Shown here: positions 1 to 64,000 of the stretch, piece after piece
Layout: every line of letters starts with the position of its first letter
How positions within the stretch are numbered: the first letter of the stretch is position 1
DNA from: Thuidium tamariscinum
Lineage: Eukaryota; Streptophyta; Bryopsida; Hypnales; Thuidiaceae
DNA length: 64,000 nt
Assembly: GCA_947034885.2 (NCBI GenBank)
Contig: OX344754.2
Coordinates: forward strand, 7,757,001 to 7,821,000
Direction: 5' to 3'
Position numbers and translations under genes: made by a program
The notes under the pieces: generated by a model
The model's input: the letters and a program-made list of their open reading frames with translations, nothing else
Database searches by the model: none
What the model was told of the DNA's origin: nothing

Positions 1-2325
1 GTAAGGTATTCTTTTAATTGTTTTCTATGTCTACACTATTTTCCTAAGTTATTCTTTTAATTGTTTTCTATTTCTACATTATTTTTCTAAGCTATTCTTT
101 TAATTTTTTTGTTTGCCTTAGTTTCGAACCCAATGCCTTTGGTGTGCTTGGCTGTGGTGCCCAGTTGGATGCTGGTTGGGTGCTGGCTTATTAAAATGAA
201 CTGAATAGTCACACAAACTAAGATGGACTAAATAGCTACACAAACTAAAGATGAACTAAAATAGCTACACAAGGGGTTAATCCAAAGGTGTGGCCCAATG
301 TTTATTCCACTCAAAGAACCCACTAACATTACTTTGTTGGATGCTAAAAGTTGAATTAATTCCAAACGTTTTGGACACTAAATGTTGAGACTAGCTTAAG
401 GGGAGTTGCTTTTAACACCCTGTTAAGACTTAGGGGGTCCAAAGCTTCGCTGTGAGAGTGATGCTTTTGACACTTGACTAAGACTTTTGCGTTTCTAGGA
501 ACATAGCGAAGTCAAAGCTCCACCGTCCCTCATGGGACTATTATAACCTTGTGAACAAGAGAAGACAAAGAAGAGGATTTGTATACAAAAAGCAGCATAT
601 ACTCTTAAGTCACCTCACTAGTTAACCCCTCGGTTCCTCCCAAGTCTCTCCCACAACAACACTCAATGATTTCACAATACACAAAGTCAGCCAATATGAA
701 GTTGTATAAATACTATACAACCTTAGGGTAGGTCTCAAGTCCCCAAGGTGCAAATCACAAGTGCCAAGAGTATAAAAAACCCAAAAAACTATCAAAGGCT
801 TCTTTGGCATAACAAACCAAAGAAAATCCGGCATTCCCCAGATCCAATAGTAATTCCTTCAAATTGTGGGGAATTAAAAAGAGAGAGAATGAGAAGTAGA
901 TGCTGCTCCTTTTATACCCAAAAGGGAGCAATCCCCCCCCCTAATCTACTAAGAAAAACTAGATAAGGGAAATAAGATGGGCCGTATGTGTGATCTTTCC
1001 TCAAATCTAACTATCCACTTAAGATTTATGTAATTTGAATTTAGAATTCAAATTTCACCTAATCCTTACAAGAACTTGCAATCTACCTACTTTTACCTTC
1101 CCAAAATCTACAAGTTCCTACATGGGAGTGGTTCCCATGTGTTCCCACGTGTTCCCACCTACTTTCTACTTTAAATTCAAATTTATTGACACCAAGCACT
1201 TGGAGCTTCTTCCACTTTTTTTTTGAGGTTGTACTTGCTCCCACATATGCCGGAAGCTCTCAACATGTTTCCCACACGTTCTCCACGGCCATTGGGGCCC
1301 AAATTCCCTAAATTCTCATTAGGGGGCCTTCAATCCCTTTCCTTCCACCATGTGTTGTCCCAAAACTTTAACTTTTGGAGTTTGACTCCGATTTGCAAAC
1401 GGATTGCGCCGTTGAGTTCGAAAGGCCATAATTAGCCTATGAAAATTCTCTTGCCCCATAAACTATGCCCTAAATCTCAACGAAACCTAATGTAGGCTGA
1501 AATCAAAGCTAGGATAAATTCCCAACTTTTGGAGTTTGACTTTTTTGGACCCCATTCTTTCACCAAGATCTTAAGTAGATAGAAGGGGTAGTAATAGATC
1601 TAAATTAGGCCTCGATACGATGCCATATGTTCCCAATACACTGATCAACTTTCAATATTGTCATGTAAATTACCAATTATTGAAGGAGGTTGCCAATTCG
1701 GGATCTTCTGCCTATCAATATGTCTTGAAATTTAGAAAAATGCTCTGTTGGTGTGAGACTGCCTAGCCAGATTTTTAGTGGGATTTTACCACACCTTAAG
1801 ATATTCTTGTGAATTTCCACCCAAAGACTGTTGTTGTTGATCGCCTAGGAAAATATCCATAATGCTTCGGAAAATTTTTAAACTTCGGAGGGGACTTCCC
1901 ATGGGATCCCTCCAAGTGGATATAGACTCACATCCCCACTGCGTGCGCCAAGAAATAGGAAAATGCCCGGTATTTACAATTCAAAGTCAATATTTTACCC
2001 GTATTCTCTTCGACGCCATGGGGAGTGGAAATCTCATCCTAGATTTTCTTATAGGGACTTCCTAACCCAATAAGACCGTTTTTAGGCTTCTTACCCTAAA
2101 CCCCCACATTACTCTCAAATTGTTGTTCGTTTGACTAAAGCAAGATCCATTTGGGATACAAACTATCCTAAACTCATTCTATTGACCAAATGGCATATTG
2201 GCATGGAGCATGCCAATACTGGTTTTATCCTCTTTTATGGATTCTATGGGCCTAACTATGCCTTGGATTGTGTAGGAATCTAAAAAAGAACTCATGAGTC
2301 CCCGGTGACGAATCGGGGGTTCACA
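1..2325 (+). mobile_element. Non-autonomous LTR-type element A1, right end at 2325
   Basis: No gene is seen here. The stretch from about 180 onward aligns by eye with 37700-39440 and, inverted, with 12517-13600, so it is one family of dispersed repeats. Shared blocks include the phrases around 'cttagggggtccaaagcttcgctgtgag' (421-455) and the 'ttggagtttgactccga' region near 1375. The right end, ...GGGGGTTCACA at 2315-2325, is the inverse of the TGTGAGCCCCC end of the copy at 12517, fitting TG...CA long-terminal-repeat ends. Short ORFs inside are uncorrelated with any family I know. The left end lies outside the window. Confidence 0.6.
6..110. repeat. About 43-bp tandem repeat, 2.4 copies
   Basis: The string gtattcttttaattgttttc recurs with a period of about 43 bases, each copy followed by a 'tacac/tacat-tattttyctaag' tail. 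It is T-rich and lies in the left part of element A1. The equivalent part of element A2 (36590-37480) is also made of short T-rich tandem units. Confidence 0.6.
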
Positions 2326-2329
2326 AGCG

Positions 2330-3032
2330 TAGATTCAAGGACCAGACGTGGTAGTGGTTCCAGAAGGTCTTGGCGCTTTTGGGCTCGTAAACAACACCGC
2401 AATCCTGGATTGGATTCGTGAGGTGGGAAACTGTGCCTACATAAATTTTCTCGATCTTTAATATCAATGGCTTTTGATTGTTCATTTTTATCCATGACGC
2501 AATGTGGCCCTTGTCTTAGGCTCACTGACAACGTCGGTGAGCACGGGAGCCATTCTGATGGGTACAACAAGTCTTCTCAAAGGAATTGATGCTACAACTC
2601 ACTGGTCTTCCTTATCTTAACTGTCAAGCTATAGTGCAAATTCCGTCAGCATTCATGTTGTTAAACGGGTATGCTACCAAACCTTGGATTTATTGCAAAT
2701 GTCCTCAGTTCTATAAAGATGAATATGACCTTATGCGCTTTGAAAAAATGAATGCATGGCAGGATAAGATCGTTACTTCAACGAGAGTGTCGTCTGGGAT
2801 TGACATGGCTATTACCCTTGCTGCACTACTTTCAAACAATTTCACCGCCCAAGTGTCACAGCTGTACAGTGAGTATGACACACAGTCCCCGTTTAATGCC
2901 ATCACTAAAAGCAAAGCTTCCCCAGCCTACCTTGTAGCAAAAACGCTTGAATGGTTAGCAGCCCTGCAAGCCAAAATGATGGGGACGTCGTAGAGATAGT
3001 CGTTACCAACATTTGATTGGCAAGTATTCAAT
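2330..3032 (+). pseudogene. Transplanted fragment of the DJ-1/PfpI-family pseudogene
   Basis: This stretch is nearly identical to 49930-50642, covering the last three exons and introns of the DJ-1/PfpI-like pseudogene there. It keeps the segment coding for the nucleophile-elbow region and the C-terminal stretch with the TGVSSGID-like motif (here TRVSSGID). It also keeps the same in-frame TAA in the third exon (2616-2619 region) seen in the other copy, so that nonsense mutation predates the duplication. Introns are retained, so it moved as DNA and not through spliced mRNA. It starts just after the end of element A1 and stops abruptly where element B begins, which makes it host DNA trapped between two transposons. 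It is not functional. Confidence 0.85.
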
Positions 3033-4842
3033 ACTGGCTAAGCCAACAGAGTATATTATAGGTCTAAAGAATCTACAAAAATCTGGACCCACTTTTAGTG
3101 TGAATTGAATTTTAAAGTAAAAACGATTGTAGGTAACTTTAAGAGTTGGAGTACCAAAAAATTGAAGATGGTGGAATTGACAATTGAAGATTATAAAAAA
3201 GTGTTCCAAGGGTAGAAACATGCTAGGAGCGAACAAGAATCAAGCAATTGTCAAAGATTCCCGGGTATCGAGAATTAAAATTTTAAATTAGACAAAATAA
3301 TTCTAAATTACTAAAAATAGACAAGTGCGAGAGGACGTTGAGCTTACACTTAGAATCTAGGAGTGTCCTAGATGTTGACCAATTTATTTTGGATTTTTCT
3401 ATAATTCCATGTTGACTCCATGGGAAGTCAATCGCACATAAATATATTTGTAAATTCCTAGAAATTACATATGTTGCAATGAAATTTCACAAAAAATTAG
3501 GTTAGGTTTTTGTGTGCTAAATAAGAGACTAGTCAAGTTTGAAGACATTCCAACATTTCCAACTACCAAAACCAGCATCGACATCAAATTTTTCGAGAAT
3601 TTACAACTTGATGATAGGTTGACCGGCGTACCAGGAGCGAATGATGTCCTATTGAATCAAATGGGGAGACATTCCTTGCTCTCACATACATTCCTAACAA
3701 CCTGGGCCTAACATATTCATCAAAAGGGGCAAATTCTAAAAGTTAGATTTTAAATTTTAAATTGGGGTTACCGTAATTCCAATTTGTACTCACAAATAGC
3801 CTAGGAGTGAAGGGTAAGGGGTTCCTAGGACTAATTGGGATTTCAAAATATCTTGGGTTAAGATCTTGAATTTGATTTGGCCAAGATTTTATTAGCTAAA
3901 TGGGGAGAGTTTCAAGAGTTTTCTACCATTAAACAAGTATTATTTTGAAATTACATTTAGGTTAGATTAAGAGAAAAGTAACAAAGTGTTTTCATTGGCG
4001 ACTTATTGTAGAAGGCCCAGACACAAGTATATAAGGGCCCCTCTCGAGGTTGCTAGTACCCTTGTTTCTCGTACACCAACATTTTGTTCTCTTCACCTTT
4101 ATTAGTGCTATCTGCGTGGTCGAAGCACTGTTTGGACAAAAGATCTTGGCTAAGTTTATGTTGTTTTCTGTTGTTGAAACTTTGAAGGATTAGGGTCCCT
4201 TCAATTTATTCCTATTCTCTTACTTTGTGTTAGAGGCTTGACTTCAAATCTCTTATTGGTCACTACTTTGTTGAAACTTGAAGGTTTTACCACCAAAGTT
4301 CAGTTAAACATTTTCATGTGTACCTCCTTTGGTTTCTAAATCCTAATATACTAATTTTTGTGGAAATTTCAAGCATTGAGCACTAAAGTTTGGTAAAACA
4401 CTGTCATGTGTACCTCTTTTAGGTAATAAAGTTTTTAAAATACTACTTGATACTTCCTATACGGCAAAGCTAACGCTCATTTGCTCTACCTATCCTTGAA
4501 ATTTGACTTAAAAACCTCACATCCTTCAAAGTCCACCAAAAGCTAAAAGGTTGAATCACAATTTGAATTACCATTCAAATCCAATTCAAAGCTTAAAGTA
4601 TACAAGTTGACTAATTACTCCACTCTATTAAGATTCAGAATAGGTGGGCTTTTGGAGGCTTTTGAACCTTTCCATTGTAGAGAAGATATCATTTCTTGAC
4701 TTTCTCTTTTCAAGAAAAACTCCATTCCTCATATTTGCATGATACCACAGATTAAGAGAATAATTTACAATATTATAAACCCCAAAAACATTACTTTGAT
4801 TAGACTTTTATTAGTTAGATTGTAGTCGCTTAGATTGATTAA

Positions 4843-5767
4843 CCTCTAAAGGACCACAAAAATGTTTTCACCAAAATTGCTCCAAAACTGTCATTTCTAG
4901 AACAGCTACCAAATTTTAGAAAAAAAACATTTTTTGACACATGTATCCATAGTATATTTTAGTCGACTAGTTTGTAAAGATGTAAAAATAAATTTAGAAT
5001 TTTCCACCATGTAGATGGCAAGATATTAGTGTTTGAAGTTACAAAAATCATTTTTTTTCCACTGCGGAAATCCAGGCAGCTGCACTTCAGAAGGCCACAT
5101 TTGTATGAAAGAATGTCCAAAATGGTTGCAACTCTTTGAATTAATTCTCCAATTCAAGTTGGCTACATGCTTGAAAATTTTCATATCATTTGAAATTGTA
5201 CAACATGTACAAAAAAAATAGTAAGTAGGAAGAAGTAGAGAATGATTCAAAATACAAAAATGGTAACAATGTATTTATTGAATTGAAAAATGTCAATCCC
5301 AATGGTTCAAATGTTTTAATAAACAATCTACACCCAATTTTTTTATTTTTTTTCAAAAATATTGAAAATTGAGTAAAATAAAGGACTTCAAAGTTTATTT
5401 TAGAGTAGAGAATCCATAACTATCCACAAACTAAAATTCTTCATAACTTTTGATTCATTAATCCAAATGGAATGATTCAAAGCTTTCCATGTATATATTA
5501 ATCTAAAAGACCAATTTCAAATTTTTATTTCCAAAAAAAGTGATTTTTTAAAATTTGCCCGAACTGCCCGAGTTGAGAAACAAACAACATTTTATGTGAT
5601 AACTTTTCAACCATGTAGTCAAAAGTCACGAAAATTGTTAGGCTTTGAAGATACTCCTCGTCCACACCTTCTATTAAAGTTTGGTTCCAAAATATGGAAA
5701 TCTCTAGCCACACATACCTGCCCAAAATCGCTATGTTGCCAAAAAAGGCATGTTGGTCCTTTAGGGG
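4843..5767. mobile_element. TTAA-flanked terminal-inverted-repeat element, copy 1
   Basis: The left end CCTCTAAAGGACCAC and right end GTCCTTTAGGGG form a terminal inverted repeat, and both sides are flanked by TTAA (4839-4842 and 5768-5771). The length of 925 bp and the termini match copy 2 at 11443-12363. The interior is AT-rich with no credible ORF. TTAA target duplication with C-rich termini starting CCC/CCT is the hallmark of piggyBac-type elements; no transposase is present, so this would be a non-autonomous copy. It sits inside element B. Confidence 0.65.
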
Positions 5768-5884
5768 TTAATTAAGTGTGATAGGATAACCAAGAAAACC
5801 AGAATTTCAAGTTTATGAGCATGGACCAACGAACTGAGCAACAAGAGAGCCTCTTACACCCGCCACGTGGTTGGATCAGGGTTG

Positions 5885-6010
5885 GGGGTTGCCTAGGAGC
5901 CGGAGCCGAGGATTGACTAAGAGCTAGGGCCCGAGGTTCAACTGAGAGCCAGGGCTGGAGTCGACTGAGAGCCAAGGAGTTGGGGTCGACTAAGGCTAGG
6001 GTGTCGGGAG
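5885..6010. repeat. GC-rich imperfect minisatellite in element B
   Basis: About four imperfect units of roughly 28 bp built on 'gactgagagccagggc' lie in otherwise AT-rich sequence. Blocks of similar character occur in the relatives (near 125-170, 30540-30740 and 37486-37690), each with a different unit. Confidence 0.6.
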
Positions 6011-6213
6011 TCCAGGAACTACAAGTCCAAAAACCTCCAATTCCAACTCAACTTTTCAATACATAAACACTCTTCCAAAGTAAGTGAACTACTACTAAAC
6101 TCTCACATTAGTTTGATATTACAAAAATTGGACTTTTGACTAAATTAAAAAGAGTTGTAAGGGAAATTTACAACTCTAATATCAATTTTTAGTCAAAAAT
6201 CTAACATTTGCAA

Positions 6214-6324
6214 CACTACAAAGAAATGAGTGTTCACAATGACTACAAGATGATTGCAAAATGACTACTATAGTCATTTTGCAGTCATTTTGTGGTCATT
6301 GTGGATACTCATTTCTTTGTAGTG
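6214..6324. mobile_element. CACTA-type MITE (111 bp)
   Basis: The element is an almost perfect foldback. It begins CACTACAAAGAAATGAGT, ends with the inverted complement ACTCATTTCTTTGTAGTG, and the arms run about 50 bp each. A 3-bp direct repeat CAA flanks it (6211-6213 and 6325-6327). CACTA termini with a 3-bp target duplication are diagnostic of the En/Spm superfamily. It has no coding capacity. Confidence 0.9.
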
Positions 6325-7092
6325 CAACATCCATAAAATCTTCACATCTACGTCTCAATTCTCCACCTCCATAGCCAACTTCTATTGCAAACTCCAAATC
6401 CAAGAATGAGTGAGGAGAATTGAATTAGAGAAGAACAAGGTTACAGGAAAGAACACCACATGAGGGAATTAGCATTAAAAAATTAATTTCCTTAAGAATC
6501 TCACTATTGAATTTGATTCTTTATTCCTCATCTTTGACCTTTAATAGAATCTTACTGTTGAATTGGTTCTCATTCTTGGGGTATGTTCTACATTCTTTGG
6601 TGGTTAGTTATTAATTAGATTCTTAAAAGGTTTGGATTTTGTTGGTTTTGTTTTATTAGGCCTAATAAGCCAAAAGGAAAAAAACAAATTGACATCCAAT
6701 TTCCTTAAGAATTATGGAAAATTAAAAATTAATTAGATTCGAAAGGATTCGGTTAGATTTTTAGATTCTCTACTAATTAATTGCCATTTGAATTTAGGCT
6801 AGAAATTCCGGAAGGGATAAAAAAATAACAAAAATTAACAAATTAGCTAGAATTTTCAATTGATTTTCAATTAGAATATATTTATTTGATAGGGATTTAA
6901 TTGCTTAAGTTGATTAGGAATTCAATTATTCAATTTAGTAGAATAAATTAATTTGTGGTATTTTCTCACTATCGGGGAATTAGGAATTAATAAAAAATAC
7001 ACAATTAATTTAAATCCCTATAACCATTAGTGTTTTTGGAATTATGATCAATTCACATTTTACCAACAAAGGGAGAATTTATCATGGATTAG

Positions 7093-7188
7093 ATGGACAA
7101 ACAAGATGAGTTCAACGGAGAGATTGCCGGCGATTTCATATACATGATGATGTTTGATGATGGGACAATGGGGATTTGTGTTGAGGAG
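7093..7188 (+). other. Conserved 32-codon exon-like ORF in element B
   Basis: From the ATG at 7093 there are 32 open codons ending in GAG GAG followed by a splice-donor-like GTAAAT. The homologous 32 codons at 25324-25419 (minus) have the same length, a GTAAAC donor at the same place, and mostly conservative amino-acid differences around the shared core MMMFDDGTM. In both copies a two-codon ORF (ATG GAT TAG, 7084-7092 here) immediately abuts the main ATG. This looks like a first coding exon kept by selection while the element was active. I do not recognise the protein. Confidence 0.45.
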
Positions 7189-7546
7189 GTAAATTGATCC
7201 CATTTTATTTTTATTTTCATCATTTTACTGTTAAGCTTTATTTTGCCCAATGCTTGGAATTAGTGATTAGTTAGATTTTCACATTAGAAATTTAGAATTA
7301 ACAAGAGTAGAATTGTTGACTTTGGGTTCAACTTTAGATTAGAAAATTTACAAGGAATCCTTTAATTATTAACCATCACCACGTATTAGAAACATGAGTG
7401 ATTTTTTTTAGATTAGAAGATGTGATTAAAAGAGTTCATTTCTTGGAAGGCACTTTTTGAATACACAATTAGGAAAAAGTACTTGATTAGACATAGAACC
7501 CGTGTGTTAGATTTTAAACTCAAGGGTGGAGTTAGAATCACTCACA

Positions 7547-7864
7547 ACACTTACAACACTAGCTCAACAAATAATCAACATAGGACTAATATATATCACC
7601 AAAAATTAATATAAAAACATTATACTTTGAACATTCTTCCTCACATTCAATGTTATTCATGATTTAGTAACTAAAAGAATTCAACTCACAGTACTGACAG
7701 TAGGCACCAACCAAAATAAAAGTATCTAGAGTGTCACATTCATTCAAGGGAGCAATCCTAATACTCAATGAAAAACCAAAGGACGTAAGACATGCAATTC
7801 CTAAAGCATATTCCAAAAATGTACATTCATTTAGCTTAACAAAATCTAAAAGGGTGCAAGCACT
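7547..7864. other. Spacer without a recognisable gene
   Basis: AT-rich sequence between the end of element B and the next MITE. No ORF, RNA gene or clear repeat was recognised. Confidence 0.6.
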
Positions 7865-8271
7865 CTAATAGGAGCCACATGTAGACATTACCAAGGTGCT
7901 TATGGAAGTCCTTATTAGAATATTCCATTCACAAATTGTTGCTTATTCATCTAAAATAGTTTTTAAATCATTCATAGTGGATTTATATTAGAATACACTA
8001 CCAAACATTGTTACTAATTCATCTAAAATAGTCTTTAAATCATCTATGATGGGTTGCTTATTCATCCTATTAAGCAGTGGTGACGACTACAATAGAGTCC
8101 TTTTAACACTTAGAAATTTAAAAAAACTATTTTTTATTTGTATCATGTCAACTAGATATAACTTAAGAACAATTCACTACTATTTTTTTTAATATTTCAA
8201 GTCACATTCAAGAATTATGATAAAGATTCTCCAAAAAAAGGAGTGGTGACAGCCAAGTTGGCTCCTATTAG
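7865..8271. mobile_element. About 400-bp MITE, copy 1
   Basis: A 13-bp terminal inverted repeat, CTAATAGGAGCCA at 7865-7877 and its complement TGGCTCCTATTAG at 8259-8271, bounds 407 bp. The same ends and the inner phrase 'aaaaaggagtggt' occur at 59329-59750. Inside, about 70 bp around 'ttattcatctaaaatag' is tandemly duplicated (7908-8050). No ORF is present. The superfamily is not clear from the ends alone. Confidence 0.7.
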
Positions 8272-8391
8272 GATGCTTCCACCCAAAATTGGTCATTGAA
8301 AAAAAATCATGCTTCAAACAAAGTAAGCCTCTTCTACAAAAATTCACTACCAAAAAATGATAAAATGTACCTTAATAGTCATAACCTTGAC

Positions 8392-9540
8392 TTAAGGGAG
8401 AGCACTCCAACTAATCTCACATACCACTGGACTTCTATAATTGTAAGTTTGTGGCAAAAATTCTAAATCTGGAAGGTTGCGCCACTCACATGTTGACAAA
8501 TTGTATAGCCAGATAGATTCATAGTTTTGTTTGTATGCCCTAGAATGCACAAGTAAAAATCCATTCCAAGCGAAAAGAGTCAATGCATAATTCGTTGACT
8601 CATAGATGCCTGGGTCACACTTGTGCACTCGTAATTTTACCCAAGCAATTGCGTTTTTTGGAAGATGAAACTCTGAAATGCAATATATTCTTGAAATACT
8701 CTCATCATCTTGCACAAGATTGATAGGGTTTGGAGGTTCTTCTTTGTGCAACACAAAAAGATGGTCATTTATGAGTTGAAAGTATTTTGAATCAAAGGAT
8801 GAATGCAACATGAGTTCTGGTGCAATCTTTGAAGTTTCAAAATACTGCAAGTTTCCATTTGCATAGTTGTACACGCATAAACGATTGGGACAAAAATACT
8901 CCCATCCAATGATGTGGCCCTCCCTTGGTCCCACCACTGACCATTTACGGATGTGGGAGTCATAGATTTGAGCAAAGAAATGTTTGTTCCCATGAGTTTT
9001 CATGTAGCCTACAACATGTAGTTTATAATTGTTTCTTTTCTTGTCATTAATGAGCTTTACCATCGCCACCTGAACATTTGATTCTCTAGCCCCTATGGTG
9101 AGTGGAGGAGGAAGTATGATCTTCTTTAGGGTGAAAGGATTCACCACAACTATATCAAATTCCCCCTTCCAATTATTATAATTCCCAAGATGGCAAAATA
9201 GTCCACCATCACCTTCAGTTGTTTTCCAAATTGAACAATAATCCATACTATCTACAAAGGAATACCATTTGTTTGCTTCTACATCGTAAAGGTTAATAAT
9301 GACGAAATCTTTAGTTGTCATCCAAGACACTAAAGCAAACATTTTGAGATCAATTGTTTCATTGAAGACCTGGTTGAATTCTGAGTCTTTGCAATCAATG
9401 TTCTTCTTCCATTCTTTAGAAAGAATTCGAAGTTGACCAATTCCAGTTGTAGGGAGACGAACAAATATAAGGTCCAACAATTCTTTGGGCAAAGTTCCCC
9501 AAAGACTTGGTTTCAAGGCCATGGTTGAGACCTTTAGCAT
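8392..9540 (-). CDS. F-box protein with C-terminal propeller-like region
   Basis: A 382-codon uninterrupted ORF. Residues about 12-50 form an F-box (LWGTLPKELLDLIFVRLP ... LRILSKEWKK), the surface that binds SKP1 in SCF ubiquitin ligases. The remainder has repeated tryptophan-containing segments spaced about 45-60 residues (VEANKWYSF, SHIRKWSVV, LSTCEWRNL), typical of plant F-box proteins whose C-terminal kelch or related beta-propeller recruits a substrate. The expected role is substrate choice for ubiquitination; the substrate is unknown. I take the second in-frame ATG (MALKPSLWGT, codon 7) as equally possible a start. The ORF is intact and single-exon, which is common in this rapidly duplicating family. 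Its flanks are transposon-rich, so it may be a young or dispersed family member. No promoter element is evident. Confidence 0.85.
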   Translation of the reverse strand: MLKVSTMALKPSLWGTLPKELLDLIFVRLPTTGIGQLRILSKEWKKNIDCKDSEFNQVFNETIDLKMFALVSWMTTKDFVIINLYDVEANKWYSFVDSMDYCSIWKTTEGDGGLFCHLGNYNNWKGEFDIVVVNPFTLKKIILPPPLTIGARESNVQVAMVKLINDKKRNNYKLHVVGYMKTHGNKHFFAQIYDSHIRKWSVVGPREGHIIGWEYFCPNRLCVYNYANGNLQYFETSKIAPELMLHSSFDSKYFQLINDHLFVLHKEEPPNPINLVQDDESISRIYCISEFHLPKNAIAWVKLRVHKCDPGIYESTNYALTLFAWNGFLLVHSRAYKQNYESIWLYNLSTCEWRNLPDLEFLPQTYNYRSPVVCEISWSALP

Positions 9541-11442
9541 ACCTAGAAATCCACTTGAACCTCACAAATCCTCAAATTTGTTCATTCACTTATCACCCTG
9601 AACATCAAACAAAAATTGAATTGAAGAGAATTGTCCCTTAATAAAAACTCTATAAAACTTGCAAAATGATGTTAGAAATTGCCAATTAAAATATCTTTAG
9701 CTACATACTAAAGTTGCAAATTTCAATGAGAAGGTGCAGTATTTGAAATTCTTGGTGATGTATCAGCAACCCGACCTACAAGTCATTTTGAAAGACATTC
9801 CAAAAGTCTTTCAAACTAGTCTTCACCTTGTGATGTATATCTAAGTGATGATCAACAAAAACTTGAACTACCAAATGGCTTTGCTTTGTTCTTGAATTGC
9901 AAATGTCTTTGGATGTTTAGAAAGAAACCTATTCTTACCTTTGGATGTTCAAATGGTTCAGCTTGTTGGAGATGGGATCAATAGAAGTACAATCATTTTG
10001 TGTAGAGATTTAATCATTGGTGTTGAATTATGAATGTGTACCAATTTGAGTAGATGTCCAATTTGATGAAAGCACTCAAACCACTTGAACCGACACTATC
10101 ATTGTCATTACTCATTAGTAGATTCATTTAAACAATAATATTGGACTTGAGGTCTTTGGAAAACAATTTTCATAAAACTAAATTTACAAAGGAAATGAAT
10201 GTATTATAATTAGGATACACCCTACTATGAGTTGTATGCTTTTACACTATATTAAGCATTTTATTGAAAAAAAACACAAGGAAATATATTCCAGTCAAAG
10301 AATAAAACAAAAGAAATAAGCTGGGTTGGTCCTTTTATATAGTACTCTATCTTTTACTTTGGCTATTAAAAACTTCTAACTAAAGTAAAGTCTAACTATA
10401 ATTTTCACTAGAAGAAAATGATGTTTTTTTTATTTGTAGGGTTTTGAATCTGGATGTTGTATTTGATGTCCGTTAAGGTTAGTATAGATGTCCAATTAAA
10501 TCACATTGCTATGGATGTGGAAAAAACATTAGGAAAAAGCCTAGACATCAACATGTTTTTGGATGGACATTAAAAAAAAATCAATGGGATTCTCAATGTG
10601 CCATGTGGCTAAAAATTTAGCGCCATATTAGCACATGCAACCAATAAGGAAATTTTTTTATCCATTCATTTTTTATTGATATAATGTTTGCCATGTCATT
10701 TGACTTGGGGGTCAAAAGGGGGTGATATGACAGATTTTAAGAATCATCTTTGCCTTCTTCTAAACTTCTTGAGAGGTTGAATGCTTTGATTTCTACAAAG
10801 ACATTTCACGTCTTTCAAGTAATCATCAAAGATATTGTTGTATTCACTATGATGTCCTCATTTGTGCAAGTGGCATTTTGTGAGCCCTTGATTTGTCATA
10901 TAGAACCATAAGAGGATTTCTAGCTGGTTTACAAGACTGCGAGTTGCCAAATGCTGGGAACGTAGGGAACGCAATGCTAATGTGGTCGAGAGATTGCCAC
11001 GTTAGAAAATACTAAATTTTAATTAATTTTAATTAATAATTAAATATTTTTAAAATATTTTTTTGAAAAAAAAATTATTTTTTAAAATCATTTTTTTGCT
11101 CTTTAGTACATTCTGAAGTTTTTGGAATTTTTTTTTTTTTCAAAATTCAAAAATTCAGACCAGCAAGGGGTTGGTCTGCAGCAGTGGGAACAATTTTGGG
11201 GAACACCCCTGACACAGTCTTCTGGGGGCCCAAAAATCCTCTTATGTCATCAATCTTTTTTTTTCAATTTTTTTCAAAATTAATCAGAGAAAAGCATACA
11301 AACAGCCCAAGAAAGAGTGTAGAACCAAAATAGGCATGCTACATGCTAATATGACATTTGTTTTAGAGTAGAATGTTGTACTTAGAATCAACCCAAAATC
11401 CACTTGTCAATAGACTAGAGACAAGGAATTAATAGAAATTAA
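9541..11442. other. Intergenic AT-rich region with a dispersed repeat
   Basis: No gene is seen. 10925-11260 resembles 40660-40960: both contain 'gtggtcgagaga', then 'tgccac', an AT-rich core, then a GGGAACA...CCCC block and 'cctct-atg', so they are two copies of an uncharacterised repeat. The rest (9541-10900) is low-GC spacer, presumably including the F-box gene promoter, but no motif could be assigned. Confidence 0.5.
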
Positions 11443-12363
11443 CCCCTAAAGGACTGAAGTGCCCTCGGGGGACACTTGGAATTTCGGGCAGGCTTGTGTG
11501 ACTTGAATTTTTTATATTATTTTTTGAAACTTTTTTTGAAGATAGGAAATCAGATTAGCTTTCCAAAAATATAATTTTTATTTCAATTGGAGCTTGGAAG
11601 CAAAAGTTATGCCATTCTATGTCCAAAAAGCAGTTCGCCGGGCAGAAAAAAAAAACCACAAAAAAAATTATTATTATTATTATTATTTTTTTTCTTGAAG
11701 ATTTTGTTTTGTTCTACATCTGAAGCTTTGTTTCATTTTATTTGGACTAATAATGAGAAAGTTACGAACAATCTTGAATTTTAAGCAATCTAAGTACCTT
11801 CTTTAGAAAATAACTTACAGAATTCATTTTTGAATGCAATTTTTCAAATTTTTCAAATTTTCTTTTTTGATAGGGTTTAGGATGTTTGCAAGAACAAGCT
11901 CACCATTGGAATCATGGTTTTTCAATTCCATCTTAAAGTTATTAACAACTTAGTGTTTTGTTCAATCTTGGACCTACTTCTACTTAACAATTTTTTAATG
12001 AATGAAAATCAAGTAGTAGTTTTTTGAAATTTTTTTCCCTAATTTCCAACTCAAATGTTCATATAATAAATATTAACTTCATGGTCCATAGTGCAAAAAA
12101 ATTCAACAAATGGCAATCAAAGTCATCTAAAATTGCAAGTCAGAGATCAAAAAACTTTTTTTTCCAACTTTGAATGCTAATATCTTCCAATTGGTATGGT
12201 CAAACTTCATGAAATTTTTACCATATGATCTCAAACAAGTAATTTACAAGATCCTACAATTAGATTCTAATAAAATTGTTTTTTTTGTTTTTTTGGGAGG
12301 AAGTAGCAAACATGGTAGTTTTGAGTGGTTTTCAAACCAGAAAATGCCTCAGTCCTTTAGGGG
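11443..12363. mobile_element. TTAA-flanked terminal-inverted-repeat element, copy 2
   Basis: The left end CCCCTAAAGGACTGA and right end TCAGTCCTTTAGGGG are a perfect inverted repeat flanked on both sides by TTAA (11439-11442 and 12364-12367). The length of 921 bp is within 4 bp of copy 1. The interior is AT-rich, contains an (ATT)n tract near 11670-11685, and has no ORF of note. The structure is piggyBac-like and non-autonomous. Confidence 0.7.
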
Positions 12364-12516
12364 TTAAAGTATTTGAATGATTGGCCTAGCATGCAATTAA
12401 GTTTGGCTAAATTGGTTTGAAAGAGCCCTAGAGAGTTCCTATTAAATTGTTTCAACTTATTGAAGTAGGTATTGAAGGCAAAGGCCAAAAGTGTGACAAG
12501 TACCCTTATGCCCCTA

Positions 12517-13640
12517 TGTGAGCCCCCGATTCATCACCAGGGACTCACGGGTTCTTTTTTTGAATTCCTATATAAACTAAGGCATAATTAGGCTCGTAAA
12601 ACCCACAAAAGAGTATTAAATTGGTATTGGCATTACACATACCAATATGCCATTTGGTCATTAGATGGGATTTAGGATAGTTTGCATCCAAAACGGGTCT
12701 TGTCTTAGCTAAATAGACGTCAAACTGATAGTAATGTGCAGGATTAGGGTAAGAAGCCTAAAAAGGCCCTAGCTAGGTTAGGAAGTCCTCATGGAGGAAT
12801 CTAGGAGGAATCCTCCACTCTCCATAGCATCGAAGAGAATATGGGCGGAATACTAACCTTGAAATGCAGCTACCGGGCAATTTCCTAATTCTAGGAGCAC
12901 GAAGTGGGGATCCGAGTTTGCATCCATGTGGGGGGATCCCATGGATGGTCCCCCCAAAAAAGTTTGGGAATTTTTCAAGATACTTTGGATATTTTCCCAA
13001 ACGGTCAACTGCGGTGGACTTTGGGTGGGAATTCAAAAGAATCCCAAAGTGCGGTAAAATCCCACTAAAAATCCGGCAAGGCGGGCTCACACCAACGGAG
13101 CACTTCCCTAAGTTTCAAGACAAATTGATAGGTGGAAGACCCCAAATCGGTGACATTCCTCCACAATTGACAATTTAAACGACGGAAGCTGCAGTTGACC
13201 GGCGTACCAAGGGCATATGGCATTGTATTGAGGCCTACTTTGGGTCAATTCCTACCCCCCTCTATCTACTTAAGAGATTGGTGAAGGTTTGGGGTCCAAA
13301 ATAGTCAAACTTCAAAAGTTGGGAATTTATCCCAACTTTGATCCTAGCTTATACTAAGATTCTTTGAGATTTAGGGCATAGTTTAAGGGGTTGGAAGATT
13401 TTCGTGGGATAATTATGGCCTTCCGGACCCAATGGCGCAATCCGTTTGCCATTCGGAACTAAAATCCAAAAGTTAGCCTTTTGGGGACAGCACATGAAGG
13501 AGAAAATGGGGTTTAAGGCTCCCCAATGCCATTTTGGAGAGTTTGGGCCCTGTCATGTGAGAAGTGTGCCATGTGATTTTCCGTCGGCCCAACAATGTGA
13601 AGATATATGTGAAGTAGCGCGGAGCGTTACAGAGCATTGT
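12517..13640. mobile_element. Non-autonomous LTR-type element C
   Basis: It begins TGTGAGCCCCCGATTCATCA at 12517, the inverse of the end of element A1 at 2325, and its sequence aligns inverted with A1 (about 1200-2325) and with A2 (38800-39420). It holds the block GTTGACCGGCGTACC (13194-13208) found in all the relatives. Overlapping ORFs of about 100 codons on both strands (12773-13178) are not protein-like and change between copies. Homology to A1 and A2 fades after about 13,560; beyond 13,860 the sequence turns into the CCGGA-rich retroelement. Confidence 0.6.
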
Positions 13641-14057
13641 GGAGCATGAGGAACCGTGGATGCAAGTTGGGGTCTCGGCTTCGAATCGGGATGGGGAGTT
13701 GGCATCTCGTTTGGGGACCTCAATGCCCATGTCTTCCACATGGGTGTGGCAAGACATATTTTTGATCTTTCCATTTAAAGTCAGTATGGAGCGGAAAGTC
13801 GAAAATTTAGCAACCGGATTTGTTCAGGGAACGGGTAAGATCCAGAAGTAGTACCAGATAATGTTGTAGAGACCGGTGGCAGAATAATTCCGGTTTATTA
13901 CGACGGAATACCGGAACGGAAAAATTCCGGACCCTACAGAACGGATTCTATCCGGATTCAGTCCCAGAACGGAACGGATGATTTCCGGACTTGGACCGAT
14001 CGGATGAGAACGGGAACGGATGATCAGGAACGGAATACCGGATCCATTTCTGGAAAG

Positions 14058-14064
14058 TATATAA
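14058..14064 (+). promoter_or_regulatory. TATA box of the CCGGA element
   Basis: TATATAA sits in an otherwise GC-rich stretch, about 350 bp ahead of the gag-like start codon at 14416. This is the expected arrangement for an LTR promoter followed by a leader. Confidence 0.5.
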
Positions 14065-14415
14065 GGCCTGACATTTTCAGTTGGCCCATTTGCTCTCAGG
14101 CGCTTCGTTGTGTGTTTTTCAACCCTCAACGTTTTCCGCCTTTTCTGTGAGTTGGTTTTCCGTGCGTGTTTGGTGGCGCAATTTTCTGTGACGCGGCTGT
14201 CAGTATTAGCAGCGGGTGTTTTGTCAGAGCGGGCAGTTGTCAGCGGCGCGGGTTTCAGACTGTGCGCTGAGACGCTGGTGTGTGGAGAGGAGTGTGTGTG
14301 TGTATGTGCAGGTGGTTATTACGGGCGGATTACTTTTGTAGTTGTGTTGTGAGTGTGTGTGAGGAACGGGACGTGCGGCTAGGAGAGCAGTGAGGTAGTT
14401 TTCCGGATAGTTGCC

Positions 14416-16098
14416 ATGCCGCAGCTACGCCGGAAGAGAACCGAGTCCACTACACCCCCACCCTCAGGGATAAAGCTGAAGAAAGTAGTTCCGCTCATCC
14501 CTTCCACAGAGCCGGAGAAAAGCAACTTGATGGCGGACTTAACCGCAATGGGGTGTCTAGGGTTAGCAGAGATACCCTGGGGTTTCAAGGAGGAGCGGAT
14601 GGTGAAGGAGCTGAAGGGCAAGGTGTCGAATCAGTTCGACAACACGGCGCGGGGAATGCCGCACAAATGGACGGAGGCGCACTGGAGGGCCGTATACGGG
14701 TTCAAACACCAGGGGCACGGACCGGCCGGGAGGAAGGTAGACTTCCTCCAAAACAAGTTTAGTGGCACCCCTCACCCGAAGGACGGATACCGGATCATGG
14801 ACTGCAACGAAGACAGGCATAGGCGCCTGTTGAAGTTTCTGCTTCCGGTCCTTCATCCGGAGAAACCAACCCGGATCACGATCGGCCTGGCCAACACCAT
14901 TTTCGGTGCGCTGATCGGAGACCGGAAAGTGGACTGGGGCCGGATCATACAGGACCTGATCACCCGGTTACTGAAGAACCTCGGAGGGAGTAGGGCAACT
15001 CCGATCTCCCCCTACCTCTTCCACCTCTACCACCATCTACAGCTCCTTTCGGATACGGAAGAGAAGACGTGGCACACCCAGAAGATAGTCTTGACGTACG
15101 GGGAGACGTCAACGGATGATGAGGAGAGCTCCGAGTCCGAGACAGAGCGGGAGGACTCGGATAAGGGAGAGGAACCGGAAGTTCCGCTCGTGAAGCGGCA
15201 GAAGACCACACCGCCGAACACGAGGGGATCTCCTCCGGTCCGACACAATCCGGGAACGGAAGGCAGAGCGGGACCATCCGAACCAGGTTAGGCCGAACCA
15301 GCAGCAGAGGAAACGGATCCCAGTGATCCGTTCCTGCAACTGACGAAAATCCTGTGCAACATCCGAGCGGATTGGGAGGTCAAGCGGATCGTCCTGGAGA
15401 ACATCGCGGGGATGGTCAATGGCAAACCGGATCATACTCTTCCGACCGTGGTAGGGAATTGCATCGCCTCGCCTGCGGATCTCGCCAAGTTGGAGGAGGA
15501 AAACCGGAAACTTCAGGAAGAAGTTGACGGTTTGAAGGCGGAGCTCCTTGTTCTCAAAGACAACGAGGCCGCTACCAAGGAGATGGCGGCAGAGACCGTC
15601 AAATTGGCGGAGCACGTGAAGACAACATTCGGGGAACCCGGATCGGCTGTCATCCGGGCTCAACTGTTTGATGAAGAAGTGCACAAGGAGAAGAAACTAT
15701 TCGGAAGCCGGATAGTCCGGATTCTGTCCGACTTCTCCGAAAAGGTGGAGACGACTTTGGTGAAGGTTCGGGAGGCGGCCGAACGGATGGAAGACTGTAG
15801 CCGGAGACTGACGGAAATTTCGGTCAGACTCTCCGATCTGTCTCTACCGGATATTTCCGAAGGGTTGCCTCAGAGACCAGGGAAGGACAGGACGCCGCAA
15901 TCCAAGAAGTCAGGGTGAGCGTCAACGGGCAACCGGGAGGCGGCAATTCAGTTGTCGGAGTCTCCTGCGAGTCCGGTTACTGGAGCTCCGGTTGCAACAG
16001 ACGGAGAACGGAATCGGAACCTCACCGAGGTCTTCGAGCAGATCAGTAGGGCGGAAAGCCCGACTATAGGATCTAGGGTAGCAGAGCCGGATACGTAG
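14416..16098 (+). pseudogene. Gag-like protein of the CCGGA element, two nonsense codons
   Basis: A single frame of about 560 codons is interrupted by TAG at 15289 and TGA at 15916. The N-terminal 230 residues align clearly with the intact protein encoded at 27619-29535. Shared landmarks are PHPKDGY, PTRIT-(7)-ANTIFGAL, a VxWGR(I/V)I segment and PxxFSPFLFHLYH-like residues. An acidic Ser/Glu-rich linker follows, then a coiled-coil segment with LFDEEVHK and a heptad-like region (about residues 400-490). I infer a gag-like or nucleic-acid-binding structural protein because it is the only ORF of the element. The N-terminal fold loosely recalls the 'putative plant transposon protein' class, but that is a guess. 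This copy is dead unless read through. Confidence 0.6.
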
Positions 16099-17345
16099 GT
16101 ATTAGGACTTTCCTGTTTTTGTAGTTTTTAACTTAGGAACGGATCAGGAGGAAATCCGGTCCGGTTTAGGAACTTGGAGCGGGTTGGAATCCGTTCCGGT
16201 TCAGAAGTAGGTAGGAACGGATCCGCCGAGCGTTAATCGCGGCGGACTTGTATGGCGCTTTTTGCTTTTTGCCCATTATTTAAGTCAGTCCCCTCGCGGT
16301 GGACTGGGAGTCTTTTCCTTTGCATTATCTTTGTGTATTCTATTCCCTCTTGCTTTGTGCGTGTATCTCCCGGGTTTGGCAGGGCGGCGTGACGCGGAGT
16401 TAGGAAGGCGCAAGTGGTTTTGCAGGCGACGTTCTCCCTTTGGTGTTTATTTTCCGCGTCTGAGTATATGAGAACGGGTAGAGAAGAGTTGGGAGTGTAA
16501 TTCTAGTGCCTCAGCGCTTCTAGGACTTAAGATTCCGGGTGAGAAAGCCGTTGTTAGGCTAGACGAGAGGGAGGGATTCCTTAATCGTGCTAGAGCTCCT
16601 AGGTGGGAAACCCAGTTGAGTGTCCGATCTCCTGTGAGGTCTCACCGTCTTTGTGGCAAACGGAAGAGTTCCAGTTGACGTTGGAATGGACGGATACACT
16701 TGTAGCCACTTGGCTCCCCAGGAACGGAAAGTAGTGTCAAAGTCGTTGTAGTATGAGAAGATCGTACGGGGGATCTCTGTGTGACCTACAGTCCGGATCT
16801 TTGTCTGGATTGTTGTGGGGGATCAAACCGGATCTGAAGTATTTTTAGAATTAACAGGTAGAAAGTGGGTCTTCAGCCACTATAAGTCACGGAAGGAGCG
16901 GTGGGCCTACCGCTCACAAAATCAAGCGGCGACCCCTCTGATGGTAAAACAGAGGCAAAACTAAACCGGATTGAGGAACGGATGTGGACGGATCATCTGG
17001 AACGGATTGATCCAGAGAGGAAACCAGGAGCGGAACTCGTTAGGAAGCGGATCCGTTGCAGTCTGACGGAACGGATAAAATCCGGGAAACCGGAAGAGTC
17101 AAGGAACGGATCCATTCCGGACCAGATTGCTAGAATATCAGTTTTGAACGGGATAACGGGTTGTTATCTCGGGTTGTTTGTGTATTTCCGGTTCTAGATC
17201 TAGAACCGGATTATAGAGTTTTGGGAGCTGTCCTATCTTAATCGCTTAACTAAACCAGATACTTCACAGAATCTCGCGGGTTCGATCTTTAGAGTCACTT
17301 AGTTATACTCTAGAGTGATTTTTGTGAGTATAATAGGGAATTTAC

Positions 17346-19115
17346 TTACCCTGTGTTGCGACAATGGGGCAATGGAGATTCATCTTTTTCAAGTTGAGTC
17401 TCCCATGTGATGGAGTGAGAGGCATTTGCCTCGGAGTTTCGTCCAAGCATGCAATCATTCTTTAAGAATGGTGTAGACTTGACTTGTGCAATGTTGTGAG
17501 GTTTTTCTAGTTTCTTTTGAAGCTTTTCCTCACTTTTATTACTTGAAAAAGATCTCATTGCGTTCATGGGTGTATACGTAATGAAAATCTACACCTAAAC
17601 TTGTACAAAAACGTGTTTTTTTGTGTTTTGGAGGTGTTTTGCGTGTGCTGGAATTGCAAAAGAACCTCAAGTTCTAGCACCATAGCCATGGTTTTAGGGT
17701 GTTTTAGCCTTGGAAATGGGTCTTGAGCCTATAGGTGTTGAAATGTGCATTATTGCACCTAATTGTAGCAAAGGATAGATAAGCATGATGTCTTTTCACC
17801 AATGAGAGGCATTAAAGTGAACCATGAGTTAAGGGAACGCTTAGGGAACTCAAGGGAACGTGGAGGGGAGAGTCGTCTCTCTCCTGAGAAGAATAAACAT
17901 CCCCGAAAGTAGTTTGGTTGACGTTGCCAGGGACGTTGCCTCATTTTTTGGGTGAGCAAATGTGCGAAGCGGTAGCTGCGAGCGAAGGAAGTCCACTCGC
18001 TACTGACGGGGACAAAGGATCTGCTAGGAAGGTTTCCAACAATGGCCCTTGATTGAGCGCTTCCGTGGACAATTTTTCCAAGAGGAGCAAAGATAGGCTG
18101 CAACAGACGGGAGTGAGTATTGGGGATTATGCTGTAGCTCTCTCAGCTTGCGCTCTCAGCTTGCGACAATATTGAGGGAACCTGGACGAAGGAGGCAATG
18201 ACTTCTTATATTGCAAAGCGGAATTGATGGATCAGGAGGCGCCAAAAAGAGAGGTTAGCTCCTTAAGAATTTGCTTTGCTGGCCGAATTCCTGTTAGTAG
18301 CTCCTGTTTATCGCGAGTAGTGTAGAACAGTGGTCGGAAGTCCACAGTTATGGCAGTTTTCGAGCTTCCTCGGAGCTGCTGTGGATTTTACTTTTGAATC
18401 GACTCCGAAATGGAGCCTTGTCAATTCGGATTGAGATTGTAGATTTGCGTGAAGCAGTGCGAGAGTGGCTTGTTTTCGGAAGACTGCAGGGGTCAATGCA
18501 AGCTGAGCAAGTTCATGTACCTAGGACTTGTATTCTTTTGTGCTTCGATTTTAGCCCTCTCACGGAAAGATCTGGAGACTTCCCAACTTCCATACTAGTT
18601 CCCAAACGCCTAAATTCACCTTTCCAACCGTAGACACAGATTGCTTGCGAAACAATCGTGGATGCAAGTTTTGAGTCTCGACAGAAAGACCCGAGAACTC
18701 ACGCATCTTGCCGCTTGGGAATGCGGAAGTTGGTGTAAGTTGTAGCGGCAAGATCTGATCTGCCTTGGTATTTTGTCAAGACTTCGAACTGTCCTAGTCC
18801 ATCTCGACGTGCTTTTGTTCGCGCTTCTACCGAATTCCGGTGTTGCCGAATTTCACTGCTGAAGTTCACTACCGAATTCTGGTGTTGCCGAATTTCACTG
18901 AGTTTCACTGCCGAATTGTCGAAGTCGCAATTTTGCTGTTCTAGAAGCTCCGTAGTCCTCACATTGCATTCGTGATTAGCATTCGCGGATGATTGGACGT
19001 TATAATTGATGAGGTGATTGAATTGCACTTGGATTCATATCCGCTTCGGCTAGCACTGAGAATTTAGGGATTTGAGACTTGTTCGCGTCGAAGCCAGCAG
19101 GTGAGAACTGGGATG
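17346..19115. other. Unassigned region upstream of the gypsy element
   Basis: No convincing gene. Base composition is higher in GC than typical spacer but lacks the CCGGA strings. It may hold the 5' LTR and leader of the gypsy element that follows, but I found no matching sequence downstream of 35968 and no clear tRNA primer-binding site, so this is unproven. Confidence 0.35.
18829..18900. repeat. 31-bp direct repeat, two copies
   Basis: TACCGAATTCYGGTGTTGCC followed by GAATTTCACTG occurs at 18829 and again at about 18869, with a truncated third 'gtttcactgccgaatt' after it. Function unknown. Confidence 0.65.
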
Positions 19116-19196
19116 TGACCGGCACAACCGGTCATCCGTAGGTGGTGAACGGTGATCACCGTTCATCCAGTACTCGGTGACCGGATCAACCGGTCA
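19116..19196. repeat. Three consecutive short hairpins
   Basis: TGACCGG-cacaa-CCGGTCA (19116-19134), the perfect 20-bp palindrome TGAACGGTGATCACCGTTCA (19146-19165), and TGACCGG-atcaa-CCGGTCA (19178-19196) lie 30-32 bp apart start to start. The second has the same consensus with a one-base change kept symmetrical in both arms. They lie about 150 bp before the first ORF of the gypsy region. Confidence 0.8.
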
Positions 19197-19338
19197 TCAT
19201 TGGTCAAGGCTTGCCTGTAGCACAGGGCGCTTAAGGCCAAGTTTTGTAAAAAAAACAAAAAAAACAAAAAACAAAACGACTACAACTTCTTTGAAAGTTG
19301 TTATTGGATGCATTGGAACCTAGCATTGGAAGTGGGAG

Positions 19339-19773
19339 GTGGGAGTAACACTTATGGTGACCACGAGGGCCCAAGCGGCTCGCCATAGATCTCCAGCACA
19401 TTTCCCTGAGTTGACAAAGGCAGAGCAATGGCAACATGAGGCCGACTTGATTGCAGAGCTATTGACCATCATTCAAGAGCGAGTGCCAGATCGAGGACTT
19501 CAGCATCATGGGGCAGAGTTTTGGAGTGTGTGGCGTGCAGATTTGGCAAGGGCACAACGTATGGATGTCAGTGCACTAGGTGTAGTGGCCTACCGCTTTT
19601 GTGTGGAGATTACTCCTTTCATCTCCTTAGAGGGTTGGGATAATAATCGGGAAGGAGTCTTGGATCGGTTGTTGCATGCTCAGTCTCTTTGTGAGATAGA
19701 GGTTGAAGTACTCAATGTTGGACTCAAGTACTTAAACCGCGACCATATGATTGACTTTGTTCGGTGCTCCTAG
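19339..19773 (+). CDS. Hypothetical ORF upstream of gypsy gag
   Basis: A 144-codon open frame. A second ATG at codon 6 gives the start MVTTRAQ, a common opening of plant gypsy gag proteins. The rest is amphipathic helical, with no motif I recognise. It may be a separate small ORF of the retroelement or the remains of an N-terminal gag. It is intact, unlike the polyprotein downstream. No host gene homology was recognised. Confidence 0.4.
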   Translation: MGVTLMVTTRAQAARHRSPAHFPELTKAEQWQHEADLIAELLTIIQERVPDRGLQHHGAEFWSVWRADLARAQRMDVSALGVVAYRFCVEITPFISLEGWDNNREGVLDRLLHAQSLCEIEVEVLNVGLKYLNRDHMIDFVRCS

Positions 19774-19972
19774 ATATGGATAGGAGTGGAGTTAAGCTAA
19801 TATTATTTAACTTATTATGGTTAGGGTGTATGTGGCGGGTTGTGCCAAACACTAAAAACTATTTATGTGATTGAGGATTCATCTTTATGGTGTTGATTAT
19901 CTACACAACTACATTTGGTTTAGGGTTTGATATTTTGGATATCTAGTCTAAGTTGTACCATGCAGCACTACA

Positions 19973-20656
19973 ATGGACAAAGGCAAGGGTGGCCTTATGC
20001 CATTTAGGTTGGTACCACTAGGAGACACAAAAAAGGAAGGGGTACAAATTGAACTAACCGAAGAAGATCTTCAAGGGGTTCTAGAGTCCTTTCAAACCCT
20101 TCATGTAGGGTCCTCAAGTGAATCTAATCTAAGACATCAACCTCAAGAAGCTACTTTGCCATTTGTTCTCTCACCATTGGCACGTGACCAACTTGGAGTC
20201 CAAGCATTCAGGCAACCAGGCACTAAAGTGTTAGGTCCAAAGGCAATTAAATTTTGGACTCAACAACGAGGAGTGCGCCTCATTTGGGACTTGAGAGCAG
20301 AGTCGCCTAGCATTGGAGCTCCGTTGAATCGGGCAAGGGGGCGAGTGGAAGCAATTGACGTGGTGATTCCACAACAAGCGGTGGTGTTGAAGAACGAGGG
20401 GCAACGTCGAGAGGTGGTGAGACATATTTTTGAGGGGGCAATTCAATTGCCAACGGTCTCCTTGATTTTCACTGAGTTCCAAAGTGGGGATTACTTGTTC
20501 CACACAACGTGGCAGTGGGAACAAGGTTGGTGGCTAGAAAGAGCATCTAATGTTTGGGATGCTCTAACACGTAGTTTCCTAGACATAGAGGTGCCACCAA
20601 CAATTTACTGTGAGGCGGTGGAGGGGACACATGAGGCTTGGAAGCTTTACATGTGA
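19973..20656 (+). CDS. Hypothetical 227-residue ORF upstream of gypsy gag
   Basis: An intact ORF from the ATG at 19973 in a frame different from the polyprotein, ending 20 bases before the putative gag start at 20677. It is tryptophan-rich in the C-terminal third (FHTTWQWEQGWWLERASNVW). I do not recognise a family. Its position suggests an accessory ORF of the gypsy element. Survival of an open frame this long beside a polyprotein with a stop roughly every 0.9 kb is not improbable by chance, so it is weak evidence of selection. Confidence 0.45.
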   Translation: MDKGKGGLMPFRLVPLGDTKKEGVQIELTEEDLQGVLESFQTLHVGSSSESNLRHQPQEATLPFVLSPLARDQLGVQAFRQPGTKVLGPKAIKFWTQQRGVRLIWDLRAESPSIGAPLNRARGRVEAIDVVIPQQAVVLKNEGQRREVVRHIFEGAIQLPTVSLIFTEFQSGDYLFHTTWQWEQGWWLERASNVWDALTRSFLDIEVPPTIYCEAVEGTHEAWKLYM

Positions 20657-20676
20657 ATTTTATTTACATGTGAAAG

Positions 20677-23031
20677 ATGGATCCGTCTAGCAGGTCGAGT
20701 TATACCAGGAGCGGGACACCATTTGCTAAAGACACCGTTTCTGGGTCATCAGACTCCAGTGGTGTCACACTAGTACAGTCTCGGGATCAAAAGCCTTTCT
20801 TGGGGAAGAAGAGTCAAGGTGATTCTATCATAAGTACTAGCCAAGGGCAAGAAGATTAGGTGGAAAAACTTGAGCGTGTGGAGGAAGAAGACCTATCCAC
20901 CCTCATAGTTGACCACGGGGTAAAATTTGTTCCTAGGGAATCTATATTCGTGTGGGACGAGATGACTACACCATATGGGAATTTTGATCGGGGAGTTCGA
21001 CGATTTTCGGGTGCTACAGGCACCATGGAGGTTGATGATTTTCGAAGGGAGTTCACCATGTGGTGTGAACTCCAAAAATCACACAACACTGACTTTAATC
21101 CATACATGATATGGAGAGCATTATTTGGGTGCCTTGAAGGAGCACCGCTAGCAGATTATGGGGAGTTCGAACTTGCTCACTCCGTAGAGATTCTAGCATG
21201 GCGGGATTATTATTCCCCGAATTTTGCCGATGTATGGGGAGGAGGGCCTAATGTTATGGTCCCGTATAACAAAGGAAAGAAAGAGGAAGGGAGCGTTGGT
21301 GTAGAAGGCTCAGGTGCCACTGTCACTACAACTCCCATGGTGGTGAGAGATCCACCCCCTTTCAATCCCACTGCATGATTTTTCATGCAGTTGCAACGAG
21401 ACTGTCAAGGCCAACGAGCAGATAAAATGAAGTCACTTCGCACATTTTCACGTGGGAGTGATGAATCATTGCGAGAAGCACATTCGAGACTGAAGAGATT
21501 AATCTCTGCAACACATGGAGTAACTGAACAGCAAGCTGTTCAGCACTGGTATAGTATACTCGACAAGGAGTTGAAAACTCTAGTCCGAGGAGAAGCCTTG
21601 AGATTAGGTGTACCACCAACTTTAAGGTTTGTTTTTGAGACCTCTGAGAAGATTGAGATCAATCTCTTGGAGGAAAAAGCTGCCATGGGGTTCTTAAAAA
21701 AGGAGGAAAAACTGCCTGAGAAGACCAAGTTTGCCAAAGCCAGCATTCCAGCTAACACTGGAGATGCAGATATTGTATGTTATGGCTGCGGGGGAGTTGG
21801 TCATCGTTGGCGAGATTGCAAAAAGATAACCAAGAAGGAACCTTCTAAGGCAGGTGGTTATTGCTCTGGGTGTGGTGTTAAGGGCCATGGGGAAGCTAGT
21901 TGCTGGAAGATACATCCAGAACTCAAGCCTAAAGGAGCTAAAGATGCAAAGGGGGCCGAGGCCAAAGAGGCCAAAACTACTAATGGAGACAAGAAATCGT
22001 GGAAGGCTCGATTTACAAAGTTGGAAGCTAAGATGGCGGCTATGAGTGTCAACGTTGATACCAAGGGATCCTCTTCTCAAAAGACTACAACGTCTTTTTA
22101 TGCAGAGGAAGATGATCACATGCTATGTGGTTTGGCTGAATCAAATGGAAACCTAGTGGAGGGTTTTGCCATGACACGGAGCAAGACTATACTACCTGAC
22201 GTACCACGAGGTGCAAGTACGGGGTTGGATCCACAACGAGGTGAAGCCAACCGCCAAGCGCGGTTGCCAGAGTCATTTACAATAGAAGATGTAGTTCCCA
22301 CCTCATCTATGGTACCACCAAATCGACATTCAAGCACTCAGCGAGCTAAGCAGCCTACTACTACAGGTAGCCAAGACATTGGCATACTCCTTGATGCTGC
22401 TACTAAGGTTTGCCAGGCTCCTTTATTTTTTGCATCCATAATTTCACACTCACAGTTTAGTGTGGCTAAGGTGTTCCAATTGGCGGCTACCATGTGTGAG
22501 GAGGGCACCTCTACATCTATGAGTGCAATGGAAACCAGGCTTGAGTTAGAGATAATGACTACTGAGAATTGGGTCCAGTCTGAGGGCCTTATCTCAGCGG
22601 CTGCTCAATTGAAGACCATGCCAGCACGTCCAGCAATAGAACGGTCTTCCATCACTCCAAGGGTGGTGGTTTTTGATAATTCCCAAGGTGTTTTCCAACT
22701 TGTTGGATCTAAAGGGAAAGTTTTTGCACCTCAAAGAGTACTATTGGATTCTGGAGTCCAACCTTTGATGCTAGGAGAGTCGGCAATCGAAGGATTGGGT
22801 TTAACTAGGGACACATTAGAGATGTGTCTATGGACCATTAGTACATCTATGGGAGGGACGGAGCAAGCTAGTGGCATCACAAAGGGCGAATTAACACTAC
22901 GGCTTCGCCATGATGATGTCGAGGACGCTAGCTTCATGAAGGTGAAGGCTATAGTCATGGAGGCCAAATCTTATGATCTTTTGGTAGGGGCTATGGTACT
23001 ATACCCTATGGGCTTCACCTTAGACTTTTGA
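20677..23031 (+). pseudogene. Gypsy gag and protease
   Basis: Opens with ATG at 20677. TAG at 20857 and TGA at 21376 break the gag part. The capsid-like region covers about 20980-21560 (RRFSGATGTMEVDDFRREFT ... LEGAPLADY). Two CCHC zinc knuckles follow: C-x2-C-x4-H-x4-C at 21778-21819 and a second at about 21862-21900, which bind the RNA genome. The aspartic protease is at about 22660-23020: the active-site motif is LLDSG (Asp at 22747) in place of the commoner LDTGA, and the second conserved segment is SYDLLVGAMVL. The frame ends at TGA 23029, probably an altered Trp codon, because the next codons continue protein-like sequence into the methyltransferase. Confidence 0.85.
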
Positions 23032-24846
23032 AAGGAGACAACATCTTATAGACCGGGATGGCAAGCTAGAGATGGACGAAAGGCTCACTTGCCAGCTCGT
23101 TTTATTCGAGTTCTTACTGGTAATCTTGTTGATCTCTATTGCTTCTCTGGGCTTGTAGCTGAAGGCCAACCTTGGTTTGAGGAGGATTTCGAAAACCTCC
23201 ATGTTGCCACTTCTATTGCAAATAGCCAAGATTCAGATAATTACTTGGATAATTCCGAAGATGGGGGCGAAATATTATATCAACCAGGGGTGGAATCAGC
23301 GTGGGAGAGTACCGCCAAGCTACAAGATGCAGTAACAATCGTGATTCAAGAGGCGTGGCAGCAATCCCTATTGCCACGGGATGAGGAAGACCATACAAGT
23401 ATGGACGATGCTGGTCCGCCTCTAGATACTTCTACAATCCATTGGAAACCATCAAATGAAGGTATTACACTTTTGGAGTTGTTTGGTGGGATTGGCACCG
23501 GATTGGCTGCAGTATTGCAGGCAGGAGTGAAGATGCGACGATACCTTTATGTGGACAATGACGATATGGCACGTCAGGTGGCAAAGCGTCATGCTCGACG
23601 ATTGCGCCAAGAATTTCCTTCATTATTGAGTACCCATGCTATCAAAACTGCATTTTCTGCATTACCACGTGACATTTCAATGATTTCACATGAGGACATT
23701 GTACGCGTGGGACCTGTAGATTTAATTATTGCGGGGTGGCCGTGTCAAGGTATGTCTATGGCCGGTAAGCAAAATGGGTTGAAGGACAATCGTTCTTCGC
23801 GGTTTTATGATATGGTGTAGATAATTCGTTCTATCCAAACTTCTCAACCGCGTCCACCAGGGTATATTATTGAAAATGTACCTGTAGTGAGTACTTCACG
23901 CACACGCACGCTAGAAAGTAATCATTGTATTCATGGAATTCTGGGCATTTTCGTTTTATTGGATGTAGCAGCAGTGGGCTCACGAGCTCATAGACTGCAA
24001 CTCTGGTGGACTAATATGGCACCACCAGAGTTATTATCTGCTGCAATTGAACGGACTAAACGTCCAGATGTTTATGTGAAGGATATTTTAGATCCTCACC
24101 GTTCACCAAGGCGTGTATACCATGATGATCAAGCTCTCTTAGCGGTAGTTAATCGCAAAGGCAAACCACGCAGGGCTTTGCCCACTTTGGTGAGTTTTTC
24201 AAGGTCCTATGCCTTTAAGGACAATGGACCAGGCTTAGTGTGGGATTCCCGCACTGAAGAAATGGTGGAACCCAATGCTGACGAACGGGAAAGGGCTATG
24301 GGATTCCAAACGGGAATCACCAACATTCCTGGTATCACCGAGTTTCAGAGACGACACCTCATAGGTCAAGCCATGGATTTAAATTGTCTCTCTTGGGTGG
24401 TTTCACTTGTAGTGGCTGAGCAAAAGCATATAGCTTCAACTTTATCAGGCCACTTGGGATTTCATGAGTTGCAAGAGGCCATGAAACCATCAAGTTCCAA
24501 GACTTCGCACTTGATGGTTGGGGGCGAAGGGGCCCTTACAACTCACCCATGGGATTTATGGAAGAGTAATTCATTTTTCACGACTCCACGAACCAATTGG
24601 CCTAGTTGGGAGCAAATGGCCAAGCATACAATCGAATTGGAGGAGCATGTGGATAAATTATTCTTTGAGGAGCACATAGAAAGTCAAACCGAGGAAATAT
24701 GGCAATTGAGCCAAGTTGAAGAGCACTATGGCATGGTTGGAGTAGAGCAAGATGACTCTACTCCACGTGGTGTGCAATAGCAACCAAAGGTGGAAAAATC
24801 TGCTTCAAAGGAAGATAGGAAGGAAGCGGTGACCAATAAAACTTAG
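23032..24846 (+). pseudogene. Retrotransposon-encoded C5-cytosine DNA methyltransferase
   Basis: The enzyme family transfers methyl from S-adenosylmethionine to carbon 5 of cytosine in DNA. Motifs appear in the canonical, unpermuted order. Motif I ELFGGIGTGL (23476-23505) binds the cofactor. Motif IV is GWPCQGMS, with the catalytic Cys codon at 23743. Motif VI is IIENV (Glu at 23872). Motif VIII is HRLQLWWTN (from 23989), where the second Arg of the usual RxR appears as Gln. A C-terminal part has ERERAMGF (motif IX-like) and RRHLIGQAMD (motif X-like). The motif I style and the WTN segment are closest to the DNMT3-like group, an inference. Stops at 23818, 24778 and 24844 would truncate it. It is fused in frame between protease and RT, so it was part of the polyprotein and not a passenger. 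Confidence 0.85.
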
Positions 24847-25010
24847 CAACCGTTGGTAGGCCTGGACAATAAAGCAGAGATGAAGGAGGAACAAGAATTC
24901 CTTAAGGTGTATGTGGATTGTTTTGCCTTTAGTCTTAAAGACTTAGGTGTACTGAAGAGACAAGAGGTTCGTATTAACTTGACGGATGATGCACCGATTT
25001 ATCGCAAACC
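24847..25010 (+). pseudogene. N-terminal piece of gypsy reverse transcriptase
   Basis: The segment preceding the RT palm is typical of plant gypsy elements: a FAFSLKDLG stretch, then INLTDDAPIYRKP, after which coding stops at the left border of the nested element (25010). The reading resumes at 33047 with YKYSEVERK, in frame once the insertion and one AAACC copy are discounted. Residues after 25010 in this frame belong to the inserted element. Confidence 0.85.
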
Positions 25011-25323
25011 TGTGAGCGCTCCTAACTCCACCCTCGAGCTAAGAGTTTTTCACACGGGTCCTGTGTCTAATTGAGTTTTCTTTCTAATTGGGTAAAAAAG
25101 AAAGCCTTCCAAGCAATGAACTCTTTTAGTCACGTTTTAAAGTATTCTAATCTAATTTTGTGGTTATAATTCTATCTTATTCTATTCTAAAATTCATCCA
25201 ATCGATCCTACTATATTCTAGCCTATTGAATATTATTGGTGCCTAAATTTAATTCCAAGCATTTGGTAGAAAGAAACTTAACAGTAAAACAATGAGAATG
25301 AAAATCAAATGTGAGCGGTTTAC

Positions 25324-25419
25324 CTCCTCGGCGTAAATCTCCATGGTCCCGTCGTCGAACATCATCATATGCAAATATTCTCCTACAACCTCGCCATCGA
25401 ACTCATCCCGGCCCTCCAT
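25324..25419 (-). other. Conserved 32-codon exon-like ORF in element E2
   Basis: The partner of 7093-7188. ATG at 25419 (reading leftward), 32 codons with the core MMMFDDGTM, then GAG GAG and a GTAAAC donor-like sequence. The two-codon ATG GAT TAG at 25428-25420 abuts it exactly as in the other copy. The difference pattern between copies favours conservative changes (Asn/Asp, Ile/Val, Asp/Glu, Phe/Tyr), suggesting it was translated. Unknown function. Confidence 0.45.
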
Positions 25420-26214
25420 CTAATCCATAATAATTCGCACGTTGTCGGTCAATTAATCTGGTCCTGTTTTTTTAAAAGAAACTAAAGTTATGTAGCTTTA
25501 ATTTAATTGCGTAATTCTTTTAATTCCTAAATCCCCGGTAATTAGGAATTACTGCAATTTAACTAGTCTACCTAAATGGTTAAGGTTCTAAAGAAATCAA
25601 TGGAAGTCTAATAATTCACTATTTGTTGTTTTTGATTTTCTTTAATTCTTAAAATTAATGTGATGAAATTCCTAATTGAATTAAAATAATTTGGGTGGAA
25701 ATTCCCTTCAAATCTTTTCAAATCCAATTGATTTTCGAAATTGTTTTAATTCCAACGAAATTAGTTGTCAATTTATTTGTTTCCCTTTTGGCTTATTAGA
25801 ATATTTTAATCGAAAAACTATCATCAAATCTTTTCAAATCTAATTAATTTTGAATTTGTGTTAATTCTAAAGAAATTGGTTGTCAATTTGTTTCTTTCTT
25901 TTTGGCTTATTAGACCTAATAAAACAAAACCAACAAAATCCAAACCTTTTAAGAATCTAATTAAGAACTACCGACCAAAGAATGTAGAACATACTCCCTA
26001 GAATAAGTGCCAATTCAATAGTAAGATTCTAAAACAATTAGTTTTAAAAGGGTGTGGGGTCAACGTTGAGAATAAAGAATTAGATTTCAATAGTAAGATT
26101 CTTAGGAAATTGATTTTTTTAATGCCAAATCCTCTCACGTGGTTATCTCTCCCTTAATCTTCCTTCCTTTAATTCCTTCCGTCTCTCTCAATTTTGCATT
26201 TAGATTGTGCAAAT

Positions 26215-29200
26215 TTTGTTGAGAGTTTGGTGTCGTAGCACAAGGAAGCACAAATCCGTCTATAGGTGTTAATTTGGCGTTAACACCGTTCAAATGACTC
26301 GTGTATCGTTCCCACAGGATTTTACGTAGATTCCTCAAGATATCCGGAATAACAGGATGCGGAAAACAACCCCAAGACAACAGTAACCGGATTCCTAACC
26401 GGAAACTTCCTTACAACATCCGCATTCCTTTAGATTGCCTTTCTCACCATTCATATATACTTTACAACTCTCACAACAACCTCCAAACAGGGGGGAGTGC
26501 CCAAACTCTGTACCTTCCCCTATCCGAACTCACAATATCCGACTGGGCGGATTAGGAACCGAAAGGAGTGCCCAAACTCTGTACCTCTTCCGGATCCGGT
26601 TTCCGGATCCAATCACTCAAGTAACAAATGAAGTTTAGCCTCTGTATTAGAGGGGTCCGCGGTTGGCATTTAGGAAGGATGCGTTGAATCCTACCCTCCT
26701 CAGGATTATAGTGAATGGAGTTCCACTAAAAGAGAAAAAATAACAAAAGATATAAAAGAAATAGGCTGCAAGTTCCTCCTCACAACTAATCCGGATTGCA
26801 ATCCCAACTAGTAGGTCACTCAGGAAACCCCTACAAACCCCACATTACTACAATGACAGACTCACCCAAACTCAGTTCCTAAGGCTTAATCTAGGAGCCA
26901 GATAACTAGGGGATCCTAACTGTCTACACATCCCTCACTTCCGGTTATAGTAGGACCTCAACAACACGTCAATTGGCATGCGCCCACTCTCCTAGCAGAA
27001 CACACCCAATCTAAGAGCGGCTTTCCCACACAGAAGCCTCCAGGTGACTGCAGCAGCTAGACTTCAATCCTAATACACCAGTAGCCTCAACCAAATCACT
27101 TCAATTTCCCGGAACCGGATTCAGACAAAGTCTGGGGGAGACACCTCATCCAAACACCTGCAAACCCAGCTACCTCGTACTATCCAATGGTTCTAGCATT
27201 GCACGGTATACCAATCCAGAGTCGAGACTTGTTCAGACCAACTCTTAGAAAGTAGAAATCTGGAAATCAGATTGCAAATGAAAGGAAAAACAGAAGTAGG
27301 AACACCCGGGGCAACCAACTAACAGCCATCCCTAAATACCAACCCAAGGGAACCCTAAAAGCCCCAAGGGAACAAAATCAGAGGACAAGAGAATGCCAGG
27401 TGGCATTCCTTATCCACAAAAGTCACTTTCCTATCCACCCAACTGGACCCGAAAAAAGTGGATCTCAGATCCGAAAAATCCGGATCTGACTGACCAGGTG
27501 CATTCTAAGCCAAAAGCACCTTGCTAACTTCTTCCTACCTACTGGAAAGGTAACTTTCCACCTTTTCCACTAAGTCTGCTCCTCAAAATTCTCTACCTAC
27601 TCTACTTTCTATGCCTAACTACTTCTTCATCCGCTTTTTGGGGGAATCCGCATGCTTGGCGGCTCCCTTGCGTGCTGGCTGTTTCCTACTGGTGGAAGCC
27701 TTTGCCGACGCAGCTGCTTTGCCCTTGGAAGGCGTGGCAACATTCTTACCCTTCCCCGTAGATTTTGGAGGCGTGATTTTCGCCGGGTCTGACGGTTCCG
27801 GTTCCGGTTCCGATCCTGATCCGGATTCCGAATCCGACTCCTCTTCTTCGTGCTCGCTTTGCTCTGGGGACTCATCTTGGTCCGACTCCAGCTCAATGGG
27901 ACTCTCCCTCGCCCGCTTCGCTGTAGCCTTCCTCTTCATTGTGCTAGGAACCTTGGGAGACTTCTCGGATACCTTGCTCGGAGGCGTCTCTTGATCCTGG
28001 TCTTCCGCTTGGACTTGCTTCCGGATTTGGGATCCGGGTGTTGCCCCTTCTCCCACATCAAGATCAAGTCGGGAAGCTGCCTTGGGCGCCTGTGGAGTCT
28101 TCTCTTCCACTGAACCCTTGCCCTTGGACTTCCCAGAGTCAAGTGGAGAAACCACTTTGAATTCAGGAACCGGAAATACACTTTCCTTACCCTGGCTGGC
28201 TTCCTTCCCCGTTTTCGGATCCGGATACAGCCCAGCCCCTTGCAAAGCCTCCCTGATCTCAAACAAAGTTCTCTCCATCCTCTCACCAAACTCCACTAAT
28301 ACCTTTACCATCTTAGAAGCCACTGCCGGCCCTGCCTTATGCACTTCCTCATCAAATAATTTTGCCTTGTTAAGTACATCGCCCGGAATCTTAATAGAAT
28401 CCCGGATCCGCTTGAGGATTGCTTGGGACTCACCCGACAGCCTCCTAGACTCTTCTGACTTCTTCTCCAACTGACCTTGGAGATCCCTAACCTGAGTGGA
28501 CAATTCCGCAATCCGGCTTTCCCACTTCCCAATATCCTGATTTTTGAGAAGTTCCTCTATTCTCTCACACAAAACAGAGGGACTGATGTTTCCCATCAGT
28601 CTACATGCCTTCCGGACTTCCTCTCTTTCCCCACTCTGATCCTTTCGGATCCTCTCCAAATCCGCAATAACAATTCCTAACGGATCCTCCTTCCTATCAC
28701 TCGGCCAGACCGGATCCTCTTTCACTTCCTCAACCTCTGGCTCCTTTCCCTTCCTTGAAACAGGAACCTTCTCTTGCTTTCTCTCCTTCTCTGAAGATCC
28801 TGGTCCTTTCGAACCTTCCTTTCCCTCTCTCTCTTCCTCACTTTCCGATTCCGGGGGAGGACTGATGCCAAACTTCAGCATTACGAAGGCTGACTTGTAC
28901 AGTGTGGCCTCTCTATCCCTCAGCAAATCAAGAGAGTGATACAGATGAAAGAGAAAAGGACTGAAGATGGTGGGTTTAGACTTTCCGGCCAAGGATACCA
29001 ACTTTTCTACATGATCCCGGATTACCCTCCCCCAACTAACCTTCCGCTCCCCGGATAGTGCCCCGAAGATCGTGTTGGCTATCGTGGTTGTAATCCGGGT
29101 TGGCCTTTCCGGGTACAGAATCGGGGTTAGGAACTCTAGCACTCTCCTATCCCTCTTGCTTGCACATTCCGCGACCGTATACCCGTCCTTAGGATGCGGT

Positions 29201-30226
29201 GGTTTGGAGAACTTACCCTTCAAGAACTTGTCCGTCCTTGAGGCTCCTCCTTCTCCCTCCTTAGGAAATCCATATGCCTTCCTCCAAAGTTTCGCTGTCC
29301 ACCGGTTAGGAAGCGCCCTAACAGTCCGGTTCCACTCACTGGACTGATCCTCCATCACCTCCCAAACCATGTCTTTGTCTTTGAGGTTCCATGGGCGCTG
29401 CAGCAACCCTAGGCAGCCAATCTGGGTCAGGTCCTCCTCCAAATAAGCGCGCTCCTTGGCATCCTTGGGCACTCCCGGAGTTACGGACTTTAGGTTCACG
29501 AAAACCGGATCCTCCGCTTCCTTGGACTTCCCCATCTCTCACTCAGATAGGCGCTCAAGGTTTCAAGACGGATTATCTTACCACAAAACCCTCAACACAC
29601 AACCAGCGCTCAAAGAAACCACGAGGTTCTCACTCAAAACCCTCTTCCTTCAAGCCGGCCACGCGCCCTTCCGCAATACAGGAACCGGAAACTCTGTAGC
29701 CCTCGAAGACTCAAACTCCCGCCCTTGCAACACAAAAGAGCTCTCAAAAACACACTCAAAAAGCACCAAGACGAATCGCCACCAAATGAGAGTGACAACC
29801 CTTCCATCAGCCATGACCCCTGGAATCCCAGAACTAGCCGTTTTAACTGACAGTTCCGTGATTTCCGGATGTCCCACCGTTAGGGTTTCATCCAATTTCT
29901 CTCGGCGGCGCCGCCTTTGCCGGTTAGGGTTCCGTCGGCTCCTGGACAACTGGTGGTGGCCTTAGGATGACATCTGGACCCTTCCACGATCCTAGGGCTA
30001 AATCCCAGATCCTCAATCCGGTTCCGGATTTTCCGGTTAGGTAAGGGTTTCTACTTCCTTTTCTTAACCTAATTATCCCAATTGGATGTCTCCAATTTCC
30101 ACCTCTTCCTAATCTTACTAATTTTCCCTATTCTTGACCAAAGAATCGAAAAATTTATCTAAGATTAGCTTCCTTATTCCTAATTCTATACTAAATATTA
30201 AAAACCTGTATTCTAGGTTCCCACAT
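26215..30226 (-). mobile_element. CCGGA-rich retroelement, copy 2
   Basis: It interrupts homology between elements E2 and B: the flanks of this segment are contiguous in B near 6390-6480. The segment is rich in CCGGA/TCCGG strings and carries the intact gag-like ORF. Near its left edge the complement reads AATCCTGTGGGAACGATAC (about 26302-26320), a phrase often seen in plant retrotransposon LTRs. Terminal TGTTGAGAG (left) and CCCACA (right) would fit TG...CA ends, but no clear target duplication was found. About 800 bp on the left and 700 bp on the right of the ORF are noncoding. Confidence 0.55.
27619..29535 (-). CDS. Gag-like single protein of the CCGGA element (638 aa)
   Basis: An intact ORF starting MGKSKEAEDP. 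Residues about 1-235 form the conserved domain shared with 14416-15120, with landmarks WNLKDKDMVWEVME, PHPKDGYTV, PTRITTTIANTIFGAL, VSWGRVIRDH and FSPFLFHLYHSLDLL. Next come an acidic, low-complexity stretch (EEEREGKEG, SEKERKQEK), a coiled coil at about 340-430 with LFDEEVHK, and a long disordered C-terminus. The latter alternates acidic (ESDSESGSGSEPEPEP) and Lys-rich tracts and ends in PKKRMKK, a plausible nuclear localisation signal. I infer an RNA- or chromatin-binding gag-like protein that could package the element in trans with enzymes from an autonomous partner. It is not a zinc-knuckle gag. An intact frame implies recent insertion or function. Confidence 0.7.
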   Translation of the reverse strand: MGKSKEAEDPVFVNLKSVTPGVPKDAKERAYLEEDLTQIGCLGLLQRPWNLKDKDMVWEVMEDQSSEWNRTVRALPNRWTAKLWRKAYGFPKEGEGGASRTDKFLKGKFSKPPHPKDGYTVAECASKRDRRVLEFLTPILYPERPTRITTTIANTIFGALSGERKVSWGRVIRDHVEKLVSLAGKSKPTIFSPFLFHLYHSLDLLRDREATLYKSAFVMLKFGISPPPESESEEEREGKEGSKGPGSSEKERKQEKVPVSRKGKEPEVEEVKEDPVWPSDRKEDPLGIVIADLERIRKDQSGEREEVRKACRLMGNISPSVLCERIEELLKNQDIGKWESRIAELSTQVRDLQGQLEKKSEESRRLSGESQAILKRIRDSIKIPGDVLNKAKLFDEEVHKAGPAVASKMVKVLVEFGERMERTLFEIREALQGAGLYPDPKTGKEASQGKESVFPVPEFKVVSPLDSGKSKGKGSVEEKTPQAPKAASRLDLDVGEGATPGSQIRKQVQAEDQDQETPPSKVSEKSPKVPSTMKRKATAKRARESPIELESDQDESPEQSEHEEEESDSESGSGSEPEPEPSDPAKITPPKSTGKGKNVATPSKGKAAASAKASTSRKQPARKGAAKHADSPKKRMKK

Positions 30227-30469
30227 TTGGCTATGGAAGTTGGAGAGAATAGAGGTTAGTGTGGTGAAATTCCAAAGTTACAAATGTTGGATTTTTGATA
30301 CCAAATCAAATGGAGAATGGGATGGTATTCTTCTTCCTTTGATTTTTTATTTAAACCCAATTTTTGTAACACTACCTTAAAAGTGGAGTTTGCAAGTCAA
30401 CTTTGTTAGGAAAATACTTACTTGTGTGTGTGGTTGTTGGTGTCTTCCTTAGTGAGTTTGGGACTCTTA

Positions 30470-30740
30470 GTTGTGAGTTTGGGACTCTTAGTTTGTGAAT
30501 TTGGGACTCTTAGTTTGTGAGTTTAGAACTCAAAATGGCCTGGCCTGGCCTAGACCAGAGCCCCAGCCCGATCGCATAGAGCCCAGCCCGATCGCACAGA
30601 GCCTAGCTCGTTACACAGAGCCCAGCCGATCGCACAGAGCCCAGCCGGCGCCATGTGGCGCGGCGCCCGCCTCCTTGCCGCTGGCCTCTCCCTGCTCCAG
30701 GCCGCTGGTCCGCCTTCGGGCTGGTCCCTGGACTTGGAAT
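30470..30740. repeat. Short tandem repeats and GC-rich minisatellite in element E2
   Basis: Three copies of about 27 bp ('gtgagtttgggactcttagttt') at 30470-30530 are followed by four copies of about 20 bp ('cccagcccgatcgcacagag') at 30555-30645 and a GC-rich tail. This corresponds in place to the variable GC-rich blocks in the sibling elements. Confidence 0.7.
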
Positions 30741-33046
30741 TTTTGGTTTTTTGGACTCTAATTCTTGGACTAAATCTACACTATCTAATAGCTATTGCTA
30801 GTGTCTCATATGTTTGCAATTGGTACTAAGTAATAATCACAGGGTCCTTACCCACCATGTACTAATCTCAATTGAAAAGATAGATGAGGTCTCTCATGCT
30901 CAAGCGTTTAAAGAAAGTGGTATAGTCTTCCGAATTTTGAGGTTTAAAGCCTTTTTATCCCTTCTCGGGTCAACCTTGGGGTGGACCAATTGCAAGTGAC
31001 TTCCCCCTTTTATTGAGGGGTTTAATCCTTCCAAGATGTGAGTGATGGTTCAAAGCTTCGTCGTCTTACGAGTTTTTCCCCGAGTATCTTAAGAATTTTA
31101 TTCGCAAAAAGAGGTACACATGACAGTGTTTAAACCGAACTTTCACTTTAAACTCTTAAAATTTCTTAGTATTTCAAGATCTTACAACCAAAGGAGGTAC
31201 ACATGACAGTGTTTAAACCGAACTTTGGCGCTCAATGCTCAAAATTTCCACGAATTGTTGGTCCGCTAGGTGGTAGAGTAACCTTTTGAAAAAGAATGTG
31301 AATCTCATGAACTAAATGAAGGGGCCCTAAGCCTTCAAATGTGTGACAAATACAAAACTTGGCCAAAACTTTGGTCCAAGTGATGCCCCGACCACGCCGG
31401 TGGCATAAATGAAGAGAGTAACGAAGTGTCGGTGCGAGAAATAAGGGTACTGGCAACCTCGAGGGGGGCCCTTATATACCCGTGGCCGGGCCCCTCTCGG
31501 TAATTGCCGGTGAAAACACTTTGTTACTTCCTACCCTAAACTATCCTAATGTAATTCCAAAATATTAGTTGTTTAATGGTGGAAATTTCTAAAAACATCC
31601 CCATTTTGTCAAAGAAATCTTGGCCAAATCAAATCCAAGATCTTAACCCAAAAATATTTTGGAATTAACCCTAATCTACCTAGATATTTTGCGAATTAAT
31701 CCAAAGTCATTTTGAAAATTGTCTTTCTTTAGCCCAAAGATGGCTTTTTACGCAAGAAAGAGATCTTGACCAAATCCAATCTTTGATTTTCCAAGAGATA
31801 TTTCCAAAATCACTTTCAATTACCCGCAATTAACGATTAAAAAGTCAAACTAAGAGCTGACCCTCTCTATCTTTTAGGGAACAACTCGAAACGGAAAATC
31901 GTCTGCGCCATTGTCTTCAGAAGACCCCAATTAGCCTAAGGGACCCCTTACCCCTCACTCCTAGGCCATTTGCGCGCCCCAATTGGAATTACGGTAACTC
32001 CAATTAAAAATCAAAAATCTAACTTTTAGGATTTGCGCAATTTGATGAATCTGTCAGGCCAAGGTTGTTAGGAATGTCCGTGAGAGTAAGGAATGACTCC
32101 TTATTTGCGACAATCGGACATCATTCGCTCCTGATACGCCAGTCAACCCGCCGCCAACTTGTAACTTCTAGTGAATTTCGATGTCGATGCCGGTTTTGGT
32201 AGTTGGGAATGTCGGAATGTCTTCAAACTTGACCGAGCGCTTATTAAGCACACAAAAACCTATCCTAATTTTTAGTGAGATTTTACTGCATCATACGTAA
32301 TTTCTATGATTTTACGAACATTTCTATGTGCGGTTGACTTCCCATGGAGTCAACGTGGAATTTCGGAAAAATCCGAAATAAATTGGGTAACATCTAGGGC
32401 ACTCCTAGATTCTTGGTGTAAGTCCCACGCAACCTTGCACCTTTATAATTTTAGCAATTTGGAATTACTTTGCCCAATTGGACAATTTAATTCCCGATGC
32501 CCAGGAATCTTGGACAATTGTTTGATTCTCGTTTGCTCCTGGCATGCTCCTACCCTTGGAACACCTCTTTGTAGTCTTCAATCTCCAATCCTCCATCTTT
32601 TGCCTCGTGAAATTTGAATTCTCCAAATTCATTGTAGTGGTTTTACCTTTAAATCCAATTTGTTTCAAAATTAAACTTAATCCCTGGTAACTCTTCTAGG
32701 CTCGTAGTAGACTCTTTAGCTTAGTCAGTATGTCGTGTGCATCCTTAAAAGGTTGACTTTGCACAGACAATTGCTAGGACTGACTAACTCTCTATTCCTT
32801 ATTTCTCTCGGAATTACTAATTCTTCACATATACTTGCTTTGGAGACTTAGAATGATTCCAATTTCTAGTAATAGGAATTTTCCACCATCTAAGTTGGTT
32901 TTCCACCATTTTGGCATAGACTGACACCAAAACTCCCTTAACACTCTTTTTATGTCTTTTTCTTGAATATTTTGACTAATTTTCGCTATTTAATTGCGAA
33001 AAATGGACCCAGAGTCCCGAGTGCCATCTCGAGGGCTCACAAAACC

Positions 33047-34300
33047 GTACAAGTATAGCGAGGTAGAACGCAAGATGATCCAAGCCCAAACCAAGGAGTT
33101 ACTAGAGGCAGGATTGGTAGAATTAGCTTCTCCAGATTGCGAGTATGCATTAGCAACGATCATGCCATCCAAAAAAGACATTTATGGAAATTGGACCGAG
33201 AAAAGGATGTGTGGAGACTATCGTAGAATTAACAAGTTTACGAAGTCAAACCGCTATGTCATGCCAACACCAGAGGAGAATTTTGACGCCATTGGCCATG
33301 CCAAAGTATTTAGTACTTTGGATCTCCGATTGGGTTATCACCAACTTGGTATACGAGAAGGTGATAAGGAGAAAACGACGTTCTGGGGAATTGATGAAGA
33401 TGGTAAGGATTGTCTATATCAGTGGAGGTTCCTGCCATTTGGTTTGAAAAATGCACCAGCAGAATTTCAAAGAGTTATGGATCGCATATTTTAGGGCTTG
33501 GATTTTGTAAAATGCTACATTGATGATATTATTGTCTATAGCATGAATCAAAAACAACATAGAGCTCACTTGGCAGAAGTATTTGCTAGACTGAGGCTCC
33601 ATGGGTTAAAACTACATCCGAATAAATGTAAGTTTTATTATGACCGAGTGGAGTACTTGGGCCAGATGATATATCTCGGTGGATTGGGATTGGTAGCTAG
33701 CAAAGTAGAGGTGATGCTTTCTATTCCAAGGTCGAAGGATGTGAGTAGATTGCGGGCATTTTTGGGTTTGTGTAATTACTATCGGAAATTTGTGAAGACA
33801 TTTAGTGCGATTGCAAAGCCATTAACCATGTTGACAAGGAATGATCAACCTTGGATGTGGGGAGATGAGCAAGAAGCCGCCTTCACGCAATTGAAGGAAC
33901 GGCTAGCGTCGTCACCAATATTAAGAAGGCCAATTTCAGGTAGGACATACCAATTACACACGGATTGGAGCTCACTGGGGATTAGCGCGGTGTTGACTCA
34001 AATGGACGACGATGGCAAGGAGTTTGTAGTAGCTTATGCTAGTCGCTCAAACAACAACGCGGAGGCATAGTATAGCTCATATGAAGGAGAATGTCTAGCA
34101 GCAATTTGGGCAATTGCTCATTTCCGCTGCTATTTATACGGTAACGAATTTCTACTGGTAACAGATCACCAACCGTTGAAGTGGCTTATGGAGTCTGACA
34201 AGCTTACAGGAAAGCTTGCACGATGGGTGCTTATGCTCATGGAGTATGACTTTAAAGTTGTACACCGAGCCGGCTTGGTAAATATGGATGCTGACGGCTT
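33047..34300 (+). pseudogene. Gypsy reverse transcriptase and RNase H
   Basis: Continuation of the polyprotein after the nested insertion. The RT palm shows VFSTLDLRLGYHQL (first catalytic Asp), RFLPFGLKNAP and YIDD (33516-33527), all intact. TAG at 33492 lies just before GLDF and probably replaces a Gln codon. RNase H begins near 33950 with HTDWS, has the YEGEC segment after the TAG at 34068, and TDHQPLKWL at about 34160. Synthesis of element DNA from RNA is the family role. Apart from two stops the catalytic residues are preserved. Confidence 0.85.
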
Positions 34301-35797
34301 GAGCCGCAATCCAAATCTTAGCCAAGTGGACTCTATGGGGGCTCGTTGGCACGTGGAAGAGGGAGAAGATTCGTTATCAGGTTGGCATTGTGCCACCTAC
34401 TTGAGTATTATGGCGATGATTGGAGACACTACCGAAGAAGCCATTGTAGCCACAATGGATGTGGATGGAGGTGAAGAGTCTGGGGGCGCCAAAGATATTT
34501 TTGAAGATGTGGAGGTTATGAAATACTTGAAGCATGGAGAATTGACAACTACTGTGTCAACCAAGGAGAGAGATCGGATTCTACAACGAGCCAAGCGGTT
34601 TGTGTGGGAGGGGACTCATTTGCTTCGAGTATGGCCAGATGGCAACAAAAAGGTAGTACCGGCACCTCATGAAAGACTGAAATTGATTATGCATGCTCAC
34701 GAGGACTTGGGGCATTTTGGAGTGCGAAGGACTCATAGCTTGCTACAAATTCACTATTGGTGGCGAGGAATGCAATTGCAAGTTCAACAATTGGTAGCTA
34801 GATGCATCGTGTGTGATAGAGTGCGGGCATCATTCAATGCCCCGATGCCTCAATTACAACCGTTGCCAATCATGGGATTGGGCTATAGGTGGAGTTTGGA
34901 CTTTGCAGGGCCATTATCGGTAACACCACGACATAATAAGTATGTATTGGTGATGATTGAACTTTTTCCAAATGGATTGAGTTGGTGGCATTATTTGATA
35001 AGTTCAGTGAAGGGGTAGCTTATTCGTTTTTGGATCGTGTTTCGAGTTGCTTCGGGGTTCCTGTTGAGGTATTGACTAATCAAGGACGAGAGTTCCTTGG
35101 TGAATTTCAAGCCTTGTGTGACCAAGCGATGATTGACCACCGTACTACTTCAAGAGATCACCCTGAAGCAGATGGATTGGCGGAGCGCATGGTGCAAACC
35201 ATCAAGAGGGGGCTTCGGAAATATAGTTTGAACAAGGAGCATCATAGAGATTGGGACTTGCAACTTCCATGAATAGCCATGGGCTATCGGTTTAGTAAGC
35301 AAGCATCTCTTGCTTCTTTTTCACCCTATTATTTACTATTTGGGCGTCACCCGATTTTACCTATGGCAATCAAACAAGATGCAGATAAGATATTGGATAA
35401 TATGGATGATCCAGACACGTGGGCTCGCGTATGTGAGCAACGGGCGGAGCTGTATAAAAGAGTAATGCTAATGGCGTTGGACAACCTTTCTATTACACAA
35501 CATAGAGACACTTTGCGTTGTGCCACGATACGAGGAGGGGGCTATCGGCCCCACGTTCGACGTTTTTTGCTTCGGGACTATATTTATTTGCAGCAAACAG
35601 CGCCAACCACACTCGACATGACAGCAGGGCGTATTATTCTATGCGTGCGTGAGGTGTTGAAGTCGGGAGTATTGCTCTTGGAAGGTCGTGACGGCAAGAT
35701 CTGGAAAGATCACACGCGCAATTGTGCGCCGTGTCACTTGCCTCACATTGATGGACGAATTGATACGCGCAACTCGCGGATTTCAGCTGGATTGAAA
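34301..35797 (+). pseudogene. Gypsy integrase
   Basis: An HHCC zinc-binding region is at 34690-34815 (HAHEDLGHFG ... CIVCD). The catalytic core follows: Asp in WSLDFAGPL (about 34893), then a frameshift at about 34960-34985. The second catalytic Asp is replaced by Asn in TNQGREF (codon 35078). Glu is in DHPEADG (35165). TGA at 35270 interrupts the PxxxMGYR part. The GRHPILP segment at about 35340 and a C-terminal beta-rich region run to about 35740. The loss of the second Asp alone would abolish strand transfer. Confidence 0.85.
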
Positions 35798-35932
35798 TGT
35801 GTTTTATGTGGAAGCACCAAGGGTGCTGCCACTATGGTGTTGTGCGACATTTGTTCCACTGGGTGGCATACGGATTGTTTGAGTCCGCCGTTGCAAGAAA
35901 TTCCGGCGGGCCGGTGGATTTGTCCCAAATGT
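35798..35932 (+). pseudogene. PHD finger at the C-terminus of the gypsy polyprotein
   Basis: A full Cys4-His-Cys3 zinc-finger pattern: CVLC, then VLCDICSTGWHTDC, then WICPKC, with the invariant Trp two residues before the penultimate Cys. PHD fingers of this form usually read histone H3 tails. It lies in frame about 60 codons past the integrase C-terminal domain and 12 codons before the polyprotein stop at 35966, the place where chromoviruses carry a chromodomain. All zinc ligands are intact in this copy. The host gene source is unknown. Confidence 0.9.
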
Positions 35933-35968
35933 ATGTCGGGGCGTAGACACGCATCTTCATCTTCATAG

Positions 35969-36590
35969 GGTTTTCTACTGGGTTCTCGGTGGTTCTTCGG
36001 AGAACGCCACTGAGTTCGCTAGTGTGAAAGGGGCTTCAACACTGGCGAAGGGGGCGAGTAAAGGGGTGGTTATAAAACCACTTACCACATCTGGTGTACC
36101 GCTGTATTGTGGGTGTTTATTTTCTTTGCTTGCTATGGATGTCGCTAGTATTGCATACTATGATGGTAGAGTGTTTTTCGCATTTCTATCATTATTTGTA
36201 GGATATTACCGTGATTGTGACATACGTCACAAGTCACGTGGCGTTTTCCCTATGACCACAGTATCTACTGATGGTCAGGAGCTATGGAGTCTTGGTGTGG
36301 TTAGGTTGCTAGCCAATTACAAGATTCCCTGTTAACTTATGTCACACTTTCTTTCATGTTAGCACGATGTAATCTTGGCACGATGTGTTTGTGCACGACA
36401 GCCCCAATGGCCGTGGGGAACGTGTAGGGAACTATGGGTGCTTCGTTCCCACTCTTGAAATTAAGCGATCACAACCAGGTTGTTGTCCTAATGACTCTAC
36501 TACCTATAGGTGTCTAAGTGTCAATCCATTGTGCCTTCCAACCAATGGATCTTTTATACTAACCTACTTATCTTAATGTGTGTTTTGGTC
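35969..36590. other. Probable 3' noncoding end of the gypsy element
   Basis: No gene is supported; a 103-codon ORF here is not protein-like. A purine-rich tract, gcgaagggggcgagtaaagg (36042-36061), could be the polypurine tract that primes plus-strand synthesis, followed by a short palindrome GTGGTT-ata-AACCAC (36066-36080). If so, the 3' LTR starts near 36,065, but I could not match it to a 5' copy. Confidence 0.35.
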
Positions 36591-36769
36591 CTACTTAGGC
36601 GTGGTTCCCTACTCTACTCATTTCGTTTTCTTGTCCTGCTTTTATGCCTTGTGTCCGGTTTTAAGTTATTCTACGTGTTTGTCTTTGCTTTTAATCTACT
36701 CTATGTATTTGTCTTTGTCTTAGTCTGCTCTATGTGTCAGTATTTTTATCCTATTCTACGTATTGGCAT

Positions 36770-36910
36770 TTACCTTAACCTACTTCTACTTATTTTAATT
36801 GGATACCTCTACTCTACGTAATTGTCTTGATCTAATTCTACTCTACGTATTTCAATTGGGTACCTCTACTCTACGTAGTTGTCTTGACCTAATTCTACTC
36901 TACGTATTTG
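36770..36910. repeat. About 62-bp tandem repeat, two copies
   Basis: Units containing 'ggatacctctactctacgta', then 'ttgtcttga-ctaattctactctacgtatt', repeat twice, with weaker related units upstream (36660-36780). Confidence 0.65.
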
Positions 36911-37295
36911 TCCCTTTTGCTTGTTCCTTTTAACTCATGGTTGTTCCTTTATCTCAGTCCCTACTTGCTAATCACGGTTTTCTAATCACAATTGATTCAT
37001 GGCCTTTAATTCTAACCGCTTGCTTACTCTAATCAATTACACCAAAGAGAGGAGGGATTGGGTTAAAGTTTAGGAACCCACCTCTAGTACGTACGTGGCG
37101 GCCTTTCCTAGCTCCACCGCTCCCCACGCCATTTCCACCATAGCCATCCTTCAGCTTCGATTGAGACCCAATTCCGTCCTTTTAATTATCCCCTTCCGGG
37201 TGGGTTTACAAATAGGCCTCTTTCCTAGGTCGTTTTATACTTCTACTATTTCCTAGACTACTTCCCCAAGCTACCCTTGTGGTTGGGTTTTGCTT

Positions 37296-37480
37296 TTTCC
37301 AAACTATACTATCTCTTAAGTATTCTCTAATTCTAACTATACTATCCCCTAAGTGTTTTTTCTAACCCCAACTATACTATCCCCTAAGTGTTTTCCTAAC
37401 TCCAACTATACTATCCCCTAAGTGTTTTTTCTAACCCCAAATATACTATCCCCTAAGTGTCTTTTTTCTAACCCCAACTA
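37296..37480. repeat. 36-40-bp tandem repeat, about 4.5 copies
   Basis: The unit 'aactatactatcccctaagtg' followed by 'tttttctaacccc' is repeated with small differences in T-run length. It lies directly before the GC-rich minisatellite of element A2. Confidence 0.8.
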
Positions 37481-39454
37481 GTTTTAGGAAGAACGGCTCG
37501 AGCCCCTGGACCCCGTCCGATACCCCTGACCCCGTCCCGATACCCGAGGAGCCCGGGGTCTGCTGCGGCGCTTGGCTGGGGAAGCCCGGTGGGCTACTGT
37601 GGTGCCTGACTGGGGGGGAGCCTGGCTGGTCTAGTTGAGCGCTGGGCTGGGTTGGCTGAGTGTTGACTGAGTTGGCTAGTTCTCTATTTTTCATAACTTT
37701 TGCCTAACAACTAATCACACTCTTTAAGAAACTAATTTAATCAAACCTATACTAAGCTAAATGACCACACAAGGGTTCACCCAAAGGGTGGGTTACTACA
37801 TACCTCTTTAAGAAAGTTACTACTCTATTGTTGGATGCTAAACGTTGCATTAGTGCCAAACATGTTGAACACTAAACGTTGAGACTAGCTCAAAGATGAC
37901 CTCCTTTGACACCCCGCTATGACTTAGGGGGTTCAAAGCTTCGCTGTGAGGGTGAGGAGTTTTGACACGTGGCTAAGACTTCCTATCTTCCTAAAGACGG
38001 AGGGGGGCCATAGCTTCGCCATCCCTTGTAGGACTAGCTTACCCTTGTGCACAAGAGAAGAGGGAGATGATGAGTGACATATGCCTATTCAAGAATAACG
38101 GTCAAAGCTTCGCCGTCCTATATGGGACTAGATTAATCCTATGAACAAGAGAAAAGGGAGAAGAGAGTGGACACAAGGTGCAACATACTTTCAAAGTCAC
38201 TTCACTAGTAACCCCTCGGTTCCTCCCAAGTTCTCTCCCACAACACCTTTCAATAGTTTCATAATACAAGAGTGGACCATTATCAATTTGCATAAGTCTC
38301 AACCAACTTGGGGGGGGTCTTAAGTCTCCAAGTACAAACCACACTTACCAAAGGTGTAAAAATCCCCCAAACTATCAAAGGCTCTTTTGGCATAAAAAGC
38401 CAAAGGAAATCGGGCATAACCCGGGCCCAATAGTCCTCCTCCCTTAAATGGTGAGGAGTGAGAAAGAGAGAGAATGAGAGGAGAATGCCGCCCCTTTTAT
38501 ACTCAAAAGGGAGCAACTCCCTCCCCCTTAATTTACTAAGAATAACTAGATGAGGGAATTTAGGAGGTCCGTATATGTTTACCAATTCCAAATCTAACTA
38601 TCCACCTAAAATCTACACAATTTGAATTGAGAAATTCAAATCTTACCTAACCTTACAAGAACTTGCAAAACCACCTAATTTACCTTCCCCAAAATCTACA
38701 AGTTCTCACATGGGAGAAAATCCCATGTGTTCCCACCTACTTAATTTGAAATTACTTATACCAAGCACTTAGGGCCACCTCCACTAACTTTTTGAGGTGG
38801 TACTTGCTTTCACATGTGCCCGGAGTTTCCCATGCGTTCCCTACACGTTTCCCACGGCCATTGGGGCCCAAACTCTCCAAAAAGCATTGGATGGCCTTAA
38901 ACCCCAATTTCTCTTCCATGTGTTGTCCCCAAAAGGCTAACTTTTGGAGTTTAGCTCCGAATGGCAAATGGATAGCGCCATTGGGTCCGGAAGGCCATAA
39001 TTAGCCTCAAAAGATTCCCTCACCGCTTAAACTATATCCCAATTCTCAAAGAATCTTAGTGTAAGTTAGGGTCAAAGTTAGATAAATTCCCAACTTTTGA
39101 AGTTTGGCAATTTTGGACCCCAAACCTTCACCAGTCTCTTAAGTAGATAGAGGGGGGTAGGAATAGACCCAAAGTAGGCCTCAATCCAATGTCGTATGGC
39201 CTCGGTACGCCGGTCAACTACAGCTTCCGTCATTTAAATTATCAATTGGGGAGGAATGTCGCCGATTCGGGATGTTCCAACTATCGATTTGTCTTGAAAC
39301 TTGGGGAAGCGCTCCGTTGGTGTGAGACCGCCTCGCTGGATTTTTAATAGGATTTTACCGCACTTTGGGATATTCTTTCGAATTCCCACACAAAATCCAC
39401 CGCGGTTGACCGTTTGGGAAAATATCCAAACAATATTGGAAAAACAGACCTGGA

Positions 39455-39530
39455 GGGCCTGGACCCCCCATTGGACCCCCCCCATTTTTATAATGGGACA
39501 AAGGAGACAAAGGAGGGGGGGTCCAGGCCC
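39455..39530. repeat. Short hairpin with 15-bp perfect arms
   Basis: GGGCCTGGACCCCCC at 39455-39469 and its exact complement at 39516-39530 enclose about 46 bp. It sits at the truncation point of element A2 and could be a tiny MITE or the scar of a rearrangement. Confidence 0.6.
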
Positions 39531-39540
39531 CAATGGAAAC

Positions 39541-42330
39541 GGGCTCTAACAAGGAAAGATATGAGGTTCCCAATAGGAAGTTCTATTGTCTGTTCCCATG
39601 GTGTTTCCATAGAGGGTTCCTTTATAGAAGCGGACACTTAATCCCTAATCATCTCCAGAATTGGGGATTTTGGAAAAATCATTACAATGTTCTATTGGGA
39701 AGAATATTTTGGAATTAAGATGCAAATAAAAGTTGTAGAGTTTGAGTTTTAAATTCTATCCATATGGTTAGATTCACTAATGCTATCACCAATACTTCTC
39801 TATAAATTTGGGAAGGAAAATTTCTAAATTCCTTCTAAATTCAATTATAAGAAAAATATTATAATTTTTTTAGTATATTTTGTTGGAATGGATTTTAAGT
39901 GGGGAACTTATATTTTAAATTATTTGGGTATTATAGTGTGCCTATGTTATAAGTATATATGTTATATACACACATTCAAATAGTTGTAGGTATATACCTG
40001 CAACGAGGTTCAAGTAGTTTATGTCCCTATGATTACATGCTAGCATTGTTAGAATTTTTATTAGGATTCAAAAGTATACTGCAATTTTGGCAAAATACAT
40101 CTTTTATCAAAAAAATTTCTTTTAAATTCTAGAATTGTATTACTAAGAAAATGTCAATTTCTTTTAGTGTCTTATATTAACCGTAGTGATCTTAAGAGAA
40201 AAAATGTCCTTTGGAAGTTTTTGCAAAAGCTTGAGGATGGTGAAAAACATTCTTTTGTTCAATTTCTAAGGGAGACTTGCTTGAACTTAATTTCAATGAA
40301 TAATATTGGACATTTTTTCTTAGTAATATTTTCAATTTTCTTGTATAAGAAAATATATGGCAAACCTATGTGTATTTTGGAAACTCTTGCTCTTTTTTCT
40401 TGATTTGATTTATGCCATAAAAATATATCTTTTGAATATGATTCTACTAACGATATAAATCTTATCAAGTTTAGGTTTATTTAAAGTTGAAGTTTTCAAA
40501 AATTCCTAAAATTGAATATTTTATAGCAATTTTAACTTTGGGCCAATTGTTATGAAGCAATGATTTCTTTAATTTGAAGATTATACAATAAATAAAATTT
40601 CCATGATGTTATAAACCCTTTAAAGACATTGCGGACTACAATGGTTCATTAGATGAAATTTGAAGGCATTGGAAGATTGCGGGTTCCTAGACTGCGGGAA
40701 TGCAGTTTTTGCGGCGTGAACAAAAATCCTACGTGGTCGAGAGAGTGCCACATTATTAAATTGAATTTTTTTTGAATTTTTTTTGGTCGTTCTTTTCATA
40801 TTTCAAGTCACCCCCAATTTTATTTTATTTTATTTCTTGGAGGTAAATGTTGGCTTGATAGTAGCTAGCAGTTACGGGGATAGTTTCGGGAACAACCCCG
40901 AGATGGCCCTTTGGAGGCCTCAAATCCCCTCTAATGCAATGGATGACTTTATAGTTGATTGTATAAAAATAGAATGCTTCTATTTGTCGAATAATAAGAG
41001 AATTTTGGTGACTACCTTTTGTTATAGGTGATTGTGTCTTTACAAGGTTAATAAACCTAAAACAAGATGTATAGAACTCCAAAGTGGGAGACCATTGAGG
41101 GATCTCTTTAAACCGTAAACTCTAGAAAATCAAATGGAAAGCTGCAATACCAATTCCATAGTGGTTGTGCTCTTTATAAGTGTGAAGCATCAATCAAGTG
41201 ACAACAAATCAGATTGTAATTTCATCACTACTCTCAAGTGGAAGACCATTGAAGGATCCTTTCAAATCCTGAATCCTTAAACCTAGAAAATTCACAAGCA
41301 TAGCTGTAGTATTAATTTCGCAATGACCAAGCATTCAAATAATTTGCTCTCTCCAAGATTGAAGCATCAACGGAGTCGGAACAAATGTTATTACAATTTC
41401 TTGTAATTAAATAGCATCTACCTTGGCCATCTTGTTGTCTTCCTTGTCACCATTGCCATCTTGATACTGCAATGCCTTGCTAATAGTCCTCTGAGCCGTA
41501 GGTATAAACTCCCTTAACTTCACTAATGAAACAAAAAAAAGTTGCGAGAGAGAGGAGTGCCTCAACCAAAATCCCACTCAAGATCACATGCCTAAGGTGC
41601 CTCACACCCATCTATGGCAACAATGTGCAAGCTCACATATACAAACTTTAGTTGGGGTTGGTCGACATGAACAACCAAGCTGCAGATAATTTTGCCCTTG
41701 TGCTACGATGCAATCAAACTCTATAGGTGCTCACTCAAAATATGCGCATTGACTCGGATGCCATGGTGATGTTGCTCCAAACCCTAGATGACAACTAATC
41801 TCTACATGTTCTTTTTAACTTCTCTATTGACCTCCAAAGGATTGTCTAGGGTAAGGTTTTTCCTGAAGGACTATACTTTTAGCAGCCATTGGTTCATTGT
41901 AGATTCCCATCAATAGTTTTGTTCAAAATTGAGCGGATTGGAGTGTGCACAGACTTCTTGTAAGTAATTACAAACTTATTTTAAATTTTGACCATGCGAG
42001 ATTGGTTGACCATTAGATATTTGTTGTTTTGTCTCGCAAATCATTTGTGTATAAAATTGCATGCAAATGAGCAAAGTGCAAAGGAGCTCAACCTTTACAA
42101 CATATTCTTTGTTTTAACTAAATGAATGGATTCTTGAAATTAGCACCTGTTGTTAGGAGCCATAGCTAGTTATCTCGTAGTGCAGTAATTGAATTTGTCA
42201 CGGTTTTGAAATTCATCACATACAACGCTTGAGAATCCTAATTTGTTGTAGTCATTTGTTGCAAACGAAGATTTTTCTTTACTATCCTTCTTCCACATTC
42301 ACCATACTATTTTCTTTAGTTCTTCTGAAT
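39541..42330. other. AT-rich intergenic region with a dispersed repeat
   Basis: No gene recognised. 40660-40960 is the second copy of the repeat at 10925-11260. The remainder is low-complexity AT-rich DNA with scattered short ORFs that carry no recognisable domain. Confidence 0.5.
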
Positions 42331-42794
42331 GGCTCTACCTCATAAACAAGATTTCTCTACTCTATTATCTAAACTAAAAGAAAAACATGAATATCAATTC
42401 TAATGTTGTTTCTATAGATGCCCTAAAAACATTCTTTTCAACTGAAAAACAACAAATTTTGTTAGACTATGCAAGTTGTAAAGAATTTGCGGAGCCTCCA
42501 AGCTTTGCAAGTTCTAGGCTATGCCATCAATATGTCTCCAAGTGGGTTGAAAAGTGAAAAGCTTTCTCAATTGCATTTTGTACTGCCCTTTGCCCAAACC
42601 ACTGTAAGGCCTTATTTGAAATATTTGGAATTGAATACAATAGACAAGACTTTTCATTAACAAAGATCCAAGCACAAAAGATGTTGAGGCCAAATATTCC
42701 TGGAGAGCTATCTTCTTATCAAGCTTATCAATTTAAGATTTTATATAGGTTGCATGATGAAGATTGGAAAGATCTTTTGTTTGAACATGTGTAA
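42331..42794 (+). pseudogene. Possible decayed coding sequence, unknown family
   Basis: One frame reads through about 120 codons with a single stop (near 42,558), giving protein-like composition (for example KIQAQKMLRPNIPGELSSYQ and FKILYRLHDEDWKDLLFEHV). After the foldback element at 42982-44381, 44575-44795 again looks protein-like (LTPKQRLAISRHHQSHYTCA ... CCPTC). This may be one old transposon or host gene split by the foldback insertion. I cannot name a family. Confidence 0.25.
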
Positions 42795-42981
42795 ATTCTC
42801 CTTAAAGAGATGAAGACTTCAATTCCTACATCAACAGACCAAGAGAAGACACTTCCTCCTCACTCGACAATTTCATCCCAACTAAGAAAGAATGGTCAAG
42901 ATCAAACTCACTCAAAAAAAATCTAGGCATTAGGTTTAGGTCACAAGAATTTTCTATGTAGATTACGTCTTTTTGGTTGTA

Positions 42982-44381
42982 CAGTGGGGTACCAATCAAA
43001 ATGTCGTTTTTGAATTTGCAATGAGAAATTTTTTAGTATTGCCAACTTTGGAAGCCTCCCGAGAGCTCAAAAATTGGTATTTTGCCACGAATTTCTTACC
43101 ACATAATCATTTTTAAGTTGATTATATGCACGACAAATTTCAAGGCCAAAAGACTCACAAAAAAAAAGTTATTGAAAATTTACCAACATGGGTAGTGGTG
43201 AGAAACATTTCACTACTTTCAACTTTGACACCTTCCTAAGGATTGAGTTTTTTTTTCTTTTGCCATGAAATTTTTGCCATGAAACAATATCTATGTTTTT
43301 AATATGTATAAAAAATTTCAAGGTAAAATAAATTTTTTTTCAGAAGATATTTGAAATCTCCCAACAGGTGTAGTTTTGAGAAAATTTTCACAATTGCCAA
43401 CTTTGATACCCTCCCGAGGGCTGAAAAATTGGTTTCTTACCATGAATTTTTTTTTGTGAAGTCATCTCTATGTTTATAATATTTTCTTCAAATTTCAAGT
43501 TCAAATGAATTACCAAAAAAAATATATACAAAGTCTCCCAACATGTGTAGTTGTGAGGAGGAGTTTTTGAGCCCTTAGTATAGTGTTATTTTGTGGAGCA
43601 AAGTTTGACACGAATGTAAAAACTCAACCTCACAATTACACATGTTGAGAGATTTCTAATATCTTTTTTTGGGTAAGTGTTTTGAACTTGAAATTTGGAA
43701 CATATATTATCAACATAAAGTTGATCTTATTCAAAAAAATTCATGTTAAATAGACTAATTATCAGCCCTTGGGAGGGTGTCAAAGTCGGCAATAGTGAAA
43801 ATTTTCTCACAACTACACATGTTGGGAGATTTTGTATAACCTTTTTTTTGGTAATTCATTTGAACTTGAAATTTGAAGAAAATATTATAAACATAGAGAT
43901 GACTTCACAAAAAAAAATTCATGGTAAGAAACCAATTTTTCAGCCCTCGGGAGGGTGTCAAAGTTGGCAATTGTGAAAATTTTCTCAAAACTACACCTGT
44001 TGGGAGATTTCAAATATCTTCTGAAAAAAAATTTATTTTACCTTGAAATTTTTTATACATATTAAAAACATAGATATTGTTTCATGGCAAAAATTTCATG
44101 GCAAAAGAAAAAAAAACTCAATCCTTAGGAAGGTGTCAAAGTTGAAAGTAGTGAAATGTTTCTCACCACTACCCATGTTGGTAGATTTTCAATAACTTTT
44201 TTTTGTGAGTCTTTTGGCCTTAAAATTTGTCATACATATAATTAACTAAAAGATGATTCTGTGATAAGAATTTCATGGTAAAATACCAATTTTTGAGCTC
44301 TTGGGAGGCTTCCAAAGTTGGCAGTACTAAAAAATTTCTCACTGCGAATTCAAAAACGACATTTTGATTGATACCCCACTG
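42982..44381. mobile_element. 1.4-kb foldback element with TA target duplication
   Basis: It starts CAGTGGGGTACCAATCAAAA and ends in the near-exact complement TTGATACCCCACTG. A TA dinucleotide lies on each side (42980-42981 and 44382-44383). The two arms are inverted copies of about 600-690 bp around a centre near 43,600-43,690. Each arm is itself about three tandem diverged units of roughly 190 bp, marked by 'gccaactttg', then 'ctcccgagggctcaaaaattgg', then 'aaatttcaag'. CAGT ends and a TA duplication suggest a Tc1/mariner/pogo-type non-autonomous element. No transposase is present. Confidence 0.8.
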
Positions 44382-44383
44382 TA

Positions 44384-46279
44384 CAAATTCTTATTGTTTT
44401 ACAAATATGTTGTACTCCATTTTAATAAAACAATTTTATACACTATCACAACTTCAAAAAATGAATATCGTCTTGTAAAGCCGTTACTTGAAAAAAAATG
44501 TGTTACATTTAGTCTAAATAAGCTCTACTTTGCTACACCTATGCGTCTAATTTTTTTGCTTTAGGATGAACTCACCATCCTCCTAGACTTTGGAAGTTGA
44601 TTGTTGCCTTCTTTTGTTGGAAGAAAGATTACTTTCTCAATTAACCCCTAAGCAAAGACTAGCAATTTCACGGCACCATCAATCACATTACACTTGTGCT
44701 ACAATCCCATATCTCAAACAACTTTTAGTTCTACAAAAATTAAGTGATTTTGTAGGTGAATCTTGTTGTCCCACATGTCTTGTTAGTTTAAAATAATTCA
44801 AAAGTCCATTACTTTTACAAAGTTGATCCAAATGTAGGAAATAAAGTCTCTACATCCCTCCTTGCAAAAAGCTATCTAATGTCACTAGAAACACAAATGA
44901 AAGTTTATGAATTCAAAGATTTTAGTGTATCAAGCAAATAAACAAACAAACAAACAACTTTATTAAGGTAAAGACTAGTGTTTCCATTGTGTCGTTGCTA
45001 CAACCAAAATAAAGGTTAAAGTAAATTTTGAATTCACAAAAACTTCAAAATTCAATAATTGTCACACTATAGGTTCAAAAGCCACCCTTGTATTTTTCTT
45101 GACAAAGAGCTTTCCAACATGATCAAGAATGCAACTTGGAGACAAATAATCTACTCTTACTATAGCAAACAAATAAAACAAACTAATTAACAAATTTAAA
45201 GTACAAATGAAAATTGCAATACAAATCAACAAATGGTTCAAATAAAAATAGAAAATGGTGAAGGAATATACCAATTCACATGTAATGTTGTAGTTCAAAT
45301 TTCTTTATATGGCTCATTCTGGTCCTAATGGAAATTGCAATAGAAATCAAGAAAAAATTGAAATCTAAACATTGAATCATCAAAGAAAAGCTACTTGATT
45401 TGCAAAATATTTAAATAAACATATTCATTAATCTCTATCTACATTGTCACATCTTTTCTAGGTAATAGAAAATTTTGCATCAAATTATTAGTAGCACCCT
45501 AATAGATTGGATCCTATCTCAAAAAATGTTCTACACTTCCCCCTTCAAAAGGTAACTTGCTCATCAAAAGAATTAATACACCTCCAAGAATGCCGCAATT
45601 TGAACCTTCACAATATTAGAACTCAACCTTTTCAAGAACTCAAAAACAAGAATTAATAATCTTCTACATAATGTTCACCTAAAGGAGTAAATAGTTGCCC
45701 TAACAATTGCACTACTCTTAAACACAAAGTCACTAACTATCTAGAAATTAGGAATTTAGATTGGGCATATAAGTGCTACAAAGCAGTATCCACTTTATGT
45801 CTTCCTCATCTAATTCAAGCTAAAGAATAAGGAGCTCCAATCATCGGTAATAGCCTTATTACTATATCAAATGTAAACAACTTTTGATGTCACATACAAA
45901 TTTAACGTTCTAGGTAACACAAAGTCTAGTATAAATGAAATCACAAATAGGCTCAAGTGAATTTCGGCAATCTCATGAAGGAATCAAATTCAATCTCGCT
46001 CATCTACACACTACGAGAAGCAATTTCCATCTACAATGATGTTGACAATCCAACATCTTCAATCAAGTACAAGGTTACAAAAGGATTTAGAAAGTTCAAA
46101 AAGACATACCTTGCCAACAATTACTTGCAACCCGTTGGTGCTTCATTTGTAGAAAAAAGTGCAAGAAATTCATGATACAAGCGTAGCTCTCAAAAAATTA
46201 AAACCTACCTTCATTGTGTATAAAGGTATCCACCCTACAAGTTTTTGAAGTCTAATGGTTTCACCAAATGTATCGATAA
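44384..46279. other. AT-rich region without a supported gene
   Basis: Apart from the possible pseudogene remnant at 44575-44795, only short ORFs are seen. Nothing could be assigned. Confidence 0.5.
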
Positions 46280-46283
46280 TTAA

Positions 46284-47256
46284 CCCCTCACCACCCAAGC
46301 CCCAACTATGTCAAAAAACAACCCTACTTTTCAAGTGTTATAAGTCTAAATGTGAGTAATGTATGAAAATTTGAACCGTACAATCTTGTAGCGTGCATGT
46401 TAAAGATGTTATAGATCAAATTTGGAGTCATTTGACCATATAGATTGAAAGATTATAATGTTTTAATGTTCAAAAAAGATGCTGAAATTTTCTTTAAAAC
46501 ACATTTAGAGGTGAAATTTGATTTCTAAAACTACTCAAATGAAAAAACTTTAAACTACAAAATGATTCAAAAATAAAATAAAAACACTTTGGTGAAAGAA
46601 AATATCATTAAATTGACTCATTGTGTTTGCAAAATTGATTTGAAGTGTCAAAAAACAGTGAAAAAAGTAGCAAAAAATCAAATCTATGGTTGAACCTCTC
46701 TTTACTAAATTGATTTTTAGTCACTCATTAGTTCTTGGATTGATATGAAACCCTGAACCACAAAAAGTAGACTAGTATGCTCAACTTTTCCAACAAAAAT
46801 TGTTGTAAGTGGACCATGTAAAAAGAAGTTATAAGTCACCAAAGTTCACTGCACTCCAAAAATGGCAAGATTTTGAACTTCAAATTGCTCCCAAACATTC
46901 AAAACAACTTGGATTGACATGAAAACTTTACTATAGTAACTAGACTTCAAGGCAAACAAAACCCAACAAATTTTATTGAAATCAAGCATTGAATGAAAAA
47001 GATACAAGCCCCCAAAGTTGCAGCCCTAAAATGCAGTTTGGTGAACTCAAATTGAACCTGTAAGCTTTGATTGGCTACCAAAAATTCAATACGACTTGGA
47101 TTGATCTGTAAATTATACCATAGAAACTAGACTTCTATGCGCAACTTTTCCTACAAGTTTTATTGAATTTGGACATTAGATGCAAAAGTTAAAGCACTTT
47201 GAAGTTGGGTGCTAGACTGTGTGAGGACACTTTTGGGCCCCTTGGGCGGTGAGGGG
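46284..47256. mobile_element. TTAA-flanked terminal-inverted-repeat element, copy 3
   Basis: The left end CCCCTCACCACCCAAG and the right end complement CCCCTCACCGCCCAAG differ by one base and are flanked by TTAA (46280-46283 and 47257-47260). It is 973 bp long. The interior contains three to four degenerate units of about 160 bp with the phrases 'cttggattgat-tgaaa', 'gaaactagacttctatg' and 'caacttttcc-acaa'. Copies 1 and 2 contain weaker versions of the same phrases. Non-autonomous. Confidence 0.65.
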
Positions 47257-47260
47257 TTAA

Positions 47261-48949
47261 CTTTCTATCGACAAAGAATCAACAGTTTCAGTTTGAATCA
47301 GATGAAGTTGTGAGCACGATCACATGTATGAATGTGCCTTCAAAGCAAACCTAAACAACTCACCACAAGCAATTTGGCCACCAACTTTTCCAATAGACTT
47401 GCTCAACTCGTGTCCACCTAGAAACCATTCAACCAACAGAGGTGGGTATTGGAACATTTGCCTTCACGATTTCAATAAAAACAGAAATCTGGTTTCCTGA
47501 AATAAAATTCAGCACCGAAGTGCTTCTGAAACAACAAATTAAAAGTCTTGTGACTCAGCTTTCCAAGATCATAAATTGATGTCCAGCTGAACAACCACAG
47601 CACAAACAATGATTGAGTACTATCCAAAAGGAATTAATGTTCGCGTGTGCAGGTTATTATAATCATGGTACAGAATTTTCAAGCAACGTGAAATGATCTG
47701 CACCGTATAAAACGAACATCATCTCGGTTGCAAAACTATGAATCTAAAAGGCTTGATAACTTAACCAACTTATGAAAAGTGGTAAAAAAGGAGTACCTGA
47801 ACGTCCTTCAAGGAACCCTTCGCAACGCCTGCCGACAATTTAGAAACTTCCAGTCAAATCTACCACTCAATATCTCAATGCTCTAGACCCACACAGTGTG
47901 AATTAACGGTCTAGAAGTAAGTTGATGGAAGAAAGACGATTCACTTTAATAAAAAGTGAAACCTCAAAGCTTGAAGAAAGGCAGGAGTTCTTCATCCAAA
48001 TTTTTTAAAAAAAATTCCTCAAACAACACCGCAAAAGTTGTTTATTTTTAGGTACCATCGCTCCATCCATTCCCCGGCAGTGCATGAAAATTTGCAAGTC
48101 CCCTGCATGACGGGTTATCTGATTTTCAAAAGCACCATGCTCCAAACTCTTTGGGTTGAAATGAAAGGAGGACCTGAATTGCAACAACGAGCGTTAGAGT
48201 AAAGAACTGGGCAATCAAATGAGTCGAATCGTTGAACATCCCAGGTCATGCACACCATCAATTACAAGAAGTTCTGTTTCGTGTGGTGGATGTGTGTCAA
48301 TTCATTCACTACTGAACACCGTCTTTTCATTGAACGCTGCAACACTTATTTAGCACAAGCAAAAGAGTCCAGAGCCTTGTACCGGATGTGAATGTCTGAT
48401 TCGCCACTCAAGATCGCCGAAATTGAATTTCCACGTCAGATTCTCAAGGGTTCATGTCACCTCACACCATTCACAGTTTGACAAGTGGCACTTTTTCTGT
48501 TACAAAAATGACCTTCACGTGGAGAAGCTCTGAACTTCCCTGAGTCCACGAAAGCCTCACAAGTCCCACCCGTGCCTAAATCCACAGTGCAGACTGCAGA
48601 CAAATGACCAGGAAATTTCCTTCTCTAGAACAGTTTTTTTGACATCTTGTTAAATTCCTGTTGACATTTGGCGATTCCCACACAAAGCATTTCATTAGTG
48701 GTAATAGCCTGATCATGCCAATTTCTTGACTATCAATTTTGTTTGCAAATTCCTTCCTTTCAACTCGCCTCCCACCCAAGTTCCGTATGCGTTGAAAAAT
48801 ATTGCCAAATTGTTCTCACAAGGAAAGAGGCTGAATATATTTTCTTTGTCTCTGAGTCAAAATTCAACACAAAGGCTACCAAAGTTAGCGTAAACGACTT
48901 CATAAACATTAATTAAAAGAAGCCAATAGCTTGTTGCGAAGTGATTTGA
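47261..48949. other. Intergenic region without a supported gene
   Basis: Moderately AT-rich unique-looking sequence. Small ORFs on both strands have no recognisable domain. Nothing to annotate. Confidence 0.5.
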
Positions 48950-48951
48950 TA

Positions 48952-49014
48952 CTACCTCTGTTTCTGAATAATACCCGTGTTTCAGAAAGGGGTATTACTC
49001 AGAAACAGAGGGTG
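48952..49014. mobile_element. Stowaway-like MITE (63 bp)
   Basis: CTACCTCTGTTTCTGAATAA at the left and its near complement ending CAGAAACAGAGGGTG at the right form a hairpin, flanked by TA (48950-48951 and 49015-49016). The CTMCCTCYGTTTC end is the Stowaway (Tc1/mariner) signature. Confidence 0.85.
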
Positions 49015-49467
49015 TACACGTTAATTCAATAGAATTAACTGCAAGCCTAAATAGATATTAAGGCTACTTCATTTGTTGAAAAATGTTACGGGCTTTGGAT
49101 TAAGTTTCCAAAATACAAAAAAGAATCGGGTGCAGTCCTTGGGCACAGTTGCGAGCAGTACTACTTGTAGTAAGCATACTCCCGTAGTACAATGCGTTTA
49201 ATTATGCATGAATCCCCAACCTGGTGTTGAGTTTTTGCAGAAGAGATTAGGGACCAGCAACGTCAGCGGTCGACAAATAGCGATCACAATCTGAGGTACA
49301 TGTTCGAGATAATTCAATGGCTGTAGATATATATACCTGAGACTGTTTGAATTTCACATTGAATTTCAATTGGTACCAGCGTACGTAAGCAATTGAATGC
49401 TGCTGAAGTTCTGTGCTTGTTTGAATTGATTGATCTGCAGGACTAGGTACACTCCAGGAAGAGATCA

Positions 49468-50602
49468 ATGGCGACATGAAGAGCCTTCGAAACGTTAAGC
49501 CTAATCTTGGCGGTGATTCTAGCCTCGTACCTTTTGCCCGTGGTCGAAGGAACTCGAGATTCAACTCGAAAAGTGCAGATTGCGATTCCCATCTTTGAGA
49601 ACATGACGATGCTGAATGTGGTTGGGCCTTACAAGATCTTGAACACGTTGCCGTTTGCGAATGTGACATTCGTGAGCTTTAAAAGGAGACATATAATTTC
49701 CGATTTGGGAACAATGACCATGGAAGCCAAAGCGTCCTTTGACGAGGTGTACAAAAAAATTTAGGAGGGTTTTTGCATTAGCAATTTAGTTATGTCAGTC
49801 TGATCTACATATCTGTGTTGGTACTGAGGTAGGGACTACACTGTCCAGCGGTGCAATCAAGCAGTAGAATTTTCAATTTGAGTTTTCCCATCACTTCACC
49901 TGAATTTGGTGTTTGAGTTGATGAGGGCGCGGATTCAAGGAACAGACGTGGTAGTGGTTCCAGAAGGTCTTGGTGCTTTTGGGCTCGTAAACAACACCGT
50001 AATCCTGGATTGGATTCGTGAGGTGGGAAACTGTGCCTGCATAAATTTTCTCAATTCTCGATCTTTAATACCAATGGCTTCTGATTGTTCATTTTTATCC
50101 ATGACGCAATGTGGCCCTTGTCTCAGGCTCACTGACGACGTCGGTGAGCACGGGAGCCATTCTGATGGGTGCAGCAGGTCTTCTCGAAGGAATCGATGCT
50201 ACAACTCACTGGTCTTCCTTATCTTAACTGTCGAGCTATAGTGCAAATTCCGTCAGCATTCGTGTTGTTAAACGGGTATGCTACCAAACCTTGGATTCAT
50301 TGCAAATGTCCCCAGTTCTATAAGGATGAATACATGACCTTATGTGCTTTGAAAAAATGAATGCATGGCAGGGTAAGATCGTTACTTCAACGGGAGTGTC
50401 GTCTGGGATTGACATGGCTATCATCCTTGCTGCACTGCTTTCGGACAATTTCACCGCCCAAGTGTCGCAGCTGTACAATGAGTATGACCCGCAGCCCCCA
50501 TTTAATGCCGTCACTAAAAGCAAAGCTTCCCCAGCCTGCCTTGTAGCAAAAGCGCTCGAATGGTCAGCAGCCCTGCAAGCCAAAATGATGGGGACGTCGT
50601 AG
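49468..50602 (+). pseudogene. DJ-1/PfpI-family (class I glutamine amidotransferase-like) pseudogene with signal peptide
   Basis: Four approximate exons: 49468-49746, about 49926-50017, 50127-50275 and 50372-50602. The start ATG at 49468 is followed by TGA at 49477, then a hydrophobic signal-peptide-like stretch (SLILAVILASYLLPVVEG). The fold is that of DJ-1/PfpI, isonitrile-hydratase-like: IAIPIFENMTMLNVVGPYKI, VVVVPEGLGAFG, GAILMGAAGLLEGIDATTHW, TSTGVSSGID, and EYDPQPPF near the end. The nucleophile-elbow Cys is replaced by Ser (SVSTGA). TAA at 50225 interrupts exon 3. Two nonsense codons plus the lost nucleophile make it a pseudogene. A TATA-like 'agatatatatacc' lies near 49326. It is convergent with LCB2. 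Confidence 0.75.
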
Positions 50603-50923
50603 AGATAGTCGTTACCCACATTTGATTGGCAAGTATTCAATGCCAGCTAGGTTACGGTACCAATACTGCAGCTGGAAGTGGAGTGAGAAAGTAGGAAGTT
50701 AAACCATGGAAACTTGAAATAAATTATGAACCTTCTAGTTGGAATCATGGAGATCAATAAGATTAGCGATATAATTGCATGGTGTGAAAATGGTCACAAA
50801 TGAATCTAGAGACTTTAGATGTATTTGGATTATTGTACGCTTTTGAATATAATTGTCTAGCCACGGCTCGAAAATGCTGAACCAACCAGTTTAATAACCT
50901 ATCTTTTGACTTGATAATCTTAA

Positions 50924-53900
50924 TCATAAGAGTCTTTCCTTCTCAGCAAGTCTTGCCTTTTCCTGCTCACTTAGCCGTAGAGGAGGATTGTACTTGAGTT
51001 GACATATTTCACAGACCTCAGAGATTATCTGTGCATAGAAAAAAGGTGAATCGAAAGAAATTCAAATCATGTTAGATACTGATTTAGTGCCACCCACAGC
51101 ACCTATTGAATCATCGGCAATTTTCGACAGTGTAGATCTCATTTTATGTACCCTATTTTACCTTCATGAACATGCAAATGATTTACGCTACTTCTCAGCT
51201 GACAGGTGAAATTAAAGAGTTTGCAGAGAATGCAGCAAATAACAAAGTAGAGGTCCATCAGCGTAAACACCTGAATGGCTTGATTGAGGTCGTCTTTCGT
51301 GTGAGCTGCTGAGATGCATATGCGTGCCCTTGCATGTAGGATATGAGTAGCCGGAAACCCCACAGAGACAACCGCCACCTGCCAAGTCGTGGATAGCAAC
51401 TGCTTTCACCAAGGAGCACACTGGCATTCACAATGCCAAAAAGACACAAGTTCCGCAGTAGTAACGACCGTACTAAAAATAAATTTCCTAACCAATCAGT
51501 AAGAAGTGAAAGGGTTCTACCTTAAAGATCAGAAGTAAAGAGATTGTCATACATTACGTTTGAAGCAGAGTCTTGAAAAGGCTGCAATCTGAGATGGGAG
51601 GTACAGCATGATAGGCATGATTGGTGAGTCTTCATCTCCAAGAACCTCACATCCCATTTTACGGAGCTCCTCCCTGAAGAAATTGCTATTTTCGCGAACC
51701 GCTGCAATTTTTCCTTTTCCTGCAACATCTCAGAATCGATCGGTAAATTAAATTTTACGGTGCATGAATCTCCACAATTCAGAGCAGGGTTTATACCATA
51801 GTGGACTTGTAAAAGGATAACATTCCTGGAACCTCTTCTTGCCTTGCAATACTCCTATTTTAGGGTCGTGGTGGGCAGCATGTAAGTGTCTTACTAATTC
51901 ATCACTTAAACCGTCTGAGAAAATTTTGAAGATTTGAAGAGCTGAGGCTCGCAAGGTTTTTGCCATAAACGAGGCTGCCTAAGATCCCATGGTCTCACAG
52001 AATTCTATTGAAGTTAGATTGGGCGATTCATAAATGAATGGCATGTTCATCGAAACCCCGGTACCTCTGTTGGTGCCGTCTTCTCCCATTATGACTTTCA
52101 GAGCCGAAATGACTTGCTGCGCTACTGGAGGTGGCATGGAAGTGGCGTAGAGGTGAGCAGGACTGATTGATCTAATGTAGTGAAGCAGCTCCTGCATAAA
52201 ATCATAACCTAAATCAACGGAAATATTTGCAAAATTGAAGGCAAAAAGTAGAAGCCTTTCGATGAACATTCAGGCGCGACTAGGAAATATTGTGCAAATC
52301 CACCTGAAGAGATGTATTTTGAAAGAGAATTGGATCATCAGAAAAAAATTTAAAACGATAAAATCCTTCAGAATCCTGATTATCACCTTGGAGCCAGCAA
52401 TGTAGCCTCCACTTGATCCGAAGGACTTCGTGAATGTTCCCATCACAATATGTACATTGTCCGTGTTGACACCCTGAAGTTCGCAGACTCCTCTTCCTGT
52501 CTTCCCTATCGCTCCGATACTGTGCGCCTCGTCTACGTAGAGATATGCCTGACATCAATCTAGCAAATTACTTTCTATCACCGTTTGAATTCACCAACTG
52601 ATGTAATTAATTCTTTGCTACATTAAGAGGTACAGAACAGAAATTCAAGGCAGCTTTCAGTCTGAAATAGCCCAAGTTTTTGATCCTTGGAGATGAACCC
52701 GGACAGACAAACCTTGTATTTTTTGGTAATTTCCACGATCTCCCTTAGCCTGCAGATTTCGCCCTCCATGCTGTAGACTCCTTCAACTATCACAAGGATT
52801 TTCTTCCAAGGCCTGTGTGTCAGGGGTTGACCCTTCACAATTGCTTCCCTCAAGACTTTCTCCAGGTTTGAGGGTGCTGGAAGATATGAGAGAGTGAGTG
52901 AGTTAATTGAATACTTACTCAAAGATTACGTAAAAACAAGTTCAAACGGACACCGTAGAACAGTCAGGAATATTTACGCTTGAACACAGATACTTGGTCC
53001 AATCTCTGCATAACACAATGCTGGTTGTCACGTTCTTTTTCATCCTGTATGTAGATCATGCCACGTAGGTTGGGCTAATTCCTGTACTCTTGAACCGCAT
53101 GTGTACTGATTGTCGATTATCTAAACTTCTAAATGAACAGTGTCAGACGTACAATTGTGACTGAAGATTGTCACTCTGGCGCCAGAGCTTCGAGCACCCG
53201 CTACGATAGAAGAATGGTTCAACTTGTCGCTGATTACTAATCCTCCCTGCACAGAGAATAAACAAGGAGATATGAGGTTGCAAGCTCCGAGATTTAACCT
53301 GAATATGACCATTTTTCTTCCTCCCTACCCTAACCTCTCTCAGTCAATTAGAGAAATCGCCATAACAAATTGCCTCCTTTTCAAGACAAATTTCCCAGTT
53401 TATTAGATGTACCGGGCCAACGAGAACAGGTATTGTTGCAGAATTTGTGGCAAACCCCATGCCGTACACCATAGCTGCGGGTTTCCCTACAAACTTCGCG
53501 ATAAGATCCTCCAGCTCTAGATGTAAGACATTAGTGCCTGCAAAACGTACCTAATATTAATGATTATGAAGCAAGCTCAATGCATGAAGGAGTCATAGGA
53601 CCAAAGATATCAAAGAAGCACCGAGCTCTGCTTGTCTTAATGTGATTGCGCTGTACCTGGTTACCATCCTCTCTATTCTCCGCAGTGATAGCTTTTCTAA
53701 TTATGTTTATACTACATTTCTACACATATTTTACCAACTCTAATTCTTTCCTTTCACCAGGATCTTTGAAACCAATAAACCAAAATGAAACAATTTAAGG
53801 GAGATTATTTTATCACAGGGTAATCACCAGTGTACCATGTATCCGTTGATGTACACTCTTCGAATCTCGCCCGTAACCCGGTCGAGGGGTTCCAGAGTAG

Positions 53901-56165
53901 GTAGTGAAACAGATCGTGATTAACTGAAGTAAGATGGATTATAAGCAAAAAAATTGTGATATGGAGTCCCTCCTGTCCTTACATTGGAAAAATGTGCTGA
54001 GGTACTACACAGTCCGCATACTAGACTAGAATGATATCGATGAATCCAATGGAGAATAGCTCGCTAACTTACCACTATCCACTCTTGTAGCGCACGTACT
54101 GGCTCCGAATTTACTTAAAGACTCGACAACCCGTGGTGTGCAGTACTCGTCCTTTGCAGCAAAGCCAAGGTAGTTGTATGATCCCAGGTTTAAGCACCTG
54201 CGAGTTTTGCTCGTCGGGCTGTGTTTTACGTGATGGTGCAAGAAAACCACATTGTCAGCAGTCCACGAATTGAAGTTTCAATTGCAAGTATAATTGGTAC
54301 TCCGAAAAAGGGGCGGCAGTTTTGTTGAAAACGTTTAATACCAATTTCATTGATCATATTGTGAAAAGCATAACTCATTACGGTTCCAAAGTTTATTTCA
54401 CCAGAATCAATGAAGAGCATTGCATTTGTTCGCTGCAATCTGAATAAAATTGAATACAAGAAAGTCTCCATACGATCTACTTAAAACAACCTGAGAAGCA
54501 TGAGGTTCAAAGTGGGCACTTATTTCTGGACGGAGGGAGTATATGTTTAGTAGGTGAAAGTGAAGCAGGTATAATCCAATCACTCCATCAATGGTCACGA
54601 ATTATTTAGGCGGACTTACACAAAGGTTTTCCCATCGTACGAAACTCTCTCTAACACGTCCATCCATGGAGCAGGAGCACTGGCGACTGGCCGGTTGAAG
54701 CAGTCCTGGTCATCAACAATAGATACCGGTTTTTATCAATGAAAGGAGTAATTCTTCCCTTTCTAAGATTGGAGAGAGCTATGTTTAACGCATCAATTTT
54801 CCCCGAAGTTTTCACAGGAACTGATGAAATAGGGCCGCAGAATAACTGGAATTACTAGGGCTTCAAATTATCAAAACAATAATTATGGTCTTCTCCATTA
54901 ATTTCTAGAAGGATGAATGTCGATAGCTCTATGTTGAACTGGCTTGGTCGGCGTAATCAAAATTTATCACGGAATCACAACAGTACACGAGCATCTACAC
55001 ACAGTCTAGAAGGATGAGTGTAAATGTTCATGTAGCGTTGTGATTCTGGGATTTGATTTTGATTCACTAGGCATTAGCATTTCAGTTTTTATATAGAAAG
55101 GTGAATACCTGAACCCGAGTGTACATCCGTCGAATGTAGAAATCTTCGATACTTCTACAGAGCGGTGCATAACCCTGCAACAAATTTCGTCATTGACAGA
55201 AGGCTGAAGCAGCAGAATCCTTTCTAAACTCACGAAAATCTCTTTCGGAATCTGAGACCTCATGAGATGGAGAATGAACAAGAACCATTTGGTCAATGCT
55301 CCTGATTTTCGACAACGCCGTCTAAAGTAGCTTCTGTAACACCTTACCAATGCCCTGATAACCAGCGTAAGGCTACACAATATCATTCCATGATGTCTAA
55401 CGACTGTTTGTAGCGTAACAAGTCACTTGAGGGTTCCATTTGAATGCGATTTGATTTATCGTTTTCCATCGTTCAAGTCTGGCGGTTACCGTGAAAAGCT
55501 TGTTGTACTTTTCATTTGTTCAATTTTCACGAAAAATTGAATCATTTCACAACTGCGCCGAACACAAAGATATGAAATATCTCAGAAGGAGCTGAAAAGA
55601 GCCCGTGCTGGTAGATTCCTTTCTGTGCATTTATATAATATCCTCTTCACCACCTTCTTCATACAATAGGGCATTTCAGGGTGAAGTTCCAGGTGAAGAT
55701 GCCTCGCACGATTTAAGAAGACTTTCTAACTGCGGATTCTCAGTCTCTCTACAAAATTAGTTACTGCATGAACAATAAGGTTTGTCCAATTCCACTGCAT
55801 AGCTAACCAACTCCCGATTCTAGTCTGCGGAAGAGTAATTACTCCGAGCTTATCAGGACCTTTTCACTGATTTGCTCCACCGATTTTGCACACACTGACC
55901 GTCGTGAAATCATTGTCTAAGACACGATCTATACCGTCATGACTCATGAGGACGCATCAGGCTCTCAAGAGTCCATTGCCAACCCACATTTCCTACCGAA
56001 ATTAGAAGAGAAAGTGAATAATACGATGGAGCGTACCTTTCCTCGAGTGTCGATTTCTCGATTGAACTTTAAGAACTCCAGAAGATCGAGCAGATTTCCG
56101 GCCAGATAGACAATGAGGTAATGAAAGTAACTCAAAAGCGTCAAGTAAGTCGATGGTGTTTTCAT
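50924..56165 (-). CDS. LCB2: Serine palmitoyltransferase LCB2 subunit (12 exons, complete)
   Basis: The pyridoxal-phosphate enzyme condenses serine with palmitoyl-CoA, the first step of sphingolipid synthesis in the ER membrane, as a heterodimer with LCB1. Coding exons (high to low): 56165-56037, 55174-55109, 54705-54620, 54218-54073, 53537-53413, 53246-53153, 52876-52713, 52548-52387, 52191-52065, 51719-51553, 51378-51271, 51028-50924. All junctions are GT-AG and phases agree; the sum of 1,479 nt gives 492 residues, close to plant LCB2 (about 489). Exon 1 encodes the N-terminal membrane segment ([18 protein letters not shown]). Conserved features: [19 protein letters not shown], and the Schiff-base Lys in GTFTKSFG (codon 52428-52426, residue 311). 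No premature stop was found, so it is likely functional. The extreme C-terminus (from 51028) is the least conserved part. Confidence 0.93.
54518..54544. repeat. Orphan Stowaway-like end in LCB2 intron 3
   Basis: CACTTATTTCTGGACGGAGG followed by GAGTATA matches the terminal consensus of Stowaway-type MITEs, but no partner end is present nearby. It is a remnant inside the intron and does not touch splice sites. Confidence 0.55.
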
Positions 56166-59100
56166 TGTTGCTTTCGTGAATAACTTCCGCCAATTAAGTT
56201 TGGAAGTATGCGGTCACGTGCAGTCTTTCAAACCATCGTGGCGAGCATTGATGTGCAGATGCTTAAGCCGGTGGTGCTATTCTAGAAAGCGCTTCATCGT
56301 CTTTTTTAATCGTAAGAACATGTCGTGGACATATATACCACAGACAAATGGTATTCATGCCCGACACCTCACGGCCTCGCTCCAATAACTTTCTTACTGA
56401 AAGCCTCTGGCGCATTGAAAACCTCAGGCCTACATTCCAAGTTCTTTAAGCTACAGATCCTCTCGCACCAGCCTCTGGGGTAATATGCAACCAATTCCAA
56501 ACCGAGTTCTTAAGCTCTCCACACAAATTCAGAAAGTTTATCCAGACTTACAGTGGCCACTTCACCGTGTAAGTAGCGAGGGCAACATCTCAGGGGCAAG
56601 CAAGACATATATGCGTCAGCTTCTGCACGCATTGAGCCACAAGCTCAAGAAAACCTCTGTTTTCCGAACAGAAATCAGCAGGCGAGTTCACAAGATTACG
56701 AGATAGATAATGGAGGTGAAGGCGTGTCCGCTACCGGGATTTTCGAACCTAACTGCAGTACTGGATTGGTGTTAGGTAGGTAGATTCTTTGGAATGTTAG
56801 TGTAAAATTAAGTGAACCTGTTCTACAGCAGATTTTTGAAAAGACGACATTACCGGTAGTCTATCGCTTGGAGGTTGAGTCGCTTAAGTCCTGGCGGAAT
56901 ATCTGCTCCATCGGTGTGCAAGGACTGCCGGGTGAGCAATCGCAGGGGTGCGCTGAATCTCCACGGACTGAGGTGAGTTCTTGCCGGGGTCCTCTAATTG
57001 AAAGGGAAAACAGCAAGGGCAGGATCTTTTCAGTTCCGGTTCGCGAATGAGAGCGAGTGCATTCGCCTCACGTAGAAAATTTAAACTCTTCTTGGTCATG
57101 GCAGGTTTCTCTAGTCATTCATTCTAGAGGCAGGGGTTAGGGTTTGATGGAAATTGAAATCTTGAAGTGCATTATTTCGTTCAATCGATCGACAGTGAGG
57201 CATACGGTGATTATGTTCGTCTTTCCTGTTGTTAGAAATGATCCTAAAAGCATTTGCACCATTTCTAGCTGCAAGGACAAGCCAAACATCTTGACATAAG
57301 AAATCTCACCTATCCCGTGATTTGTATATCACATTCCACATTCCTTTGTGTTTTTGCAGAGACTTGCAATGCTGCTCCTTATTGTCTACAGATAACCTTC
57401 ACGTGACTGACTTTCCATCTGAACGTAGACAGCCAAACTGGTTAGTGGGCATCAGCCCTTTTTTTTTTCTTTTTTGAGAAAGTGCCAACATGGCGATCAT
57501 TTAAAATTTGGTGAAGCATTGTATTTCTACATTCATCCAACTTTTGCACTAAAAAATATTTTATAGTTATATTCATACACTTTATCATCTAAATTTGGCG
57601 ATTTCATCCACGATTTTCATAAAAATGGTAAATTTCTGACAAAAAAAGGTTACTTTTTTCGATACTTTTCTGGCGAAAAAAAGATTTTTTTTTGAAATGG
57701 TGCTTTCTGGCACCATATCGCACAAAAAAAAGGGCTGGTGGGCATATATTGCCAGAGTTTTTTACAAGCAAGCGATGGACTCTGCCAATAAATGCTGCTC
57801 ACCGAGCCAACTGCCAACTGTATGCAGAGTTTTGACTAGCATTTCACTTTGTGGTGCTCTTCACATGGCAATCCACACTAAATAGTGAAATTAGGTTGTC
57901 TTACCCCAAGAAAGTTACGCTATAAGCCATCAAAGTCAACAAATATTTCTACAAATACTTTCATTTGCAAGATGCAAAATCATCCATTTCAATCTTAGCT
58001 GGCATGTGTGAAATTGCCCCCTGATTGCAAGACCACATGGATTGTGCCAACGGATTGTGCATTGGCATAAAACAGCAACTTTGTAGAACAACAATTCCGT
58101 AGAACAATGTTGTAGGACATTGACCTCAACTACCACTCGTCCTACACAGGGCGACAAACTAGTTGTTCTTAAGTTCTTTTATAAATTGTGAACGAATTTA
58201 CATATTCTACATTGTTTGTCTTACCTTTGACCATCCGATGTGTATATATAAAATTCTCTTCTCAATGCAAAACACAAATTACAAATCACAAAATACAAAA
58301 TATGAATTACAATAAAGCTAAAATAATTATTTTAAATACTACCACAACAATGGTAAATTTCAAGATAATGGCAACATTTCATTATTTTGACATTTTTTAC
58401 TATTCAAACTATACAATTTGAAAACTAAATTTGTCATAGATTTTTGAAATCTAAATTTGTCACAGATTTTTGAAATCTATGAGTATTGTAGATACTATAG
58501 GAAGACTAATTTGGATTACAACATTTCTTTTGTATATATTCTATATAAAAGGTGCAAGAATTCAAGTATATGGTTGTGGCAAAAGTTTCTATCCATGTTG
58601 ATTCAAGGTTTACTAATACGAGGCTCTACATGGTTGTATGAAAAGTTGCAAAATGATCATATATTCTACTTCCGTAGTATTGTATTTGAGTATGACAAAA
58701 CATAGATGCTAATATGACATTTGATGAAATATGTATTAGATAACGAATGAACTATTCTTGTGGCAAATAGGTTATGAATTGCAACTTGTAATGGCAATGG
58801 TGATGGATTGCCATTAGAATGATGCAACATTAGTATTGAAAAGTCAACAACTAATTATGATGAGTTGTTGAATTTTCAATCGAATAATAAAACTATATGT
58901 CCTACCATAATTTATTACATAAATTTGCATTGTAAGATCCAAATACAATACCATGTAAGCTAGGAAGTCCTGAAATGAAGCATCCAAGGGCTAAAACTGA
59001 ATTTTGGGGAGGTGAAACATCTTAAAATGTTTTTTAGTAAATTTCCCTCAAAAGATAGATGGAATTGACATCTAACCCGTCATTTCATATTTTTTGGAGC

Positions 59101-59231
59101 TACGTAGAATTAGTTATAAAATTCTAAAGTTGAAGTGGCATAAGGTTCAAAAATAGAGCACCTCCTAAAATGTACATGGTTTGTACATTGCTGAAGGCTA
59201 TGAAACAACAACATGAACAAACACCGTACAC
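56166..59231. other. Intergenic region upstream of LCB2
   Basis: No gene recognised. The first few hundred bases should contain the LCB2 promoter and 5' leader, but no core element could be assigned. 57446-57750 is a possible MITE: CAGCCCTTTTTTTT at the left faces AAAAAAAAGGGCTG at the right, with inner 'gtgcca' also inverted. 58420-58475 holds two 29-bp tandem units ('ctaaatttgtca-agatttttgaaat'). The rest is AT-rich spacer. Confidence 0.5.
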
Positions 59232-59235
59232 TTAA

Positions 59236-60314
59236 TCCCTAAATGCCAAAGGTTTGTTTTGAGCTTCTTAGAATTTGTTCTAAGTTGTACAAAATGCCGA
59301 CATTTTGATAAGTTATATGGTCCAAATGAGGTATTAGGAGCCACTTGCACCAATTCCTTAGGTCCTTTTGGAGGTCCTTTTGAAAATTTGATGAAATGGT
59401 TTATTCAAAAACATCATCCTTTTCATCAAAATTAGTTCAAAAATTTATTCAAGGTTGTCAATAATGACCAACTCTATACAAAATATCATTCATTTCAATT
59501 GAAAAGTTCCTATATCCTCTACTTTAAAATTCAACAAAGGACTAAAAAGGACTGGTTACATGTGCATTTTTGTGCTTAATTAAGATAATAAGGTGACATC
59601 ATAAACTATAAAGTGTTCAAATATGACACTATAACATCTATGATTCATAAAGCATGACTTTTTAGGACAAATCTAGTAAAATTTGAGCTTTACAATCAAT
59701 AATGGTCCCTAAAAAGGAGTGGTTACGATAAAATTGGCTCCTAATACCTCAATTTTTTTTAATTGTAACTATACAAATTCAAATTAGACATGTTAGAGAT
59801 TGTATTAGAAAAAGAAAAGACAACAATATCACTTATGGAGTGAAAGATTATAATGTTTGACCATGAGGGCGTTAAAACTGCAAAAGTGATGTAAAGTGTT
59901 TCTATCCTCTTTTTGCAAGTCAAATCTAAAAAGTTGATGAACAAAAAAATATGAGGTGAAAGGACCCATTATGCATAACTCCAATCAATTTATGGGTTCT
60001 CAAAATCTACTCTACAATTTTTGTAAATGAATTTTGAATGTGATTTTTCTTCCAAGATCTAGTGTGTTTGAGGCTCATTTTCAAGAGCTCTCAACACTAC
60101 GGTAAAACAAGATTGCAATGAGTATCCTTGTACAAAATCTTGAATAGAAAAATCACTATCATTCATTTTTCAGATTGGATTTTTGACATTGAAATTAGAC
60201 TTCTATATGAACTTTTCAAAAATGTAAACTATTAAAAATAGCAACTTGAATAAGTCTTATTTAACTTCAAAGTTTTGCAAACACCAGATTTTGATGGCTT
60301 GGGCATTTTGGGGT
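59236..60314. mobile_element. Possible TTAA-flanked element, copy 4
   Basis: TTAA at 59232-59235 followed by TCCCTAAATGCCAAAGG, and ...CTTGGGCATTTTGGGGT followed by TTAA at 60315-60318. The termini are only partly complementary, so this is less certain than the other copies. It contains the MITE at 59329-59750. Confidence 0.4.
59329..59750. mobile_element. About 400-bp MITE, copy 2
   Basis: A perfect 16-bp terminal inverted repeat, GAGGTATTAGGAGCCA at 59329-59344 and TGGCTCCTAATACCTC at 59735-59750. It is the same family as 7865-8271, with ends GGAGCCA and an inner 'aaaaaggagtggt'. No ORF. Confidence 0.75.
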
Positions 60315-60318
60315 TTAA

Positions 60319-61529
60319 GGAGTGCTGCATTTTAGAGCCGGCTCGCTTTTCAAACCTCCTACCTTATACAGTCCCTACGGACCTCTCAAGTCAGCATATT
60401 AAGTTATGCTGACTGTGCAGTGCGTAGTGGCAAAGACGGCGAGTCTCTCCGACGCTATCGTCGAAAGATTGAACCTCCGTCTCTCCATTGATAGGACGAA
60501 AACTATCTTCGTCGTAACGGAACATGCCTCCGTTGTCATGGAACATACTCCCCTTCCGAGGATGGTCATTCTAGGGTTCCGCTCCCAAGCTTGGTCTTCG
60601 CTGAGTCGATGCGTGAATTTTGCAATTGCTCCTGCTCGATCGCCATTTCTCGACAAGCATTCGTTGATTAGAACAACAGGAGCGCTGATTTCTGTGCTTA
60701 AAATCTAGGATTAAGCCAATCCCAGTGTATTTGAGGAGGATCGATTGAAGGAAGTGGTCGTCTGTTCATTACAAACTTCCGAAGCTGCGGTCCAAAGTGG
60801 CGAGGATCAGCCGGCGACGGGGGGATTTCGTGATTGTCTCCATACGATCGTGGTCTGATTGTGGACCTGGAGGTTGCTTCGCTTCGGCTGGTCTTTAGCT
60901 AGAAGTTATTTTTCAGGGCATTATCGAGTTTTGTTCAAATTGAGAGTTGAGAATGTAGAGCACGCTTTTCTGGAGGAGATGGATTTTTGAAGTTTGGCTT
61001 GTTATTTCCTAGGTGTGGTCATCAGGTACGCTATTCTATTTTCTCTCTATTGTCTTGTGTTTTTTTAGTGTTTTTATTAATTGCTAATATTTATTTTGCC
61101 AATTAATTGTAATTTTAATTAGAGTGTGCAGCAATACACCCCGGCTACTTCATTTGCAACATGTGATAGCAAATTTCTTCATTGTACTACGATTGGTGGC
61201 ACTTTGTTACGAAGTCGGTAATCTGTTCAGGTAAATTTCTGTGAGAAAGCAAGTGCGTGTTCAAGTCGTCTCAGTGAGATTTTCTTAGTTCGAGCGTATG
61301 GTGAATTGAAGGGCTTAATTGATATTTCCTGGCGACACTCAATGGCAGTATTGTAATCTGTATTATCTCTGGAAGGAAAATACACATTAATGATATCCTA
61401 ATTGGTGGTTGAATTGTGAGCAGCGTTTTTTAGGCGGAGCCGGAAATTACTGATTCTAGACGAACAAGCAGCAAATTAATTTTGCGAAGCAGATACGTTG
61501 AGGCGTGGTTTCCAGGAGGTGTTGCCAGA
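60319..61529 (+). promoter_or_regulatory. Upstream region and probable 5' leader of the prolyl 4-hydroxylase gene
   Basis: GC and CpG content rises from about 60,330, as often seen at plant gene starts. A 100-codon ORF (60406-60708) has no recognisable domain and is more likely leader sequence. A donor-like CAG/GTACGC near 61,023 followed by a T-rich tract suggests a 5'-UTR intron ending before the coding ATG at 61530; this is inference. Confidence 0.35.
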
Positions 61530-64000
61530 ATGGGTCCCTCTAGATACGTCATCGTGCTTCTCACATTTGTGACGATCGGCATGGCTGGTGGTAAGTACTC
61601 TTGACTGCAACTGTAAGGCTTGGTGAATGCGTATGGTTTGGATTCTTTTGTAATTGTCAAGCTTTTGATCTTTAAGTAATAGTTCTTATTTTGAATATTT
61701 GAACCTGTTGCAGGAGCCTTATTGCAGCTAGCGTTCTTGAAAAGATTAGAAGAAAGTAGTGGTACGTTTCTCGTCTGGATAAATCCATATAGTCGCTATG
61801 ATCAGTGATATGATGTTCTACGACTCTTGTACATCCTTCGATTGCATTCTTCTGTTTTTATGTCCCATCTTCTGTAAACGGTTGTGTGATGAACTTTGAT
61901 AGGATCTGATAGCGAGTTCACTGGCATGGAATGAGTTCTGTTTTATTCATTGCTTTATAGAATCCTTAACTCAGAGAAAGCTGAGATTTACACTGATTTA
62001 GGGAATGTCAACAGGATCTGGACTTCTCAATCTCAGAAGGGATTGGTCGGAATTCGATAATCAAACATTAGCATCGGGTGAGCCAAATTCCTTGTTCTTT
62101 ATGATCGCCTTGTGATTTCTACAGGAAGGGATTTGATGCAACGCTAGATTTTAGACCATCTTAGATAATTATCGAGAATTAGATCTATTTTTTTATGTCG
62201 CCTTTTCGTGCTATGCAGGGATATCTTTGTGGCACAATGATGAAGGTGCAAGAACATTGCGTGTTGGACTGGTAGGTATTTTTATTATATCTCAAGTTGT
62301 CGATTAGCGACGTTACTCTCCGTACTGTTTCATCGAGTTCCAGATCATTTGCTAAGTCCTGCCTTAGAATTTTATCTGGAGCGAGGGAATGTGTGCAATT
62401 AGAGTATCCTTGTGCGTGGAGCATGATAAGATCTCTCATATTTATAAATAGTGAAGGAGCAAACAGTTGATGTGAAAAATTGAGTTAAAAAAGATTCTTA
62501 ATTGTTTAAGTGTTTCCTTGCTACCAAGCAGAACTGATTGTCTTGTTGATTCGAATTGAGAAAGCGTTATTATGCCAACCACTGCTCTACAGACAGCAGC
62601 TGGACATTTTTCATTACAACTGTCATTACTATTTGTGTATCAACTCTCGAGCCTTCTTTTGAAATGCAGATCAAGCAAGAAATTATCAGTTGGCAACCAA
62701 GAATCATTCTGTTGCATAACTTCCTCAGTGCTCATGTACGTTCATTTTCATTCCTGCATACAAAACTGCAACTTCTCAAGATAAGTGTCGTCTACAGGAG
62801 TTGGCCTTTAGCCGAACGCATTTATCACGAAGTTCCACAATCTTTCATTGGCACAGGAGTTTGTTGTATTGAAATTGTATTAGCTAGAAATATTTCATGG
62901 TGTGGTTGGAGAGCAATGTATATTCCTCGTCTTCTCATGCCATATACAACCCCTCTTTCTATATGAATACGCGAGGTTAAAGGTGAAAATGATTCCCTGC
63001 AGGAATGTGATCACCTGATCAATCTTGCACGTCCAAGACTTATGAAATCAACAGTCGTGGATGCTAACACAGGCAAGGCACGTATCCCAACTACTAGCTT
63101 CTTTTCTTTATGCACATGGTAATGTCTGCAATGTTTGTTGCTTCTTGGAAACACACGTGGTATTGCTCCTGCTCCATAATTGAACAAGTGTTTCGATCCA
63201 ACTATTTGTTCATCAAGCCTGCTGGAGTTAGCCCTTGATCATCACAGTTGACCTGGAATTTCTGATATGCTTAGCAGAGTTTAAAGATAGCTGTTTGTGA
63301 TGGGAATGTGTACTAGCTTGCTAGTTCTGTTCATGAAATTCTGTGTGACAGTTGCATTTTATGACCAATTTCAACAGGGAATAGAGAGCAAAGTTCGAAC
63401 AAGCACTGGCATGTTCTTGAATTCGCAGGATCGTAGGCATCGCACTATTCAAGTGAGGAACTGAATAATTATTCCATCTCTGTCTGTGAGTTCACCTGTT
63501 GTTGTAAGGCTGTCGGTGGAAGTGGGAGTTTGTGCTTTTTCATTCTTTTTCATTTGCGATGACTTGCACCTATTATCTTCAATATGTGGGTTTGCATGGA
63601 TCTTGTCTTCAGGCAATTGAAAATCGGATTGCAGCGTATTCTATGGTACCTGTTGAGAATGGGGAACTGCTCCAAGTTTTACGGTGAGTTTGTTAGGGAT
63701 GTGTTTAATGCCAATGCTTTCAGTTGCCACTGAACAAGGATATGCGCTTGACTCTATTGTGTTGTGAGTTATGGGACTGGCTATCATCTTCATGTTGTAT
63801 TTTCTTACACGAGCAAAAAATTGACCACTACTGGGATATGTCATCTCGAGTTCAAGTTCATTCAAATCTACCGTATTTCTTTCATATGTTTTACCAGATG
63901 CAAATCATTTCTTTGTGGTTCTGAGCATCATTAATTATCTTGCTAACCAGGTATGAATCCGATCAATATTACAAGGCACATCACGACTACTTTTCTGATG
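61530..64000 (+). CDS. Prolyl 4-hydroxylase, membrane-anchored (5' part, runs off window)
   Basis: The 2-oxoglutarate/Fe(II) dioxygenase hydroxylates peptidyl proline in the plant ER/Golgi, for example in cell-wall hydroxyproline-rich proteins. Coding exons: 61530-61590, 61714-61761, 62015-62077, 62219-62271, 62670-62735, 63003-63077, 63378-63452, 63613-63683 and 63951 to the window end. Phases agree across all joins and give 187 residues so far. Exons 1-2 encode an N-terminal membrane anchor (VIVLLTFVTIGMAGG). Family landmarks: ISWQPRIILLHNFLS, CDHLINLARPRL, STVVD, VRTSTGMFL and VPVENGELLQVLRYE. The iron-binding H-x-D falls in HHDYF (His codon 63979, Asp codon 63985). The intron after exon 6 begins with GC instead of GT (AAG/GCACGT). 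The distal His and the Lys that binds 2-oxoglutarate lie beyond the window. Confidence 0.92.

Follow-up and report, generated by a model that had tools for sequence, protein, structure and literature searches.

The window, a stretch of 64,000 nucleotides of Thuidium tamariscinum DNA, carries one copy of what we read as a long-lived family of Ty3/gypsy-type retrotransposons in which a DNMT3-type cytosine methyltransferase (DNMT) is an integral part of the polyprotein. Taken together with the mechanism proposed below, this reading is given a probability of about 0.75. A sequence-only reading had proposed a plant gypsy element in which a DNMT3-like domain lies in frame between protease (PR) and reverse transcriptase (RT), and the analysis bears this out. 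The parts of the element are as follows.

13547-13550, no strand: left 4-bp target duplication, GCCC (flanks read)
13551-36400, plus: whole DNMT-bearing gypsy element, termini TGTC...GACA; the span includes two later nested insertions
13551-13744, plus: terminal part A1, first piece (sister alignment, termini read)
13745-17363, no strand: nested insertion 1, with TG..CA ends and ATGGG as target duplication; sister copies spanning this point lack it
17365-17541, plus: terminal part A1, second piece; recurs as A2 in A-B-A-B copies
19339-19773, plus: upstream ORF A, open or almost open in sister copies; no Pfam match
19973-20656, plus: upstream ORF B; no Pfam match
20677-22689, plus: gag region, two zinc knuckles at about 21778-21819 and 21862-21903
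22690-23028, plus: aspartyl protease (DSG); weak Pfam match, Asp_protease_2 E 3e-4, below the gathering score
23032-24780, plus: linker followed by a cytosine methyltransferase of DNMT3 type; core at about 23461-24420, codon of the catalytic Cys at 23743-23745
24775-24786, plus: conserved type I readthrough motif CAA-UAG-CAA-CCA (predicted leaky stop), closing gag-PR-DNMT
24787-25010, plus: start of Pol, 5' of RT (ORF reading and sister alignment)
25011-33041, no strand: nested insertion 2, within RT, TGTGAGC..GCTCACA ends, AAACC target duplication
33042-34250, plus: reverse transcriptase (YIDD) and RNase H (RH); RVT_1 E 2.5e-12 and 2.8e-13, RT_RNaseH_2 E 1.5e-18
34668-35272, plus: integrase (INT), H2C2 zinc domain 34668-34829 (E 4e-15), rve core from 34961 (E 4e-5, below cut-off)
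35798-35932, plus: PHD finger at the C-terminal end of Pol; Pfam PHD E 1.4e-11
35966-35968, plus: Pol stop, kept in 5 of 5 aligned sister copies
36057-36400, plus: terminal part B1; recurs as B2 in A-B-A-B copies
36401-36404, no strand: right 4-bp target duplication, GCCC (flanks read)

The limits of the element come from an alignment of six sister regions, in which homology to the window begins at 13551 and stops at about 36400. On the plus strand the frame 18901+3n holds gag-like ORFs, the two zinc knuckles, the aspartyl protease up to 23028 and then the DNMT, and the shared frame of gag-protease and DNMT that had been claimed is therefore confirmed. The coding order read from the sequence is gag-PR-DNMT followed by RT-RH-INT-PHD. 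This contains the gypsy order PR-RT-RH-INT, with the matches to RVT_1, RT_RNaseH and H2C2 above the Pfam cut-offs and those to the protease and rve below them; the complete order was also found in the related protein P0126. The further claim that RT lies in frame downstream stands only in part. RT and DNMT share one frame, as arithmetic across insertion 2 on its target duplication (25006-25010 / 33042-33046) shows, but only the pre-RT stretch 24847-25010 follows directly and the RT core starts at 33042, past an 8-kb insertion. Nor is the block 23032-24846 open, for stops lie inside it at 23818, 24778 and 24844, with another just 5' of it at 23029.

Apart from the stop at 24778, the in-frame stops checked in ORF1 and Pol (20857, 21376, 23029, 23818, 24844, 33492, 34068 and 35016) occur in none or one of the aligned copies. 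Those at 20857 and 21376 in the gag region are missing from the aligned sister copies (3 and 5, respectively), those at 33492 and 34068 in RT/RNase H are in none of six, and those at 23029, 23818 and 24844 are each found in one other copy only. The window copy is dead. Upstream, the protein of ORF A is about 30% identical to two diverged copies (one pair gave dN/dS 0.28, the other was saturated) and that of ORF B 60-65% identical to the same two, with dS saturated. In the copies C2:35.4 and C2:13.0 the 5' part with both ORFs is far more diverged than Pol, which suggests that these may be mosaic elements.

The nested insertions and the surroundings were also inspected. Insertion 1 contains two long adjoining ORFs (14383-15918) with a single, sub-threshold Pfam match (TFIIF_alpha, E 0.005). 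Insertion 2, of 8 kb, contains a minus-strand ORF of 639 aa (27619-29538) with no Pfam match, and a repeat search of the window revealed no long terminal direct repeat in it. A repeat family, X, is present at 335-2325, 12513-13550 and 37829-39482, and the DNMT element appears to sit inserted within one copy of it. A large imperfect hairpin at 42977-44386 has inverted arms of 363 nt that are 99% complementary and direct repeats of 178 nt inside. The ORF of 389 aa at 8392-9561 on the minus strand, with weak F-box and KIB1-4 beta-propeller matches below the cut-offs, is probably a host gene.

With its stops masked as X, the window DNMT matched Pfam DNA_methylase at E 3.7e-13, and a homologue search returned 97 proteins, the best at E 6.2e-215 and 67% identity; as a sequence match it is real and far above chance. 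The nearest homologues are metagenomic proteins (59-73% identity), the best named liverwort matches being at 42-50%. All of the motifs that the sequence-only reading had listed were located in canonical order: what we take to be motif I, ELFGGIG, from 23476, motif IV, GWPCQG, at 23734-23751, motif VI, ENV, at 23872-23880, motif VIII at 23977-24015 and motif IX/X at 24274-24396. In motif VIII the window copy deviates at one nearly invariant residue. Judged from motifs I to X in linear order and from nearest similarity to DNMT3, the domain is of the DNMT3 class, an assignment drawn from relatives. The predicted structure of an intact relative has a DNMT3 fold, with the active DNMT3A/B domain as the nearest fold. 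DNMT1, MET1 and CMT chains were not among the matches in a profile search, an absence that does not exclude them.

Alignments of 32 and 21 rows show no change at the PCQ Cys or the ENV Glu, and the Pro and Gln of PCQ vary there little or not at all; in a 40-row alignment this Cys and this Glu belong to the class conserved in at least 90% of rows. This conservation bears on the suggestion that the domain is kept for something other than DNA methylation, be it RNA methylation, binding of RNA or DNA, or a DNMT3L-like structural part in the particle. Such a role would suit a DNMT encoded beside gag and protease, and RNA methylation is discussed for LINE-borne DNMTs in de Mendoza et al. (PMC5890265), but the invariant Cys and Glu and the likeness to an active DNMT3A/B domain make it improbable.

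Sister copies, which had been proposed as a check, were looked for in the same assembly (363 Mb, 19 contigs). DNMT protein matches were found as at least 50 stretches, grouped by hand into at least 25 places. The protease gave 24 matches, 7 of them partial and 17 extending to the end of the domain; in 16 of the 17 the DNMT core follows, and the remaining one (C3:25.386 Mb) has nothing past the first 50 linker residues. For RT, 150 of 460 candidates were scored, giving 19 places with at least 50% identity, the next tier being at 41% or less. A DNMT match lies near 18 of these 19, the exception, C1:22967239, covering part of RT and having internal stops. At 16 of the 25 DNMT places a PHD match was found no more than 20 kb away. 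As the PR-DNMT junctions, the RT neighbours and the PHD neighbours are shared, the fusion is a fixed feature of the family.

The sequence-only reading had named gypsy sisters lacking the domain as the sign of a chance insertion; the protease and RT neighbours show the opposite and rule that candidate out. An accidental insertion, or passive transduction of a fragment of a host DNMT into one gypsy copy, would agree with a window copy broken by stops and two insertions, but the PR-DNMT junction runs into the core in all but one of the 17 places, the domain is constrained across subfamilies and relatives occur in liverworts, Sphagnum and algae. This explanation is already contradicted and scarcely credible. 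The domain does not lie inside a host DNMT gene either, a candidate that was rejected on finding DRM-, DNMT3-, CMT- and MET1-type exons, as classed by eye, at separate loci. Exons that resemble host DNMT3-type methyltransferases lie at five loci (C4:2622362, C1:3339344, C3:9662817, C1:51496611 and C9:5405112); GGFPCQDL is present in the four that were read and one of the five has an in-frame stop. The DNMT3 class has been reported as lost in angiosperms (Yaari et al., PMC6453930).

All 15 distinct copies examined (of 25 places) have the TAG of 24778, and CARYYA directly follows it in 14, the exception being the diverged copy C10:6.52. The pattern CAATAGCARYYAAAGGTG gave 13 exact matches in the genome, all at DNMT copies, and its reversed control gave 0; it was built from these same copies and thus shows specificity rather than providing an independent test. 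Six metagenomic homologues terminate at the place that matches the window UAG, and among 115 proteins that show the motif X pattern 79 end 60-190 residues beyond motif X, a count that takes in truncated proteins too. A folded RNA stimulator of readthrough was looked for 3' of the UAG and ruled out (z -0.29). As here, UAG is directly followed by CARYYA in the type I readthrough motif of tobamoviruses (PMC5382211), and stop suppression has a precedent among plant retroelements in SIRE1 (cited in PMC2829016). In contrast to the tobamovirus case, the motif here sits between the DNMT and RT of a retrotransposon and readthrough is predicted from sequence. Since the motif is conserved, translation is predicted to yield mainly gag-PR-DNMT, which readthrough would extend by RT-RH-INT-PHD. 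To judge by this layout, the methyltransferase would be made along with the coat protein and not with the copying enzyme. In P0063, P0125 and P0126 the sequence from DNMT to RT is one ORF, and to judge by these proteins the readthrough arrangement is not universal across the wider family.

Selection was examined by the method of Nei and Gojobori, and DNMT, PR and RT have similarly low dN/dS between subfamilies. Between the window and the C1:37.48 subfamily, dN/dS was 0.09 for the DNMT core (dS 1.74), 0.20 for the DNMT linker and 0.14 for PR; between the window and C3:21.29 it was 0.09 for RT and 0.13 for PR. Whole DNMT segments gave 0.13-0.18 in pairs with either subfamily; the dS of the DNMT core, ∼1.7, is near saturation and the DNMT ratios are therefore rough. 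Pairs with the distant copy C10:24.18 were saturated or gave 0.23-0.25, and a value of 0.44 for C3:21.29 is meaningless as it compares two non-overlapping halves. Pairs of recent copies gave 0.30-1.14, which is expected because copies decay after insertion. The differences between the window and three recent copies are mostly transitions (transitions to transversion-type differences 55:8, 57:9 and 42:4).

Fourteen copies were looked at by eye for their ends, and all ten for which both ends were read have 4-bp target duplications. These are GCCC, AATA, GTTA, AAGC, TATA and TTTG in copies running from A1 to B1 and AAGG, AACA, GATC and CGCC in copies running from A1 to B2. One terminus differs by at least one base from TGTC or GACA in four of the ten. 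Part of the copies have the repeat order A1-coding-B1-NN-A2-B2 with TG..CA ends. The spacer between B1 and A2 is two bases in 5 of 5 junctions (GT, GC, AC, GC and GC, the right end of the fifth copy being unread), and A is fused straight to B at 7 places, one of them a stand-alone A-B unit at C3:10.54 Mb. Of the ten copies read at both ends six have no A2-B2, the window copy among them, and these A1..B1 copies may be products of recombination between B1 and B2 or direct insertions. In the C2:35.4 copy A1 and A2 are 97.3% identical and B1 and B2 99.1%; by these identities it is a young insertion. A canonical LTR element was rejected for the window copy, which has no terminal direct repeat within 10000-48000 and instead follows A1-coding-B1(-A2-B2). 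The gypsy kinship of RT, RNase H and integrase and the TG..CA ends hold despite the lack of identical LTRs. No primer-binding site with at most one mismatch to nine plant tRNA complements was found in 17365-19500, nor a purine run of at least 11 in 35901-36400.

Named relatives came from the liverworts Marchantia polymorpha, Calypogeia fissa and Riccia sorocarpa and from Sphagnum jensenii, S. fallax, S. troendelagicum, Closterium, Cymbomonas and Haematococcus. On protein similarity the family has relatives in liverworts, Sphagnum and Closterium, and possibly in chlorophytes. None of the matches listed in the protein searches, which for one search were the best 120 of 237 and were mostly unnamed, carried the name Klebsormidium. 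P0030, labelled as a Candidatus Obscuribacterales MAG, groups with the plant retroelement family and is probably plant contamination of the MAG. A scan of viral contigs gave 16 loci at 22-50% identity, which we take to be phage methyltransferases.

The commonest domain order among the relatives is PR-DNMT-RT. A second order, in which RT and RNase H precede the DNMT, was found in P0127, P0129-P0131, P0134, P0139 and P0140; in P0128 RNase H precedes the DNMT, and P0136 and P0137 have the DNMT before the integrase with no RT visible, so that we infer their assignment to the order RH-DNMT-INT. In the DNMT tree (quick method, unrooted, long branches flagged) these ten fall in one clade of 11 with SH-aLRT 95, the eleventh member being P0065. 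In the unrooted RT tree the seven with RT and Haematococcus P0145 form a clade (97/99). Rows outside the list of ten were labelled PR-DNMT-RT by default in this tree, including P0145 and P0141; the order observed in P0145 is RT before DNMT, 1400 residues apart, and with P0145 relabelled by its observed order the RH-DNMT-INT rows are one clade. The simplest reading would be one relocation, or one separate capture, of the DNMT to the place between RNase H and integrase.

We propose that ribosomes would mostly stop at the UAG to give gag-PR-DNMT, with a minority reading through into RT-RH-INT-PHD, and consider this step quite probable. If gag-PR-DNMT is the main product then the DNMT would be made in Gag-like amounts and, set free by the protease or retained in the particle, might methylate new cDNA before or at integration, to which we give an even chance. 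Among the roles considered for the DNMT, riding with Gag and methylating cDNA is in our view the most likely one. More tentatively, the PHD finger on the integrase end could steer integration to chromatin unmethylated at H3K4, with the pre-methylated copy landing where methylation is tolerated. The finger resembles those of PHF12, CHD4, KDM5B and PHF21A among PDB relatives. Unmodified H3K4 is a ligand of several of these fingers and also of the DNMT3 ADD domain. By analogy, the resemblance suggests integration into H3K4-unmethylated chromatin.

The same observations could be accommodated if the DNMT acted in trans on the host genome, that is on competing elements, on older copies of its own family or on nearby genes, and not on cDNA. 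Gag-like expression, as predicted from the conserved UAG, and a PHD finger of the chromatin-reader type would fit this, and recent copies differ mainly by transitions, as methylated copies would. But a transition excess is also ordinary mutation bias, the host exons of DNMT3, DRM, CMT and MET1 type (by eye) mean that methylated copies need no enzyme from the element, and matches were found at only 25 places, a lower bound. We consider action in trans unlikely. Counted against our own preferred reading, a long-lived family with a cDNA-methylating DNMT, are the loss of CARYYA in C10:6.52, the missing A2-B2 in six of ten copies, the sub-cut-off matches of PR and rve, the near-saturated dS, the lack of a folded RNA, the one-ORF relatives and the finding that a SymbioLINE-Dnmt gave no DNA methylation in yeast (de Mendoza et al. 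2018, PMC5890265). A wider statement, which in our estimate could fall either way, is that there is a gypsy class throughout the green lineage combining a core DNMT3 at Gag level, an integrase PHD reader and split repeats that resemble those of DIRS and are mobilised by a DDE integrase; this would be a self-contained writer-reader retroelement, with one clade in which the DNMT moved to between RNase H and integrase.

As a rule DNA methylation is directed at retrotransposons, and a DNMT3 kept by an element under purifying selection makes the question of why it should methylate testable in plants. Marchantia, which carries long predicted ORFs of the DNMT-gypsy family such as P0098, is open to genetics. 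The predicted Gag-like amounts of DNMT speak for a role in the particle or on cDNA and less for a rare, regulatory function. With split repeats mobilised by an integrase, the family makes the distinction between DIRS and gypsy elements less sharp, and annotation based on LTRs would overlook those copies that have no ordinary ones.

Chromoviruses are Ty3/gypsy elements with a chromodomain on the integrase. The present family likewise has a chromatin reader at the C-terminus of its integrase, but here it is a PHD finger and the polyprotein also includes a DNMT. DIRS and PAT retrotransposons are not known to leave target duplications. Their split direct repeats are present here in part of the copies, whereas their tyrosine recombinase is not, its place being taken by an H2C2 and rve integrase with 4-bp duplications. 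SymbioDIRS-Dnmt3 of Symbiodinium, as described in PMC5890265, has a Dnmt3-type domain in the Pol polyprotein, A-coding-B-A-B repeats and two domain orders in Pol; the present family shares the domain in the polyprotein, the repeats and two coexisting orders, and differs in having a DDE-type integrase and target duplications where SymbioDIRS-Dnmt3 has a tyrosine recombinase. DNMT3s embedded in retrotransposons of streptophytes and dinoflagellates are mentioned in PMC12344493, whose text refers to the LTR Copia and DIRS families and to the 2018 report; DNMT3 is embedded in those elements and in ours, but RT, RNase H and integrase here are of gypsy type.

DNMT-bearing gypsy elements are already known from Klebsormidium. 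Among the open-licence papers listed in the literature searches, judged from titles and the beginnings of abstracts, none describes such elements outside that genus. Judged mostly in the same way, these papers hold no account of the liverwort and moss spread, the predicted leaky stop, the PHD finger, target duplications together with split repeats, or the second position of the DNMT. KnitGypsy-Dnmt3 of Klebsormidium nitens has an unrearranged, intronless Dnmt3-type DNMT in a Gypsy Pol ORF, under purifying selection, and a figure legend gives its repeats as DIRS-like A-coding-B-A-B (PMC5890265); the main text of the paper contains neither the word 'PHD' nor 'chromodomain'. The family described here resembles KnitGypsy-Dnmt3, so far as that account goes, in its unrearranged Dnmt3-type DNMT without introns in the frame of a gypsy Pol, in the purifying selection on that DNMT and in its A-coding-B-A-B repeats, here in part of the copies, and differs in the conserved UAG-CARYYA after gag-PR-DNMT, the PHD finger at the end of Pol and the 4-bp target duplications.
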